Source of the DNA: an uncultured Bacillota bacterium
Lineage (GTDB): Bacteria > Bacillota > Dethiobacteria > DTU022 > UBA8154
Assembly: GCA_937973635.1 (NCBI GenBank)
Contig: CALJJZ010000062.1
Location: forward strand, 1-57,302
DNA length: 57,302 nucleotides
Direction of reading: 5' to 3'
Each line of letters begins with the position of its first letter. Position 1 is the first letter of the stretch. Positions 1 through 57,302 of the stretch are shown piece by piece. Both the position numbers and the translations under genes were made by a program. The notes under the pieces are model-generated. The model was given only the letters and a program-made list of their open reading frames with translations, made no database searches and was not told the origin of the DNA.

Positions 1-857
1 CCAAATTGAGCAGCAATTGCTCCCACATCCACCGTATTGGAACGGAAGCCTACTTTCGTTTTTTTATCGCGCTTGTGATAAAAGAAAATGCTGACTTCTA
101 CACCATAGATGTTTCTGCCGTAATTAACAAAACCTTCCATCTCTTCTGACCTTGCCCCGTAAAGGTCAAGCACATTTTCATGCAAGCTCATCCAAGCAAT
201 CTTTTGTGATTTATCCAATTGCAATGAAGCAAGGGCATCACGCAAAAGATATATAGTTGACAGAGGATATTCATCAAAGATCTTACGGCTAACCATGGAG
301 GGATCGACTCCCTTTTGAAGCAAGACCGCGGCAATTTGCAAACTGCGCGGTGTGGTATTGCCATATTTAAATGAACCCGTGTCAGAAGCAATGGCTACAT
401 AAAGGCAGAGGCTTATACCTTCATCCAATATTAACCTATTCTCACGGATCAACCTGTAAATCATCTCTCCCGTTGCAGCTGCATTGGTATCGACAAGATT
501 ATAATCTCCAAAATAAGAGTTGGTCAGATGGTGATCGATATTAACAATAGCCCCCGCCTGACGCACTTTCCCTGCCATATACTCAAGCCTCTCCAGATCA
601 CCGCAATCAAGCACGAAAACTACACCTTCAGGCGGTGCATCGGGAAAATTATTTTCTATTTCCTTCGCGCCAGGTAAAAAAGAATATTTATGCGGGATAA
701 CTCCAGGGCAAAACACCCTAACTTTTTTACCCAGGCACCGCAACGCAGCCCCCCACGCCAGGGCAGAACCAATGGCATCACCATCGGGCAGGGCATGGGT
801 CAGGACATAAATATAATCATTATTTTTTATAAGGTTATGAATTTCCCTGTTTTTCAC
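1..857 (-). CDS. nrnA: DHH-family phosphoesterase NrnA-like (oligoribonuclease / pAp phosphatase), 3' end cut by window edge
   Basis: The frame is open from a GTG at 857 to the left edge (285 codons seen, C-terminus missing). The protein carries the DHH-family signatures: an N-terminal PDGDAIGS motif, then DCGD and NIDHH, the Mn-binding residues of NrnA-like enzymes that degrade nanoRNA and dephosphorylate pAp. An AAGGAG site six bases upstream fixes the GTG start. The first 23 bases overlap the end of rbfA, implying translational coupling; rbfA-nrnA order is common in Firmicutes. The DHHA1 domain would lie mostly beyond the edge. Family assignment is firm; exact substrate preference is inferred. 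Confidence 0.9.
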   Translation of the reverse strand, partial: MKNREIHNLIKNNDYIYVLTHALPDGDAIGSALAWGAALRCLGKKVRVFCPGVIPHKYSFLPGAKEIENNFPDAPPEGVVFVLDCGDLERLEYMAGKVRQAGAIVNIDHHLTNSYFGDYNLVDTNAAATGEMIYRLIRENRLILDEGISLCLYVAIASDTGSFKYGNTTPRSLQIAAVLLQKGVDPSMVSRKIFDEYPLSTIYLLRDALASLQLDKSQKIAWMSLHENVLDLYGARSEEMEGFVNYGRNIYGVEVSIFFYHKRDKKTKVGFRSNTVDVGAIAAQF

Positions 858-1221
858 TTTCCGCTCCTTCTTTTGCCCCCAATTCCAAACTCTTTAAAAC
901 GCCGTCTATATGGGCCCCGTACTCCATTGACCGATCTAAACGGAACTCTATCTCAGGAGTATGGCGCAAACGAATTCTCTTTCCCAGTTCAGAACGAATA
1001 AACCCACTTGCCTTTTCCAATATTTTAAGGGCTTTATCCCTCTCCTCATGATCAGCAAATATACTGACAAATATTTTAACATGGCTGAGATCCCTGGAAA
1101 CATCAGCTCCGGTCACACTGGTCATCTGCTGTAAAGCAGGATCTTTTAACCCTAGACGAATAATATCACTTACTTCTTTTTTAATCTCTTCACCAATGCG
1201 TTGAGCCCTTTGTTTTGACAT
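835..1221 (-). CDS. rbfA: 30S ribosome-binding factor A
   Basis: This 128-residue protein has the usual RbfA length and KH-like fold pattern: basic N-terminus, a central 'HVKIFVSIF' strand, then the C-terminal 'RHTPEIEFRLDRSMEYG' element that is highly conserved in the family. RbfA binds the 30S subunit and helps mature the 5' end of 16S rRNA, notably in the cold. It lies 40 bases downstream of infB in the nusA-infB operon and overlaps the start of nrnA. The assignment is secure from sequence and context. Confidence 0.95.
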   Translation of the reverse strand: MSKQRAQRIGEEIKKEVSDIIRLGLKDPALQQMTSVTGADVSRDLSHVKIFVSIFADHEERDKALKILEKASGFIRSELGKRIRLRHTPEIEFRLDRSMEYGAHIDGVLKSLELGAKEGAESEKQGNS

Positions 1222-1261
1222 TTATCCTTACCTCACTGTGTTGGATCTTGTTAAGGCCAAC

Positions 1262-3382
1262 TTAAGAAACAGGCACCTGTTTCTGCATAAAAGCCTCAAA
1301 AATATCCCCTTCTTTAATATCATTGAAATGTTCCAAGAGGATACCGCATTCAAAGCCACTGCTTACTTCCTTAACGTCATCTTTAAAGCGCTTTAATGAT
1401 GCTATTCTGCCTTCATGAATTACTGTACCATCCCTGATAATTCTGATGCTGCAATTACGGTTAATTGTCCCCTCCAGCACGTACGAACCGGCAATGCTTC
1501 CAACCCTTGACACTTTGAAAACTTGGCGGACTTCTGCCTGCCCCAGAACAACCTCTTGAAATTTAGGTTTTAACAGACCCTTAATTGCCGCTTTTACATC
1601 TTCAATAACTTCATAAATAATTTTATATGTTTTTATTTCGACCTTTTCTCTTTCAGCCAACTTACGTGCCCCGGCTTGGGGCATTACGTTAAAGCCGATA
1701 ATAATTGCGTTTGAAGCAGAAGCGAGCATCACATCTGACTCGTTAATCGCGCCAACACCTTTATGAATTATCTTGATGCGGACCTGTTCATGCTCTATTT
1801 TCTCCAGGGACTCCTGCAGTGCTTCTGCAGAACCTTGAACGTCTGCTTTAATAATTATCTTTAAATCAACTTCATCATCCTGGAGCTGCTTGAACAGATC
1901 ATCAAGGGATGCTTTCTGTGTCTTACGTAAAGTGGCCTCACGCAGCTTATAGCCCCTCTTTTCGGCAATTTGTCGGGCAAATTTTTCATCTTTTATCACC
2001 AGGAAGGTATCACCAGCCTGGGGCACCTCTGACAGGCCCAGGACTTCTACCGGCGTAGAAGGAACAGCTTTTTCAATCTTCCTTCCCTTTTCATCAAACA
2101 TTGCTCGCACCTTACCGTAGATACTGCCACAAATAATGGGGTCCCCAACTTTCATAACTCCATCCTGAATCAGAACGGTTGCCACGGGGCCCCGCCCCTT
2201 GTCCAGCTCAGCTTCAATAACAGTTCCCCGGGCATGTCTGGTAAAACTGGCTTTTAATTCTCCCATCTCTGCTACCAGCAAGATCATTTCCATCAATTCT
2301 TCAATACCTTGTTTTTTTAAAGCACTTAACTCGACAAAGATAGTATCTCCGCCCCACTCCTCCGGAAGCAGCCCAATTTCTGCGAGCTGCTTTTTCACTT
2401 TGTCCACATTGGCATTGGGTTTATCAATTTTATTTAAGGCAACAATAATAGGAACATCTGCCGCCCTAGCATGATTATAGGCTTCTATGGTCTGAGGCAT
2501 AACTCCATCGTCTGCAGCCACTACCAGGACAGCTATATCAGTTACCTGGGCTCCCCTTGCACGCATCGCCGTAAAAGCTTCATGGCCCGGTGTGTCCAGG
2601 AAAACAATCTGTTTGCCCTGAACATTTACAGAGTAAGCGCCGATATGCTGAGTAATTCCTCCTGCCTCAGAGGCGATTACATTCGTTTCCCGGATCGCAT
2701 CCAAAAGTGAAGTTTTGCCATGGTCCACGTGACCCAATACGGTAACAACGGGAGCCCTGGTCCTGAGGTTGCCTTCATCTTCTTCATCTATGATACTTTG
2801 CAGTTCGTCTTCTCCAGGGTCTGCATTCAGCACAATTTTGACCCCATACTCTTCTGCAATAATTGAAAGAACATCCTCAGACAATTGCTGGTTAATATGA
2901 GAGATGATACCAAGATCAAGTAATTTTGCAAGTATTTCTGATGCCGTGACATTCAAGCGGCCGGCCAATTCAGCCACAGTTACCCTGCCTTCCAGGATAA
3001 TCTTGTCTTCATCCGTTGCCTGTTTTTCTGTGGCTGTACGGGCTGCACGCCTGGCTTTGCGACTCTCCCTGGCCGCTTCTAACCTGGCTTTTTTACTCTC
3101 TTTCTTTTTACGCGGCGGGAAACTCTTTTGCTCCGGGATTGCCGTCTCCATTGCCGGCACAGGTGTTTCTGCCAGTCCTTGCTCTGTGCTCGTTGACTGG
3201 TTCCCCCTGGACGGTTTTTTGCCCCCCTTGGTAAGCATCTCCACTACCCTGTTTGCCACATCTTCATCCATAGTGCTCATATGATTTTTAACATCTACCT
3301 GCAGATCCTGTAAAACATCGATCAGCTTTTTACTATTTATACCCAGTTCTTTAGCCAGCTCATAAACTCTGACTTTCCCCAC
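1262..3382 (-). CDS. infB: Translation initiation factor IF-2
   Basis: IF-2 is the GTPase that places fMet-tRNA on the 30S subunit and promotes subunit joining. Two IF2N modules are visible (about residues 3-53 and 128-182), separated by a Lys/Arg/Ala-rich linker. The G domain follows with GHVDHGKT (217-224), DTPGHE (263-268) and NKID (317-320), then domains II-IV. The length of 706 is normal for Firmicutes. The start is a GTG with GGAGGTG seven bases upstream. It follows ylxR after 62 bases, so the L7Ae-like ylxQ gene often found between them is absent. Confidence 0.97.
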
Positions 3383-3444
3383 TTTTTACACCTCCATATT
3401 TTAACCTCCTTAACAATTTAAAGCATAGGGAAAACAAAATTTTG

Positions 3445-3708
3445 TTAAGGAACATCACCTATATTTTGCATTAACTTGCTCACTACTCCTTCCGGAATAT
3501 TACGTTGCAGCGACTTTTCCAAACCTTTACCCTTGATGGCTTTTTTCAAGCAGTTTACATCAGGACAAATGTAAGCTCCTCTCCCGGCTTTTTTCCCGCC
3601 AAAGTCCAGCTCAATATCTCCTGCAGGAGTGCGCACTACCCTGATCAATTCCCTTTTTTCTTTGAGCATACGGCAACCCAGACACATACGCTGTGGTTTT
3701 TTCCTCAT
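3445..3708 (-). CDS. ylxR: YlxR/RnpM family RNA-binding protein
   Basis: This 87-residue protein has the YlxR (DUF448) hallmarks: the N-terminal 'RMCLGCR' motif, 'ELIRVVR', and the 'GRGAYIC' motif followed by a basic helix. YlxR proteins are small nucleic-acid-binding proteins encoded between nusA and infB; the B. subtilis member has been reported to bind RNase P RNA (RnpM). Here it sits 30 bases after nusA in the same operon. Identity is secure; the cellular role in this organism is inferred. Confidence 0.92.
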   Translation of the reverse strand: MRKKPQRMCLGCRMLKEKRELIRVVRTPAGDIELDFGGKKAGRGAYICPDVNCLKKAIKGKGLEKSLQRNIPEGVVSKLMQNIGDVP

Positions 3709-3738
3709 CCTGTCATCATCCCTCTGCTCTAAAACAAT

Positions 3739-5202
3739 TTACCGTTTTATCCTTTTGTTTCTACGTTTTTCAAAGTAATCATCATCTTCTTCGTCTTCAA
3801 TAAGGTTAACTTTTCCTTTTTTCCCTTTCTTTTTCCCTTTTTCTCTTTTCTTCTTCTCTTCATCAGGTTTTAGCTGCAGATCATCCATGATTATTAATTC
3901 ACCCGGTGTCATCTCTTCATCCTCTGTGTCAAAAAACAACCCCTGGACTTCTTCTTGTTCATCTACCAGTGGCGCAACATTTATCCCCGGGCCATCTTCT
4001 TTCTCTTCTTTCTCTGTTTCTCCCGTCACTGCTTGAAGCTCCTCTTCAGCCACTGCCTGAATATCTTCTTGAGGTTGCTCATTTAATACTTCCAGCTGTT
4101 CTTTTCTATCTTCCACCATCGTTTCCAGGTTTTGCTCCGCTACCGCTTCTTTTTTCGCGGCCATTTTCTCCAGGTAACTGGATTCACTGACAATATCAAT
4201 TTTCCATCCTGACAACCTGGCAGCCAAGCGTACATTTTGTCCCTCCTTACCAATAGCAAGGGACAACTGGTAATCGGGGACTATGGCTAGGGCTGACTTC
4301 TCGCCTGTGTTTACTTTAACTTTAATCGTTTTGGCCGGACTTAAAGTACTGGCCAAAAATATTTCCGGATCGTCATTCCATTCGATAATATCAATTTTTT
4401 CCCCATTTAACTCGTTGACAATTGCCTGTACCCGTGATCCTTTCGGCCCAACACAGGCACCTACAGGATCTACGTCCCTATTACGCGAATACACAGCCAC
4501 TTTTGAACGATTCCCGGGCTCCCTGGCGACAGATTTAATCTCTACGATGCCATTATATATTTCGGGGACTTCCAACTCAAACAAACGTTTAATCAGGCCG
4601 GGATGCGTCCTGGAGACAAATATTTGCGGCCCTTTGGTAGTCTTTCGCACTTCTGTAATATAAGCCTTTATCCTGTCACCCTGGCGGTATGTTTCACCCT
4701 GTATTTGCTCAGACATGGGCAAAATTGCCTCTGCGCGGCCCAGGTTAATAATGGCATTCTTTTGCTCAAAACGATGGATTACTCCGGTGACTATATCGTC
4801 TTCCCGGTCTATATATTCCTCATATATTAATTCCCTTTCCGCTTCCCTGATCCGCTGAATTACAACTTGCTTTGCCGTCTGTGCAGCAATACGGCCAAAA
4901 TTACGCGGTGTAACTTCTTGCTCAAGCAAGTCACCCGGTTCACTGAGAGGATTTATTTTTTTGGCCTCCTCCAGAGAGATTTCCTGCTGTGGATTGGAAA
5001 CATGTTCCACAACATTCAAGCATGCAAAGACATTAATCGTTCCTACTTCCCTGTCAATTTGTACTCTGACATTATGGGCAGAACTAAAATTTCTTCTATA
5101 GGCAGAAATCAATGCAGCCTCTATCGCTTCAAAGAGTGTATCTTTGTTTATGCCTTTCTCTTTTTCCAGTGTATGCAAGGCCATCAAAAAATCCTCGTTC
5201 AC
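3739..5202 (-). CDS. nusA: Transcription termination/antitermination factor NusA with long acidic tail
   Basis: The first 350 residues match NusA: an RNAP-binding N-terminal domain, an S1 domain (about 135-200) and two KH domains with 'GPKGSRV' and '[11 protein letters not shown]' loops. NusA binds RNA polymerase and modulates pausing and termination. The remaining ~135 residues form a Glu/Gln-rich acidic tail ending in a Lys/Arg cluster, making it longer than the ~370-residue B. subtilis protein. A strong AAGGAGG precedes the GTG start. It follows rimP directly, as in most bacteria. Confidence 0.95.
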
Positions 5203-5208
5203 CTAAAT

Positions 5209-5703
5209 TTACCTCCTTGGTTCATGTTTATACCAGAGATTTGCTTTGGAAATATTTTCTAGGTCTATTTTTACTTCTTCACCATTTTCTGTTACCAAAG
5301 TAAGGTTGTTCGCAGCAAAGCTTTTAATAACACCACGGAAGTTCCTGCTGTTATTTATTTTTTGGTATGTTTTTACCTTAACATTACTGCCGGCAAAACG
5401 AATAAAATCACTCGCTTTTTTTAACCTCCGTTCAACACCGGGAGAAGAAACCTCCAGAAAGTAACTGGAAGGAAACGGATCTTCCCGGTCGAGTAATTCC
5501 CCGAGAACTTTGCTGACCTTCTGGCAATGCTCCAGCGAAACACCGTTAGCGTTGTCAATGTAAACTACAATAAGGGGTTTGCCCTCAGAAGTTTTCCACT
5601 CCACATCCACCAGTTCAAGACCGGTTTGCTCAACCGCCTGGGCCGCCAGGCCCTCAACAATCTCCAGAATCTGGTTAAGCTCTTGATGTTTCTTGCCTTC
5701 CAT
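5209..5703 (-). CDS. rimP: Ribosome maturation factor RimP
   Basis: RimP assists 30S assembly. The protein shows the family core 'ELVDVEW', 'IVVYIDN.NGVSLEHC' and the key 'SYFLEVSSPGVERRL' segment, followed by a C-terminal SH3-like domain. An upstream in-frame ATG at 5724 exists, but GGAGG lies between it and the ATG at 5703, ten bases before the latter, so I chose 5703 (164 residues). It is first in the rimP-nusA-ylxR-infB-rbfA-nrnA operon, behind a promoter and leader hairpin. Confidence 0.93.
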   Translation of the reverse strand: MEGKKHQELNQILEIVEGLAAQAVEQTGLELVDVEWKTSEGKPLIVVYIDNANGVSLEHCQKVSKVLGELLDREDPFPSSYFLEVSSPGVERRLKKASDFIRFAGSNVKVKTYQKINNSRNFRGVIKSFAANNLTLVTENGEEVKIDLENISKANLWYKHEPRR

Positions 5704-5765
5704 CTTTAACAAACCTCCAACCATCCTGGTGCTTGCTTACTCAAGAACTTTACTTTACTAAGAAC

Positions 5766-5790
5766 AAAGAGTGGGTACAGCCCACTCTTT
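5766..5790 (-). terminator. Leader hairpin / possible attenuator before rimP-nusA
   Basis: A perfect 10-bp inverted repeat (5766-5775 with 5781-5790, 5-base loop) is followed on the minus strand by TTTGTTCTT-like sequence, resembling an intrinsic terminator. It could end the glycosyltransferase transcript. It lies downstream of a promoter-like sequence at 5820-5848, so it would also sit in the leader of the nusA operon and might attenuate it. Confidence 0.6.
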
Positions 5791-5819
5791 TGCGTTAACA
5801 CTCCACTTATCCATTGCTC

Positions 5820-5848
5820 ATTTTAACATATCTTACAGAGATATGCAA
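5820..5848 (-). promoter_or_regulatory. Sigma-A-like promoter for rimP-nusA-infB operon
   Basis: On the minus strand TTGCAT (5848-5843) and TAAAAT (5825-5820) are separated by 17 bases. The predicted start is near 5813, about 110 bases before the rimP start codon. It lies just after the glycosyltransferase stop codon. Prediction is from consensus only. Confidence 0.55.
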
Positions 5849-5854
5849 GCAAGT

Positions 5855-6496
5855 TCAGCGCAGGGTATGAACCCGGGTAAGATATTTTACAATTTCCCAA
5901 TACATTTTCATGCGAGCAGCCATTCCTTTCCAAACACCCAGCTTCTCTTCTTTCATTACGTGAGTCATATCTTTGAGAATAACCTCCTGAACCTTTGCCC
6001 CTGATGTTTCTAAAAGACGATTTAAGGCAACCTCAACGCCAAAACGAGCCACGTCCATATCTGAAATCTTTTGCAACATTGAGAACTTCAACGCCCGCTG
6101 TCCTGAAAGCTGTGGCGTAATCTTTTGCGCCAGATCAGTGGCTATTCTGCCCTTCTCAAATATGCCGATGGTCATATCCACTCCATTATATATTACAGGC
6201 ATTAAAAGATTATGTACATGTTCTACAGTTAAGCCGATTAAATCGGCATCAAGGAAAAGAACTACATCGGCTGAAATATTTTCCAGGCCCGCTTTTAATG
6301 CGCCACCTTTACCACGATTTTCCTCCAGTTCAATAACTTCTACATTGTAATTACGGGCTACTTTCACCGTATTATCGGTGGAACCATCGCTGACAACAAT
6401 AATTTTTTGAATAAGGGTTACCTTTTCTAATACCTGCAGAACATCTCCAATAGTCTTTTCTTCGTTATATGCAGGGATTATAGCAATAGCTTCCAT
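5855..6496 (-). CDS. Family 2 glycosyltransferase (GT-A fold)
   Basis: The 213-residue protein has a GT2 nucleotide-sugar-binding start ('IIPAYNEEKTIGDVL'), 'VVSDGSTDNT', 'NRGKGGALKAGL' and the metal-binding 'DAD' motif in 'LFLDADL'. 'SGQRAL' follows, as in dolichol-phosphate-mannose-synthase-like enzymes. No transmembrane segment is evident, so it is probably cytosolic or peripheral and acts on a lipid or surface glycan precursor; the acceptor is unknown. It lies between ispG and rimP, where proS and polC usually stand in Firmicutes. Confidence 0.85.
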   Translation of the reverse strand: MEAIAIIPAYNEEKTIGDVLQVLEKVTLIQKIIVVSDGSTDNTVKVARNYNVEVIELEENRGKGGALKAGLENISADVVLFLDADLIGLTVEHVHNLLMPVIYNGVDMTIGIFEKGRIATDLAQKITPQLSGQRALKFSMLQKISDMDVARFGVEVALNRLLETSGAKVQEVILKDMTHVMKEEKLGVWKGMAARMKMYWEIVKYLTRVHTLR

Positions 6497-6529
6497 CTGC
6501 TGCCTCCATCTTCTGTGTTCTAAGCTTTT

Positions 6530-7597
6530 TCAACCCTCCAGGGAAACCAATTGCCTAATCTTTTCCTGTAAAACTTCTTCCAGGAGCGAAACAGGTATTT
6601 TCTCTTCTACTTTACCATCTTTAAAAATTATAGCAAAGCCCTTGCCCCCGCTTATACCCAAATCAGCTTCCCGGGCTTCACCTGGTCCATTCACCGCACA
6701 ACCCATAACCGCAATTTTCAAAGGTAAGGCAGATAGTTTATTTTTAACGATAATCTGCTCCACCATGTTTACTATAGAAGGAATATCTATTTCGCAACGT
6801 GCACAGGTAGGACAAGAAATAATATCAGGGGAAAAGCGACGCATGCCTGCCGCCTGTAATATTTCCTTGGCCACAGGAATCTCTTCTACAGGATCGCCAG
6901 TTAAAGAAACCCTTATTGTATCGCCAATACCCTTTAATAAAAGGGCTCCTATTCCCAGAGTTGATTTTACAATACCCTTAATCCCTCTGCCTGCCTCTGT
7001 AATGCCAAGATGTAAAGGGTAAGGAACGAGCCTGGCAATTTCTTCATACGCCGTTACAGTTGTTGTTACACTGGAAGCTTTCAGGGAGATAACAATATTA
7101 TTAAAACTATGGCGTTCAAAAAAATCTAGACTGTGCATTACCGTTTCTACCAGAGCCTTAACAGTAGCCCCGCCGCAGCTTTTGCGAATTTTTTCAGGGA
7201 TGGAGCCAGCATTGACACCTATACGGATGGGAATCCCTTTTTCCCCCGCCAGGGCCAAAATGCGGGCTAATTTATCTTCCCCTCCAATATTACCCGGATT
7301 TATCCTTATTTTATCCGCTCCTGCTTCTAACGACATAAGGGCCAAACGATAATCAAAATGTATATCAGCAACTAGCGGGATATTTACCCTTTCCTTTAAC
7401 AGAGCCAGTGCCCGGGCAGCTTGAGCGTCCGGTATAGCCAAACGTACAATCTCACAGCCGGCTTCCACCAACCTGTTTATCTGGGCAAGTGTAGCTTCCA
7501 GGTCTTTCGTATCCGTGTTGGTCATGGACTGTATGGATATGGGGGCACCGCCTCCTATTGTAACAGATCCAACCTGTACAGGCAAAGACTGACGCAA
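6530..7597 (-). CDS. ispG: 4-hydroxy-3-methylbut-2-en-1-yl diphosphate synthase (flavodoxin/ferredoxin) IspG/GcpE
   Basis: IspG converts methylerythritol cyclodiphosphate to HMBPP in the MEP isoprenoid pathway. The protein shows the N-terminal 'QSMTNTDT' motif, the TIM-barrel region 'VADIHFDYRLAL' and 'INPGNIG', and the C-terminal [4Fe-4S] ligands in 'CPTCARCEID' plus 'GCAVNGPGE'. An ATG at 7612 opens the frame, but GGAGG lies just after it and eight bases before a TTG at 7597, so the TTG is preferred. It lies near dxr, another MEP gene. Confidence 0.95.
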   Translation of the reverse strand: MRQSLPVQVGSVTIGGGAPISIQSMTNTDTKDLEATLAQINRLVEAGCEIVRLAIPDAQAARALALLKERVNIPLVADIHFDYRLALMSLEAGADKIRINPGNIGGEDKLARILALAGEKGIPIRIGVNAGSIPEKIRKSCGGATVKALVETVMHSLDFFERHSFNNIVISLKASSVTTTVTAYEEIARLVPYPLHLGITEAGRGIKGIVKSTLGIGALLLKGIGDTIRVSLTGDPVEEIPVAKEILQAAGMRRFSPDIISCPTCARCEIDIPSIVNMVEQIIVKNKLSALPLKIAVMGCAVNGPGEAREADLGISGGKGFAIIFKDGKVEEKIPVSLLEEVLQEKIRQLVSLEG

Positions 7598-7617
7598 AAC
7601 TGCTACCTCCATTAATA

Positions 7618-8631
7618 TTAAAGTAGGCGGAATATATCTTGGAAAGAAATAAAGATCATCAGCATAATCAAAACCGCAAACCCCACAAAATGGATAAAAC
7701 CTTCTTTTTGCGGGTCAATGGGCTTCCCCCGGATCCCTTCCAGGAGAAGAAACAACAATCTGCTGCCGTCAAGTGCCGGGATGGGCAAAAGATTAATAAT
7801 CCCCAGGTTAATACTGATGATTGCCGCCAGTGAGAAAAGATTACTTAAACCAGCTTGCATTACTTCACCTACCACAGCGACAATACCAACCGGTCCCGCC
7901 ACATCCGCCGGAATAAGTCCTGCAATCATCTGATAGAAACTAATAAAAATTAGTTTTATAAAAATCCATGTATAATTAAAACCCCATACAATAGAAGGAA
8001 GCAACATAAACCTTTTATACTCAGGGGTAATACCAATAAGCCCTTTCCCCTGTTGATCTGCCGGAGTTACAGCGATAAAACGTTCTTCTCCATTCCTCCT
8101 TAAATGTAGCAGAATTTCCTGCTCCGGCTTTGCATTAATCCTGGCAACTACTTCTTGCCAATTATTAACATAAGCACCGTCAACAGCCAGAACTTCATCG
8201 CCGCTCTGCAGTCCAGCCAGTTCAGCCCTGCTTCCAGGGATTACTTCACCAATACGGGTGCTCTGTTGTTGCGGCACCCCTAGGAAAAAAAAGTACAGCA
8301 ACGTAAAAAGGAGCACAGCCAGAGCAAAATTCATAAACGGACCAGCAGCAATGACAGCAAAACGGGAGGGAATAGACTTGTCCTGGAAATTACCGGCCTG
8401 GCCCCTTTCGTCCGGGTCTTCGCCAAGCAGGCGGCAGAAACCGCCTAAAGGGAAAAGGCGTATAGAATAGTGAGTGCCCCCCCCCTCCCAGCCAATTAGT
8501 TCCTTGCCAAAACCAAGGGCAAATTCCAAGACTTTGATCCCGGCACGCCTGGCCGCTAGAAAATGTCCAAGTTCATGTACAAAAATTAACAACCCAAATA
8601 TAATAATAGAGGCGATAATGGTCCCAAACAA
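7618..8631 (-). CDS. rseP: RIP zinc metalloprotease RseP/RasP (site-2 protease)
   Basis: This membrane protease cleaves transmembrane substrates such as anti-sigma factors or signal-peptide remnants. It has the zinc-binding HELGH in the first membrane segment, a PDZ domain in the middle, and the second-site motif 'NLLPIPALDGSRL' near the C-terminus. The frame extends upstream to 8673, but AAGGAG spaced nine bases before a TTG at 8631 gives the family-typical N-terminus 'FGTIIASIIIFGLL'. It sits between dxr and ispG, the standard Firmicutes order. Confidence 0.94.
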   Translation of the reverse strand: MFGTIIASIIIFGLLIFVHELGHFLAARRAGIKVLEFALGFGKELIGWEGGGTHYSIRLFPLGGFCRLLGEDPDERGQAGNFQDKSIPSRFAVIAAGPFMNFALAVLLFTLLYFFFLGVPQQQSTRIGEVIPGSRAELAGLQSGDEVLAVDGAYVNNWQEVVARINAKPEQEILLHLRRNGEERFIAVTPADQQGKGLIGITPEYKRFMLLPSIVWGFNYTWIFIKLIFISFYQMIAGLIPADVAGPVGIVAVVGEVMQAGLSNLFSLAAIISINLGIINLLPIPALDGSRLLFLLLEGIRGKPIDPQKEGFIHFVGFAVLIMLMIFISFQDIFRLL

Positions 8632-8682
8632 AAGCAAACGCTCCTTTTCTCCTTTTGTCAAAAGCAAGAGCAAGATAAGATC

Positions 8683-9840
8683 TCAAATTCGGCAAATAAC
8701 CTTTTCCGTTTCCCTGCGGGCCCATCTGTCTGCTTCTACAATCTCTTCCAGGGACGGTTGCTGGATAACTTTATGCCTGCTCATCACTTCAGCCAGCAAA
8801 GTAGGTATTTGCAAAAAACTGATTCTCTTTTCCAGAAAACTGTGAACAACGATTTCATCGGCTCCGTTGAGAACGGCAGGCATCGTGCCTCCTGCCTGTA
8901 GTGCATAGTATGCCAGATCCAGGCAGGGATATTCCCCCTCAAACACGGGAGAAAAATGCAAGGCATGGTGGTGATCCCAGGCAAAACGGGGAAAATCATT
9001 TGCCCACCGCTCTGGATAGCTCAGGGCATACTGAATAGGCAAAAGCATATCGGGCAAACCCAGCTGTGCTAGAATTGAACCATCTAAGTACTCCACCATA
9101 GAATGAACAATACTTTCCGGGTGAATGACAACCTTTATCTGGTTTTTTTCCAGTTCAAACAGCCGGCAGGCCTCAATCACTTCAAAACCTTTATTCATTA
9201 AAGTTGCTGAATCAACGCTAATACGTGGCCCCATCTTCCAGTTTGGGTGTTTTAATGCCTGTTCAGGGGTAACATCTGCCAGTTCTTCTTTTTTTTTGCC
9301 CAGGAAAGGTCCGCCCGATGCAGTTAAAACAACCTGTTTTATTTCTCCTTTCCTGCCGGCATGAAGGCACTGAAAAATGGCTGAATGCTCGCTGTCAATA
9401 GGAAGGACCGTTGCCTTAAAGCGGCGTGCTTCTGTCATAACTAACTCGCCGGCAACTACAAGTGTTTCTTTATTGGCCAGCGCCACCTTTTTCCCCGCTC
9501 TAATCGCCGTCAGTGTAGGCATCATTCCGCTAAAACCCACCACGGCAACAATCACCACATCGACTCCCGGCCAAGCGGATAGCTCAATCATTCCCCTTTC
9601 TCCTGACAGGACTTTAACCGACAAATCGGCAAGACGATTTTTTAGGGTTACTGCATGTTCTTTATGATACACGGCGACAATTTCCGGATGGAATCTTCTT
9701 ACCTGTTCTTCCAGCAGGCTGATATTAGTTCCTGTAGCGAGGGCTCGTACATTAAACCTGTGCGGAAATTGTTCAACTATTTTAAGTGTTTGTGTACCAA
9801 TGGAACCCGTTGAGCCCAGAATTGCCAATTGTTGTTTCAT
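8683..9840 (-). CDS. dxr: 1-deoxy-D-xylulose 5-phosphate reductoisomerase
   Basis: Dxr makes methylerythritol phosphate from DXP, the committed MEP step. The protein has the NADPH loop GSTGSIGT (9-16), 'ALANKETLV' (about 120-128), the metal-binding DSEHSA (149-154) and the catalytic 'SVDSATLMNKGFEVIEA' region. The length of 385 is typical. It follows cdsA after about 100 bases and is upstream of rseP and ispG. Confidence 0.96.
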   Translation of the reverse strand: MKQQLAILGSTGSIGTQTLKIVEQFPHRFNVRALATGTNISLLEEQVRRFHPEIVAVYHKEHAVTLKNRLADLSVKVLSGERGMIELSAWPGVDVVIVAVVGFSGMMPTLTAIRAGKKVALANKETLVVAGELVMTEARRFKATVLPIDSEHSAIFQCLHAGRKGEIKQVVLTASGGPFLGKKKEELADVTPEQALKHPNWKMGPRISVDSATLMNKGFEVIEACRLFELEKNQIKVVIHPESIVHSMVEYLDGSILAQLGLPDMLLPIQYALSYPERWANDFPRFAWDHHHALHFSPVFEGEYPCLDLAYYALQAGGTMPAVLNGADEIVVHSFLEKRISFLQIPTLLAEVMSRHKVIQQPSLEEIVEADRWARRETEKVICRI

Positions 9841-9941
9841 CTCGTTTTCGCTTTCTCCATCATCTTAATTATAACAAAAAAACAACAAAATAGGAAAACC
9901 TATTCGCCACCTAACTTTACAAAAGGGTGATCACTTTAACA

Positions 9942-10742
9942 TTATATAGCACAAATTATATAGCGCAAATAAATATAGTAAAAAGGCGCTGCAAAGAGAA
10001 GGCTGTCAAAACGGTCCAGGATGCCTCCGTGACCGGGCAACAGATCCCCCGAATCTTTGACACCAACGCTGCGCTTCAGGGCAGATTGGCTTAAGTCGCC
10101 CAGGGCACCACATATACCTACAAGCAAAGCAAGGGCTATTCCCATCTTAAGTTCAAAAATTAGCTTTGGAAAAAGATAGACCATCACAACAGCAGCCAGC
10201 ACCCCGGCAAGGAGACCTGCAATCGTTCCCTCCAGGGTTTTTTTTGGACTTACAGCCGAGGCAAGGGGGATACGGCCAAAACGACTGCCCAAAAGGTAAG
10301 CGAAAATGTCATTACACCAGATAAGAATTAATAAAAAGATAAGATAATAAAAACCATAGGGTAACAGCCGTAGGGCAATTAAAAATGATGTAAGGCCTCC
10401 TGTGTAGACGAACCCCCAAAAAGCAAGGGCAGATTCCCAATATTTAACTCTTGCTGGAAAAAAAACGGGTAATAGGCCAAAAATAGCAAAAAACAGTACT
10501 CCCAAAGAGATAATTAAGGGTGTACTGCCCTGGAATACGGCAAAAAGCAGAAAAGGAATAAGCAAATAGCCCACCCCTTCCACAGGCTTCCACTCTGTTC
10601 CCCGTGTCAGAGAGCTGTATTCTTTAAATCCAAGCAGGGCAATACCCATTACCAGCAGCAAAAACCAGTAATCACCCAAATAAGCGAAGAACAACAGGAC
10701 CGGTATACCGAGCAATGCCGTCAAAGCCCGAGTTCTTAACAT
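9942..10742 (-). CDS. cdsA: Phosphatidate cytidylyltransferase (CDP-diglyceride synthase)
   Basis: CdsA forms CDP-diacylglycerol from phosphatidate and CTP. The 266-residue protein is a polytopic membrane protein with about eight hydrophobic segments. It ends in the family signature 'SQSALKRSVGVKDSGDLLPG' with 'HGGILDRFDS', and has 'SPKKTLEG' upstream. Its start abuts the uppS stop codon (TAG-ATG), so the two are translationally coupled, as in many bacteria. Confidence 0.95.
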   Translation of the reverse strand: MLRTRALTALLGIPVLLFFAYLGDYWFLLLVMGIALLGFKEYSSLTRGTEWKPVEGVGYLLIPFLLFAVFQGSTPLIISLGVLFFAIFGLLPVFFPARVKYWESALAFWGFVYTGGLTSFLIALRLLPYGFYYLIFLLILIWCNDIFAYLLGSRFGRIPLASAVSPKKTLEGTIAGLLAGVLAAVVMVYLFPKLIFELKMGIALALLVGICGALGDLSQSALKRSVGVKDSGDLLPGHGGILDRFDSLLFAAPFYYIYLRYIICAI

Positions 10743-11492
10743 CTACTTCTTGATCCCCCCGAACCTTCGGTCCCTTTTTTGATATTCGAGGATAGCTTCT
10801 AAAAAATGCTCCCGTTTAAAATCAGGCCAGAGCGTTTCTGTAAACCACAGTTCTGTATAAGCCATCTGCCAAAGGAGAAAATTGCTAAGGCGTAACTCGC
10901 CACTGGGTCTAATTAAAAGGTCAGGATCGGGAATACCCCCAGTATAAAGATGATCCGCCAACAACTGTTCATCGATTTGATCTGGTGTTAATTCTCCCCG
11001 TGCTACTTTTGCCGCAATATTTCTAACCGCCTCCAAAATTTCAGCACGTCCTCCATAATTCAAAGCAAAAATAACAATTAAACCTGTGTTATCGCGCGTT
11101 GCTTGAAGGGCATGGCTTACGGCGTTTAGAGTCCGCCTGGGCAAACGGTTATAATTGCCAATTACTTTCACCACTGCATTTTTTTCCATTAGGGCTGGGA
11201 GATCTTTTTGCAGATATTCTTCCGGCAAACTCATAAGGAACCTAACTTCCAAGGGAGGTCTTTTCCAATTTTCAGTAGAAAAAGCGAAAAATGTCATTAT
11301 TTTTATACCGATCTCATCGGCACAATTAATAATCTCACGCAGTGTGTGCAAGCCAGCCTTATGTCCGGCAATACGCGGCAAGCCTCTTTTTTTTGCCCAC
11401 CTGCCGTTACCATCCATAATTACAGCCACATGGGAAGGTACCTGACCTTCTTTTATTTTCCTAAGGTACTCTTCTGCCTTTGCGCTGTTCAT
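10743..11492 (-). CDS. uppS: Undecaprenyl diphosphate synthase (cis-prenyltransferase)
   Basis: UppS makes the C55 lipid carrier for peptidoglycan. The active-site 'VIMDGNGRWAKKRG' motif (Asp27), 'GHKAGL', 'FAFSTENW' and the C-terminal 'DLLIRPSGELRLSNFLLWQ' are all present. A TTG at 11513 opens the frame, but GGGGG placed seven bases before the ATG at 11492 favours the shorter, typical 249-residue form. Confidence 0.95.
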   Translation of the reverse strand: MNSAKAEEYLRKIKEGQVPSHVAVIMDGNGRWAKKRGLPRIAGHKAGLHTLREIINCADEIGIKIMTFFAFSTENWKRPPLEVRFLMSLPEEYLQKDLPALMEKNAVVKVIGNYNRLPRRTLNAVSHALQATRDNTGLIVIFALNYGGRAEILEAVRNIAAKVARGELTPDQIDEQLLADHLYTGGIPDPDLLIRPSGELRLSNFLLWQMAYTELWFTETLWPDFKREHFLEAILEYQKRDRRFGGIKK

Positions 11493-11601
11493 AGCAAACC
11501 CCCGTATACTCAAGGTCTTGCAACTTTACCTAAAGGTTGATCTCAAAACACAAATCGACCCCCATCTCCGGGGGTACGGATAGCCGCAAGCCTTTGACGG
11601 C

Positions 11602-11880
11602 TTAATAATCTTCCTGGAACAGGGCTGCAACCTCTCTGGCAACAACCAACTCTACCATCCGGTCTTGATTATTTATCGTTTTTTGCCGTATTACCCGTAA
11701 TACTGCTGCTTCTGTAATAAACTCTGCCTTCCTTCTTGTTGCAGGGCGAACAGGGATTGTTTCCTTAACTAAAAATGGTATACCAACCTGAGTGAGCTTT
11801 CGCTGAGCCAGCTCCAGCTTAAAGCCGATTAAATCAGGTACATTACCTTTGACCTTACCTTCATTCTCCAGTTTTTTCAT
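11602..11880 (-). CDS. Small PASTA-domain-like protein of unknown function
   Basis: The 92-residue product has one PASTA-like unit: 'VPDLIGFKLELAQRKLTQVGI' followed by a segment ending in 'RMVELVVAR', the usual beta-strand closure. PASTA units are normally in penicillin-binding proteins or Ser/Thr kinases outside the membrane, but no signal peptide or membrane anchor is visible here. It sits between frr and uppS, near cell-wall lipid carrier synthesis, and is probably part of the same transcript. The function is unknown. Confidence 0.7.
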   Translation of the reverse strand: MKKLENEGKVKGNVPDLIGFKLELAQRKLTQVGIPFLVKETIPVRPATRRKAEFITEAAVLRVIRQKTINNQDRMVELVVAREVAALFQEDY

Positions 11881-11923
11881 TTTTAACTCCAGATAACTTA
11901 CCTAAGTTTAAAGAAAGTAGTTT

Positions 11924-12477
11924 TTATACTTCCATGATCTCTTTTTCTTTATTTGCAAGCTGCTGATCAAGCTCCTCGATCTTTTTATTTGTTGCTTCCT
12001 GTACCTCATCCTGTAAGGTACGTCGTTCATCTTCGGTAATATTACCTTGTTTTTCACTGTTTTTAAGCAATTCATTGGCTTCCCGGCGAATGTTACGGAT
12101 AGCGACCCGTCCTTCTTCCGCTTTTTTGCGGATTAATTTAACAAGTTCCTTTCTTCTTTCCTCCGTAAGTTGAGGTATGCTGAGTCTAATCACAGTGCCA
12201 TCATTATTTGGGGTTAAGCCCAAATCAGACTTAAGAATGGCCCTTTCTATGTCTGCCAAAATGTTTTTATCCCATGGTTGTATTACCAGCAACCTGGGCT
12301 CAGGGGCAGTAATTGTCGCCAGCTGATTAAGGGGTGTCGGTGTGTTATAATAGTCAACCTGCACTTTGTCCAGCAAAGAAGGAACAGCCCGCCCGGCTCG
12401 CAGCGTGGAGAGCTCCTTTTTAAAGGCTTCCACGGTTTTTTCCATTTTTCTCTCTGTTTCTTTAAGAATCTCATCCA

Positions 12478-12478
<1 letters not shown>
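11924..12478 (-). CDS. frr: Ribosome recycling factor
   Basis: RRF splits post-termination ribosomes together with EF-G. The 184-residue protein has the usual three-helix bundle pattern, including 'LSTLRAGRA', 'YYNTPTPLNQLA', 'IQPWDKN' and 'RVAIRNIRREAN'. The ATG shares one base with the pyrH stop codon (TAATG), giving translational coupling, the standard pyrH-frr arrangement. Confidence 0.96.
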
Positions 12479-13206
<728 letters not shown>

Positions 13207-13276
13207 CTATTACCTCCACAAAATGCCTGTGCTAGGATAATTCCTGTTATGCATTTTAACCCCAGGCTAATTAAAC

Positions 13277-13305
13277 AATACATTTATTCACCATTGCTGC
13301 GTCAA
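13277..13305 (-). promoter_or_regulatory. Sigma-A-like promoter for pyrH-frr
   Basis: TTGACG (13305-13300) and TGTATT (13282-13277) on the minus strand are 17 bases apart. Downstream, a 7-bp arm AAAATGC/GCATTTT enclosing an inner AGGA/TCCT pair (13216-13255) could fold in the ~65-base leader. The promoter is needed because the usual upstream tsf is displaced. Confidence 0.5.
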
Positions 13306-13331
13306 ATCCTGCCTAAATTAAAACATAAGTT

Positions 13332-15044
13332 CTATTCCACTCCAATCAGATAGTAATATAGCGGTTGCCCTCCGCAATAAAGTTCTATCTCAAGATCAGG
13401 AAACTCTGCTTTAAGTCTTTCAGCAAGTATCTCCGCATCGTCTTCTGTTATTCCCTCTCCATAAAATAAGGTAATGATTTGTTCATCCTCGGTAATTACG
13501 GCATGCAATAATTTCAGCACGGTCTCTTCTACAGTAAGTCCGCTAAAAAGGAGCGATCCTTCAGCCAGCCCAATAATGTCACCTTTCTTCACAGATATGC
13601 CACTAACCTTGGCATCACGTGTGGCATAGGTTACTTCCAAAGTCTTTACTTGTCTGGACCGAAGACACATCTCTACAAAATTTTCTTCCAGAGATCTCCT
13701 GTGGTCCAGGGCAGTCATAGAGGCCAATCCCTGCAGCATACTGTGCGCGTCAACAACGTAAACTTCTTTATCTACCAGCTTTGCCGCCTGCTCCGCTGCA
13801 AACTGGACATTGCTGTTATTGGGCAAGAGTATAATTTTTTCGGCATTTACCTCCATCATGGCATCCACAATGTCTTTTACCGGCGGGTTCATGCTCTGTC
13901 CTCCCAATACAATCTTATCCGCACCCATGCTTAAAAAAACCGAAGCAAAACCCGAGCCGGCGGCAACGGCAATTACACCTCTCTCCTTCTTTGGCAAACC
14001 TTCGACAATCTTTCGGGCTTCAACTGCATCCTTTTCGTCAACCTGAGGCCTGTTGCTGCTCCACAGGCTGTTATTAAACTGGTCGATCATGTTATCTATC
14101 TTAATATTATGGAGCGTGCCGTAACCAATACAAGTTTCCAGAACCCTTCCGGGGTTGGCTGCATGGATATGAACCTTGATAGCTTCTTCGTCACCGGCCA
14201 CCAACAGTGAAACCCCCAGATCTTCCAGGGCTTCACGCAAGGAACGTAACAAAAGGCCGCTGCCCTTGACAATAAGCTCGGTGCAATAGGGGTATCTGTC
14301 ATCAAAACTATCCTCAAGATTTACGGTTTTCGGCAAGCCTTCCGCTTCTAACGTCTTCCCCCGGTCAAAATCCCCCCTGGAAGCTTCCCGTTTATTGCCT
14401 GTTAAACGATGACCGGACATACTCTTCAGGCAACCTTCGAGGAAAACGATCAGCCCAAGGCCGCCGGCATCAACAACCCCTGCTTCTTTAAGTACAGGCA
14501 ACAAATCAGGGGTTCGTTCAAGGGCTTTTTTCCCGCTTGCAATGGCTACATCTAACAGTTCTGCCATATTAATGCTTTTGTTGATTGCCTCCCGGCTTCC
14601 CCTGGCTATTTCCCTGGCAACAGTCAGGATAGTTCCCTCCACGGGACGGGAAACAGCTTTATATGCATAAACTATACCATATTGAAAGGCACGCCTCAGC
14701 TCAGAGAGGCCGGCTGTTTCTTTGCCTGAAAGACCTCTGGCAATACCCTGAAGCAGTTGGGAAAGAATAACCCCGGAATTGCCCCGCGCCCCCATTAAAG
14801 AATTTCTGGCAGCTATTCTGGCAATTTCACCAACAGGCAAGTCCGAGGGGAGTTCCATAAGATTGGCTGAAGCCGCCTGCAGCGTAAGGGCCATATTGGT
14901 TCCCGTGTCTCCATCGGGCACAGGGAATACGTTCAAGGCATTAATAACTTCTTTATGCTGCTCAAAATGTTCTGTGGCCTCAAGGAACATTGCCCGCAGG
15001 TCACCGCCTCCAAGCAACAGCCCTGGATTATCGTTACCAGACAT
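13332..15044 (-). CDS. fakA: Fatty acid kinase catalytic subunit FakA (DhaL + DegV-like)
   Basis: FakA phosphorylates fatty acids bound to FakB, feeding exogenous acyl chains into phospholipid synthesis. The N-terminal DhaL domain has the ATP/Mg motif 'NVFPVPDGDTGTNM' and 'GARGNSGVILSQLL'; the C-terminal half is the YloV-type domain with 'ILLPNNSNV' and 'LFYGEGITEDDAE'. The length (570) fits YloV. A GTG at 15053 is possible, but GGTGGAG spacing favours the ATG at 15044. A FakB gene lies immediately upstream. Confidence 0.9.
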   Translation of the reverse strand: MSGNDNPGLLLGGGDLRAMFLEATEHFEQHKEVINALNVFPVPDGDTGTNMALTLQAASANLMELPSDLPVGEIARIAARNSLMGARGNSGVILSQLLQGIARGLSGKETAGLSELRRAFQYGIVYAYKAVSRPVEGTILTVAREIARGSREAINKSINMAELLDVAIASGKKALERTPDLLPVLKEAGVVDAGGLGLIVFLEGCLKSMSGHRLTGNKREASRGDFDRGKTLEAEGLPKTVNLEDSFDDRYPYCTELIVKGSGLLLRSLREALEDLGVSLLVAGDEEAIKVHIHAANPGRVLETCIGYGTLHNIKIDNMIDQFNNSLWSSNRPQVDEKDAVEARKIVEGLPKKERGVIAVAAGSGFASVFLSMGADKIVLGGQSMNPPVKDIVDAMMEVNAEKIILLPNNSNVQFAAEQAAKLVDKEVYVVDAHSMLQGLASMTALDHRRSLEENFVEMCLRSRQVKTLEVTYATRDAKVSGISVKKGDIIGLAEGSLLFSGLTVEETVLKLLHAVITEDEQIITLFYGEGITEDDAEILAERLKAEFPDLEIELYCGGQPLYYYLIGVE

Positions 15045-15071
15045 GATCTCCACTCCACCATCAATTATTTA

Positions 15072-15905
15072 TTACTGCGCATAAAAACAAATACCAACCA
15101 CCCCCGGCCCGGTATGCGTGCCGATAACAGGGCTTAATTCATGAACGGTGATTACCGCTTCAGGGAACCGCTCATTTACCATACGGGCAAGGGTTTCCAC
15201 AGTAGGGCCTGCCTCTGCATGAACGAGCATCACCGGGAAAGGGCCTTCAGTGGGAGGGACTTCATTTACTATCCTTTCGAGGGCTTTTTTCATCGTCCTT
15301 ACTTTATCATAGGAATCTACTTTGCCGTTATTAAGATAAAGTACCGGTTTTACTTTTAATAAGGTCCCCAAAAGGGCCTGCGCTCCACCTATACGGCCAC
15401 CCTTTTTTAAGTATTCCAGAGTATCAGGCACAAAAAAGATACGCAAGCGGCGCTTTTTATCTTCAACAAGGGCGACAATCTCTTCTTTTGTTTTTCCCTG
15501 AGCTGCAGCTTCAGCCGCCTCAACGACCAACCTGGCCAAACCTGCGGAAGTTAAAATAGAATCAACCACAGCAATACGTTTGGCATCCACTGCCTTGGCA
15601 GCATTAATCGCGCTATCGTAGGTCCCGCTGATACCAGAGGAAATAACAATAGTAACAATATCATTATCTTCTTCTATTATTTTTTCAAAAACTTTTGCGA
15701 AATCCCCGGGGGAAGGTTGAGAAGTAAAAGGCAATTTTGCCGACCGCTTCATTTTTTCAAAAAACTCAGCATTGGGAATTGAGCCGTCAGGAATAACCTC
15801 ATCTTCAAAATTAACATATAAAGGAACTACCGCAATATTATATTTTTCCAGAGTTTCCTTATCCAAAAAAGCAGTTGAATCGGTAACAATACGAACCGTC
15901 ATCAT
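15072..15905 (-). CDS. fakB: DegV family fatty-acid-binding protein (FakB)
   Basis: The 277-residue DegV-fold protein shows 'IVTDSTAFL' at the start, 'TSQPSPGDF', 'SSGISGTYDSA', 'LKKGGRIGG' and the C-terminal 'IGTHTGPGVVGI' that contacts the bound acyl chain in the family. FakB presents the fatty acid to FakA, encoded 18 bases downstream, so the pair forms a fatty acid kinase. Which acyl chains are preferred cannot be told from sequence. Confidence 0.88.
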   Translation of the reverse strand: MMTVRIVTDSTAFLDKETLEKYNIAVVPLYVNFEDEVIPDGSIPNAEFFEKMKRSAKLPFTSQPSPGDFAKVFEKIIEEDNDIVTIVISSGISGTYDSAINAAKAVDAKRIAVVDSILTSAGLARLVVEAAEAAAQGKTKEEIVALVEDKKRRLRIFFVPDTLEYLKKGGRIGGAQALLGTLLKVKPVLYLNNGKVDSYDKVRTMKKALERIVNEVPPTEGPFPVMLVHAEAGPTVETLARMVNERFPEAVITVHELSPVIGTHTGPGVVGICFYAQ

Positions 15906-16004
15906 CTTCCCTCCCTTGTTGGTATTGCATTTTAATTCGTCGTTTTAACGGTTAATACCTTCTTTTGCCGTCCAAAATATGGCTAAATAAATAAATATTC
16001 CTAA

Positions 16005-16406
16005 TTATTGTTCATTATTGGTCCTGCTTTTTCTATAACCCAAACCCTGAAAAACGGCAATTATTTCATTATTATCATCTTTAACAGAAATATGGTAAGT
16101 TCCAAGTCTGGGAGAAAGACCTACCTCCTCAGCTTCTGCAATTAAGGTCCCTTCTTTGACGGCCCTTAAATATGAAATGTTTGCATTAATCGCCACTGTT
16201 ACAACTTTTGAGGTATTGCACGCAATACCGAATGCAAAATCAGCCAGAGCAAAGATGGCGCCACCATGCAGCGTTCCCAGGCCGTTGAGATGAAAGTCTT
16301 GCACTTTCATGGCAACTTTAGCCTTCCCCGGAGATACTTCCAGAATCTCCATACCAAGATGACGGGCAAACCGGTCCACCCCGTAATGATCGCTCAATAC
16401 TTGCAT
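16005..16406 (-). CDS. PaaI-type hotdog thioesterase
   Basis: The ~133-residue protein has the hotdog thioesterase pattern: 'NGLGTLHGGAIFALADFAFG', containing the HGG..AD motif of PaaI/YbgC-like acyl-CoA thioesterases, then 'NANISYLRAVKEGTLIAEA'. It probably hydrolyses aromatic or alicyclic acyl-CoAs and may release trapped CoA. GGGAGG eight bases upstream supports the ATG at 16406 over a GTG at 16412. A terminator separates it from had, so it may have its own control. Its position at the island's left end suggests a catabolic role, which is inference. Confidence 0.85.
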   Translation of the reverse strand: MQVLSDHYGVDRFARHLGMEILEVSPGKAKVAMKVQDFHLNGLGTLHGGAIFALADFAFGIACNTSKVVTVAINANISYLRAVKEGTLIAEAEEVGLSPRLGTYHISVKDDNNEIIAVFQGLGYRKSRTNNEQ

Positions 16407-16437
16407 ATTCACGACCTCCCGTAAAAAAATCCTTATA

Positions 16438-16468
16438 AAAAAGCCCCGGCTTAAAACCAGGGCTTTTT
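16438..16468 (-). terminator. Intrinsic terminator after had
   Basis: The inverted repeat AAAAAGCCC..GG / CC..GGGCTTTTT (16438-16449 and 16457-16468, one mismatch) ends in a T-run on either strand. It lies 20 bases past the had stop codon, closing the dch-had transcript. Confidence 0.85.
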
Positions 16469-16489
16469 AGTCTGCCATTGAACACTTGT

Positions 16490-17554
16490 TTAAAAGTCGG
16501 GAGTAAGCACGACCCTTTTCATTAACTGGCCGGAATGGGATTCCTTAAATGCCTGTTCAATCTGGCTCATAGGCCGCAGCTCTACAAATGGCTCAACTTT
16601 AATTTTCCCATCTTCAATCATCTGCACAACATCTTTGTAGTATTTAGGCAAGCAGCCCCATGTGCCTATTATCTCGGCGTCAAAGGCCATCAGACGGGAC
16701 AACATATATTCCGTTTTTTGCATACCATAACCCACAACAATGAGTTTACCTACAAAAGACAACAATTCCAGCGCAAGTTCCTGACCAGCCTTGGAGCCGG
16801 TGCATTCAAAGATTTTCCAGCCGTAGTTGGGGAGCTTTTTCTCCTTGCTGTAATTACGGAAAGCATCCCTGACATCCTTTAAGCTCTTATCGAGGGTGCT
16901 AATAGCATAGGTAGCACCAAATTCCAGGGAACGGTTCAGCTTTTCCTGGTTGCGGGCAATGGCTATTACCTCTTTTGCCCCCAGGGCCGCTGCAATCTGT
17001 GTCATATAAACGCCGATGCCGCCGGTAGCACCAATTACCACTACCAGATCCCCTTCTTTAAGGTCGGCCCGCATAGCAGCCTGGTAAGGAGAAGTAATAG
17101 CGTCTGCTACCACAGAGAGAACCTCAAGGGGGAGTTCTCTTTTTTCCACAACCGTAAGATCAGCGGCAGGAACCGGAATATGGGTGGCAAATCCCCCGTA
17201 GGGCCCCATACTGTTCCCCGGCATCTTTTGTTTCAGACAGCGGTTGCCCCTGCCAGAGGCGCAGATATCACAATTGTTGCAGGGCATAACTGCGGGAATG
17301 ATCACTTCTTTCCCTAACAGCTTCTCGTCGCCGGCAACTACACGACCACTGATTTCATGGCCCAAAGTTAAGGGAAGAGGGCTAACTGTAGGAACCCCGT
17401 CATAAAAATAGCCTACATCTGTATGACACACGCCGCATCCAGCCACTTCCACCAGCACTTCCCCAGGTTGCAATTCCGGCACATCAATGCTGACCTTCGC
17501 CAGTTTGCCCGGCTCTACCATCTGCCATGCTTGAATCTTATCCGGTACTCCCAT
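16490..17554 (-). CDS. had: 6-hydroxycyclohex-1-ene-1-carbonyl-CoA dehydrogenase (Had)
   Basis: Had oxidises 6-hydroxycyclohex-1-ene-1-carbonyl-CoA to the 6-oxo compound with NAD in the benzoyl-CoA pathway. It is a zinc-dependent medium-chain dehydrogenase: catalytic-zinc residues Cys43, His66 and Glu67, structural-zinc Cys92/95/98/106, and the NAD loop GATGGIG (175-181). The 'HTDVGYFYDGV' and 'MPGNSMGPYGGFATHI' segments resemble Had proteins more than ordinary alcohol dehydrogenases. It lies 22 bases after dch, its pathway predecessor, which supports the specific call. Confidence 0.88.
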   Translation of the reverse strand: MGVPDKIQAWQMVEPGKLAKVSIDVPELQPGEVLVEVAGCGVCHTDVGYFYDGVPTVSPLPLTLGHEISGRVVAGDEKLLGKEVIIPAVMPCNNCDICASGRGNRCLKQKMPGNSMGPYGGFATHIPVPAADLTVVEKRELPLEVLSVVADAITSPYQAAMRADLKEGDLVVVIGATGGIGVYMTQIAAALGAKEVIAIARNQEKLNRSLEFGATYAISTLDKSLKDVRDAFRNYSKEKKLPNYGWKIFECTGSKAGQELALELLSFVGKLIVVGYGMQKTEYMLSRLMAFDAEIIGTWGCLPKYYKDVVQMIEDGKIKVEPFVELRPMSQIEQAFKESHSGQLMKRVVLTPDF

Positions 17555-17576
17555 ACTCTTACCTCCTGCTCATATT

Positions 17577-18341
17577 TTATTTGCCTTCCCAAACGGGAGG
17601 GCGTTTCTCCAGGAATGCCTGCAATCCTTCTATAGCGTCTTTTGTTTTCATTAATTCTTTAAGATAGATCTGATCAATGACTTTCATCCCACTCGCAAAA
17701 TCTTTACCCAGCCCGGCTCTGGCGGCCTTTTTCGTCATAGCCAGTACTACGGGGCTCAGACTGCTAAACTTCTTAATAAACTGCTCTGCTCCTTCGGAGA
17801 ATCCTTCGGCCGGAAGCACTTTATTCACCAGGCCCATCTGCTCGGCCTGTGCAGCACCAATTACATCTCCGCTAAGTAACAACTCCATTGCCTTGGGCCA
17901 AGAGAGAAGCCGGGGGAGCATATAGCAGGCAAGGGGAGGAAATACTCCTACCTGGATTTCCGGCTGGCCCAGTTTGGCTTTTTCAGAGGCAACCACCAGA
18001 TCACAGAAAAGGACCAGCTCGTAACCTCCCCCCAGAGCGGCACCATTTACTACAGCGACAATAGGCTTTTCGATCTCATACATTACTTCAAAAATCCCAT
18101 CAAATACTTCAATCATCCTGTCCACTTTATCCGCGGTGTGATCAAGGACATCCACCCCGGCAGAAAAAGCTTTGCCCTCAGCATCCAGCACTACCAGCGA
18201 ACCCGTTTCTTGTCCAGCCCACTTAAAGGCAGAAATGAGTTCTTCCATCATGGGAATGGTAAGTACATTTAGAGGAGGACGATTTAGCGTAACTCTGATG
18301 ATGCCGTTTTCGTTGCTGGTTTTAACAAACTCGTAAGACAT
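17577..18341 (-). CDS. dch: Cyclohexa-1,5-diene-1-carbonyl-CoA hydratase (Dch)
   Basis: Dch adds water to the dienoyl-CoA made by benzoyl-CoA reductase, giving the Had substrate. The 254-residue crotonase-fold protein has the N-terminal 'RPPLNVLTIPMMEEL' typical of Dch, the oxyanion-hole segments 'FSAGVDV' and 'NGAALGGGYELVLFCD', and 'GQPEIQVGVFPPLA'. The context between the reductase ATPase genes and had makes Dch much more likely than a general enoyl-CoA hydratase. Confidence 0.87.
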   Translation of the reverse strand: MSYEFVKTSNENGIIRVTLNRPPLNVLTIPMMEELISAFKWAGQETGSLVVLDAEGKAFSAGVDVLDHTADKVDRMIEVFDGIFEVMYEIEKPIVAVVNGAALGGGYELVLFCDLVVASEKAKLGQPEIQVGVFPPLACYMLPRLLSWPKAMELLLSGDVIGAAQAEQMGLVNKVLPAEGFSEGAEQFIKKFSSLSPVVLAMTKKAARAGLGKDFASGMKVIDQIYLKELMKTKDAIEGLQAFLEKRPPVWEGK

Positions 18342-18456
18342 TTTTTTCCCCCTTCCTTCAATTTAGAGGCCTTTATTTTAAATACAACGTAAAAGGCCAA
18401 TATCCTCTTTTTATGACACAATTAGTTATTTTATTGTCTGCTTCTACTTTAAGACT

Positions 18457-19335
18457 TTAGGCCTGCTGTTTTGTTTCCGCCAGAGCCAGGGCAAAAAGCG
18501 CAGCCCCAATTGCTCCGGCCAGCTGCGTATCCATATCTGTTTTGAGTGCTTTAACTCCAAGCTTTTTCTCCAGACGGCTGACGATGCCTACGTTTTTGGC
18601 AATACCACCTGTAACAGCAAAGTCTTCCACCAGTCCCACACGTTCCAGCAATGAGACAAGGCGATTCACCGTTGCGGCAAAGTAAGCTGCCAGAACTTTT
18701 TCCACGGACCAGCCCGCACGTAACAGTCCCAGAGCTTCTGTTTTGGCAAAGACAACGCAAGTATTGCTGACCGGCTCTGGCTCTTCATCCACCAGCAAAG
18801 AACGCTCTCCCATTTCTTCAATAGGGACACCAAGTAAGCTGCAGAAGGCTTCGAGGCCACGGCCTGTGCCCGCAGCACATTTGTCATTCATTAAAAAAGA
18901 AAGAACCTTACCTTTTTCATCACAACGAATAACTTTGCAATCCTGGCCACCCATATCCAGAATAGTCCGTACTGTAGGACCGTACATAAAATTGGCCCCG
19001 CGGGCATGACAGGCTATTTCTGTGACTGCCTTGTCAGCAAAAGGAACATTCACACGGCCATAGCCCGTACCAACGGTGTAATGAATATTTTCAAGGACCA
19101 TGCCCGTACCCTGCATAGCCCAGTTTATAACATTTAAAGCGCTGTTGGGACTGTCCGAACCGGTACGCATACTGGCAAAAGCAAATATTTTTCCATCACA
19201 CATAATTACAGCCTGTGAACTGACAGAACCTATATCCACTCCGGCTGTGATCACAGCAGCATTTTCCCAGTTAACCTCGGAATTTTCCCAGCGATATTCT
19301 TTCCACTTCCAGCACTCCTTCGCTCCGTTCATCAT
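18457..19335 (-). CDS. bzdQ: Benzoyl-CoA reductase ATPase/activase subunit, BzdQ/BcrA-like
   Basis: This is an ASKHA ATPase of the BadF/BadG/BcrA/BcrD family that couples ATP hydrolysis to low-potential electron transfer into the ring-reducing subunits. Visible motifs are 'AGVDIGSVSSQAVI' (31-44), 'DMGGQDCKVI' (127-136), 'CAAGTGR' (Cys153) and 'CVVFAKTE' (Cys193). The two cysteines should hold half of a [4Fe-4S] cluster shared with the partner. Both ATPase subunits here are short (about 260-290 residues), as in the Azoarcus Bzd enzyme rather than the longer Thauera BcrA. It overlaps the partner gene by an ATGA junction. The letter assignment is tentative. Confidence 0.82.
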   Translation of the reverse strand: MMNGAKECWKWKEYRWENSEVNWENAAVITAGVDIGSVSSQAVIMCDGKIFAFASMRTGSDSPNSALNVINWAMQGTGMVLENIHYTVGTGYGRVNVPFADKAVTEIACHARGANFMYGPTVRTILDMGGQDCKVIRCDEKGKVLSFLMNDKCAAGTGRGLEAFCSLLGVPIEEMGERSLLVDEEPEPVSNTCVVFAKTEALGLLRAGWSVEKVLAAYFAATVNRLVSLLERVGLVEDFAVTGGIAKNVGIVSRLEKKLGVKALKTDMDTQLAGAIGAALFALALAETKQQA

Positions 19336-20108
19336 ACCCCCGCTTTCTCGCCGGCTGCTAGCGCCGCCCCCAGAGCACTGATATAATCAGGATATGCAGG
19401 TATTAATATTTCCACTCCCAGATCTTCTTCTAACGCCCGCACAAAGCCCGGGTTATGAGCAACACCACCGATAATAACCACTTCTTTTTCTAAACCTATA
19501 CGCCTTACCAGAGCGGAAATACGGCTGGCCATAGCGACATGAATAGATTTTGCTATATCCTCTTTGGCCACAGGAGCATGGATAAGAGATATAACCTCTG
19601 ATTCAGCAAAAACAACGCACTGGGCATTCATGGGAACGGTTTTTTTTCCTCTGAGAGAGAGCTGTCCAATTTCTTCTACTGTTGTTTCCAGGGCCCGGCT
19701 CATAGACTCAAGGAAAGAACCTGTGCCAGCAGCACATTTTTCATTAATGGCAAAATCAACAACTTTACCTTCTTTGTCTATTTTAAGGGCAAACCCCTCT
19801 TCTTCTCCCACGTCAATCACCGTACGGGCTTCAGGGAAAAGCTTATTTACACCCCGGGCAGCAGCACTCACCTCGGTAAGGTGCCCTTCGGCAAAACTAA
19901 TAACATGCTTGCCCGCCCCTGTAACTACAGTATAAGCCAGATCTGCAACATCAAGGTTGGCCAGCCTGAGGGCTTCATTAAAAGCTTCCCGGGCCGCTTT
20001 TTCTTGATCAAAGCCGCTGGGCTTAAGGGCGCGGGCTATAATTTCTCCATTTTTTAAGATTACCGTTTTGGTCGTCTTGTTGCCTGCATCTATCCCGGCA
20101 GTAATCAT
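19332..20108 (-). CDS. bzdP: Benzoyl-CoA reductase ATPase/activase subunit, BzdP/BcrD-like
   Basis: This second ATPase subunit pairs with the downstream one. From the ATG at 20108 it starts 'MITAGIDAGNKTTKTVIL'. It has 'CAAGTG' (Cys125) and 'CVVFAESE' (Cys164) for the shared [4Fe-4S] cluster. The usual DIGGQD motif is replaced by 'DVGEEEG', which I recall as a feature of BcrD/BzdP-type subunits. A GTG at 20129 opens the frame but lacks a good ribosome site; GGGATG before the ATG and the family N-terminus favour 20108. The upstream region carries a 73-nt repeat. Family certain, subunit letter inferred. Confidence 0.83.
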   Translation of the reverse strand: MITAGIDAGNKTTKTVILKNGEIIARALKPSGFDQEKAAREAFNEALRLANLDVADLAYTVVTGAGKHVISFAEGHLTEVSAAARGVNKLFPEARTVIDVGEEEGFALKIDKEGKVVDFAINEKCAAGTGSFLESMSRALETTVEEIGQLSLRGKKTVPMNAQCVVFAESEVISLIHAPVAKEDIAKSIHVAMASRISALVRRIGLEKEVVIIGGVAHNPGFVRALEEDLGVEILIPAYPDYISALGAALAAGEKAGV

Positions 20109-20160
20109 GTTTACACATCCCGTTGCCACTTAATATAAATTTACTTCATTCCCTGTGACA

Positions 20161-20233
20161 TGAGAATCGCTTAAAAGCATGACGTTTAGGTAGTACAGAG
20201 TGAATTAGGGATTAACACTGTTGTGTTAATCCC
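20161..20233 (+). repeat. 73-nt direct repeat with terminal hairpin, copy 1
   Basis: This segment matches 46432-46504 in the same orientation with few differences and single-base gaps. It begins TGAG(A/T)ATCGCTTAAAAGCATG and contains GTGAATTA. It ends in an inverted repeat: GGGATTAACAC (20208-20218) pairs perfectly with GTGTTAATCCC (20223-20233). It lies between paaK and bzdP, next to a weak promoter-like sequence for bzdP (ATGTCA at 20161-20156, TATATT 18 bases later). No T-run follows the hairpin on the minus strand. It may be an operator or structured leader. Confidence 0.75.
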
Positions 20234-20287
20234 CCGGCTCAAAAAACTCCTCTTTTTAAATGCTTCAGGAAAGGAAAGACCGCTGCT

Positions 20288-21583
20288 TTAAAGCCGCTTG
20301 TCCACCACACGGGAAGCCTTGCCTTCAAAGCGGGGAAGGCTGCCTATGGGTTTAATCTCCACGGCACATCTGATCTCCAGGTAATCGTGGAGTTCTTTTT
20401 CCAGTCTGGAAACGAACCCTTCATCAATTTTAGCATCGGGCACAGGCTCTACTTCCACAGTCAGGGCATGTAGCCCCTTTTTATCGGTAACTATCAACTG
20501 CCAATTTTCACTTAGCTCAGGATGTTTTAACAAAACATACTCTACCTGGCTGGGGAAAACATTTGTCCCGCTTACAAGGAGCATATCATCAACGCGCCCC
20601 AGGAAACCGGTAAGACGCGGGTGGGTACGGCCACATTCACAGGTTTCCGTGTCAATTAAGACCCGGTCACCCGTACGGTAGCGCAAAATAGGCATGCCAT
20701 CAAAACTCAGGTTACTGATTACCAGCTCTCCCGGCTGGCCAGGTTTTACATATTCGTGCGTTACAGGGTCAATCAGCTCCACCAGGTAATGATCGGCCCA
20801 GATATGCTGGCCACACTCATATTCGCAATCCATGCTCATAGGCCCCCCCATCTCAGTGAGGCCATAGCAAACCCTCAACCCTCCGCCGTGGGCTTTATAG
20901 CCGAGGCGCTCGTTAATTCTTTTGCGCAATCCATCGGAACAGGGTTCACCGCCATGGAAGCCTAACCTCAGTTTTAAATCTTTAACCGGATCAATCCCTT
21001 TTTCTATTAATATTTCACCTATGTAAGCTGCATAGGAAGGTGTCCCTGTAAAAACAGTGGTACCCCATTCCTGCATCAGGCGCAGTTGCCGATCTGTTCC
21101 TCCAGAACTGGTGGGTATTACTTTGGCTCCTACCTTTTCCAGACCGTAATGGAAACCAAAACCGCCGGTAAAAAGACCATACCCGTGGGCTTGTTGGACA
21201 ATATCATTTTTAGTCAACCCTCCGGCCACAAAGTTTCTGGCCATACACTCGGCCCAAACCTCCAGGTCGTTTTTCGTATATGCCAACGCTGTGGGAACCC
21301 CTGTAGTACCAGACGTCATATGGATACGCACAACATCTTCCCAATTGCCAGAGAGCAGCCCCACGGGATAATTTTCTCGCAAATCTTTTTTTACACTGAA
21401 AGGAACTTTCTTGATATCTTCTCTCGTCTTCACATCACCTGGTTCAAGGCCGTTTTGTTTGTAGCGATCCCTGAAGAAAGGGTTTTTGTAAACATGGGCA
21501 AGTTGCTTTTTAAATTTTTCTAACTGCAACTCCATCAACTGTTCTTGTGGCATCGTTTCCCATTTTTCATTCAGGTAAGCCAT
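20288..21583 (-). CDS. PaaK-type aryl-CoA ligase (phenylacetate- or benzoate-CoA ligase)
   Basis: This AMP-forming ligase activates an aryl acid to its CoA thioester. The PaaK signatures are the N-terminal 'FKKQLAHVYKNPFFRDRY', the P-loop 'TSGTTGVPTALAYT', 'YGLTEMGGP', 'YRTGDR' and the C-terminal 'EIKPIGSLPRFEGKASRV'. 'CECGRTHPRL' may hold a metal or be structural. The frame opens with TTG at 21592, but AAAGGA spacing favours ATG 21583 (431 residues). Beside the reductase genes it is a good candidate for the benzoate-activating enzyme; phenylacetate or hydroxybenzoates are alternatives. Confidence 0.82.
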   Translation of the reverse strand: MAYLNEKWETMPQEQLMELQLEKFKKQLAHVYKNPFFRDRYKQNGLEPGDVKTREDIKKVPFSVKKDLRENYPVGLLSGNWEDVVRIHMTSGTTGVPTALAYTKNDLEVWAECMARNFVAGGLTKNDIVQQAHGYGLFTGGFGFHYGLEKVGAKVIPTSSGGTDRQLRLMQEWGTTVFTGTPSYAAYIGEILIEKGIDPVKDLKLRLGFHGGEPCSDGLRKRINERLGYKAHGGGLRVCYGLTEMGGPMSMDCEYECGQHIWADHYLVELIDPVTHEYVKPGQPGELVISNLSFDGMPILRYRTGDRVLIDTETCECGRTHPRLTGFLGRVDDMLLVSGTNVFPSQVEYVLLKHPELSENWQLIVTDKKGLHALTVEVEPVPDAKIDEGFVSRLEKELHDYLEIRCAVEIKPIGSLPRFEGKASRVVDKRL

Positions 21584-21758
21584 CAGCAACAATCCTTTCT
21601 TAATTTTTTTTCACTCTTTTTAAAAAATATATTGAATCAATAATTATAAAGAGTGATTCATATTATATCATAGACTATAATAAGAAAATTCTCAATACCC
21701 AAAAGCCTGCTTAGATTCACCAATAAGCATGATAAAAGGGTTAACCCTGGTAACTGCT

Positions 21759-21820
21759 AAAAAAAGCCCCGCCGTTCCTTGCCTTGGCAGAGCTTCTTAT
21801 AAGATATATCGTTCGCGGGG
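21759..21820 (-). terminator. Terminator-like structure after the liv-ligase operon
   Basis: On the minus strand CCCCGC (21820-21815) and GCGGGGC (21772-21766) can pair around a ~42-base loop containing a smaller TGCC/GGCA stem, followed by seven T residues. It lies about 70 bases past the stop of the ligase ending at 21890. A perfect palindrome GGGTTAACCC occurs at 21738-21747, between this structure and paaK. Confidence 0.55.
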
Positions 21821-21889
21821 AGAAATTATTTTCTGCTATGGGCAGCGTTTATCCAGCCCGCTTGCCCCTAGCTTCAAACCTCTGCCTTT

Positions 21890-23527
21890 TTAAGCCTGCC
21901 TCCTGCGTTCTTCATCGCGTATTTCCCGGCGTAAAAGTTTTCCAACCTTTGATTTAGGGAGCATATCCCTGAATTCAATATACTGTGGCACCTTGTAAGG
22001 AGCCAACCGCTCACGGCAAAAGCGAATTAACTCTGCTGCACTTACACCCCGGGCATCCTCCTTCAATACCACGATGGCTTTAATCCGCTCCCCTACTTTC
22101 TCATCGGCAACACCAACAGCACAGGCCCCGATCACTGCCTCGTGATCCTGCAGTACAGCCTCAATCTCTGAAGCAGATACCCTGTAACCCTTATGTTTGA
22201 TCACGTCAGCCCTTCTGTCCACGTAGACAAGCTCCCCTTTTTCGTTCCGCTTGACATAATCCCCCATGCGGTACCATCTTTTATCCCCGATCCAAACAAA
22301 AGATTCAGCTGTTTCTTCCGGTTTATTCCAATAATCTAGGATATATTCAGAGGTTACAAGCAGCTCGCCTACTTCACCTTCGGGTACTTCTTCTAAAGTT
22401 TCCGGATCCACAATCTTTACCTCCCGGGAGGCAAAAGGAATTCCCAGGCTTTGCGGTGTTGGCTCTTCACCCATGGAGCTAAGACAAAGGTGGCCGACCT
22501 CTGTGGAGCCGTAAACCTGGTATAGGGAGAGGCCTGTCAATTCTTTAAACCTGTTAAAAACCTCCACAGGCAGCACATCGCCACCGCACCAACAGTATTT
22601 AAGGGAAGAAAGATCGTACATGCTCAATCTGTCATTTTCCAGAATCATACGGTAAAGGGTGGGAACCCCCAGCAAGAGCGTAATGCTGTACTTCCTAATC
22701 GCTTCCAGGATGGCATCCACATTGGGAACGGGCATAAGTACGGTTGGATTTCCCAGGGTCAAGGCAATGCCCATGCACATACCACTGGCCATAATGTGGT
22801 ACAGGGGGTTTACCAGGAGAAACCTGTCATTGCCTTCCGATACATATCCTTCGATGACCTCATAATAATCTTTCACATAAGAAACCATGCCGCTGTGGGT
22901 CCCAGGCACGCCTTTAGGTACGCCTGTGGTCCCGCCCGTATAAAGGATGTAAGCCAGGTGTTCCCTGGGGTTGATCTGTACTTTCGGCGGCTGAGGAGGA
23001 TACATTTTCAGCAGATCATTTAAAAAATACACATCTTTGCCTTTCTCTACCACGCCGTAGGGAACCCTATTAAAAAACCAACCAATTGCCTTTTTCCAAC
23101 GGGGCAAAAGGTCTACCAGATTAGTAGAAATAACCCTTTTTAACGGTGTTTTAGCAAAGACTTCACGGACATAGCCAAAATTTGTATCCTGGCAGATAAT
23201 TGTTTCTGCGCCAGAGTCATTTAACTGGTAAGATATCTCAAAAGGGGTATAGATCGGCGAAGTAGGAACGGGAATGCCTCCAATTTTTTGTATGGCCAGG
23301 AAGGCAATCAGCCACTGGGGACAGTTGGGAATATAAAGCATAACCTTATCGTTATCTTTAACGCCGATTTCATAGAGCGCCGTAGCAAACCTGTAAATCA
23401 TTTCCCTGAGCTGCGCATAGGTAAACTTCTCCCCCAGGTAAAAGAGGGCCGCTTTATCGGGATAATGCTGTGCAATCCGTTCAAAACCATTAATTACCTC
23501 TTCATCTACACTTAAAATACCCTTCAT
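21890..23527 (-). CDS. AMP-forming acyl-CoA ligase (class I ANL family)
   Basis: The 545-residue protein is a fatty-acyl/aryl-CoA synthetase-like enzyme. It has the P-loop 'YTGGTTGVPKGVPGTH', 'YQVYGSTEVGH', the 'YRMGDYVKRNEKGELVYVDRRADVIKHKGYRV' hinge region (A8), and the C-terminal catalytic Lys in 'PKSKVGKLLRRE'. The substrate is not deducible; benzoate, cyclohexane carboxylates or dicarboxylates such as pimelate are options. It is the last gene after livF (29-base gap), so it is probably co-expressed with the transporter and acts on the imported acid. Confidence 0.85.
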   Translation of the reverse strand: MKGILSVDEEVINGFERIAQHYPDKAALFYLGEKFTYAQLREMIYRFATALYEIGVKDNDKVMLYIPNCPQWLIAFLAIQKIGGIPVPTSPIYTPFEISYQLNDSGAETIICQDTNFGYVREVFAKTPLKRVISTNLVDLLPRWKKAIGWFFNRVPYGVVEKGKDVYFLNDLLKMYPPQPPKVQINPREHLAYILYTGGTTGVPKGVPGTHSGMVSYVKDYYEVIEGYVSEGNDRFLLVNPLYHIMASGMCMGIALTLGNPTVLMPVPNVDAILEAIRKYSITLLLGVPTLYRMILENDRLSMYDLSSLKYCWCGGDVLPVEVFNRFKELTGLSLYQVYGSTEVGHLCLSSMGEEPTPQSLGIPFASREVKIVDPETLEEVPEGEVGELLVTSEYILDYWNKPEETAESFVWIGDKRWYRMGDYVKRNEKGELVYVDRRADVIKHKGYRVSASEIEAVLQDHEAVIGACAVGVADEKVGERIKAIVVLKEDARGVSAAELIRFCRERLAPYKVPQYIEFRDMLPKSKVGKLLRREIRDEERRRQA

Positions 23528-23556
23528 CTTATTATCACCTCCATTTGTCTAGATTA

Positions 23557-24324
23557 CTACATGCCGAAATAAGCAGCCAAAACATCAGGGTTGTTCATCA
23601 ATTCTCCAGCAGAGCCTTCAAGTACAATAGACCCGTTTTCCAGAACATAGCCATAGTCAATGATAGGAAATACCGGCCTGGCATACTGTTCGCTTAACAC
23701 AACAGTAATACCCGTTTGCTCATTGATCTCTTTAACAGCCTGCGCCAACCTTGCCTCTACAGCGGGGGCCAGACCTAGCAGCGGTTCATCCAGTAACAGC
23801 ATTTTAGGCTGGGCCATAAGTGCTCTGCCAATAGCCAGCATCTGCTGTTCGCCTCCGCTCAGGAAGCCGGCCTCCCTGTGCAGGAGCTTTTTAAGCTCGG
23901 GGAAAAGATTTAAGACATATTCCAGCGTTTTTTTAGCCTGCTCTCTGGTAGCCAGGTAGGCGCCGATTTTCAGATTTTCCAGTGTGCTGCTTTCGGGAAA
24001 AACCTGCCTCCTTTCAGGACAAAGCACGATTCCCATGCGGGCCCTTTCGCTGGGCTTGATATTAATGATATTGTGGCCCTCATATTTAATGTCGCCAAAC
24101 CAGGTGATCCTCTCGCCGCCTTTTCTCTCTTCTTTAATTTTAAGATCCAGGATCAGCCCCGACAGTGTACTCATGAGGGTGGATTTTCCCGCGCTGTTGG
24201 CACCGAAGATACCGGTAATTTCGCCCTTGCGGCACTTAATCGATACGTTATTGATGGCTAGGGCATTTTCATAAAAGACCAGCAGGTCTTTTGCCTCCAG
24301 CATCAGGTTATTATTTAAAGACAT
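23557..24324 (-). CDS. livF: Branched-chain-amino-acid-type ABC transporter ATPase LivF
   Basis: This is the second ATPase of a Liv-type importer. Walker A is 'GANSAGKS', the signature 'LSGGEQQMLAIGRALMAQP', Walker B 'MLLLDEP', and the H-loop region has 'VVLSEQYARPVF', with Gln where His is frequent. The frame starts at a TTG (24345), but GGAGG nine bases before the ATG at 24324 is a better start, still overlapping the livG stop. In an aromatic degradation cluster such transporters commonly import aromatic acids; that substrate is inferred. Confidence 0.9.
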   Translation of the reverse strand: MSLNNNLMLEAKDLLVFYENALAINNVSIKCRKGEITGIFGANSAGKSTLMSTLSGLILDLKIKEERKGGERITWFGDIKYEGHNIINIKPSERARMGIVLCPERRQVFPESSTLENLKIGAYLATREQAKKTLEYVLNLFPELKKLLHREAGFLSGGEQQMLAIGRALMAQPKMLLLDEPLLGLAPAVEARLAQAVKEINEQTGITVVLSEQYARPVFPIIDYGYVLENGSIVLEGSAGELMNNPDVLAAYFGM

Positions 24325-25081
24325 AAGTGTTGTCCTCCCCTCCAAAGTAAGCCTTTTTTACATTCTCGTCATTGAAAATTTGCTGGGGAGACCCTTCCGC
24401 AATTTTAGCACCAAAATTTAGCACAATTGCCCTGTCGGCAATTTTAAAGAGCTCGCGCAAGCGATGTTCAACCATAATTAACGTAATGCCACTGTCCTGT
24501 AACTTTTTCATCAGGGGAACCATACTGGCGATCTCTGACATGCTCAAGCCTGAAAAGACCTCGTCGCAGATGATCAACTCCGGCTGCAAAGCCAGGCAGC
24601 GGCATAATTCCAGGCGCTTGAGGTAGCCAAGGGGAAGGGTACCCGCCAGCTTGTAAGGTACTCGTGCGTCCCGCTCAAAGCCTACCTCCTCCAGGATATC
24701 TATGGCTACAGCACTGCGGTCCCCAAGCTTACCCCTGGCTGAACGCCTAGCCCGCGGAGAATAAAGCGGAGGAATAATATTCTTATATGCCGGCAAAGTT
24801 GGGTATGGACGCATTACCTGAAAAGTCCTGGCCAGGCCTGCATCGGCGATCTTGTGGGGCGGCCACCTAGTAATATCCTGGCCGTTAAAGATGACCCTGC
24901 CGCTATCTTTTTCCACAAAACCCGTAATCAGGTTACTCAGCGTCGTTTTACCAGAACCATTGGGGCCAATAACTCCCAGGACGTCTCCCCTTTGCAGGGT
25001 AAAGCTGACTCCATCTACCGCCTTGACTCCGCCAAATGTCTTGCTGACTTTTTCCACATGCAGGATAATATCGCTATTCAT
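24311..25081 (-). CDS. livG: Branched-chain-amino-acid-type ABC transporter ATPase LivG
   Basis: Walker A is 'GPNGSGKT', Walker B 'LIICDE' and the H-loop 'IMVEHRLREL'. The ABC signature position reads 'LPLGYLKRLELCRCLAL' instead of the family-usual LSYG(D/E)QRRLE, so the canonical Ser-Gly-Gly core is degenerate. In a two-ATPase importer one composite site may therefore be weak. The gene is between livM and livF, overlapping livF by 14 bases. It is cytoplasmic and membrane-associated. Confidence 0.9.
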   Translation of the reverse strand: MNSDIILHVEKVSKTFGGVKAVDGVSFTLQRGDVLGVIGPNGSGKTTLSNLITGFVEKDSGRVIFNGQDITRWPPHKIADAGLARTFQVMRPYPTLPAYKNIIPPLYSPRARRSARGKLGDRSAVAIDILEEVGFERDARVPYKLAGTLPLGYLKRLELCRCLALQPELIICDEVFSGLSMSEIASMVPLMKKLQDSGITLIMVEHRLRELFKIADRAIVLNFGAKIAEGSPQQIFNDENVKKAYFGGEDNTYVFK

Positions 25082-25084
25082 AAT

Positions 25085-26095
25085 TTACACCCTCACCCAA
25101 TGTTCAAATTGTTCATATTTGCGCTTTAAATAATCAACAAGCCCCTCTGTCCAGAAGACAACGAAAAACACCAGGATTACGGCATAAAAAACAATGCGCA
25201 GCGTGCCAAAGGCTCTGAGAGCTTCGGAAATGGGTACCAGCAAAAAGGCACCTACCAGCGGCCCAAAAATAGTGCCAACGCCTCCCACCACCGTAGCAGC
25301 CAGTGGCATGATAGAAAAATCGGTGGCAAAGAGGGAAATACCTACCCAACCATACATATGCGTAAGATAGGCCCCACCGAAACAACCCATCACGGCGCTG
25401 ATAAATACAGCCTGGGCTTTATACCAAGTTAAGTTTAATCCTGATGCTTTGATTGCTTGTTCATTGTCCTTTACCCCTCGGAAGACTAGGCCGATGTCTT
25501 CATAATTAACTAAGCGGGAGATACCAAAGATAACCACCAGGATTACACCTACCATGAGATAGAGCAAACCCCACTGGTTAGAGAAGACTTCAAGCCCTGG
25601 CAGGCCGTCTGTTCCCCCAAACCAGCCCGTTGCAGGAATTAACCTGGCAAAAAAGAGGGGATAGACAAAGCTGACAATGGCAAAATAAACTCCCCTTAGC
25701 GGCAGGCAAGGCAGCAGCGCAACGGTACAGAAGAGCCCTCCCAGCAACATGGCTAGGGGAATACAAAGGAACATAGGTACACCGACGGTGTTAAGCAGCC
25801 CCGAAATATACCCTCCCACACCTACGAAGAAGGCCCCTCCCAGGCAAACCAGGCCCACATAGCCAGCCAGGAAACCAAAGGAGATAGACAAAAGGACGTA
25901 TATCCCTGTAATGGCAAATACTCTCTGCCAATAAGGCGTTAAAAGCAGCGGCACCACCAGCAGGACAATAATCAGTGCCAGACCGGGACCGATTAAGAAC
26001 ATGATCTCTTTCATGGAAGAGACAGCATAAATGGAATCCGCTCTAACCTTAACGCCGCGGTCAAGTCTTTCTTTGCGCAGTTCTGCCATGGTCAC
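25085..26095 (-). CDS. livM: ABC transporter permease LivM
   Basis: The 336-residue, strongly hydrophobic protein has about nine or ten membrane segments and the LivM features 'GYVGLVCLGGAFFVGVGGYI' and 'YLTHMYGWV', and the inner-loop motif 'GVKDNEQAIKASGLN' that docks the ATPase (EAA-like loop). Its GTG start overlaps the livH stop by four bases. With LivH it forms the membrane channel of the importer. Confidence 0.9.
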   Translation of the reverse strand: MTMAELRKERLDRGVKVRADSIYAVSSMKEIMFLIGPGLALIIVLLVVPLLLTPYWQRVFAITGIYVLLSISFGFLAGYVGLVCLGGAFFVGVGGYISGLLNTVGVPMFLCIPLAMLLGGLFCTVALLPCLPLRGVYFAIVSFVYPLFFARLIPATGWFGGTDGLPGLEVFSNQWGLLYLMVGVILVVIFGISRLVNYEDIGLVFRGVKDNEQAIKASGLNLTWYKAQAVFISAVMGCFGGAYLTHMYGWVGISLFATDFSIMPLAATVVGGVGTIFGPLVGAFLLVPISEALRAFGTLRIVFYAVILVFFVVFWTEGLVDYLKRKYEQFEHWVRV

Positions 26096-26958
26096 ACCCT
26101 CTCCTCAAGTTCTTTCTGTTTGCCAAACAGGCCGGAAGGTCTGGTGATTAAGACGGCGATGATAACCAGTAGGGCCACAACAAAATGGTAGTGGGAAGCG
26201 ATATACTTAACAGTTAGAATCTGGGCAAATCCTATGAGAAAAGAGGCATAGATCGCTCCTTTCCAACTGCCCAGTCCCCCGCAAACACTAACAGCAATGG
26301 CAAAGATCAGCACTTCGTAGCCCATCTCCACCACAATGTTCCCTTTAGGGAGAATAAACACTCCGGCAATCCCGGCAAAAAGTGCACCCAATGCAACAGC
26401 TACCGTGGCAGCCATGTCTGCATCAATCCCCAGGGCCAACGCAGCCCGTTCGTTTTGCGCAATCGCTTTTAGCGCCAGGCCTGTTTTAGTATAGGTGGTA
26501 AAAAACCAGAGAAAAGCAAGCAATCCCAAACCTCCAATAACGATGAGAATGCGCTGGTAATCAATTACAACGCCAAAAATATTTGTAGATCCCGGGATAA
26601 AGGGAGGCAACATATAAGTCATGCCGCGCAAACCAGACCAGCGCAGGTACTCCAGGATAGCCAGGCCGACCCCAAAAGAAGCAATTATCTCAGATACAGG
26701 CATCCCCCGGACACGAATAATAATCAAGCGGTATAGCAAAGCACCTATAATGGTAATAAGTATAAGTGCCAGCAAGATGGCCAAGATATAAGGAAGCCCA
26801 AAGCGGTTTAGAAAAATCCAGGTTAAATAACCACTTAAAATAAACAGAGCTCCATGGGCAAAATTGGGTACCCTGCTTACACCATAAACAAGGGCAAAGC
26901 CCACTGACATCATGATTAGGATTACACTGTTTACTATTCCATAAACAATTAGTTCCAC
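26092..26958 (-). CDS. livH: ABC transporter permease LivH
   Basis: This polytopic permease of about 288 residues has the LivH N-terminus 'YGIVNSVILIMMSVGFALVYGV', followed by 'PNFAHGALFI' and the coupling loop 'AIAQNERAALALGID'. An upstream ATG at 26979 opens the frame, but GGAGG lies inside that extension and is spaced correctly for the GTG at 26958. It is the partner of LivM. Confidence 0.9.
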   Translation of the reverse strand: MELIVYGIVNSVILIMMSVGFALVYGVSRVPNFAHGALFILSGYLTWIFLNRFGLPYILAILLALILITIIGALLYRLIIIRVRGMPVSEIIASFGVGLAILEYLRWSGLRGMTYMLPPFIPGSTNIFGVVIDYQRILIVIGGLGLLAFLWFFTTYTKTGLALKAIAQNERAALALGIDADMAATVAVALGALFAGIAGVFILPKGNIVVEMGYEVLIFAIAVSVCGGLGSWKGAIYASFLIGFAQILTVKYIASHYHFVVALLVIIAVLITRPSGLFGKQKELEERV

Positions 26959-27011
26959 GCGGTAGCTTCCTCCCTCCATACATTTCAGCGAAAAGCCACG
27001 TTTTCTACCGG

Positions 27012-27053
27012 ATGCCCGGCAACCTGTTTCTTGCCGACCAAGTTACCGGGCAT
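27012..27053 (-). other. Stem-loop between livK and livH
   Basis: ATGCCCGG-c-AAC (27012-27023) pairs with GTT-a-CCGGGCAT (27042-27053) with one mismatch. It lies just downstream of livK and before livH in the transcript and has no T-run. Such intercistronic hairpins often stabilise binding-protein mRNA relative to permease mRNA. Confidence 0.55.
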
Positions 27054-27110
27054 ACCGGCCTGATAATTTCCGCTACGGCGATAAGCTGTTAGCTAGTCGA
27101 ACACTTATTG

Positions 27111-28397
27111 TTATTGCATCCAGGGCGGCAGCTTGAGAGGTTCTGTGACAATAACTGGTGGAAATACCGTTTCCCTCCTGCCGGCCTGCCACTGGATAAT
27201 TTGCGGTATGGCCCCTTCCGCCGGGTCAAGGCTGGCAATGATCTGGTGGTGTTCGTTAAAACGGACTCTACCGTAAACACCGACCATATCCGTAGCCTCC
27301 AGGGCGGCGATAACAGCATTGGGGTCAAGGCTGCCTGCCCGTTCAATGGCATCCACCAGTGTATAGACGGCCTGGTAACTGGAAGCAGTGCCATAACCTT
27401 CCGGTTCAAGGCCCCATTTTTTCTCGTAGGCCCTGACAAAATCCATGGTCAGCAGGGTAGCCTCGCAGGGTGCGTTACCTGCATTAACCAGGTGTGCTAC
27501 AGTGAATTCCCCTTTACCGTCAGTAGCCTGCCAAAAATCAGGCTGTTCGGCTGCATTGACGAAGCCAATGGGCAGGGCTGGCAGCTTCATATCGTGCCAC
27601 TGCCTTAAAAGGATAGAGCTTTCGGGCATATCCATCCAGATGAAAAGAACCTGTGCACCGAAGTCTCGGGCTTTAAAGAGGCCATCGGAAAAATCCAATG
27701 TTCCCGTGGGATAAATTTCAGGTCCCAGGACATCCCAGCCTCTGTCACCAAGTTGCTTGGCCATAATATCGCCACCACCGCGGGCATGGGCCACGTCCTG
27801 CACAATGATGGCAACTTTGTTAAACCCTTTATTCTGTTGCAAAGAATCAAAAAGGGTAAGCATCTGCCCGACCATTGTGCCAGCCACACCGCTAATCCTA
27901 AAGGAATACTTATGTGTCTCATAATTATCTTTAACCATACCTTCAAACATACCGGATAAAAAGCCTGTGGTAAAAATTGTTACCTTCTTGTGCCTGCTAA
28001 CCAGGTCCATAGCCGCCAGGGCCGCTTCCGAGCGCGCCGGTCCGCCAATTAAAAAGTCGGCCTTTTTCTCTAAAATAAGCTTCTCCACGGCCAGTAGCGC
28101 ATCACTGACAGGTACGCCCGGCTCCAGGTCCCGGGTATCCAGCACCTCGAATTTAAGGGGGCGCATCTTTCCGCCTACATTTACGCCGCCCCGAGCATTA
28201 ATTTCCTCCACAGCCAGCCTGATCGCCCTTTCCGGTGCCCAACCATAGAGAAACCCCGTGGGGAGAGCAGAACCGATAACAATGGGATTATTAGCTCCGG
28301 GCGTTGCTGCAGGTTTACTACAGCCTCCAGCCAGATTCACCAGCAATAAGGACACGAGAACAAAACCCAACAGTACCACCAGAAAACTCTTTTTCAT
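27111..28397 (-). CDS. livK: Substrate-binding lipoprotein LivK-type (periplasmic-binding-protein fold I)
   Basis: The 428-residue protein starts with a lipoprotein signal peptide, lipobox 'LAGGC' with Cys26, then a Ser/Pro/Ala-rich linker. The Leu/Ile/Val-binding fold follows: 'PIVIGSALPTGFLYGWAPERAIRLAVEEIN', 'LIGGPARSEAALAA' and 'GYGTASSYQAVYTLVDAIERAGS'. It captures ligand outside the cell for LivHMGF. It is encoded upstream of livH with a 130-base gap containing a stem-loop. The ligand is probably an aromatic or related carboxylate, by context only. Confidence 0.88.
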   Translation of the reverse strand: MKKSFLVVLLGFVLVSLLLVNLAGGCSKPAATPGANNPIVIGSALPTGFLYGWAPERAIRLAVEEINARGGVNVGGKMRPLKFEVLDTRDLEPGVPVSDALLAVEKLILEKKADFLIGGPARSEAALAAMDLVSRHKKVTIFTTGFLSGMFEGMVKDNYETHKYSFRISGVAGTMVGQMLTLFDSLQQNKGFNKVAIIVQDVAHARGGGDIMAKQLGDRGWDVLGPEIYPTGTLDFSDGLFKARDFGAQVLFIWMDMPESSILLRQWHDMKLPALPIGFVNAAEQPDFWQATDGKGEFTVAHLVNAGNAPCEATLLTMDFVRAYEKKWGLEPEGYGTASSYQAVYTLVDAIERAGSLDPNAVIAALEATDMVGVYGRVRFNEHHQIIASLDPAEGAIPQIIQWQAGRRETVFPPVIVTEPLKLPPWMQ

Positions 28398-28489
28398 TTA
28401 GATTGGACCTCCCTTGTTTTTTGTTACTTTACATTAAAGGGGTAAAAACCACTTTGTTCCGCCATTTCTTCAAAAGAAAGACAGAAATT

Positions 28490-29260
28490 TTATTCATTCC
28501 ATATTTCGTCAATTTTAGCTATGCTTGGGGGAAAAACGGCTCTGTAATTAACCCAGAAGGGAACAGGATAACGGATACCGTTTTTATGGCTCTCCGCCAA
28601 CCCGGAGATAAGTTCATCAGCTCTGGCCAGGGGAAAGGTGAAAGACATTTCAAAATCCTGCGCATGGGCAAATACCCTTTCCCCGTTACAGAGAAGCAAC
28701 AGCTGATAATCACCGCTTTCCATCGTCCTGACAAGGGCATGGGCACACTCTGCCCTCCCTGTAAAGCTGGATTGAACTGCCCTGCCCGAATTATAGTGGG
28801 CAGCCTGAACCAACCGCGCCATTTGGGCGGGATTACCATAAATATTGATTAAATCTGGTTCAAAGTTAGCACGGGAGAGGGGTGCCACCAGTAAATATAT
28901 ATATTTTCCTGCAGGAAAACGCTCCAAATTTTCTTCCATCACCGCCCCTATTTCATGATTAGCCGCATACATGCCCGCAACCAAATTCCCTTCTTTAAAA
29001 TATGAAATTGGTTCTTTAAAGCCAAGGATAATTGAGCCTGCCGCACACGACTGATCCTCCTTTCCCAGGGCAATTGTTATGCCGCTATAGCGGACCATAT
29101 TAAAACATTGGCAAATAGTAAGGCGATTTTTAAAATGGAGGGAGGGTATTTTGGCATTCCCAGGTAGCTCTTCTCCAGGTGGTACTAATTTAATAGCCAG
29201 GGGAGGAGTCGGAGGATTGATATAGGTTTTTAACGTCTCATGGATACCCTGCAAATCCAT
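28490..29260 (-). CDS. DUF169 family protein
   Basis: This 256-residue protein resembles DUF169 (COG2043), conserved in anaerobes but without an established function. It has no signal peptide or membrane segment. Conserved-looking cysteines occur in 'TICQCFNMVRYSG', 'DQSCAAGSIILG' and 'GRAECAHALV', which might bind a metal or cofactor. It is the first gene behind a near-consensus sigma-54 promoter and is followed after 92 bases by livK, so it should be co-expressed with the importer. AAGGAG sits ten bases before the ATG. Confidence 0.75.
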   Translation of the reverse strand: MDLQGIHETLKTYINPPTPPLAIKLVPPGEELPGNAKIPSLHFKNRLTICQCFNMVRYSGITIALGKEDQSCAAGSIILGFKEPISYFKEGNLVAGMYAANHEIGAVMEENLERFPAGKYIYLLVAPLSRANFEPDLINIYGNPAQMARLVQAAHYNSGRAVQSSFTGRAECAHALVRTMESGDYQLLLLCNGERVFAHAQDFEMSFTFPLARADELISGLAESHKNGIRYPVPFWVNYRAVFPPSIAKIDEIWNE

Positions 29261-29304
29261 TTATAAACAACTCCTTCATGGAATTTGTGGTATCCATATA
29301 TTTT

Positions 29305-29320
29305 TGCAATTATTATGCCA
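29305..29320 (-). promoter_or_regulatory. Sigma-54 (-24/-12) promoter for DUF169-liv operon
   Basis: On the minus strand TGGCAT (29320-29315), five bases, then TTGCA (29309-29305) match the RpoN consensus TGGCAY-N5-TTGCW at every defined position. The predicted start is near 29294, about 33 bases before the DUF169 ATG. The gene of a sigma-54-type activator is next door upstream. Confidence 0.85.
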
Positions 29321-29379
29321 ACATATTAAATTCAAATTTAATTCAAACATTTTAAAATATAAAAGTCCCAGTATTAAGC

Positions 29380-29398
29380 AATCCAGGCAACCTGGATT
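29380..29398. terminator. Hairpin between the regulator gene and the sigma-54 promoter
   Basis: AATCCAGG (29380-29387) and CCTGGATT (29391-29398) form an 8-bp stem with a 3-base loop. The T-run follows on the plus strand, so it fits plus-strand termination better, though it may also end the minus-strand regulator transcript. Confidence 0.5.
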
Positions 29399-29458
29399 TT
29401 TTATCTTGCTCTATTATTTAGAAAAAGGTAAGCCATTTGCCCAGGCTAAAACACTTTT

Positions 29459-29476
29459 TGTAAAATTATTTTTACA
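29459..29476. promoter_or_regulatory. TyrR-type box upstream of the sigma-54 promoter (putative enhancer)
   Basis: TGTAAA-N6-TTTACA, a perfect match to the TyrR box consensus, with arms extending to 7 bp (TGTAAAA/TTTTACA). It lies about 140 bases upstream of the -24 element at 29320, a normal enhancer distance for sigma-54 activators. It differs from the box at 31029-31046 at only two spacer positions. Confidence 0.78.
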
Positions 29477-29498
29477 CATATACCTACCCTAGATTAGA

Positions 29499-30965
29499 TT
29501 AAATTAACTTATATTTACGTAACTTATTAATTACAGACGAATGAGAAATGCCCAGTAACTCTCCCACTTTCCTGGAGCTTTTGTGTTCCGTAAAAGCTAG
29601 GAGCAATATCTTTTTTTCCACTTCATCTAAAATTTCTTTCATATTTTTCGATCTCAATTGTTCACGCAGGTAATCTGTTTCCATAAGCGTCACTGCGGAG
29701 TTGGGGCAGCTCTTTACCTGCGCAAGCATGGCACTAGGCAGATGTTCAGGAAGTATAATCGAATCCCGGGTGGTAATAACCATCCTTTCTACAAGATTGA
29801 TCAGCTCCCTGACATTCCCTGGCCAGGAATAATTCATTAAAAGCTGCAAGATCTCACGGGAAAAAGATTTGTAAACATTATACTTCTCGTTAAAACGTGC
29901 CAGGAAATGGGCCAGCAGGGCCGAGATATCTTCTTTTCTTTCCCTCAAAGGGGGGACTGTTATGGGAACAACATTGAGGCGGTAGAAAAGATCTCCCCTG
30001 AATTCTTTTGCTGCTACCATCTCCTCAAGGTTCTTGTTGGTCGCTGCCACAATACGCACGTCAACCCGGATTGGTTTTTCGCTGCCCAGGCGAAATATTT
30101 CTCCGTCTTCCAGGGCACGTAGCAGCTTTCCCTGTAAATCCAGGGGCAAGTCTGCAATTTCGTCCAGAAAGAGAGTGCCCCCGTCAGCCAGTTCAAAATA
30201 GCCCCTTCTCCCGCCCTGCCTGGCCCCGGTAAAAGCCCCTTTTTCATAGCCAAAAAATTCCGCCTCCATAAGCTCGCGGGGAATGGCAGCACAATTGACT
30301 TTAATAAATCCGCCATTGCCTTCCCTGTAGCTATTGGCGTGGATAAGGCGCGCAATAACATCTTTGCCGACTCCTGACTCGCCAAGAATTAAAATATTAG
30401 CATCAGAATTCGCTACATAAAAAGCTGTTTCCAGGACACTTAACATATCCTCGCTCTGCGCAATGATTTGTTGTTTTTTGGCAAGCTCAAAGCGCAGCTC
30501 TGCCAGTTCTGATTGATAGCGCATCAGCAATTCCTGTGATTTTTGCATATCCTCTTTAAGGCGGTTCAGCTCTACCAGATCCCGCACGTTGGTAATAACT
30601 CTTATCACTTTTTTATTGTTATTCATCACAGGTACACCAGTTACAGTAACGGCTTTACCTGTATTAATTTCCTGCACACCCGTAACAATGCGCTTTTCCC
30701 GGAGTGCCCTTATGGTAATAGGTTCATAGGCGAAAAAACCTTCTTTAGTTAAGCTATCAATCCTTTTCCCAATAAAATGTTTTTCCTCCAAACCAGTCAA
30801 ACGCAACAGGGCAGGATTGACTCTTATACCTATCCCTTTGTTACTGGTTATCATTACCCCATCAAAAGAATTTTCCAGGGCAGATTCCACTTCTGTATAC
30901 CGTTTTTTAACGCTGTCAAGCTTCCAGTTGTTTTCATGACCCCCAGATTTATTTGTCGGCCCCAT
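29499..30965 (-). CDS. PAS-AAA+ sigma-54-dependent activator with TyrR-like HTH
   Basis: The domains in order are a PAS sensor (about 30-130), a short coiled coil (135-175), a sigma-54 AAA+ domain and a C-terminal HTH. The AAA+ domain has Walker A 'GESGVGKD', 'GAFTGA' (the sigma-54 contact loop) and Walker B 'TLFLDE'. The C-terminal 'HKSSRKVGELLGISHSSV' plus 'KLRKY' closely resembles TyrR. There is no receiver domain, so it probably senses a small molecule through PAS. A GTG at 30974 is possible; AGGGGTG favours the ATG at 30965. TyrR-type boxes flank the gene, and one overlaps its own -35 element. It probably activates the adjacent liv operon. Confidence 0.88.
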   Translation of the reverse strand: MGPTNKSGGHENNWKLDSVKKRYTEVESALENSFDGVMITSNKGIGIRVNPALLRLTGLEEKHFIGKRIDSLTKEGFFAYEPITIRALREKRIVTGVQEINTGKAVTVTGVPVMNNNKKVIRVITNVRDLVELNRLKEDMQKSQELLMRYQSELAELRFELAKKQQIIAQSEDMLSVLETAFYVANSDANILILGESGVGKDVIARLIHANSYREGNGGFIKVNCAAIPRELMEAEFFGYEKGAFTGARQGGRRGYFELADGGTLFLDEIADLPLDLQGKLLRALEDGEIFRLGSEKPIRVDVRIVAATNKNLEEMVAAKEFRGDLFYRLNVVPITVPPLRERKEDISALLAHFLARFNEKYNVYKSFSREILQLLMNYSWPGNVRELINLVERMVITTRDSIILPEHLPSAMLAQVKSCPNSAVTLMETDYLREQLRSKNMKEILDEVEKKILLLAFTEHKSSRKVGELLGISHSSVINKLRKYKLI

Positions 30966-31004
30966 CCAGATCACCCCTTTGCGATAGTAGATCTCATCTT
31001 GTTA

Positions 31005-31034
31005 ATTTTAATACTCACCTTACAAGGGTGTAAA
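31005..31034 (-). promoter_or_regulatory. Sigma-A-like promoter of the TyrR-like regulator gene
   Basis: TTTACA (31034-31029) and TAAAAT (31010-31005) on the minus strand are separated by 18 bases. The -35 hexamer is also one half-site of the TyrR-type box at 31029-31046, which suggests autorepression. Confidence 0.6.
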
Positions 31035-31046
31035 GCTATTTTTACA
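31029..31046. promoter_or_regulatory. TyrR-type box over the regulator's own promoter
   Basis: TGTAAA-N6-TTTACA, identical to the 29459-29476 box at 16 of 18 positions. It covers the -35 element of the regulator promoter. Confidence 0.75.
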
Positions 31047-31062
31047 AATTTTTAATATTGTT

Positions 31063-31078
31063 TGTAAATTTTTTTACA
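31063..31078. promoter_or_regulatory. Third, shorter TyrR-like box
   Basis: TGTAAA and TTTACA with a 4-base spacer rather than 6, 17 bases from the previous box. The spacing is off-consensus, so it may be a weak or cooperative site, or chance in AT-rich DNA. Confidence 0.4.
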
Positions 31079-31099
31079 CAAGATTAGCACTAAATCATT

Positions 31100-31130
31100 G
31101 AATGGGAGATAAAAATCTCCCATTCTTTTT
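31100..31130. terminator. Hairpin between dctM and the regulator gene
   Basis: GAATGGGAGAT (31100-31110) pairs perfectly with ATCTCCCATTC (31115-31125), 4-base loop. Five T residues follow on the plus strand; on the minus strand, where dctM ends at 31165, no T-run follows. It probably still delimits the TRAP transcript. Confidence 0.6.
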
Positions 31131-31164
31131 AAATGTTATGTTTATTAAAAGATTATGATTTAAA

Positions 31165-32475
31165 CTACCTGCCAAAGAATAAATTTGGCAAATAGAGGGC
31201 GATCTGGGGAAATATCGTTAAAATGGCCATACAGGCAAAGATGGCCAGCAGAAAAGGCCAGATCCCTTTAAAAATTGTCATTACCGGCGTCTCCCGGTCC
31301 ACACCGGCCACCACATAGACATTGGCGCCTACGGGCGGCGTAATTACACCCATGCCCAGGGCCAGCACCACAATCACGCCAAACCAGATGGGATCAAAGC
31401 CGAGCTGCACGGCAACGGGATAAAATATAGGAACCGTCAGCAATATTAACGCCAGGGCGTCAATAAAACAACCGAGGATCAGGTAGATGATCAGAATAAC
31501 CACCAGAATGGCCACCGGCGGCAGGGGAAGCTCCACGGCCCATGCGGCCAAAGTCCCGGGCAGGCCGGTAACAGCCAAAAAACGTCCGTAGATAGAAGCG
31601 GCAGCCACGAGGAACATAATCATAGCAGAGATGCGCACCGAATCGTTGAGAGAATTAATGAAACCACGCCAACTAAACTGGCGTTTTACCAGAGCTACCA
31701 CCAAAGTGGCAAAGACCCCTACACCACCGGCCTCTGTGGGAGTAAAAATACCCATAAAGAGGCCTCCCATTACAGCAATAAAAATTACAATAACCTCCAC
31801 GCCTCCGCCTAACACGGCAATTATCTTATCTTTCCAGGACACGGTGGGCCCTGGAGGCGCCAGGGAAGGATTCAATGCCGTTTTCAAATAGGTAACCAGC
31901 ATAAACAGGCCCATCAACACAAAACCGGGCAAAATCCCGGCAGCAAAAAGCCTGTTAATTGATTCCCCTGTAGCAATACCATAAAGAATGAAAATAACAC
32001 TGGGCGGGATCATTACCCCGAGAATAGCCGCGGCAGCAATGGTTGCAGTGGAGAGAGAACGGTCATATTCATAACGCTTCATCTCCGGCAGGGCAACAGC
32101 GCTCATCGTCGCCGCCGTGGCCGTTGTGGAGCCGCAAATGGCACCAAAAGCAGTACAAGCTCCAATCGTAGCCAGAGCAAGTCCGGCCTTCATACTGCCC
32201 ATCACCTTGTAAGTAGCATCATATATTCTGGAACTCAAACCTGAATAATACGCAATATAACCCATCCAAACAAAAAGGGGCACCACAATCAAGGAATAAG
32301 AAGCAAAAGTGTTATACATGGTCTGACTGGAGATGGAAAGCATAGCTTTGGGGTTTGTGAGATAGGAATAACCCGTCATCCCCACTACCAGCATCACATA
32401 AGCCACAGGCATACGTAGAAAAAGGAGGAAGAGGAGTATAGCGATAGATAGCAGGCCGATATGTATGGGTGTCAT
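31165..32475 (-). CDS. dctM: TRAP transporter large permease DctM
   Basis: The 436-residue protein has about twelve hydrophobic segments and the DctM features 'ISSQTMYNTFASYSLIVVPLFVWMG', 'GSTTATAATMSAVALPEM', 'AAILGVMIPPSVIFILYG' and 'GVITPPVGANVYVVAG'. It is the ion-driven channel of a tripartite carboxylate importer. Its ATG overlaps the dctQ stop. The substrate is unknown, but the catabolic context suggests an aromatic or dicarboxylic acid. Confidence 0.92.
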   Translation of the reverse strand: MTPIHIGLLSIAILLFLLFLRMPVAYVMLVVGMTGYSYLTNPKAMLSISSQTMYNTFASYSLIVVPLFVWMGYIAYYSGLSSRIYDATYKVMGSMKAGLALATIGACTAFGAICGSTTATAATMSAVALPEMKRYEYDRSLSTATIAAAAILGVMIPPSVIFILYGIATGESINRLFAAGILPGFVLMGLFMLVTYLKTALNPSLAPPGPTVSWKDKIIAVLGGGVEVIVIFIAVMGGLFMGIFTPTEAGGVGVFATLVVALVKRQFSWRGFINSLNDSVRISAMIMFLVAAASIYGRFLAVTGLPGTLAAWAVELPLPPVAILVVILIIYLILGCFIDALALILLTVPIFYPVAVQLGFDPIWFGVIVVLALGMGVITPPVGANVYVVAGVDRETPVMTIFKGIWPFLLAIFACMAILTIFPQIALYLPNLFFGR

Positions 32476-32969
32476 TCTGTCTCACTTCCTTTTACAGCCA
32501 TAATTACAGACTTCAACAGGTCTTTAAAGATAACAAGGGCAAGCATGATAAAGCCAACGGCAACCAAATAAATAGCCGGGTAGACAGGCAACAAGAGGTT
32601 TGTTGTCACATACCCCCTGGCCATCATCCTGGCGGCATATACAAGGGTTTCTCTGGCCAAAATAAAGGTAAAATAAAGAGACAAGGCATAGGTAATGGTA
32701 TCAATAACAGCCTGAACACGTAGCGGCATCTTTTCCACAAATACGCCCACCATGATATGCCCTTTCATCGCTGCGGTATAGGCTACCGACATGCCCAGAA
32801 GCACAGCGCCGGACAACTCTACCAATTCCACCGTGCCGGGTACCGGTTTCCAGGGAATACGGGCAATCACATTGGCTACAATAATGGCCATACAAAAAAA
32901 CAAGGCGAACTGACCGACCTGGGCTGTGCGCCAGGTCAGGGTGCGCACGAACCTTTCAAAATAATTCAT
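32472..32969 (-). CDS. dctQ: TRAP transporter small permease DctQ
   Basis: This 165-residue protein has four membrane segments and the DctQ-type 'VVANVIARIPWKPVPGTVELVELSG' region. It bridges the binding protein to DctM. It is encoded between dctP and dctM with a four-base overlap into dctM. Confidence 0.88.
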   Translation of the reverse strand: MNYFERFVRTLTWRTAQVGQFALFFCMAIIVANVIARIPWKPVPGTVELVELSGAVLLGMSVAYTAAMKGHIMVGVFVEKMPLRVQAVIDTITYALSLYFTFILARETLVYAARMMARGYVTTNLLLPVYPAIYLVAVGFIMLALVIFKDLLKSVIMAVKGSETE

Positions 32970-33052
32970 AGAACAGCCTCCCTAAATTAGTATTGACTCT
33001 CCTGAGTACAAGCAGCGTCTACTTCCCATGTCCACTGTGCTGAAAAGAGCTG

Positions 33053-33083
33053 CCCATCCCGGGATAAACAATCCCGGGATGGG
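33053..33083 (-). other. Strong stem-loop between dctP and dctQ
   Basis: CCCATCCCGGGAT (33053-33065) and ATCCCGGGATGGG (33071-33083) form a perfect 13-bp stem with a 5-base loop. It lies in the 160-base gap between dctP and dctQ and lacks a T-run. It probably stabilises or attenuates so that the binding protein is made in excess. Confidence 0.75.
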
Positions 33084-33131
33084 AGAATTATTTGCTTTTC
33101 CACCTGCTTTGGAATTTATTTCTAAAAGTGC

Positions 33132-34280
33132 TTATTTGCCATAGTCACCGTATTTCTGTGACATTTCAGCATCCAGCTTCACAACCATTTCGTAGATCTC
33201 TTTACCCGGCAGCCCGGCGGCATTGGTCTTTTCAATCCACCTGTCAATGATACCGCCAAGCTGGCCCTTCCACCTTGCCTGCTCACCGATAGAGAGCTCA
33301 ATTACCTCATGACCAAATTCTTTTACGGCATATTCCTGACCGGCCTTAGTATGATCCGTTCTCAGCTTTCCGTACTCCATGACGTACTTCTCGTTAACCT
33401 CATCAAAGATTTTTTGTACTTCCGGCGGGAAAGAGTTCCAGGTATCCCAGTTCATTACTTTCATAAATACAATATTGTACACAAAGGGTGTTTTGGTAAT
33501 GAACTTGGTAACCTCGGCCAACTTAAAGCCTTTTAGTGTATCCGTGGGAGCAAGGATGCCGTCTACAATGCCTTGCCCCAGGGCAATGTACGCATCGGAC
33601 ATGGGCATACCCACGGGCACCGCGCCAAGGGCGGTAACAGAGGGAACGGTACCGCCCACAGCCCTGATCTGCAGGCCGGCCAAATCCTCCAGTGCCCGTA
33701 CTGGTTTGTTGGTCATAAAGTCACCTGGTCCTGTAGCCCAGAAGAACATTATCTTGACATCTTCATATTCTTTCTGCATCAGTGCAGATTGCTTGTATGC
33801 CTCATTGACCGTCATGGAAGCCACGAGAGCGTTGTCATTGTTGTAACCGGGCAGCTCAAAAGCCTCCGTTACAGGGAAAAGACCCGGCGTATAGGCAGGG
33901 CATGTACTCCCAAGGTCCGCAGCACCGGCTGCCACCCCTTCATAAATCTCTACTGCTGAGAGCAACACGTTTCCGGGATGGAAGGTGAAGTTGATTGTAT
34001 GGGGCGTTTCAGCTTTAACCCGATCCGAAATCTCCTTTGCCCAGGCTTCGTGTCCCTCAGCTACCTGGAAGTCAACCGCAGGCCAGAAAGTAGCAAATTG
34101 CAGGTTCCAGGTTTTTCCCGGTTCCGGAGCAGGTGCCGGAGCCGGGGCCGGAGCCGGAGCAGGGGCCGGGGCCGGAGCCGGAGCAGCTGGAGCAGGGGCC
34201 TGCTTGGGTGCGCAGCCTGCAAAAACAGGCAGCAAGACTAAGGCCACTACCATCAAAACAACAAGCATCTTCACTTTCAT
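33132..34280 (-). CDS. dctP: TRAP transporter substrate-binding lipoprotein DctP
   Basis: The 382-residue protein has a lipoprotein signal peptide ('LPVFAGC', Cys23), then a linker of about 25 residues that is almost pure Ala-Pro repeat. The DctP-type domain follows, with 'LQIRAVGGTVPSVTALGAVPVGMPMSDAYIALGQGIVDG'. The conserved Arg in 'IRAVGG' should bind the ligand carboxylate. It delivers substrate to DctQM. The GC-rich linker-coding DNA (about 34120-34200) is low complexity. Confidence 0.9.
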   Translation of the reverse strand: MKVKMLVVLMVVALVLLPVFAGCAPKQAPAPAAPAPAPAPAPAPAPAPAPAPEPGKTWNLQFATFWPAVDFQVAEGHEAWAKEISDRVKAETPHTINFTFHPGNVLLSAVEIYEGVAAGAADLGSTCPAYTPGLFPVTEAFELPGYNNDNALVASMTVNEAYKQSALMQKEYEDVKIMFFWATGPGDFMTNKPVRALEDLAGLQIRAVGGTVPSVTALGAVPVGMPMSDAYIALGQGIVDGILAPTDTLKGFKLAEVTKFITKTPFVYNIVFMKVMNWDTWNSFPPEVQKIFDEVNEKYVMEYGKLRTDHTKAGQEYAVKEFGHEVIELSIGEQARWKGQLGGIIDRWIEKTNAAGLPGKEIYEMVVKLDAEMSQKYGDYGK

Positions 34281-34716
34281 TCTTTTGACCCTCCTTCGAA
34301 ATTTAAATACATAACCACCATTTCCACGCTATGACGCTATTTTTATATCACCCCCCACCATGCGAATGTCTTAACAAAACAAATACTACGTTGTAAGGTG
34401 TTTGCAAACAAATCATTAACTATGACGTTGCCTTTTTTATAATTTATGCGATAGGGCAATGACTTATAATATAGACATTGTAGAATAGTGTCTTTAGTTG
34501 ACATATTGAAAATATTTATACTAATATTATCACACAAAAGAATTAAAAGGCAATAGAGATACAATATATTTTATAAGTTTTCAGCTATCTTACTTAACTC
34601 TTTGATGATGCCTAGGGTCTGGCTGCCTGCGCGTCTTGCCGTGCAGGCAGCCAGGCTTTAAACAATTCCTTTACTTTAATACAGAACCAACCCAGAAAAC
34701 CAGCTGCTCTAAAGCA
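34281..34716. other. AT-rich intergenic region upstream of dctP
   Basis: About 435 bases hold no convincing gene; a 73-codon frame inside has no ribosome site or recognisable protein. The DNA is AT-rich near dctP, as expected for a promoter region, but I find no clear -24/-12 or -35/-10 pair. At 34619-34654 a perfect 12-bp stem (CTGGCTGCCTGC / GCAGGCAGCCAG) without T-run follows the ligase gene ending at 34717 and may stop or stabilise that transcript. Confidence 0.5.
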
Positions 34717-36303
34717 TTAAAGCGCCTGGCTCCAGGTTCCATATTTTTCCCGCAAGACACGGTGCAGGATCTTCCCCGTTGCCGTCCGGGGCATCTCTTC
34801 ATCGGTAATAAAATCAACCGATTTAGGCCGTTTAAACCCGGCCATCCGTTGTTTGCAGTAATCTATCAGCTCTTTCTCCATGGCGGCATCGCCCTGATGG
34901 CCTGGATGCAGAATAACTACGGCTTTAACGGTTTCGCCCCATTTTTCATCGGGTACGCCGATAACGGCAACGTCTTTAACTGCCGGGTGAGAAGCAATAA
35001 CTTCTTCCACCTCTGAGGGAAATACGTTTTCTCCCCCAGTAATAATCATGTTTTTCTTGCGATCAACAAGGAAGTAGTAACCGTCTTTATCTCTTCTCCC
35101 CATATCTCCGGCTGTGCACCACTCGCCACGGAACACCTCCCGTGTCTTTTCCGGGTCTTTCCAGTACTCCCGGAACGCATTGGGAGAGCGGGTGTAAAGC
35201 TCGCCGACTTCACCATCTGGAACCTCATTGCCTTCTTCATCCAACAACTTGATGCGGTCAATGCCAAATACCTCACGCCCAATAGAACCAAGTTTGGTCA
35301 ACTGGTCTTCCGGACGCAAGTAGGTAATCAAGCCTGCCTCGGTGGAACCGTATGCCTCCCAGAGCTCTGCAGACTTAAAGAAATCCATAATGCTGAGCTT
35401 TAACTCCTTCCTGGCTGGAGCAGAAGAAATAAGCAATTGCCTGACAGAGCTTACATCATATTTGGCCCGGTTTTCAGCAGGCAAGGAAAGGATCATCTGG
35501 TAATGTGTAGGAACCAAAGAAGTAAAAGTTACCTTGTACTCGGACATGGTTTTCAACAGGTCTTCTGGATCAAAGCTAACCATGTTATATACCATTACAG
35601 GGGCAGTTACATAGGTATAGGGGAAAGAATAGTAAATAGAGTTGACATGACACATAGGCATAACCATTAGAGGTTTATCTGTGGGCCTGACTCCCATGTT
35701 AATATTGTTAATCATGTACTGGGCAATATAGCTTTCATGGGTGCGCACAACGCCCTTTGGTTTTCCGGTCGTACCGGAAGTATACATAATTGTCCAGACG
35801 TCGGCCGCGTCAACCAGGAGATCCGGTTCCTTTACGTCTCCCCGGCTCAACACTTCTTCATATTGGGTATAACCTGCGGGGGTTGCTCCCGAACCCATAT
35901 AGATATAATTATTTGCCGGAACAGTGAGAAGTTGATCCCGAATACTGTTGATGGCTTCGATAAAAGGCTCCTCCACAATAATTGCTTTGCACTCTGCATG
36001 ATTAACAATATAGGCAAAATCAGCAGGCGCCAGTCGAAACATGAGAGGAACGGCAACCTGCCCTCCTTTGGCGCAGGCGGCATAGATCTCCATCCATTCC
36101 ACCCGGTTGTAGGCAAGGATAGCTATCCGATCGCCATAACCAACCCCCATAGCCGTTAACATATTGGCAAGACGGCAGGAACGCTCGTTCCATTCCTTAA
36201 AAGTGAAATTTTTGAACTTGTCTTGACATCCCAGCTTCTCCGGAAAATTCAAAGCATGCATCTTCAAGACAGTGCCAGCATTCATCCATTTGCTTACAGT
36301 CAT
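34717..36303 (-). CDS. AMP-forming acyl-CoA ligase (class I)
   Basis: The 528-residue adenylate-forming ligase has the P-loop 'YTSGTTGKPKGVVRTH', 'LWEAYGSTEAGL', 'CTAGDMGRRDKDGYYFLVDRKKNMIITGGENVFPSEVE' (hinge region) and the catalytic Lys in 'PRTATGKILHRVL'. It is a medium/long-chain or aryl acid activator; the substrate is unresolved. It is 12 bases downstream of a second ligase of the same family, so the two are one transcription unit with the reductase subunits upstream. Confidence 0.85.
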   Translation of the reverse strand: MTVSKWMNAGTVLKMHALNFPEKLGCQDKFKNFTFKEWNERSCRLANMLTAMGVGYGDRIAILAYNRVEWMEIYAACAKGGQVAVPLMFRLAPADFAYIVNHAECKAIIVEEPFIEAINSIRDQLLTVPANNYIYMGSGATPAGYTQYEEVLSRGDVKEPDLLVDAADVWTIMYTSGTTGKPKGVVRTHESYIAQYMINNINMGVRPTDKPLMVMPMCHVNSIYYSFPYTYVTAPVMVYNMVSFDPEDLLKTMSEYKVTFTSLVPTHYQMILSLPAENRAKYDVSSVRQLLISSAPARKELKLSIMDFFKSAELWEAYGSTEAGLITYLRPEDQLTKLGSIGREVFGIDRIKLLDEEGNEVPDGEVGELYTRSPNAFREYWKDPEKTREVFRGEWCTAGDMGRRDKDGYYFLVDRKKNMIITGGENVFPSEVEEVIASHPAVKDVAVIGVPDEKWGETVKAVVILHPGHQGDAAMEKELIDYCKQRMAGFKRPKSVDFITDEEMPRTATGKILHRVLREKYGTWSQAL

Positions 36304-36315
36304 CTCAGATCCCTC

Positions 36316-37878
36316 TCACTTTGCCCCGATGTATTTTTGCCTCATGGCCGGTTTATTGATCTTCCCTGTGACATTGCGCAGCACTTCATCAAAGACCACC
36401 TTTTCAGGCCATTTATATTTGGCCAGACCCTGGGCCGCGCAAAACTCTACCACTTCTTTTTCTTCCATCGTTTCCCCGGGATGCAGCTGGACAATAGCCA
36501 TGGCTATCTCCACCAGCCGCTCATGGGGATAACCGATAACCGCAACATCGGCGATCTTGGGGTGACGGCGCAATACATCTTCGATCTCTGCGGGGAATAT
36601 ATTTTCGCCGCCCCTGATGATCAGGTCTTTTTTGCGATCTGCAATATAGAAATAGCCGTCTTCATCTTTCCGTACTAAATCCCCCGTATATAACCATCCA
36701 TCTTTAATCGTTGCCGCAGTCATCTCGGGGTTACGGAAATACTCTTTCATGTTGCGTGTGCCTTTTAGGAGCAGCTCTCCAACTTCCCCGGGAGGCAGGT
36801 CATTACCCTCTTCATCCACGACACGGGCCAACGTATTAAAGGTTGGTTTTCCGATAGAACCAGGCCGTTTCAGGACGTCTTCGTCATAGAGGTTAAGCGT
36901 TCCCCCGCCGCCACCTTCTGTAATACCAAAAATATTGCCCGTTTTGAAGGGGAACAGCCTTTTCATATCTTCAAAAAGGACATAAGGGACAGGCTGGGCG
37001 CCGATCACGATGCTGCCTGTTACGTGGGAAAGGTCGTAGTCTTTAAGATCAATAATACCTTTTTTAATAGCGTTTACCGTATCAGACATAGTTGGCACAG
37101 TAACCCACCCATTGTTTACCTTTTCATTGCAGATGGCATCCAATAAATACCTTGGATCTGAAAGATCGAGCAAAATAACTATTTTCCCTCCCGCCAGGTA
37201 GCAGGGGAAAGAGAGGAAAAAGCTGCCGCTGTGATAAAAGGGGTGGGGCGCCAGATAGACAGTCTCATGGCCCGTGCTGTAGGTAAGGGCATTGCCCAGA
37301 CCGATCTGATAAAGGGTATTGTGGGTCTGGCAAACTGGCTTAGGTGCTCCCGTGGTGCCGGAGGTAAACATAAGTTCGGCCGGATCGTCCCAATCTACGT
37401 CCACCAGAACATCCTCATCAGAAGAGTTGTTCAGCACCTCCTGGTAAGAAATCATATCGGCCGGCACGTTCTCGCCCAAAACGATATAGTGGGTAATGGA
37501 GGACATCTCTTTTTGAATAGGCTGCACCTTAGAAAGAAAACCGTCGCCCATAATCATTACTTTGGGCTTGCTGGCATCAGCAGCGAATTTTATGTCGGAG
37601 GAGGCAAAACGGAAATTTAACGGCACAGCCACGGCCCCCACACGTAAAATAGCATAAAACGTCGTTATCCACTCCATGCTGTTCATCTGCAGGTGTAATA
37701 CAAAATCACCCTTTTGGACCCCCAGTTTTTGCAGGTAATTGGCTACTTTGTTTGTTTCTGCATTAAATTCCTTCCAGGTCATGGAACGCCTAAGGTTTTT
37801 TGACGGTGTTAGCTCTGCCAGGAACTCCTTCTCGGGGTATTTTTGTGCGTTGACGATTCCATACCAAGCAAAATTCAT
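36316..37878 (-). CDS. AMP-forming acyl-CoA ligase (class I)
   Basis: The 520-residue relative of the downstream ligase has 'FTSGTTGAPKPVCQTHN', 'GNIFGITEGGGGG', 'LYTGDLVRKDEDGYFYIADRKKDLIIRGGENIFPAEIE' and an A10-like 'RNVTGKINKPAM'. In the P-loop the usual Lys-Gly is Lys-Pro, which could alter ATP binding. It follows bzdO after 83 bases. A role in activating benzoate, a cyclohexane carboxylate or pimelate is possible but not shown by sequence. Confidence 0.84.
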   Translation of the reverse strand: MNFAWYGIVNAQKYPEKEFLAELTPSKNLRRSMTWKEFNAETNKVANYLQKLGVQKGDFVLHLQMNSMEWITTFYAILRVGAVAVPLNFRFASSDIKFAADASKPKVMIMGDGFLSKVQPIQKEMSSITHYIVLGENVPADMISYQEVLNNSSDEDVLVDVDWDDPAELMFTSGTTGAPKPVCQTHNTLYQIGLGNALTYSTGHETVYLAPHPFYHSGSFFLSFPCYLAGGKIVILLDLSDPRYLLDAICNEKVNNGWVTVPTMSDTVNAIKKGIIDLKDYDLSHVTGSIVIGAQPVPYVLFEDMKRLFPFKTGNIFGITEGGGGGTLNLYDEDVLKRPGSIGKPTFNTLARVVDEEGNDLPPGEVGELLLKGTRNMKEYFRNPEMTAATIKDGWLYTGDLVRKDEDGYFYIADRKKDLIIRGGENIFPAEIEDVLRRHPKIADVAVIGYPHERLVEIAMAIVQLHPGETMEEKEVVEFCAAQGLAKYKWPEKVVFDEVLRNVTGKINKPAMRQKYIGAK

Positions 37879-37961
37879 CTACAATAACCTCCCCATTATT
37901 TTCTATGCATAGGGTTGAGCCCCCATGCACAATTATAAGCCGGTTGCAATATGCCTGGTAC

Positions 37962-39179
37962 TCAGGCCGACTCAAGTTGTTCAAAAAAGGGTTCTAGCTT
38001 TGCCATGATATGTGCTTCGGAAAAAAACCTCAGATCCGACATGTCAGCCTCAAAGACAACTCCTGGCAATCCAGTAAGCTTGCTAATTATATTTTTTTTG
38101 TCATAAAGGCCAAAGGCGTTAGGCTTGCAGCTACGGTTTGAAAAAAGCATAAAACCATCAACATCATATTTTTGCATTAATTTTATCTTTCTTTGAATGC
38201 GGTGCTCAAAAACACGGTTTACAAATTCTTCAGTGTAGTTCTCCGCAAGGCTTTCCAGCGGCCGATCCAAATCAAAGGAGTAGGCCCAGGAGTGAGTATA
38301 CTGTGAAACGGCTACCAGAGCATGATGGGACGCACAAATATCGGAAAACCAGCGCATCTTAGGCCAGAGAGGGATATGGTCAAAGTACAGCTTATAGCGT
38401 TCATTTTCAATAGCATAAACTTTATTCTTAATCCGCTCCTCCAATTCCTGCTTTAATTTACGGTAATAATCTACCGCCTGTGGCGTCCCCCGCCATGTTA
38501 CAATGGGAGCCATGTGGAAGCAGGCATCAAAAAAACCAAATGGCGCCGGCTTCATAGCTGCCGTATCAAGGATCTCATTCCAGAGACGGCATGCTTCATT
38601 GGCATAACCCATTACTTCACGCAAGCGGTCATAATCAAACTTTTTGCCTGTATAGTCCTCCAGGAAAGCAATTAGTTCCTGCAGCTGAGCAACATAGTAG
38701 CGTGTGGTCAGCTCGTCCAGTTCCATGCCGACCTGAGGCGCGTCCAGCAAAAAGTAAGGAGCATGGTAAAAACGTCCAGCTACCTCAAACCATTTGGAAA
38801 GACTACCGCACTGTGTATTGCAGCAAAGGAGCAAATCTGGTTTAACTATCTCTCCTAGTGGGTGCTCCTGACTGTGGGCATCGCCAATACCACAGCGAGA
38901 ATAAGCGCAAAGATCATGAGCATAACCCTTTGCTTCAGCTACAATTGAAAATTTGTCAGCCAGTTTGCGTGCAGAAGCCACAGCACCAAAATTTTCAGGG
39001 TAGAAAGGAAATAGGCCGGCAGCATAGATAATTTCAACAGGGGAGACAGCGGTTACCCAAGCGACGGGAATGCCCTTTTCCTTAGCTTCTGCACCCTGGG
39101 CATAATAATCGGCCATTAATTGTTTCATTAATTCAGCTGTTTGCCAAGGCACCTTATCGGACAGCGTCCTCACCCCCAA
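37962..39179 (-). CDS. bzdO: Benzoyl-CoA reductase catalytic-side subunit, BzdO/BcrB-like
   Basis: This protein of up to 405 residues is in the 2-hydroxyacyl-CoA dehydratase D-component/benzoyl-CoA reductase family. Cluster ligands are expected among Cys91/96 ('CAYSRCGIGDA'), Cys120/124 and Cys351 ('NRSCKPNAFG'). With its partner it binds benzoyl-CoA and [4Fe-4S] clusters and carries out the two-electron ring reduction. The TTG at 39179 opens the frame, overlapping bzdN by 26 bases; GTGs at 39173 or 39152 are alternatives. Relatives dehydrate 2-hydroxyacyl-CoAs, but dch, had and oah nearby favour the reductase. Confidence 0.8.
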   Translation of the reverse strand: MGVRTLSDKVPWQTAELMKQLMADYYAQGAEAKEKGIPVAWVTAVSPVEIIYAAGLFPFYPENFGAVASARKLADKFSIVAEAKGYAHDLCAYSRCGIGDAHSQEHPLGEIVKPDLLLCCNTQCGSLSKWFEVAGRFYHAPYFLLDAPQVGMELDELTTRYYVAQLQELIAFLEDYTGKKFDYDRLREVMGYANEACRLWNEILDTAAMKPAPFGFFDACFHMAPIVTWRGTPQAVDYYRKLKQELEERIKNKVYAIENERYKLYFDHIPLWPKMRWFSDICASHHALVAVSQYTHSWAYSFDLDRPLESLAENYTEEFVNRVFEHRIQRKIKLMQKYDVDGFMLFSNRSCKPNAFGLYDKKNIISKLTGLPGVVFEADMSDLRFFSEAHIMAKLEPFFEQLESA

Positions 39180-40338
39180 GCATTTCTATAAACGCATGCA
39201 CTCTTGTCTGTAACTGGCCGAGCGGAATACCACCATAAGCAGTCTCTATACGAATAGCTGGAATACCCGCTTTCTCCATAGCCTGCATATTATCATAATA
39301 ATCGTAATTCTCAGGTTCGCAGAATTTTAAATGCAGGAATATTACGCCTCCAGCTTCCTTTTCCCGGGCCAGCTTGACCAGGTATTCCGCCCTGCGCTTT
39401 TCCCGGATTTCATAGAAAGCTGCAGGCATTCGCTTTAACTGGCGCTGCACCAGCGCTTCAAGGGGATCACCGTTAGCTGCCACATCCGCCTCCAGGTAGC
39501 GAAACCCATTTTTTAGGTCATCAGCGACAACTACCCCCCCTTTTTCATTAATAAAATCAAGCAGCTCCAATGGTTCCAGCAATGTACCGGAGATCACTAG
39601 TTGGTGCCTGCTTGCCCTGGTGAAACACTCCTTTTCTTCCTTTAAGACAGCAAATAGCTGCCTTAGCAACTGGTTGAGCTTCTCCCGGGGCATAACCATG
39701 GCAGCCTTGATAATTTTAAAAAGGTCCTTGCTGCTAAGAACCTGCGGGGCCTCGACCTGTATCCCGTAAAGCTGCCTGAGAAGCTGGCGATTATGGTTAT
39801 AAAGGGCGATGCTATTCTTTAATGCCCCTTCTTCGATCTTCTTCCCCCGGAATTCTTCCAACCTTTTTTTAATACGTTCCAATTCCCCGTAAAGATAGGC
39901 CCCGGCACTGGGACGGTCAACCTGCCGCGGTAAGCGATAGTTCTCCATCAAAGGAAGGGGACGAACATGTTTCCAGATACCCAAAAGCATACGGGTAGTA
40001 TCGCAAGTCTGCGGGATGATCAAACCATCCAGGAAAGAGATTTTGTCCTGCAAGGCCACGGCTAAAGCATTGCGGGAAAAGGAACAAGCCCAGGTTTGCA
40101 GGTGGGCATCGGCAAATTCCAGCTTTCCTTCCTCTGCATTGACTGCATAAGGGAGAAATCCGGCCGCGTGAATTAATTCTTCCGGCACATCGGATAGTAA
40201 AAAACCTATAACCTTTCCTCCATGTTCTTCTTGCCATTGCGTGGCCTGCCTGGCGGGATTTTCTGCCGCTTCTCTAAGTATTTCCAAAGCTTCTAAGCTA
40301 TTCAAGTTTCCTGCACCCTCTTCCCTGTTTTGCAGCAT
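39154..40338 (-). CDS. bzdN: Benzoyl-CoA reductase catalytic-side subunit, BzdN/BcrC-like
   Basis: The 394-residue subunit pairs with the downstream one. Three well-placed cysteines are Cys85 ('WACSFSRN'), Cys112 ('PQTCDTTR') and Cys340 ('LKFCEPENYDYY'). The last, followed by 'RIETAYG', matches the C-terminal cluster region of BcrC/BzdN and related dehydratases. Its ATG shares one base with the stop of the 2-hydroxyacid dehydrogenase gene upstream. The ATPase partners are 18 kb away, an unusual split. Confidence 0.8.
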   Translation of the reverse strand: MLQNREEGAGNLNSLEALEILREAAENPARQATQWQEEHGGKVIGFLLSDVPEELIHAAGFLPYAVNAEEGKLEFADAHLQTWACSFSRNALAVALQDKISFLDGLIIPQTCDTTRMLLGIWKHVRPLPLMENYRLPRQVDRPSAGAYLYGELERIKKRLEEFRGKKIEEGALKNSIALYNHNRQLLRQLYGIQVEAPQVLSSKDLFKIIKAAMVMPREKLNQLLRQLFAVLKEEKECFTRASRHQLVISGTLLEPLELLDFINEKGGVVVADDLKNGFRYLEADVAANGDPLEALVQRQLKRMPAAFYEIREKRRAEYLVKLAREKEAGGVIFLHLKFCEPENYDYYDNMQAMEKAGIPAIRIETAYGGIPLGQLQTRVHAFIEMLGGEDAVR

Positions 40339-41342
40339 TAATACCCCCCAAACCCGGGAACAACATTGGTTAAGGGCAACCCTTGCAGCCAGCGCTCAAT
40401 ATTGTCTACAAAAGCCCCACCAAATCTTTTAGCATACATGTCGGTCCAACCAGAGCAGTGAGGTGTAATCAGCAAATTTTTGGTGCCCCAAATCTCGTCT
40501 TCAGGTGGCAAATAAGAAGGTAATGGGTTCTTTATCCACTGCGTATCATTGGCAGCGCCGGCAATCCACCCTTCATTAAGGGCTTTCATCAAGTCTTCTT
40601 TAATGATTAAGGAACCCCGTGCGCAGTTGATCAGATATGCGCTTTTTTTCATCAACTTAAAAGTCCGCTCGTTCATCATCCCTATGGTGTCGCTTGTTTC
40701 CGGACAAGAGAGGACAAGAAAATCACTTTGGGCAATAACTTCGTCCACCTGGTTGTTAAGGTAGACTTTATCCACGAAAGGCACATCCATTATTTGTATA
40801 TCTGTGCCGATTACATACATATCAAAAGCTTTAGCCCTTTTGGCAATCTGACGGCCAATGCCGCCAAGCCCCACGATACCAATAGTTTTACCGTAAAGCT
40901 CTTCTCCCCGGATACGTATGAATTTCCTTTCTTTTTGGTTTTCCCATATCTGCGTGAATTTTTTTGCCAGATTAAGCATCAAACCAAGTACATATTCGGC
41001 AATAGGTATGCCTGAGCCGCCCGGTAAATTTAGCAAAGGCACATGGGGGGGGATCTTGCCCCACTTCTCCCAGTGATCATAGCCTGCGCTCAAGGTCATA
41101 ATCCACTGTAAATCCTTCATCTCCGGTATGCGTTCTACAATAACACCAGTCCCTATAATATGTGTATCCAGATACTCGTCAGGAGTAAATTCCGCAGCCC
41201 CGTTTTGCAGCAGGCGAACACGTATTTCACCGTTCTTTACTTTTTCTGGAAAACGCTCTTTGATCAATTCCTCGTACTCGTCTGGCGTGCCAAGCCCTGG
41301 TTGCAATACAACAAGAATGTTTAATGGATTAAAATGATGCAC
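40338..41342 (-). CDS. D-2-hydroxyacid dehydrogenase family NAD(P) oxidoreductase
   Basis: The 334-residue protein has the Rossmann loop 'GIVGLGGIGRQIAKRA' (GLGGIG at 158-163) and the catalytic Arg in 'NCARGSLI'. The catalytic His is in 'ITPHCSGWTD', and a Glu between them is expected. Family members reduce 2-oxoacids to (R)-2-hydroxyacids or oxidise them. It is translationally coupled (TAATG) to bzdN, and no step of the known benzoyl-CoA pathway needs such an enzyme, so its role here is unclear. A GTG start with GGGGAGTG upstream is used. Confidence 0.82.
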   Translation of the reverse strand: MHHFNPLNILVVLQPGLGTPDEYEELIKERFPEKVKNGEIRVRLLQNGAAEFTPDEYLDTHIIGTGVIVERIPEMKDLQWIMTLSAGYDHWEKWGKIPPHVPLLNLPGGSGIPIAEYVLGLMLNLAKKFTQIWENQKERKFIRIRGEELYGKTIGIVGLGGIGRQIAKRAKAFDMYVIGTDIQIMDVPFVDKVYLNNQVDEVIAQSDFLVLSCPETSDTIGMMNERTFKLMKKSAYLINCARGSLIIKEDLMKALNEGWIAGAANDTQWIKNPLPSYLPPEDEIWGTKNLLITPHCSGWTDMYAKRFGGAFVDNIERWLQGLPLTNVVPGFGGY

Positions 41343-41573
41343 TTAATACACTCCCCTGCTTGTTTTTAACTTTAGAAAAGAGACCCCGCCGTTGCACCGA
41401 TTTAAAATTTTTTTTAATCATCTGCCTCCTTCCATTGAATAAATATTATTGCTTATTCTATTTTACATTTTAATTACGGATATTCTAGGTTTTCAATCAA
41501 TTTTTTTCAAAGAAGACAATTCTACATTTAAAGCCAAAAATCCTTCTCAAGCTGTTATTTATCAATCCAGTTT

Positions 41574-42403
41574 TCAAGCGATATTTAACAGAACAGCTGC
41601 GTTTCCTCCAAGTATTCTTCCTTGACTTTCCTGGTTTAGCCCCAAGCTTTTGATTTCAGCAATATTTCCTGCGATGTCAATAACGCCAGGCCAATCAGAT
41701 CCAAAAATAACCTTGCTTGCTATGGTTTCTAATTCAGGGAAATAAGATAACAGCTTTTGCGGAGGCAATCCTGCTATTTCCAGGAAGACATTTTGATGCA
41801 ACCTGCATAAAAAAAGGCTCGATCGTACCAAAAACCCCGGCCACCGTGAACCATGATAAGGTTTAAGCTGGGAAAATCCACGGCTACGTCGTCAAGAAAG
41901 ATAGGATCGCCATACTTTAAACGGGCCCCTTTAAATAAAGAAGTTCCCGTATGAATCATGACGGGAACATTTAACTCTTGCGCACAGGCGTAAAGAGGAT
42001 AAAGCAAAGGGTCGTTAACATAATAATACTGGTATGTGGGATAAAGCTTTAAGCCGCAGAAACCGGCATTGACTAATTTTTTTAGTTCTGTCGCTAAGTC
42101 TGGTATCAGATGAGGATTTATGCTGGCAAAAGGGATCAACCCTTTATACCCTTTGCAAAAATTTAAAACGTACTCATTGGGGCAAATGCCAACAACAAGG
42201 GGGGAATAGTCAGCCATAACCACAGCATAGTCAATACCGCACCTTTTCAGATAACTAGCAAAATAAGCAGGGTCACTGAATTTTGCATAAAAATCATCCC
42301 AGTCATTAGCTTTTTGCAAGTTTTTAATCCAGTTTAGTGCAGGATCCCTATAGAAATCATAATATATTGGGTGCGTGTGAAAATCAATGACGGGGATACC
42401 CAA
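41574..42403 (-). pseudogene. Amidohydrolase-2 family metal-dependent hydrolase/decarboxylase, frameshifted
   Basis: Two overlapping frames together make one TIM-barrel protein of about 276 residues. The first carries 'IDFHTHP' (HxH metal site), 'GLKLYP', 'VMIHTG' and 'IMVHGG'; the second resumes with 'FLCRLHQNVFLEIAGLPP' and 'VIFGSDWPG' (catalytic Asp). The break is at a run of seven A (41809-41815; T7 in the coding strand); one extra T would restore the frame. The family includes decarboxylases of aromatic acids. GGAGG supports a TTG start at 42403. Mutation, sequencing error and slippage cannot be separated here. Confidence 0.78.
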
Positions 42404-42468
42404 CTGGTAGATGCCTCCTCCATTAAAGCCAGCAAACCTTCTCCTGCAAAGGCATTCCTGAAATAGCA

Positions 42469-42499
42469 CTCCCGCCTACTTTTTTCAAGCAGGCGGGAG
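42469..42499 (-). terminator. Hairpin after oah
   Basis: CTCCCGCCT (42469-42477) pairs with AGGCGGGAG (42491-42499) around a 13-base loop. It lies 20 bases after the oah stop codon. No T-run follows on the minus strand, so it may be a weak terminator or mRNA stabiliser. Confidence 0.5.
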
Positions 42500-42519
42500 C
42501 TATTATCTGGGATCTGTCT

Positions 42520-43653
42520 TTATTCTTTACGCGGCCCCAATACGGCGTCCACGAGCTCTTGATCAAACGGTTTCCCTTCGGCAAGCAACTGGCGATACTT
42601 AACAAAGTCAATAACGTCTCTGCCCGTAAGCTTCTTCGTGTTAAAGGCATTGAAGCCAAGATATGCCTCTGTCTGCATATTGGCGCCAAGCCAGTGACGG
42701 AAGAAGTTCTTGTTTGTATCCCAGAAGAACCTCTTCTTCTGGCGGATAGCATCGATGGACATCATCAGGCAGTTGGGGAAAAGGTTGGTAAAGGTCCAGA
42801 CGATCCTGTTGACCTCTTTATCAACCAGGCTAAAATCGGTCTCAGCTTTGGCCACAATCTCTTTAGCTTTTGCTGCCGCTTCACCGGTGACATATTCACC
42901 GTAAACAATGGCCCCGTCATCAACATATTTGTCTGTAACGACTAAGGGGTTACGCACAAACTTGCCATCTACCTTTAATACTGGCAGTGCCTTGGAGATC
43001 AAGCCAAGCCGCTCCATCTTATAGGCGCTCCACATTTCGCAGGAAATACAATTCCACATCGCCTGCTCCATGGTAAGGAACTCGGGCAGGAAATCGCCGG
43101 AACCGCCAACTGGTGCCGAGCCATGCTTGGGCCCTGCCTGACCGAAAATTGCCAGGTCTGAAGAAATGGCGAGGTCACAGGCCAAGCCAATCTCTTGCCC
43201 GCCAGCCACGCGCATACCATTTACACGGCAGATAACCGGCTTCTTGGCCATAAGGATCGAATCCACCATGGCATTGAAGAGATCCATATAAGCCATATAT
43301 TCACTGGGGTTCAAGCTGTAGTATTCGGCGTATTCCTTGGTATTGCCTCCGGTGCAGAAAGCTTTATCGCCTACAGCTGTAAAAATAATCGCTACTACGG
43401 AACGGTCTGCAGATCCCCTTTGCATACCGGCGATAACACCTTTGACCATTTCCGTAGTATAAGAGTTATATTGAGTGGGGTTGTTCAAAGTCACCCATGC
43501 AGTGTAAAGCCCTTCCACAACATTGCCAGCCGGGTCTACTACCGGCTTCTTTTCAAACATAACGCATGGTGCTTCTGTCCCAAAATAATTTTCTCCGAAA
43601 AGTTGATGGTCTTTAAGATCAGTCTGCCGGGGCCACTTAAATACGTCTACCAT
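42520..43653 (-). CDS. oah: 6-oxocyclohex-1-ene-1-carbonyl-CoA hydrolase (ring-opening), Oah/BamA
   Basis: Oah adds two waters to 6-oxocyclohex-1-ene-1-carbonyl-CoA and cleaves the ring to 3-hydroxypimelyl-CoA; bamA/oah is the standard marker for anaerobic aromatic degraders. The 377-residue crotonase-type protein has the family N-terminus 'LKDHQLFGENYFGTEAP', 'FCTGGNTKEYAEYY', 'NGMRVAGGQEIGLACDL' and 'FGQAGPKHGSAPVGGSGDFLP', all typical of BamA. Length matches the Thauera enzyme. It has AAGGAGG seven bases before ATG and its own promoter-like sequence. Confidence 0.94.
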   Translation of the reverse strand: MVDVFKWPRQTDLKDHQLFGENYFGTEAPCVMFEKKPVVDPAGNVVEGLYTAWVTLNNPTQYNSYTTEMVKGVIAGMQRGSADRSVVAIIFTAVGDKAFCTGGNTKEYAEYYSLNPSEYMAYMDLFNAMVDSILMAKKPVICRVNGMRVAGGQEIGLACDLAISSDLAIFGQAGPKHGSAPVGGSGDFLPEFLTMEQAMWNCISCEMWSAYKMERLGLISKALPVLKVDGKFVRNPLVVTDKYVDDGAIVYGEYVTGEAAAKAKEIVAKAETDFSLVDKEVNRIVWTFTNLFPNCLMMSIDAIRQKKRFFWDTNKNFFRHWLGANMQTEAYLGFNAFNTKKLTGRDVIDFVKYRQLLAEGKPFDQELVDAVLGPRKE

Positions 43654-43679
43654 TAAATAAACCTCCTTACGTTTTTTTA

Positions 43680-43685
43680 ATTATA
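43680..43685 (-). promoter_or_regulatory. Candidate -10 element of the oah promoter
   Basis: A perfect TATAAT lies on the minus strand 26 bases upstream of the oah ATG. I find no good -35 at 16-18 bases, so an activator-dependent promoter is possible. Confidence 0.4.
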
Positions 43686-43827
43686 CAGTTTCACAGGCCT
43701 GCAACTTATACTTTCACCCTGTGCCAAACGGCATTAAGCACTGTGACGGATTGTGCTTTTACCCACCTCCCTCCGCTTAACAGGCAAAAATACGGCTTTC
43801 CAGTGTATAGCTGTAAAAAATATCTCC

Positions 43828-44238
43828 TTACGCCGGGACCAGTTCATAACTAATTTGGCCTCCGGGAAGGAAAGCCGTTACCGCTTTCAGATCCATACCC
43901 ACTTTTATTTGTCCTTCCTCCAGATCCTTGCTTAAACGCCCAAAAACTTTTACACCATCAAAATCTGCCAGAGCCAAGGTATAAGGTACATCGTCCTCAA
44001 AGCCTGTGGGGCCATAATGTACCCGGGTAAAACTGACCAGCTTGCCTGTACCCTCTATCTTAAACCATTCCATGGTACTGTCCGGGCACCAGGGGCAATC
44101 GGCACGGGGCGGAAAATAGATGCGGCCGCACTGGGAACATTTGGTGGCGGTAAGATCTCCTTTTTCCAGGTTTTCTATGAAAGCGCCAACCTTTGTTTGT
44201 GCAGTGAAGCTTACACGGCCAAATTTTTCAAAGCCCAT
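43828..44238 (-). CDS. DUF35 zinc-ribbon/OB-fold acyl-CoA-binding protein (thiolase partner)
   Basis: The 136-residue protein has an N-terminal rubredoxin-like zinc ribbon ('KCSQCGRIYFPPRADCPWC', CxxC-x10-CxxC), then an OB fold with 'GTGKLVSFTRVHYGPTGF'. DUF35 proteins bind acyl-CoA and pair with SCP-x-type thiolases; BbsA of the toluene pathway is an example. The gene is seven bases after the thiolase gene, which supports a two-subunit thiolase. Confidence 0.88.
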   Translation of the reverse strand: MGFEKFGRVSFTAQTKVGAFIENLEKGDLTATKCSQCGRIYFPPRADCPWCPDSTMEWFKIEGTGKLVSFTRVHYGPTGFEDDVPYTLALADFDGVKVFGRLSKDLEEGQIKVGMDLKAVTAFLPGGQISYELVPA

Positions 44239-44244
44239 AGTTTT

Positions 44245-45399
44245 CTACCTCCCAAAGATAATCACATTACCATAAATCCCCACACCACCAATATTATGCA
44301 CCAAACCGATCTCTGCGTTTGGAACCTGAATCGCTCCTGCTTCGTCGCGTAGCTGCAAAACAATAGTGCGCACCTGCGAACCGCCTGTAGCCCCAATGGG
44401 ATGACCTTTGGACAGGAGTCCCCCGTCTACGTTTACAGGGATTTTACCTTCAAGATAAGTTTCGCCATTCCTGATTAATTCTACACCTTTACCTGGCTCG
44501 GCAAAACCCAGATTTTCATAAGCCATCAACTCCGCGATGGTAAAACAATCATGGACTTCAGCCACATCAATATCGGCGGGCCCGACACCTGCCATCTCAT
44601 AAGCCTGTTTGGCCGCCAGACGGGCGCTGCTCAGACCGTCCAGGGATTCTCTGCCTGTCATCGTCAGTGAAGCAGTAGCAGCTCCCAGCCCCAGGATCCA
44701 AACCGGTTTTTTGCAGATCTCTTTGGCCCTCTCTGCACTGGCCAAGATAATACAGGAAGACCCGTCAGCATTTGCACAGCAGTCAAATCTCTTTAACGGT
44801 GTAGCTACCGGCTCCGCAGATAGAACCTGATCCAGTTCCAGGCCTTTGCGATATACGGCTTTATCGTTAAGCTGCCCATATTTGGCTGCTTTAACACGGA
44901 TTAAGGCCAGATCTTTTTCAGTGCTGCCATAGCGTTCAAAATGGGCACGGGCATGCATGGCATAATAAGCAGGCATCATCGTCCCAAAGGGGGATTCCCA
45001 CATAATATCGGCACCCCGGCCCATTCGTTCCTGCGAATCGGCAGAGCTTATTTCAGACATTTTCTGGAACCCCAGTACCAACACGATGTCGTGCAACCCT
45101 GATTTAATCAGGGAATAGCCCACCCTGATGCCCGTAGTACTGGAAGAACATACGGTTTCAATAGCAAAAGTAGGCTGGGGGTTTAATCCCAGATATTCAG
45201 CCATTAGGCCGGAGGGGCTCCTCTGTTTATCATATTCCGGTGCAGAACAGATCAGAGAAGCATCAATATCAGCGGGCGTTATGCCTGCGTCTTTAATCGC
45301 TTCACGGAAAGCTTCGAAAGCAAGTTCACGAATTGAACCCTCATAATTGCGGAAAAAAGTGCTCTGTCCCACACCGATGACCGCCACATCTTTGGGCAT
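44245..45399 (-). CDS. SCP-x-type thiolase
   Basis: The ~384-residue thiolase has the active-site Cys84 in 'ETVCSSSTTG', 'EVHDCFTIAELM' and the C-terminal 'GHPIGATGGSQ' motif with catalytic His. It is expected to cleave a 3-oxoacyl-CoA such as 3-oxopimelyl-CoA to glutaryl-CoA and acetyl-CoA. The frame opens at 45435, but GGGAGG seven bases before the ATG at 45399 and the family N-terminus support the shorter form. It lacks the usual second active-site Cys of classic degradative thiolases, as SCP-x-like members do. Confidence 0.87.
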   Translation of the reverse strand: MPKDVAVIGVGQSTFFRNYEGSIRELAFEAFREAIKDAGITPADIDASLICSAPEYDKQRSPSGLMAEYLGLNPQPTFAIETVCSSSTTGIRVGYSLIKSGLHDIVLVLGFQKMSEISSADSQERMGRGADIMWESPFGTMMPAYYAMHARAHFERYGSTEKDLALIRVKAAKYGQLNDKAVYRKGLELDQVLSAEPVATPLKRFDCCANADGSSCIILASAERAKEICKKPVWILGLGAATASLTMTGRESLDGLSSARLAAKQAYEMAGVGPADIDVAEVHDCFTIAELMAYENLGFAEPGKGVELIRNGETYLEGKIPVNVDGGLLSKGHPIGATGGSQVRTIVLQLRDEAGAIQVPNAEIGLVHNIGGVGIYGNVIIFGR

Positions 45400-45477
45400 A
45401 TTATTTCCTCCCTCATACAAAATATCTCTGAACAAAAATATAAGCTTACCCTTATTATTATTTAAGCAATTTTAAAC

Positions 45478-46224
45478 TTAAGGCATAACCATACCGCCAT
45501 CAATGCATATGAGCTGTCCCGTAATATAGCTGGAGTCATCGGAAGCAAGGAAGACAACGGCAGGGCCAATTTCCTCAGGCTTGCCAAAACGGCCCATGGG
45601 AATACGCTCAAGATACTTCTCCATAAAACGGGGATCTTTGGCTATGGTCTGAGTCATATCCGTTTCCGCCATGGGAGCGATGGTGTTAACCCTGATATTA
45701 TAACGGGCAAGCTCCTTGGCCGCAGATTTAGTTAGGGCATAAACCCCCCCCTTAGCTGCAGTATAGTTAACTTGCCCGATAGTCCCCAGCAAACCGGCCG
45801 AAGAAGTGATATTAATGATGGAACCGCTCTTTTGTTCCATCATCGGAGCTGCCACTGCCTGCAGGCAAAAAAATGCTCCTGTAAGGTTAATCCTGATAAT
45901 CTCATTCCAGTCTTCCTCGGTCATCTTCCAGAGCATAGCCGGCTTGGAGATACCTGCATTGTTAAAAAGCACATCCACCCGGCCAAAATGCTCAAGCGTA
46001 TCCTTCACCATCTCTACCACCTGGGCGCGAACACCTACATCAACCTGTTTAACCAAAACACGTCGGCCCATTTCGCGGGCGGCACTGGCAATGGGATCAT
46101 CCTCTTTAATACTGCGGCTTACCAGCACCAGGTCCGCCCCTTCCTTTGCCATCAAAAGGGCCACCGCCTCGCCGATGCCCTTACGTGCTCCGGTAACAAT
46201 CGCTACTTTACCCTGCAACTTCAT
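45478..46224 (-). CDS. Short-chain dehydrogenase/reductase (3-hydroxyacyl-CoA dehydrogenase candidate)
   Basis: The 248-residue SDR has the NAD(P) loop TGARKGIG (11-18), NNAG (88-91), catalytic Ser about 141, Tyr154 and Lys158, and the C-terminal 'SSYITGQLICIDGG'. By position before thiolase-DUF35 it could oxidise 3-hydroxypimelyl-CoA to the 3-oxo form. Relatives also act in fatty acid synthesis (FabG) and in benzylsuccinate oxidation (BbsC/D). It is the first gene behind the promoter at 46333-46362. Confidence 0.85.
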   Translation of the reverse strand: MKLQGKVAIVTGARKGIGEAVALLMAKEGADLVLVSRSIKEDDPIASAAREMGRRVLVKQVDVGVRAQVVEMVKDTLEHFGRVDVLFNNAGISKPAMLWKMTEEDWNEIIRINLTGAFFCLQAVAAPMMEQKSGSIINITSSAGLLGTIGQVNYTAAKGGVYALTKSAAKELARYNIRVNTIAPMAETDMTQTIAKDPRFMEKYLERIPMGRFGKPEEIGPAVVFLASDDSSYITGQLICIDGGMVMP

Positions 46225-46332
46225 TGCTTCTTATCACCCACCTGCTTCTCTAAAATAGGTGTACAAACAACCAATTCCGCCTTCCATACTTACAGGCATT
46301 TAACCGTCCAAGAACGAAGCGGCAAATGGTAT

Positions 46333-46362
46333 TTTATATTAAATTCGTTGAAGTATTGTTAA
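46333..46362 (-). promoter_or_regulatory. Sigma-A-like promoter of SDR-thiolase-DUF35 operon
   Basis: TTAACA (46362-46357) and TATAAA (46338-46333) on the minus strand are 18 bases apart, giving a leader of about 100 bases. It diverges from the kinase promoter at 46510-46539. Confidence 0.5.
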
Positions 46363-46431
46363 ATTCCTTCTACCGGAGGAAAGGTTTCAATAATTTATTT
46401 GTAAGCCTAATTTACCCCATTATCCCGTCTC

Positions 46432-46504
46432 TGAGTATCGCTTAAAAGCATGGCTGTTTGGTTATTGCAGGGTGAATTAAGGGTTAACACAAAAGCGCTA
46501 ACCC
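46432..46504 (+). repeat. 73-nt direct repeat with terminal hairpin, copy 2
   Basis: It matches 20161-20233 in the same orientation. The terminal stem is GGGTTAACAC (46481-46490) with GCGCTAACCC (46495-46504), imperfect at two pairs. It lies between two divergent promoters and ends six bases before the -35 of the kinase promoter, so an operator role is attractive. Confidence 0.75.
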
Positions 46505-46509
46505 ATATA

Positions 46510-46539
46510 TTGACGAAGCAACGGCTAAAAGGATATAAT
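46510..46539 (+). promoter_or_regulatory. Sigma-A promoter of the two-component system
   Basis: TTGACG (46510-46515) and a perfect TATAAT (46534-46539) are separated by 18 bases. The predicted start near 46546 lies after the first ATG of the open frame (46450), showing that translation must begin downstream, most likely at 46594. Confidence 0.72.
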
Positions 46540-46593
46540 GCAAACACGAGTAATTTAATAATATTCAATATTACCAAGAAAGCTTTGAGGCCA

Positions 46594-48279
46594 ATGCAAC
46601 CCTGGACGAAAAATGCTGACAATTATTATGAATTGTTGCTTGTTTGCAAAGTAGGGGTTTTCTTTCAGGCAGATGAAAACCTAGACGTCTCTTTGCGGGA
46701 TATTCTGCAAAATGCCGTTAATTCCCTGGACTTTCATCGGGCCGGCTTAGTATTGCTGCCGCAGAACCAGGATCCCGTATGCTGGCACGCAGGGCGAGAA
46801 GAAAAAAATAAAACAGACACAGATGAAGCTCTGCATTTAAAAAGATTTATTGCTCTGGTGAAGAAAAAAGGGAAAAAGGGCTCGAAATTGCTTGATCCCC
46901 TGCAACCGGCAATTACGACAACATTGCCTGTTGTTCTTAGAACCGGGGATCCGGCAAGTATTCTGGAAATAGGCATTTTCGGGACAGATCATAATAATGC
47001 CCAGTACATGCTGGTAAAAGCCGTTTCCGTAGCCAGACATATTGCTGACACGTTACAGGATTTTTCTTTCCAAAAGCAAAAAGATTCTCATTTACGTAAA
47101 CTTGCTGTCTGGCTGGAAACGATTAACACTATTAGTTCTACCCTTGATATTCGGGAAGTCTTGCATGTTGTCGGCCAGCTTACTGCAGATTTCTTTTCTG
47201 CCAAAAGCTGTATTTACCTGCTCGATGAGGAGGGCCAAACTATTGTCCCGGCTGTGGGCGTAGGCAGTTATGATCCGGATTTGAAACGAAAATTTAAGGC
47301 CCTGCGAGGCACCAGGCCTTTTCCAGCAATCAAACGGGCAGTAGATACACAGCAACCTGTTATTGTTACACCAGCCAACAGAAGACGTCTGTTAACACCA
47401 CAAATTATTAAGGACTTTGGCTATACTTGGATGGTACTGGCACCCCTCCTTAGCAAAAACAAAACCATTGGTGTAATGCAGGTAGACCGCGCCAGCGAAT
47501 TAGGAGGGTTTAATCAGGAAGAGATAGAAATAATATCCGCCATTGCTCGTGCTACGGCAATTGCTCTGGAAAATGCTCAATTGATAAAAATGCTGGGTCA
47601 GAAAGAGCAGCTTCTTCACCAGCTGGTAAACAAGCTTATTACCGCCCAGGAAGATGAGCGCAAAAGGCTTGCAGCAGACTTACATGATGGGATTATCCAA
47701 TCCCTGATCGCCATCTGGTACCGATTGCAACGCATTACCCCTCCCGGAGAAATAAAAGAGGGGGATTGGCAGATGGAAATTTCAGATCTTACCCGTTTGC
47801 TTAACGAACAAATTATTGAAATTCGCCGCATTCTCTACGATCTTCGGCCTCTTATTCTGGATAACTATGGACTTTTCCCTGCTGTAGAATCTTACCTGCA
47901 AAGCATCCAGGAAAAAAATAATATTGATGTAGAGCTTACCATTCATGGAAATAATAAAAAACTCACATCCCGGATTGAAATAACCCTGTTTCGCATTCTG
48001 CAGGAAGCCCTCACCAATGTACTTAAACATGCCCATGCTAGTCGTGTCCGCGTTAAGCTTATTGCCGAAGCAGATGTGGTTTCCCTGACTGTGGAAGATA
48101 ACGGCTCTGGTCTGGATATATCGCTCCTGTCTACCGCAAATTACCAGGATCGGCTCGGGCTGGCCGGTATCCAGGAAAGAGCTCTTCTGCAGAATGGCAC
48201 CTGTAATATCATTTCCCATCCGGGGAAAGGAACAACTATTTCCGTTTCTATACCCATCCCAGAAAATGTTGACGAATAG
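46594..48279 (+). CDS. Soluble GAF-domain sensor histidine kinase (NarX/DegS class)
   Basis: The ~561-residue protein has no membrane segment. An N-terminal sensor-like region is followed by a GAF domain (about 165-320), then the HisKA_3 dimerisation box 'RKRLAADLHDGIIQSL' with His364. The HATPase domain has 'EALTNVLKHAHAS' (N-box), 'VEDNGSGLD' and 'GLAGIQERA' (G boxes). It phosphorylates the NarL-type regulator encoded downstream in response to a cytosolic cue, perhaps a small molecule bound by GAF. The start at 46594 was chosen because the promoter lies inside the longer frame. Confidence 0.88.
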   Translation: MQPWTKNADNYYELLLVCKVGVFFQADENLDVSLRDILQNAVNSLDFHRAGLVLLPQNQDPVCWHAGREEKNKTDTDEALHLKRFIALVKKKGKKGSKLLDPLQPAITTTLPVVLRTGDPASILEIGIFGTDHNNAQYMLVKAVSVARHIADTLQDFSFQKQKDSHLRKLAVWLETINTISSTLDIREVLHVVGQLTADFFSAKSCIYLLDEEGQTIVPAVGVGSYDPDLKRKFKALRGTRPFPAIKRAVDTQQPVIVTPANRRRLLTPQIIKDFGYTWMVLAPLLSKNKTIGVMQVDRASELGGFNQEEIEIISAIARATAIALENAQLIKMLGQKEQLLHQLVNKLITAQEDERKRLAADLHDGIIQSLIAIWYRLQRITPPGEIKEGDWQMEISDLTRLLNEQIIEIRRILYDLRPLILDNYGLFPAVESYLQSIQEKNNIDVELTIHGNNKKLTSRIEITLFRILQEALTNVLKHAHASRVRVKLIAEADVVSLTVEDNGSGLDISLLSTANYQDRLGLAGIQERALLQNGTCNIISHPGKGTTISVSIPIPENVDE

Positions 48280-48343
48280 GCTCATAACTAACAATTTAAT
48301 TGTAAAAAAGGAAATTAACGGGAAAGGAGCATCAATCAGCCAA

Positions 48344-49063
48344 ATGTCCATCAAGCTCGCCATCGTTGACGATCACCCTATGGTAAGGGAAGGCCTTGTG
48401 GCAATGCTGGGTAGTTGCAGTGAGCTTATCATCGTAGGCAGCTGCAGCAACAGCGAAGAAGCACAAAGCCTGGTCCAAACTATGGAGCCGGATGTTATCC
48501 TGATGGATATTAAAATGAAAGGCATGAACGGCATTGAAACAGCAAAACAAATCTTAAAACTCAATCCTAACATTAAAATTATTTTTTTAACCGTTTTCGA
48601 AGATACTGAATCCATACGCCTGGCTTTACAAAGTGGGGGTTCAGGCTACCTGCTCAAACATGTAACCCGGGAAAAACTTCTGGATACCATAAACCGTGTA
48701 CATCGAGGCGAAACCGTTATAGACCAGACTGTATTCCATCAGATTGTCAATGATTATACCCGCATCAGCAAAAAGCTGGCCGATATCAAAGAAAACAAAG
48801 CTTTACCCGGGGAGGACAGGCCTATCTATGATACCGATCAAGATCCAATACTGACCCCAAGGGAACAGGAAATTTTATACCATATCACCAGGGGTTTAAC
48901 CAACAAAGAAATTTCTACAGCCACAAACCTTGCTGTTGATACCGTAAAAACGCATCTACGCAATATTTTCCGTAAACTTGGCGTTAAAAATCGTACCCAG
49001 GCTATTTCCAAAGCAATAAAAATGGGACAAAATTTTTCGCGCTATTACAATACTTTGAGATAA
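48344..49063 (+). CDS. NarL/FixJ-type response regulator (receiver + LuxR HTH)
   Basis: The 239-residue protein has a receiver domain starting 'KLAIVDDHPMVREGL', with Asp55 as phosphorylation site in 'ILMDIKMKGMNG'. A linker of about 50 residues leads to a LuxR-type HTH ('LTPREQEILYHITRGLTNKEI'). The frame is open upstream inside the kinase gene; AAAGGAGC and the family N-terminus favour the ATG at 48344, 64 bases after the kinase stop. It probably controls part of the island, possibly its divergent SDR-thiolase neighbour; targets are inferred. Confidence 0.9.
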   Translation: MSIKLAIVDDHPMVREGLVAMLGSCSELIIVGSCSNSEEAQSLVQTMEPDVILMDIKMKGMNGIETAKQILKLNPNIKIIFLTVFEDTESIRLALQSGGSGYLLKHVTREKLLDTINRVHRGETVIDQTVFHQIVNDYTRISKKLADIKENKALPGEDRPIYDTDQDPILTPREQEILYHITRGLTNKEISTATNLAVDTVKTHLRNIFRKLGVKNRTQAISKAIKMGQNFSRYYNTLR

Positions 49064-49072
49064 AATAAAAAT

Positions 49073-49125
49073 GCCTGCCTGCATTTGTGTTAAGGCGTCT
49101 TAACATCAAATCATCACAGACAGGC
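49073..49125. terminator. Bidirectional terminator between the response regulator and tsf
   Basis: An outer GCCTG.CTG / CAG.CAGGC pair (49073-49081, 49117-49125) encloses an inner perfect 7-bp stem TGTTAAG / CTTAACA (49088-49094, 49099-49105). It separates the convergent plus-strand regulator and minus-strand tsf, and marks the right boundary of the island. Confidence 0.65.
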
Positions 49126-49164
49126 TGTTTCTCCGCTAGCTTTTTATATTTACGGGCCGCTTCC

Positions 49165-49761
49165 TTATTGTCCTTCGCCAATTTCAAAACGGACAAAGCG
49201 CCGTACAACCATATTTTCTCCCATTTTTGCAATTTTTTCGTTTATTAATTTCTCAATGGTAAAATCAGGGTCTTTTATAAACTGTTGTTCCATTAGACAA
49301 TTTTCCTGGTAGTACTTTTCAATTCTGCCGCTAACAATTTTATCCACAATTTTTTCCGGCTTCCCTTCCCGCAGCGCCTGATTGCGCAAAATCTCTTTTT
49401 CACTCTCCACAACATCTGAGGGGACATCCTCACGCCGGAGATAAGACGGGTTTGTAGCGGCAATCTGCAGACAAAGATCGCGGGCCAATTCTTTAAATTC
49501 GGGAGTCTTGGCTACAAAATCAGTTTCACAGTTTAGTTCAAGTAACACACCAACCTTACCGCCAAGATGAATATAGGCATCCACAAGCCCCTGGCTTGCT
49601 ACTCTTCCCGATTTTTTGGCCGCTTTGGAGAGGCCCTTTTCCCTGAGCAGGTTAATCGCTTTTTCTTTATCCCCACCTGTTTCCACCAGGGCGTTTTTAC
49701 AATCCATCATCCCTGCCCCGGTAATATTACGCAACTCTTTTACCATCTCTGCAGTAACCAA
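49165..49761 (-). CDS. tsf: Elongation factor Ts, short form
   Basis: EF-Ts recycles EF-Tu-GDP. The N-terminal UBA-like '[20 protein letters not shown]' with the key 'TGAGMMDCK' motif, and the core '[13 protein letters not shown]', are clear. At 198 residues it is the short form with one core subdomain, known in Thermus and many Clostridia. The start is TTG with GGAAG upstream. It follows rpsB by about 50 bases as usual, but pyrH does not follow. Confidence 0.95.
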
Positions 49762-49813
49762 ATTATCACTTCCTTGTTTTCATGTTTTTTTATTGATTTT
49801 CCGGCATTTTTAT

Positions 49814-50668
49814 TCATTCTTCAGTTACCGCTTCCTCTGTATTTTCCTCCGCATACAGCTCTGCCTCAACGCTGAAATCCTCTTCAGCATTATCTGCCCA
49901 ATCATCCGTTTCATGCTCAGTATCAGCAGTATCAGCAGTTGTTTCCTTTTCTGCGGCTTCCCTCTCTTTTTCCTCTGCCATCTGCAAGCCCTGCTTACCT
50001 TCCAGCACCGCATCAGCCATCTTAGAGGTAATAAGCCGCACAGCCCGGATCGCATCATCATTACCGGGAATAATATAATCTATCTCATCAGGATCACAAT
50101 TGGTATCTACAATCGCCACAATGGGTATCTCAAGCTTCATTGCTTCGGCAACAGCAATCCTTTCTTTGCGGGGATCAACAATAAATACAGCGCCCGGCAA
50201 CTCTTTGAGGTCACGAATACCTCCTACAAATTTAAGCAGTTTTTCCTTTTCATGCTTAAGCTTGATAACTTCTTTTTTAGGTAAAAGATCAAAATGGCCT
50301 TCTTCTTCCATCTGCTCCAGTTCTTTAAGCCGGTTGATGCGCTTGCTGATAGTAGAAAAATTGGTGAGCATCCCGCCCAACCAGCGCTGATTTACATAGG
50401 GCATTTCACAACGGATTGCTTCTTCAGCGATAGACTCCTGGGCTTGTTTTTTTGTCCCGACGAAAAGAATCTTTTCGCCCTGCATGGTCAAATCCTTAAT
50501 AAAATTATAAGCAATATCAATAAGGCGAACCGTTTTCTGCAGGTCAATAATGTAAATACCGTTTCTCTCCGTGAAAATATACTTCTTCATCTTGGGATTC
50601 CAGCGTCTGGTTTGATGCCCAAAATGAACACCCGCTTCCAGCAACTGCTTCATTGTAACAACTGCCAA
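49814..50668 (-). CDS. rpsB: 30S ribosomal protein S2 with acidic C-terminal tail
   Basis: The S2 signatures '[19 protein letters not shown]', '[15 protein letters not shown]' and '[14 protein letters not shown]' are all present. The frame opens at 50713, but a strong GGAGG seven bases before the TTG at 50668 and the family N-terminus set the start there (284 residues). The last ~55 residues are Glu/Asp/Thr-rich. It is the first gene of rpsB-tsf behind a good promoter. Confidence 0.96.
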
Positions 50669-50781
50669 TTCTTTTCCTCCTTTAATTAAGGTTGTTCTCC
50701 TCCGCCGTATCATTGCCGGGCAGAACTCAAAACGAGCACCCCCGCACAGCTCTAACGACGTGTGTTTTTAAGCCATTACGT

Positions 50782-50810
50782 AGTATAGCACAGGCATCAA
50801 AAAATGGCAA
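50782..50810 (-). promoter_or_regulatory. Sigma-A promoter of rpsB-tsf
   Basis: TTGCCA (50810-50805) and TATACT (50787-50782) on the minus strand are separated by 17 bases. It lies about 115 bases upstream of the rpsB start; that leader could hold S2-mediated regulation, though I see no defined structure. Confidence 0.65.
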
Positions 50811-50862
50811 CTAGCTGCAGAACACGGGGGAACACAGCTAAACAAGGGGCAAATTACCCTTT

Positions 50863-52104
50863 TCAGCGGGGCTCCCCCACAGGGTGGGATCTCCGCTGAA
50901 AATTTTCCAAACCTATAAAAGCAGGCAAGCCATTACATGTAGGAATGGGAACATCCCCCTTAATAAGAGGACGAACATACTGAAGGAATTCTTCACCAAT
51001 ACCATTGCCTGCTCGATTAATCCACTGGCGGGGCATTTTTTTCTCCCTATTAGCCACCCTGTCTAATGCGATACTTCCCGGAACACAACAGTAAGTCTCT
51101 CCCTGTTTACGTACAAGGGCAATCATAATTCCACTGGCGCCTGCCGCAGCAGTCCTGACAGCCTCTACCCCAACCATATGGGCCTCCCTTGCATCAACAG
51201 CAGAAGCACAATGTGCTGCCGCACGTTGTATCGTTCCGGGAATATTACACCTTACTTTTATGCCTGTCTCTTTCTCCAACATAGTCTTAAGCGTTTCCGC
51301 CAAACCACCCAGCAGACAATGACCGAAAGGATCCCTGCTCTTTTCAGCGAAAATATATCGTCCCTCCTGATCAACCAGGCCTTCCGAGACAACAATATAA
51401 ACATGTCCAAGATCACGGTATACGTCCTCCACATCAGCCAGGAATTTCTCACGTATAAAAGGGACTTCAGGCAAATAAATAAGATGTGGTCCATCATCGT
51501 CGCTACGTCGTGCCAGCATGGTGGACGCTGCCAACCAACCAGTGTTACGCCCCATAACTTCCATAATTGTAACGCCTTTACTCATGAGTAAGCTCCTCAA
51601 ATCTATACTTGTTTCCATTGCCGTAATAGCGAGAAATTTTGCTGCACTTCCATAACCGGGGCAGTGATCCGTAAAGGGCAGGTCATTATCCACCGTTTTA
51701 GGAATACCAATAACATACAGTTCGTACCGCTCCTGCAAAGCCAACCGATAGACCTTATTGGCCGTATCCATGGAATCATTTCCACCAATATAAAAGAAAT
51801 AACGTATGTCCTTTTTTTGGAAGAAACGTAAAAGTTTCCAATAATCCCCTTCCTGCAACTTATAGCGACAGGAACCAAGAACAGCCCCCGGTGTATAGCG
51901 CAGGCCATTTATGAAAGTTTTACCCTGTGCGTTAAGATCAACCAGCCTATCTTCCAGTATGCCCTTAATGCCGTACATTGCTCCATAAAGGCAGCCTGTG
52001 TTTTTTTGTTGAAGCCAGCCCTGAATTACTCCCCTGACACTGTTATTAATTACAGCAGTTGGTCCACCTGATTGGGCAACTAGGCCATTTCCCCTCATTT
52101 TCAT
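50863..52104 (-). CDS. Diphosphate-dependent 6-phosphofructokinase (PPi-PFK)
   Basis: The 413-residue phosphofructokinase starts 'LVAQSGGPTAVINNSVRG'. Donor-site residues point to pyrophosphate: 'GGNDSMDT' has Asp where ATP enzymes have Gly (position 104 in E. coli numbering), and 'PKTVDNDL' has Lys in place of Gly124. 'SKGVTIMEVMGRNTGWLAA' is the fructose-6-phosphate region. It would interconvert fructose-6-P and fructose-1,6-bisP reversibly using PPi, useful to an anaerobe that makes PPi in acyl-CoA ligase reactions. It stands alone between rpsB and rnpB. Confidence 0.88.
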   Translation of the reverse strand: MKMRGNGLVAQSGGPTAVINNSVRGVIQGWLQQKNTGCLYGAMYGIKGILEDRLVDLNAQGKTFINGLRYTPGAVLGSCRYKLQEGDYWKLLRFFQKKDIRYFFYIGGNDSMDTANKVYRLALQERYELYVIGIPKTVDNDLPFTDHCPGYGSAAKFLAITAMETSIDLRSLLMSKGVTIMEVMGRNTGWLAASTMLARRSDDDGPHLIYLPEVPFIREKFLADVEDVYRDLGHVYIVVSEGLVDQEGRYIFAEKSRDPFGHCLLGGLAETLKTMLEKETGIKVRCNIPGTIQRAAAHCASAVDAREAHMVGVEAVRTAAAGASGIMIALVRKQGETYCCVPGSIALDRVANREKKMPRQWINRAGNGIGEEFLQYVRPLIKGDVPIPTCNGLPAFIGLENFQRRSHPVGEPR

Positions 52105-52289
52105 TTTTAGCTCAACCCTTTCTAATTTGAAGGATATGTAAGCCTGACCGGCTCCCGCTTTGAGGAAATGGCATCATCTCATTTATATTTATATGTTTTA
52201 GTATCCTCTAGTTTTAGCTTGCTTTTTATATTTATTATCTTATACTAATTTTATTTTTAAATAAAGCGCCAATAGCTGCCATAAAAAAA

Positions 52290-52308
52290 CCGCACTTAGA
52301 CGGTGCGG
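52290..52308 (-). terminator. Intrinsic terminator of rnpB
   Basis: CCGCAC (52290-52295) and GTGCGG (52303-52308) form a 6-bp stem; on the minus strand seven T residues follow directly. It lies about 45 bases after the RNase P RNA 3' end. Confidence 0.85.
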
Positions 52309-52353
52309 CACACAATATTATACAATATATTATATTTAGCAGAAATTTTTATA

Positions 52354-52761
52354 TGAGCAAACCTGTAAGCCGAGTTCTGTGTCTCCAAATGGAGTAGCAG
52401 CCATCTATCTTGGATATCAGTTGCCTGATACCTCCAGCGACTCATACCCGAGGGATTCAGCGGGCAACTTCATCTCCCTCCTATTCAGTCTTGCTTCAGG
52501 TGGGGTTTGCCTAGCCAGCCAGTCACCAGGCCGCTGGTGCGCTCTTACCACACCGTTGCATCCTTACCCGGCACTCAACTGAAGTGTCATGCATTGCCTC
52601 TCAGAAAAAGCCTGAATAATCACTTCAGTTGAGTGCCGGGCGGTTTTTTTCTGTGGCACTTTCCTTAAGGTCGCCCCCACTGGGTGTTACCCAGCACCCT
52701 GCCCTGCGAAGCTCGGACTTTCCTCGAAGGCTAATCGCCTCCGCGGCTGCTCGGTTTACTC
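52354..52761 (-). ncRNA. rnpB: RNase P RNA (M1-type)
   Basis: On the minus strand the 5' part has the conserved 'GAGGAAAGTCCGAGC' and 'CAGGGTGCTGGGTAAC' elements. The middle has 'GTAAGAGCGCACCAGCGG', and the 3' end 'ACAGAACTCGGCTTAC' with 'GGTTTGCTC' pairs back with the 5' 'GAGTAAACCGAGC' (P1/P2/P4 region). These are diagnostic for bacterial RNase P RNA, which cleaves tRNA 5' leaders. A perfect 20-bp stem (52567-52586 with 52621-52640, 34-base loop) extends one variable helix, probably P12. Ends are approximate. Confidence 0.95.
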
Positions 52762-52781
52762 ATATTATAATCTTTAAACAC

Positions 52782-52810
52782 ATTTTAACGTACCTTTTCC
52801 CCGTTGTCAA
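52782..52810 (-). promoter_or_regulatory. Sigma-A promoter of rnpB
   Basis: A perfect TTGACA (52810-52805) and TAAAAT (52787-52782) on the minus strand are spaced by 17 bases, placing the start near 52775, just before the RNA's 5' end. Confidence 0.8.
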
Positions 52811-52855
52811 AAATATAGTTTGTCAGTCGGAATTTACGTCAAACATTTTCTAAAT

Positions 52856-53836
52856 TTAGAGCCCTTTTAAAAACTGCAGCACTTCTTCCAGATCTCTTAC
52901 GGAGACAACCTTAATTTCCCGGGCAACCTGTCGCGCCTCTTCATAATTTTCTGCCGGAGCCAAAAAATATTTAATTCCCGCTCGTTCAGCAGCCACCACT
53001 TTTTGCTTAACCCCGCCGATACCCCCTATCCTTCCATCAAGTGAAATGGCCCCTGTCCCTGCAATATTATGGCCTCCCGTTAAATTTTCCGGTACAAGTC
53101 TGTCCAATATCTCCAGGACAAACATCATTCCCGCCGAAGGGCCAATAACAGGACCTGTTTCAATATTAATATGGAACGGTAAAAGGGGCTGCCAGTTAAG
53201 TGTGTTTACATAAATTCGCAGGGCTGCTTTTTCAGGCTGATCCATGAGAAATGTAGTTTTGATTACAAAATCATACAAATCCCCATCACGTTCTACCGTC
53301 AGCGTAACAGGCTGACCAACCTCTCTGGCCTGGATTAAATTTACTACCTCTTCTGCCAGATAAACAGTTTCCCCATCTACAGCCTTAATTACGTCTCCAG
53401 TTTTTAAAATCCCTTCCGCCGGGCTGCCGGGAATAATCTCCTTTACCTCAACACCATCACTGATAACAGTAACATCATAACCGGCTTTTTGCAGGGCGAT
53501 AACCTGAGCAAGGAATTTGCTGTCCTGCATCCAGCTCTGCATGATTCTATTGTATTCTTCCACGGACATACCGGGAGGGATAACGCGGGAAACAGGCCGC
53601 AAATCAAAAACGGGATTAAAGCCTGCATAAAGAAAACTCCATAAATTGGCCTCCTGCTGAGCCACCGTAACCATAAAAAATTGGCCCTCTTCCTCCCGTA
53701 TTTTTCCTTCCACCCGCACTCTGTCACCCAGGCTCTCCACAGAACCGGGCCTGATCAGGTAATAACCGGTTTGGACATAGCTACCCAGGGTTATAATTAT
53801 TAATGTTATTAAGAAAACACTCCAGGTTTTTTTCAA
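52856..53836 (-). CDS. ylbL: PDZ-Lon-like membrane serine protease (YlbL/SepM type)
   Basis: An N-terminal membrane anchor ('WSVFLITLIIITLG') is followed by a PDZ domain ('KEIIPGSPAEGILKTGDVIKAVDG') and a Lon/S16 protease domain. Catalytic Ser is in 'GPSAGMMFV' and Lys in 'GGVKQKVVAAERAG'. The active site should face outside. The open frame starts at 53905, overlapping the patatin gene by 53 bases; a TTG at 53836 just before the hydrophobic segment gives the YlbL-like length. The exact start is uncertain. Confidence 0.88.
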   Translation of the reverse strand: MKKTWSVFLITLIIITLGSYVQTGYYLIRPGSVESLGDRVRVEGKIREEEGQFFMVTVAQQEANLWSFLYAGFNPVFDLRPVSRVIPPGMSVEEYNRIMQSWMQDSKFLAQVIALQKAGYDVTVISDGVEVKEIIPGSPAEGILKTGDVIKAVDGETVYLAEEVVNLIQAREVGQPVTLTVERDGDLYDFVIKTTFLMDQPEKAALRIYVNTLNWQPLLPFHINIETGPVIGPSAGMMFVLEILDRLVPENLTGGHNIAGTGAISLDGRIGGIGGVKQKVVAAERAGIKYFLAPAENYEEARQVAREIKVVSVRDLEEVLQFLKGL

Positions 53837-53852
53837 ACGATCCCTACTTTCT

Positions 53853-54629
53853 TTAACCAAGTCGCGCAAGAATTTCCGGTAATGCTGCACGGGCAGCCTC
53901 CTCACCCGCCTGGATTATCTCCGTACATCTGTCGAACTGGGAGGGAGCCAGATCATTTAAAGCTGGAGATATGACTATATCAGCCGACATTAATTGAAAG
54001 CGATTAAGCTCTTGTTGCATTATATCAAATGAACGAAGTACTACGTCAAGTAAAGAATTAATATGAGCATTACGGGGGAAAAAACCAGTATCCGAGGCAA
54101 TAATGTAATCGGCTCCCATCTCCCGTACTACATCTGTGGGAATTCGGTTCAGCACCCCGCCATCGACAAGCAGCCTGCCATCATCCGCTTCAACAGGCAC
54201 AAAATACCCGGGTATGGAAATGGAGGCTCTTACAGCCCGGCAGACCAGCCCTTCACGTATTACTACTGTTTTACCGCTGTAAAGGTCCACAGCCACAGCG
54301 GCAAAGGGAATTTTTAGCTCCTCAAACGTAGCACGGCGTGTCAGCAAATGAATAAATTGCTCAATTTTATCTCCTTTAATCAACCCCATACGCTGTAAAC
54401 CAAAATCCACCCAATTAGCACGTATGGCGGCTGGCAGCAACCGCTCCATCAAACCAACCTTCATCCCCGCAGCATATAAAGCGCCAACCAAAGCCCCCAT
54501 ACTTGTGCCGGCGAGACAACTTACTTTCAGACCGGCTTTTTCAAGGACGCTTAACACGCCGATATGGGCAAACCCCCGGGCAGCCCCTCCACTTAAGGCA
54601 AGACCTACTTTTGCCTTACGCCTGCTCAT
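53853..54629 (-). CDS. ylbK: Patatin-like phospholipase family protein (YlbK/RssA type)
   Basis: The patatin domain has the oxyanion 'GGAARGFAHIG', nucleophile Ser43 in 'GTSMG' and the catalytic Asp in 'LLVDGGVLNRIP'. Such proteins hydrolyse acyl lipids; YlbK is a B. subtilis homologue next to ylbL. The frame opens at 54656, but GGGAGG before the ATG at 54629 supports the shorter start. Substrate unknown. Confidence 0.88.
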   Translation of the reverse strand: MSRRKAKVGLALSGGAARGFAHIGVLSVLEKAGLKVSCLAGTSMGALVGALYAAGMKVGLMERLLPAAIRANWVDFGLQRMGLIKGDKIEQFIHLLTRRATFEELKIPFAAVAVDLYSGKTVVIREGLVCRAVRASISIPGYFVPVEADDGRLLVDGGVLNRIPTDVVREMGADYIIASDTGFFPRNAHINSLLDVVLRSFDIMQQELNRFQLMSADIVISPALNDLAPSQFDRCTEIIQAGEEAARAALPEILARLG

Positions 54630-54756
54630 CCCCGCCGCCTCCCTAAACTGTTCCATAAGCTTAATTTAATATATATATGTAGAAACTGGTCTAAGACGCT
54701 GCGCCAGAGCCATATAATTATAATAACTTTTTTATTGCACAAGGCGGGAAAAGTTA

Positions 54757-56073
54757 ATGTCGATTATGATTATTTTACTTATCATACTTTTTATCTTATT
54801 AATCATGGTACCCTTTAGTTTCCGCCGAAGGTTATTATTATTTTATCTACCTGCAATTGTTGCCATATTATTAACCATCAGTATGGTGAAGTACTCGCAA
54901 GAAGCATTTGAAGCTTCTTTAAATGGACTGGCGATATGGTGGCATATCGTTTTTCCTGCATTATTGCCCTTCTTTATTTTCTCCCAGGTTCTCATCGGGC
55001 TGGGTGTAGTTCACTTTCTGGGAGTGCTCCTGGAGCCTGTAATGCGTCCCACTTTTAATGTGCCGGGCGAAGGTTCTTTCGTTATGGCCATGGGGCTTGC
55101 TTCCGGGTTTCCCCTGGGTGCTGTCCTCACAAGCAAACTTCGCCAGAACAAAATGTGCAGTAAAACTGAGGGCGAGCGCTTGCTAAGTTTTGTAAATACG
55201 GCAGATCCTCTTTTCATGTTTGGAGCTGTAGGTGTAGGAATGCTCCAAGCGCCGCAAACGGGCCTGGTTATTGCCGTCGCCCACTATTTGTCAGCACTCA
55301 GTGTGGGACTGGTAATGCGTTTTTATCGGGCAGGGAAAGAGGAAAAAACAATACAAAAAAAGATGTACAAAAAAAATATCATCCCCAAAAAGATGTTGAA
55401 ACAAGCATTAAACGCCTTAATCAAGGCCAGGCAAGATGACGGGCGCCCTTTTGGCCAAATGCTGGGCGAAGCAGTGCGGGATTCCATGAATACGCTCATG
55501 CTCATCGGTGGATTTATAATGCTCTTTTCAGTAGTAATCTCCATGTTGGAACTGGCCGGCGTAGCAGTTTTTTTTACTGCCATAATCTCAAAAGTAATAG
55601 GGGCATTTAATTTAGATCAAGCTCTGGCCCCTGCCATTTTCAGCGGTTTTCTGGAAATAGACCTGGGGTGCCAGATGGCAAGCATGCGGGAAAATGTTGC
55701 CCTGGAGCAGAAACTAATAGCAATCAGCGCCATCATTGCCTGGAGCGGTTTATCCGTCCACGCCCAGGTTGCCAGCATTATAAGCCCCACTGACATAAGC
55801 ATCATTCCTTATTCCCTTGCCAGGGTTTTGCATGCCGTACTTTCCGCTTTCTTCTGCATGCTCTTGTTTGATCCTCTCGAAGCAGTTGTTAATTTAGATA
55901 AAGTTATTATTCCTGTCTCCAAGCCGTTATCCTCTATAGGCAGTTTTTCTTATTGGTACGAAAGTTTCTTATGTAGCAGTACCCGTTTCCTCTTAATTAT
56001 ATTTTGCCTGCTTATAATTTCTTTTCTTCTCTCCTTATTCCAGCCAAAACAGAAAAAAGGTTGTCTTTATTAA
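54757..56073 (+). CDS. ylbJ: Sporulation integral membrane protein YlbJ
   Basis: The 438-residue polytopic membrane protein has the nucleoside-recognition 'gate' pattern: 'NGLAIWWHIVFPALLPFFIFSQVL', 'MGLASGFPLGA' and 'FSGFLEIDLGCQMAS', typical of YlbJ. In B. subtilis YlbJ is expressed under sigma-E and is needed for heat-resistant spores. A sequence CATATAAT at 54711-54718 resembles a sigma-E -10 element, though no clear -35 is seen. It is the only plus-strand gene in this part and converges on coaD with six bases between stops. Confidence 0.9.
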   Translation: MSIMIILLIILFILLIMVPFSFRRRLLLFYLPAIVAILLTISMVKYSQEAFEASLNGLAIWWHIVFPALLPFFIFSQVLIGLGVVHFLGVLLEPVMRPTFNVPGEGSFVMAMGLASGFPLGAVLTSKLRQNKMCSKTEGERLLSFVNTADPLFMFGAVGVGMLQAPQTGLVIAVAHYLSALSVGLVMRFYRAGKEEKTIQKKMYKKNIIPKKMLKQALNALIKARQDDGRPFGQMLGEAVRDSMNTLMLIGGFIMLFSVVISMLELAGVAVFFTAIISKVIGAFNLDQALAPAIFSGFLEIDLGCQMASMRENVALEQKLIAISAIIAWSGLSVHAQVASIISPTDISIIPYSLARVLHAVLSAFFCMLLFDPLEAVVNLDKVIIPVSKPLSSIGSFSYWYESFLCSSTRFLLIIFCLLIISFLLSLFQPKQKKGCLY

Positions 56074-56079
56074 TCTTCC

Positions 56080-56574
56080 TTAAGTTTGCCCGGGTTTTGC
56101 CTTAAATTTAGCAATGATCATATCATAAACCTGGGGCGGCACAAGGGCCTTAATTTCTCCGCCATAACCTGCAATTTCCTTAACAATTCCCGAGCTAATA
56201 AATGAATACATATTGTTTGTCATCATAAACATTGTTTCTACTTCACAGTTGAGCTGCCTGTTAGTAAGGGCCATTTGGAATTCAAACTCAAAATCAGAAA
56301 TAGCCCTCAAACCCTTAATGATAATGCGAGCACCCCTTTGTTTGGCATAATCTATTAATAAACCTTTATAGGAATCCACTTCCACATTATTATATTTACT
56401 TACAATTTTGTTTAACATCTGAACCTTTTCTTCCATGGAAAAAGTAGGTATCTTGCGGGGGTTTTCTAGTACTGCAACAATTAGATGATCAAAAACCTTA
56501 CTGGCACGATCAATAATATCAAGATGGCCATTGGTTACGGGATCAAAGCTGCCGGGATAAATTGCACAAACCAC
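56080..56574 (-). CDS. coaD: Phosphopantetheine adenylyltransferase
   Basis: CoaD makes dephospho-CoA from phosphopantetheine and ATP. The nucleotidyltransferase motif 'YPGSFDPVTNGHLD' (TNGH at 14-17), 'KGLRAISDFEFEFQMA' and the C-terminal 'SFISSGIVKEIA' are all present at normal length (164). It follows rsmD after about 30 bases, the standard Firmicutes pair. Confidence 0.97.
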   Translation of the reverse strand: MVCAIYPGSFDPVTNGHLDIIDRASKVFDHLIVAVLENPRKIPTFSMEEKVQMLNKIVSKYNNVEVDSYKGLLIDYAKQRGARIIIKGLRAISDFEFEFQMALTNRQLNCEVETMFMMTNNMYSFISSGIVKEIAGYGGEIKALVPPQVYDMIIAKFKAKPGQT

Positions 56575-56602
56575 AAAATAACCTCCTCCAAAACTTTTAC
56601 AG

Positions 56603-57157
56603 TTAGCTGCTTAGCAGAATAAGTTGCGTATTACCATATTTTTTCTGTTTATTTAAGGTAAACGGCGCTCCGGCAAGCCACGCACACTGGTCACTACTGC
56701 GCCGTTCTACGCCAACATAACCGTCTGCATTTAAAAGTCTATAATTATATATAGTTTCCAACACATCGCCAATCCGGCTGTAATCATAAGGAGGATCAAG
56801 ATAAATTACATTAAAGGTTAAATCTTTTTTTTTAAGTATTTGCAATGCCCGCAGAGCATCGCAACCCAACAGGCAGGCTTGCTCCGTAAAGCCCACAAGG
56901 CACAGGTTTTCCCGTACCAACCTTAATGCGTTTTTATCCTTGTCTACAAAAACGCACTTTTTACATCCACGGCTTAAAGCCTCAATACCTATACTGCCTG
57001 TACCCGCAAAAAGATCTAAAAATGAGCCGGTGGTTATTTTAGTGCCGATAATGTTAAAAAAAGCAGATTTAACTTTATCCCCGGTAGGCCTTACTTTACT
57101 GCCGGCACGGGGCGATTTAAGCAACCTGCCTTTTGCAGAACCGGCATTAATTCTCAT
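56603..57157 (-). CDS. rsmD: 16S rRNA (guanine966-N2)-methyltransferase RsmD
   Basis: The 184-residue methyltransferase has the N-terminal 'INAGSAKGRLL' with 'VRPTGDKVKSAFFNII', the SAM motif 'LDLFAGTGSIGIEALSRG' and the catalytic 'YLDPPYDY' (NPPY type). It modifies G966 of 16S rRNA. It is upstream of coaD in the same direction. Confidence 0.95.
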   Translation of the reverse strand: MRINAGSAKGRLLKSPRAGSKVRPTGDKVKSAFFNIIGTKITTGSFLDLFAGTGSIGIEALSRGCKKCVFVDKDKNALRLVRENLCLVGFTEQACLLGCDALRALQILKKKDLTFNVIYLDPPYDYSRIGDVLETIYNYRLLNADGYVGVERRSSDQCAWLAGAPFTLNKQKKYGNTQLILLSS

Positions 57158-57204
57158 TATTCACCTCCTTGTACAATGGAGATTTTTCATAAAGTCGGAA
57201 ACCC

Positions 57205-57260
57205 ACTATCCAAGTAGCTTTATGCGAGGTGGATAGTTTTTTTCACCCCCAAGCGGGGTG
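57205..57260 (+). terminator. Two tandem plus-strand terminator-like hairpins at the right edge
   Basis: ACTATCC (57205-57211) pairs with GGATAGT (57231-57237), followed by six or seven T. CACCCC (57244-57249) then pairs with GGGGTG (57255-57260), followed by a T-rich stretch. No plus-strand gene lies to the left (rsmD is minus), so what they terminate is unclear; a short plus-strand RNA or an edge effect is possible. Confidence 0.45.
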
Positions 57261-57302
57261 ATTTTGCTTTTTGACGTAATTGCGTGATATCTTGTGATAG
57301 CA

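Follow-up and report, generated by a model that had tools for sequence, protein, structure and literature searches.

Gene organization of the locus

In the genome of an uncultured Bacillota bacterium, a gene for a D-2-hydroxyacid dehydrogenase (D2HDH) lies immediately upstream of two PF06050 genes, here called N and O, which a sequence-only reading had labelled bzdN and bzdO and taken for benzoyl-CoA reductase subunits. What is such a dehydrogenase doing beside such a pair? We analysed the 57,302-nucleotide stretch that carries these genes (hereafter the window; Table 1) together with the remainder of the genome and related genomes.

D2HDH begins with a GTG codon preceded by AGGGGAG, and its TAA stop and the ATG of N have a single A in common (TATTAATG), confirming the TAATG overlap described earlier. 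The 26-base overlap described between N and O is likewise reproduced if O begins at its TTG, an uncertain start, and would be shorter with later in-frame starts; in most relatives the two genes overlap by 4–17 bases. The one-base overlap between D2HDH and N is seen in this genome only, relatives having apparent gaps of 4–201 bases, but the adjacency itself is conserved. A sigma-54 site scan gave 30 matches, against 35 expected by chance, and none just upstream of D2HDH. Sigma-70-like sites lie upstream of the gene at 41467-41510, with a regional count near chance.

Table 1. Features of the window, with coordinates, strand and supporting matches.
Feature	Coordinates	Strand	Evidence
act1, act2, two ASKHA activators, bzdP/bzdQ-like	18457..20129	-	TIGR03192 407 bits, cut-off 380
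ORF matching TIGR03201	16490..17554	-	480 bits, cut-off 339
Enoyl-CoA hydratase, Dch candidate	17577..18341	-	TIGR03189 157 bits, below cut-off 292; adjoins Had
PaaK-like CoA ligase	20288..21592	-	PaaK model 379 bits, below cut-off 646
TRAP transporter (DctP, DctQ, DctM)	31165..34280	-	NF037995; conserved with cluster
ligB, AMP-forming CoA ligase	34717..36303	-	PF00501; commonest N/O-associated ligase outside the order
ligA, AMP-forming CoA ligase, candidate 2-hydroxyacid activator	36316..37878	-	PF00501; conserved beside N/O or IorAB
O, putative dehydratase catalytic (HadB-like) subunit	37962-39179	-	405 aa, PF06050
N, putative dehydratase small (HadC-like) subunit	39154-40338	-	394 aa, PF06050
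D2HDH, predicted NAD-type 2-oxoacid reductase	40338-41342	-	334 aa, PF02826 168 bits
Amidohydrolase, frameshifted near 41816-41855	41580..42472	-	PF04909; tblastn pieces in two frames
ORF matching TIGR03200	42520..43653	-	575 bits, cut-off 464
OB-fold/zinc-ribbon thiolase partner (BbsA-like)	43828..44238	-	PF01796, PF12172
Thiolase, partly BbsB-like, candidate aryl-3-oxoacyl-CoA thiolase	44245..45435	-	PRK06064 above cut-off, BbsB 176 bits
SDR, candidate 3-hydroxyacyl-CoA dehydrogenase	45478..46224	-	adh_short_C2 229 bits; conserved in cluster

N and O resemble a 2-hydroxyacyl-CoA dehydratase

Against the NCBIfam models N scores 150 bits with bzdN (cut-off 454) and O 130 bits with bzdO (cut-off 449), and both score higher with the HadC (212 bits) and HadB (256 bits) models respectively, although these fall short of the HadB/HadC equivalog cut-offs (NF052455/NF052456) of 750 bits for HadB and 700 bits for HadC. 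A PDB search likewise places N and O nearer to HadCB than to BzdNO, and in the tree O joins a HadB-containing clade with support of 0.999, with MbdO (the single Mbd sequence included) outside the clade of the window and HadB. O retains the Cys/Glu and NRSCK motif, and the position of BzdO His131 is a leucine in the window and in orthologues. Of the BzdN cluster cysteines N retains three, and it lacks the additional double-cubane cysteines, for which a ligand role in BzdN has been described (PMC11971306); positions 48, 276 and 306 are L, K and A. MbdN, an aryl-CoA reductase subunit, has a three-cysteine pattern identical to that of N, so that we no longer use the cysteines as a full criterion for telling N apart from every aryl-CoA reductase. 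Features of the broad HAD-type 2-hydroxyacyl-CoA dehydratase family are present: two PF06050 subunits, three cluster cysteines in each, and a Glu in O.

No BzdNO proper was found in this genome, which encodes a full-length BamB (650 aa; 794 bits to 4z3w, E 1e-237) adjoined by an Fe-S protein gene that is a BamC candidate. O and BamB co-occur across genomes (24/25 vs 2/35), and also within family f3 (9/9 vs 0/23). Genome G146 holds a true BzdNOPQ set, scoring 519 and 696 bits, beside an N/O-type pair. Model scores, residue patterns, the tree and genome G146 together lead us to reject BzdNO as a name for the pair; neither the bzdN/bzdO labels nor a role as benzoyl-CoA reductase subunits is supported. 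Judged from their sequences, N and O look like a 2-hydroxyacyl-CoA dehydratase of the HAD type, and not like an aromatic-ring reductase.

The (R)-2-hydroxyisocaproyl-CoA dehydratase HadBC of Clostridioides difficile, with its activator HadI and LdhA (PDB 3o3m, 4eht), similarly has two PF06050 subunits with a single-cluster cysteine pattern, the Glu and NRSCK motif, an ASKHA activator and an upstream D-2-hydroxyacid dehydrogenase; it differs in that N and O are about 25–30% identical to it by alignment and lie below its equivalog cut-offs, that a CoA ligase here replaces the CoA transferase, and that benzoyl-CoA degradation genes lie alongside. A Bzd-type class I benzoyl-CoA reductase (PDB 8s02) has in common with the locus the superfamily, the fold family and bzdP/Q-like activators in the window, but N and O score low, belong to a different clade, and lack the double-cubane cysteines (N) and His131 (O).

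A dehydrogenase subfamily dedicated to the pair

D2HDH has PF02826 and the catalytic Arg and His of the D-isomer-specific 2-hydroxyacid dehydrogenase superfamily; Arg242 and His295 are invariant, and Asp181 stands at the end of beta-2. The canonical catalytic Glu (EPLP position) is missing, residue 272 being N, K, D, T or Q in the D2HDH subfamily and Glu in outgroups only; another acid could conceivably substitute for it. The fold model is unreliable at this site (residues 269-275 below 50), and the nearest fold is the Haloferax D2-HDH 5mh6.

D2HDH belongs to a dedicated subfamily that is encoded directly upstream of the N/O pair in 19 of the 20 relatives from the order with a visible flank, as well as upstream of N in a paralogous cluster with 41-52% identity. 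Outside the order it shares a cluster with N and O in G279, G161, G146, G013 and G014, and the cluster reaches other Bacillota families and one Armatimonadetes MAG. The sequence-only reading had named absence of the gene from all related clusters as part of what would refute it; the gene is found in nearly all of them. In G279:C42, one G161 copy and in G034, the dehydrogenase at the module position comes from a different D2HDH subfamily (80-84 bits), suggesting that the function there was kept despite a change of gene.

Neighbouring genes

The clusters of relatives additionally contain genes for indolepyruvate:ferredoxin oxidoreductase (IorAB), CoA ligases, enoyl-CoA hydratase, 3-hydroxyacyl-CoA dehydrogenase and thiolase. 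In G279 these form a single run in the order D2HDH-ligase-activator-N-O-IorAB-PaaK-3HCDH-thiolase-hydratase, and G014 and G013 have nearly the same gene set beside BamB. IorA scores above its equivalog cut-off; in this genome iorAB lies outside the window's cluster. ligB adjoins N/O or the activator in G279, G161, G013 and G014. An ASKHA activator adjoins N/O in G161 and G279, and this genome has act1 and act2 plus a C44 activator. The act1/act2 pair, 17 kb from N/O, is found at that distance in this genus only; the best PDB match of act1 is HadI (4eht, 203 bits), and it is possible that the pair activates N/O in this genus.

A proposed route to benzoyl-CoA

We think it fairly likely that D2HDH, N and O constitute a 2-hydroxyacyl-CoA dehydratase module within a route that leads from arylpyruvate through aryl-lactate, aryl-lactyl-CoA and cinnamoyl-CoA to benzoyl-CoA plus acetyl-CoA. 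D2HDH, acting in the reductive direction, would use NADH to convert an aryl-2-oxoacid, from the gene content most likely phenylpyruvate or a relative, to the (R)-2-hydroxyacid, and a neighbouring AMP-forming ligase, presumably, would form its CoA ester. An ATP-driven ASKHA activator would start N/O by injecting one electron, and N/O would then remove water via a ketyl radical, a mechanism taken from the family, to give aryl-acryloyl-CoA (cinnamoyl-CoA if the substrate is phenyllactate). The earlier suggestion that N and O act as a 2-hydroxyacyl-CoA dehydratase, which would account for the dehydrogenase, appears largely right as a prediction. It is supported by how the two proteins score and branch within their family, by their cysteines, by the genes around them and by the presence, here and in relatives, of a distinct benzoyl-CoA reductase. 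Among the 2-hydroxyacids it had proposed, phenyllactate fits best and mandelate is rejected on chemical reasoning, since mandelyl-CoA has no beta-hydrogen to eliminate.

Several observations tell against this model: the cysteine pattern of MbdN, the bzdP/Q-like nature of the nearest activators in the genus, the absence of the usual Glu from D2HDH, the location of iorAB outside the window's cluster, and the missed HadB/HadC equivalog cut-offs.

Related routes have been described. A hypothetical path from phenylpyruvate to benzoyl-CoA in the benzene degrader BzS1 runs through the same sequence of reactions, with phenyllactyl-CoA dehydration among them, but with scattered weak gene candidates, as opposed to the contiguous conserved cluster here (PMC13416013). 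Desulfococcus multivorans grows on phenyllactate and phenylpyruvate, and its phenylacetate/phenylpyruvate cluster similarly has TRAP, CoA ligase, dehydrogenase, hydratase, thiolase and IorAB genes, along with genes for a two-component system and for phenyllactate, in the vicinity of bam genes; no dehydratase step appears in that account, and the likeness is drawn from its description rather than from the Dmul_C24850-70 sequences (PMC5109826).

A further and more tentative reading, which we regard as appreciable but distinctly doubtful, is that the clusters encode a linear route for phenylacetate that does without Pad enzymes. IorAB would here work backwards and carboxylate reductively. PaaK would form phenylacetyl-CoA, reversed IorAB phenylpyruvate, D2HDH phenyllactate, the ligase phenyllactyl-CoA and N/O cinnamoyl-CoA, from which hydratase, dehydrogenase and thiolase would yield benzoyl-CoA and acetyl-CoA for the class II pathway. 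The single run of genes in G279 would cover this whole route, beginning with CoA activation and ending with thiolysis. A literature search gave no match for a reverse indolepyruvate:ferredoxin oxidoreductase acting with phenylacetate. D. multivorans uses phenylacetate though it lacks padB and padEFGHI, the step having been left open (PMC5109826), and a Pad-independent route, if true, could explain this.

Alternative explanations

An unlikely alternative to the dehydratase module feeding beta-oxidation is a reductive Stickland-type branch, as in fld of Clostridium sporogenes, in which the enoyl-CoA would take up electrons and leave as arylpropionate, serving as an electron sink, and would not be oxidised to benzoyl-CoA. 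Dehydrogenase, dehydratase and activator are the enzyme types of the known fld/had pathways, and IorAB would serve as the oxidative partner. In the account of PMC13416013, citing Dickert et al. 2002, the phenyllactyl-CoA dehydratase FldABC with FldI and FldH takes arylpyruvate to aryl-acryloyl-CoA, the chemistry proposed here, a likeness drawn from that description; the Fld product is there reduced to arylpropionate, whereas here beta-oxidation and BamB genes follow. The clustered hydratase, 3-hydroxyacyl-CoA dehydrogenase and thiolase and the BamB co-occurrence point to beta-oxidation, and among the clusters examined, judged by eye, only G071 has an acyl-CoA dehydrogenase-like ORF near BamB.

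Somewhat less probable still is that N and O are a divergent ATP-dependent class I aryl-CoA reductase served by the bzdP/Q-like pair 17 kb downstream, with D2HDH in an unrelated side branch. The bzdQ-like activator above its cut-off, Had/Oah genes within the same 57 kb, the lack of another bzdNO in the genome and the three-cysteine pattern in MbdN are as this would predict, but the genome has BamB, the P/Q-like pair is missing from the cluster in most N/O-bearing relatives, G146 holds true bzdNOPQ plus an N/O-type pair, O falls with HadB both in the tree and by model scores, and the linkage of D2HDH is left unexplained.

We assign a similarly small probability to an oxidative D2HDH, which would turn imported aryl-lactate into arylpyruvate for conversion by IorAB to arylacetyl-CoA, with N/O acting on something else. 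Genes of the similar D. multivorans cluster have been assigned to phenyllactate oxidation (PMC5109826), and a TRAP transporter is present in the cluster. However, D2HDH adjoins N/O even at loci without IorAB (the window, L008 and L010), and N/O remain with D2HDH, ligase and activator outside the order.

Least probable is a non-aromatic substrate, an aliphatic 2-oxoacid passing through the same steps as in HadBC leucine fermentation: the 2-hydroxyisocaproyl-CoA enzyme is the closest characterised dehydratase and the Haloferax D2-HDH binds 2-ketohexanoate, but IorA, of the arylpyruvate enzyme family, is above cut-off, the clusters contain a PaaK-like ligase, a BbsAB-like thiolase and benzoyl-CoA genes, and BamB co-occurs.

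Biological implications

Fermenting clostridia are known to use HAD-type dehydratases on aromatic lactates and to reduce and excrete what is formed. In the present clusters HAD-type dehydration appears to be wired into complete degradation via benzoyl-CoA, and the module probably feeds phenylalanine- or phenylacetate-type compounds into this pathway in oxygen-free sediments. If true, PF06050 pairs near Had/Oah genes should not be taken for benzoyl-CoA reductase by default, an open step in sulfate reducers would become testable, and the module would let strict anaerobes bring phenylalanine, phenyllactate or phenylacetate into this pathway.

Arrangement of the D2HDH, N and O genes

The three reading frames, D2HDH (a D-2-hydroxyacid dehydrogenase) and the N and O genes that the sequence-only reading called bzdN and bzdO, lie on the minus strand where that reading had placed them, and the D2HDH stop codon does overlap the next start, one base being common to both (TATTAATG). 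The reported 26-base overlap of the second and third frames holds provided that the third begins at a TTG. Because relatives vary in these lengths, with apparent D2HDH–N gaps of 4 to 201 bases and N/O overlaps mostly of 4 to 17 bases, the single base shared by D2HDH and N is particular to the window genome, and gene order is the conserved part. D2HDH is immediately 5' of N in 19 of the 20 relatives from the order with visible flank; the exception is genome G034, where another D2HDH subfamily begins the same operon. N, ligase and D2HDH are present again in a paralogous cluster (locus L100), whose O is 52% identical. A neighbouring, conserved amidohydrolase gene, intact in relatives, is recovered as two tblastn pieces in different frames, reflecting either real decay or an assembly error.

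Coordinates of genes and clusters in the window and in compared genomes
Feature	Position	Strand	Remark
D2HDH	40338-41342	-	
N	39154-40338	-	
O	37962-39179	-	
Amidohydrolase	41580-42472	-	between Oah and D2HDH
Amidohydrolase frameshift	near 41816-41855		
bzdP/bzdQ-like activator pair	18457-20129	-	
Second PF06050 pair and activator	L026 10387-13705		window genome, contig C44
Combined cluster	G146:C10, about 23 to 54 kb		bzdNOPQ, HAD-type N/O, IorAB, D2HDH
BamB-like gene	G034:C11:55986-57986		in-frame TGA
BamB-like gene	G035:C9:14810-16813		in-frame TGA
BamB-like gene	G024:C85:5913-7910		in-frame TGA

N and O group with 2-hydroxyacyl-CoA dehydratases

Both proteins belong to PF06050, and 2-hydroxyisocaproyl-CoA dehydratase (3o3m) is the top match for each among solved structures. 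N scores 212 bits with HadC, 202 with BcrC and 150 with BzdN (cut-off 454), and O scores 256 with HadB, 163 with BcrB and 130 with BzdO (cut-off 449); neither reaches the curated cut-off of any of these NCBIfam models. Six cysteines hold a double cubane in BzdN, and HAD enzymes have none (PMC11971306). Of the BzdN cysteines N retains only Cys 85, 112 and 340, as do its orthologues (loci L019 and L020 have one extra); since MbdN has the same three-cysteine pattern, this rules out the Bzd subtype only. O retains the three cysteines and the glutamate, contains the NRSCK motif of HadB, has Leu at the position of BzdO His131, and clusters with HadB (support 0.999; 68 sequences), with BzdO and MbdO outside. 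The bzd names are explained by Oah, Had and the bzdQ-like activator, all of which exceed their cut-offs in the window; given the scores, cysteines, Leu substitution and tree, they do not hold for N and O.

A predicted route from arylpyruvate to benzoyl-CoA

The D2HDH subfamily lacks the usual catalytic Glu of the Arg-Glu-His triad: residue 272 is Asn in the window and N, K, D, T or Q across the subfamily, followed by a short insertion (SYLPP), and the structure model is unreliable here. A fold search gives Haloferax D2-HDH first, and Asp181 predicts an NAD-type enzyme. Most likely, judging from the gene content, D2HDH would reduce an arylpyruvate, a ligase would convert the product to its CoA ester, N/O would dehydrate this, and beta-oxidation would yield benzoyl-CoA and acetyl-CoA, with an SDR as its dehydrogenase and a BbsAB-like pair as its thiolase in the window. 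The same reaction order from phenylpyruvate has been proposed for a benzene degrader, although there without a contiguous gene cluster (PMC13416013).

Outside the order, five genomes (G279, G161, G146, the Armatimonadetes MAG G013 and the Desulfovirgula MAG G014) carry a D2HDH orthologue (57 to 63% identity, by a wide margin the best match per genome) in the same cluster. G279 has D2HDH, ligase, activator, N, O, IorA, IorB, PaaK, 3-hydroxyacyl-CoA dehydrogenase, thiolase and hydratase in a single run; G014 groups IorAB, hydratase, 3-hydroxyacyl-CoA dehydrogenase, thiolase, N/O, three ligases, D2HDH, a TRAP transporter and BamB, and G013 is similar. The IorA of locus L007 exceeds its equivalog cut-off; iorAB are absent from the window cluster and present on another contig of the genome. 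Methanogens are known to run IorAB-type enzymes in reverse, in the carboxylase direction, when they assimilate aryl acids.

Phenylacetate, phenylpyruvate and phenyllactate all serve as growth substrates for Desulfococcus multivorans, which produces IorAB together with a TRAP system, ligase, dehydrogenase, hydratase and thiolase but has neither padB nor padEFGHI; the final step to benzoyl-CoA was described as unclear (PMC5109826). These data support the proposed substrate class, and the substrates, proteins and missing pad genes suggest a linear phenylacetate pathway with IorAB as carboxylase, in which every gene of the G279 run would have a place.

Ring reductase and activators

The ring reductase lies elsewhere in the genome. 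None of the genome's six PF06050 proteins is a true BzdN or BzdO, and the genome encodes a full-length BamB, the class II benzoyl-CoA reductase subunit (794 bits to structure 4z3w). Among 60 genomes centred on the window genome, BamB occurs in 24 of the 25 with an O orthologue (at least 68% identity) and 2 of the 35 without, and in family f3 in 9/9 versus 0/23, all raw counts that include related genomes. Two relatives (G066 and G071) have BamB, a BamC-like gene and Oah on the D2HDH-N-O contig, which has neither an activator pair nor a second N/O pair. Selenocysteine is one possible reason for the in-frame TGA of three BamB-like genes (table).

The second PF06050 pair of the window genome adjoins lon and a ribosome-assembly GTPase gene; its N-like subunit has six cluster cysteines, and a double-cubane reductase model scores highest.

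The window's activator pair is an orphan, without bzdNO in this genus, and close relatives of both activators belong to a complete bzdNOPQ set in G146. The pair may be a remnant of a lost class I reductase, now serving N/O, or an activator encoded elsewhere may serve them in this genus. In G146 a few kilobases separate the complete set, whose N, O and Q exceed their curated cut-offs, from the HAD-type pair; this is the clearest evidence that class I and HAD-type pairs have, as judged from sequence, different jobs. This cluster is useful in that both enzymes can be compared within one organism.
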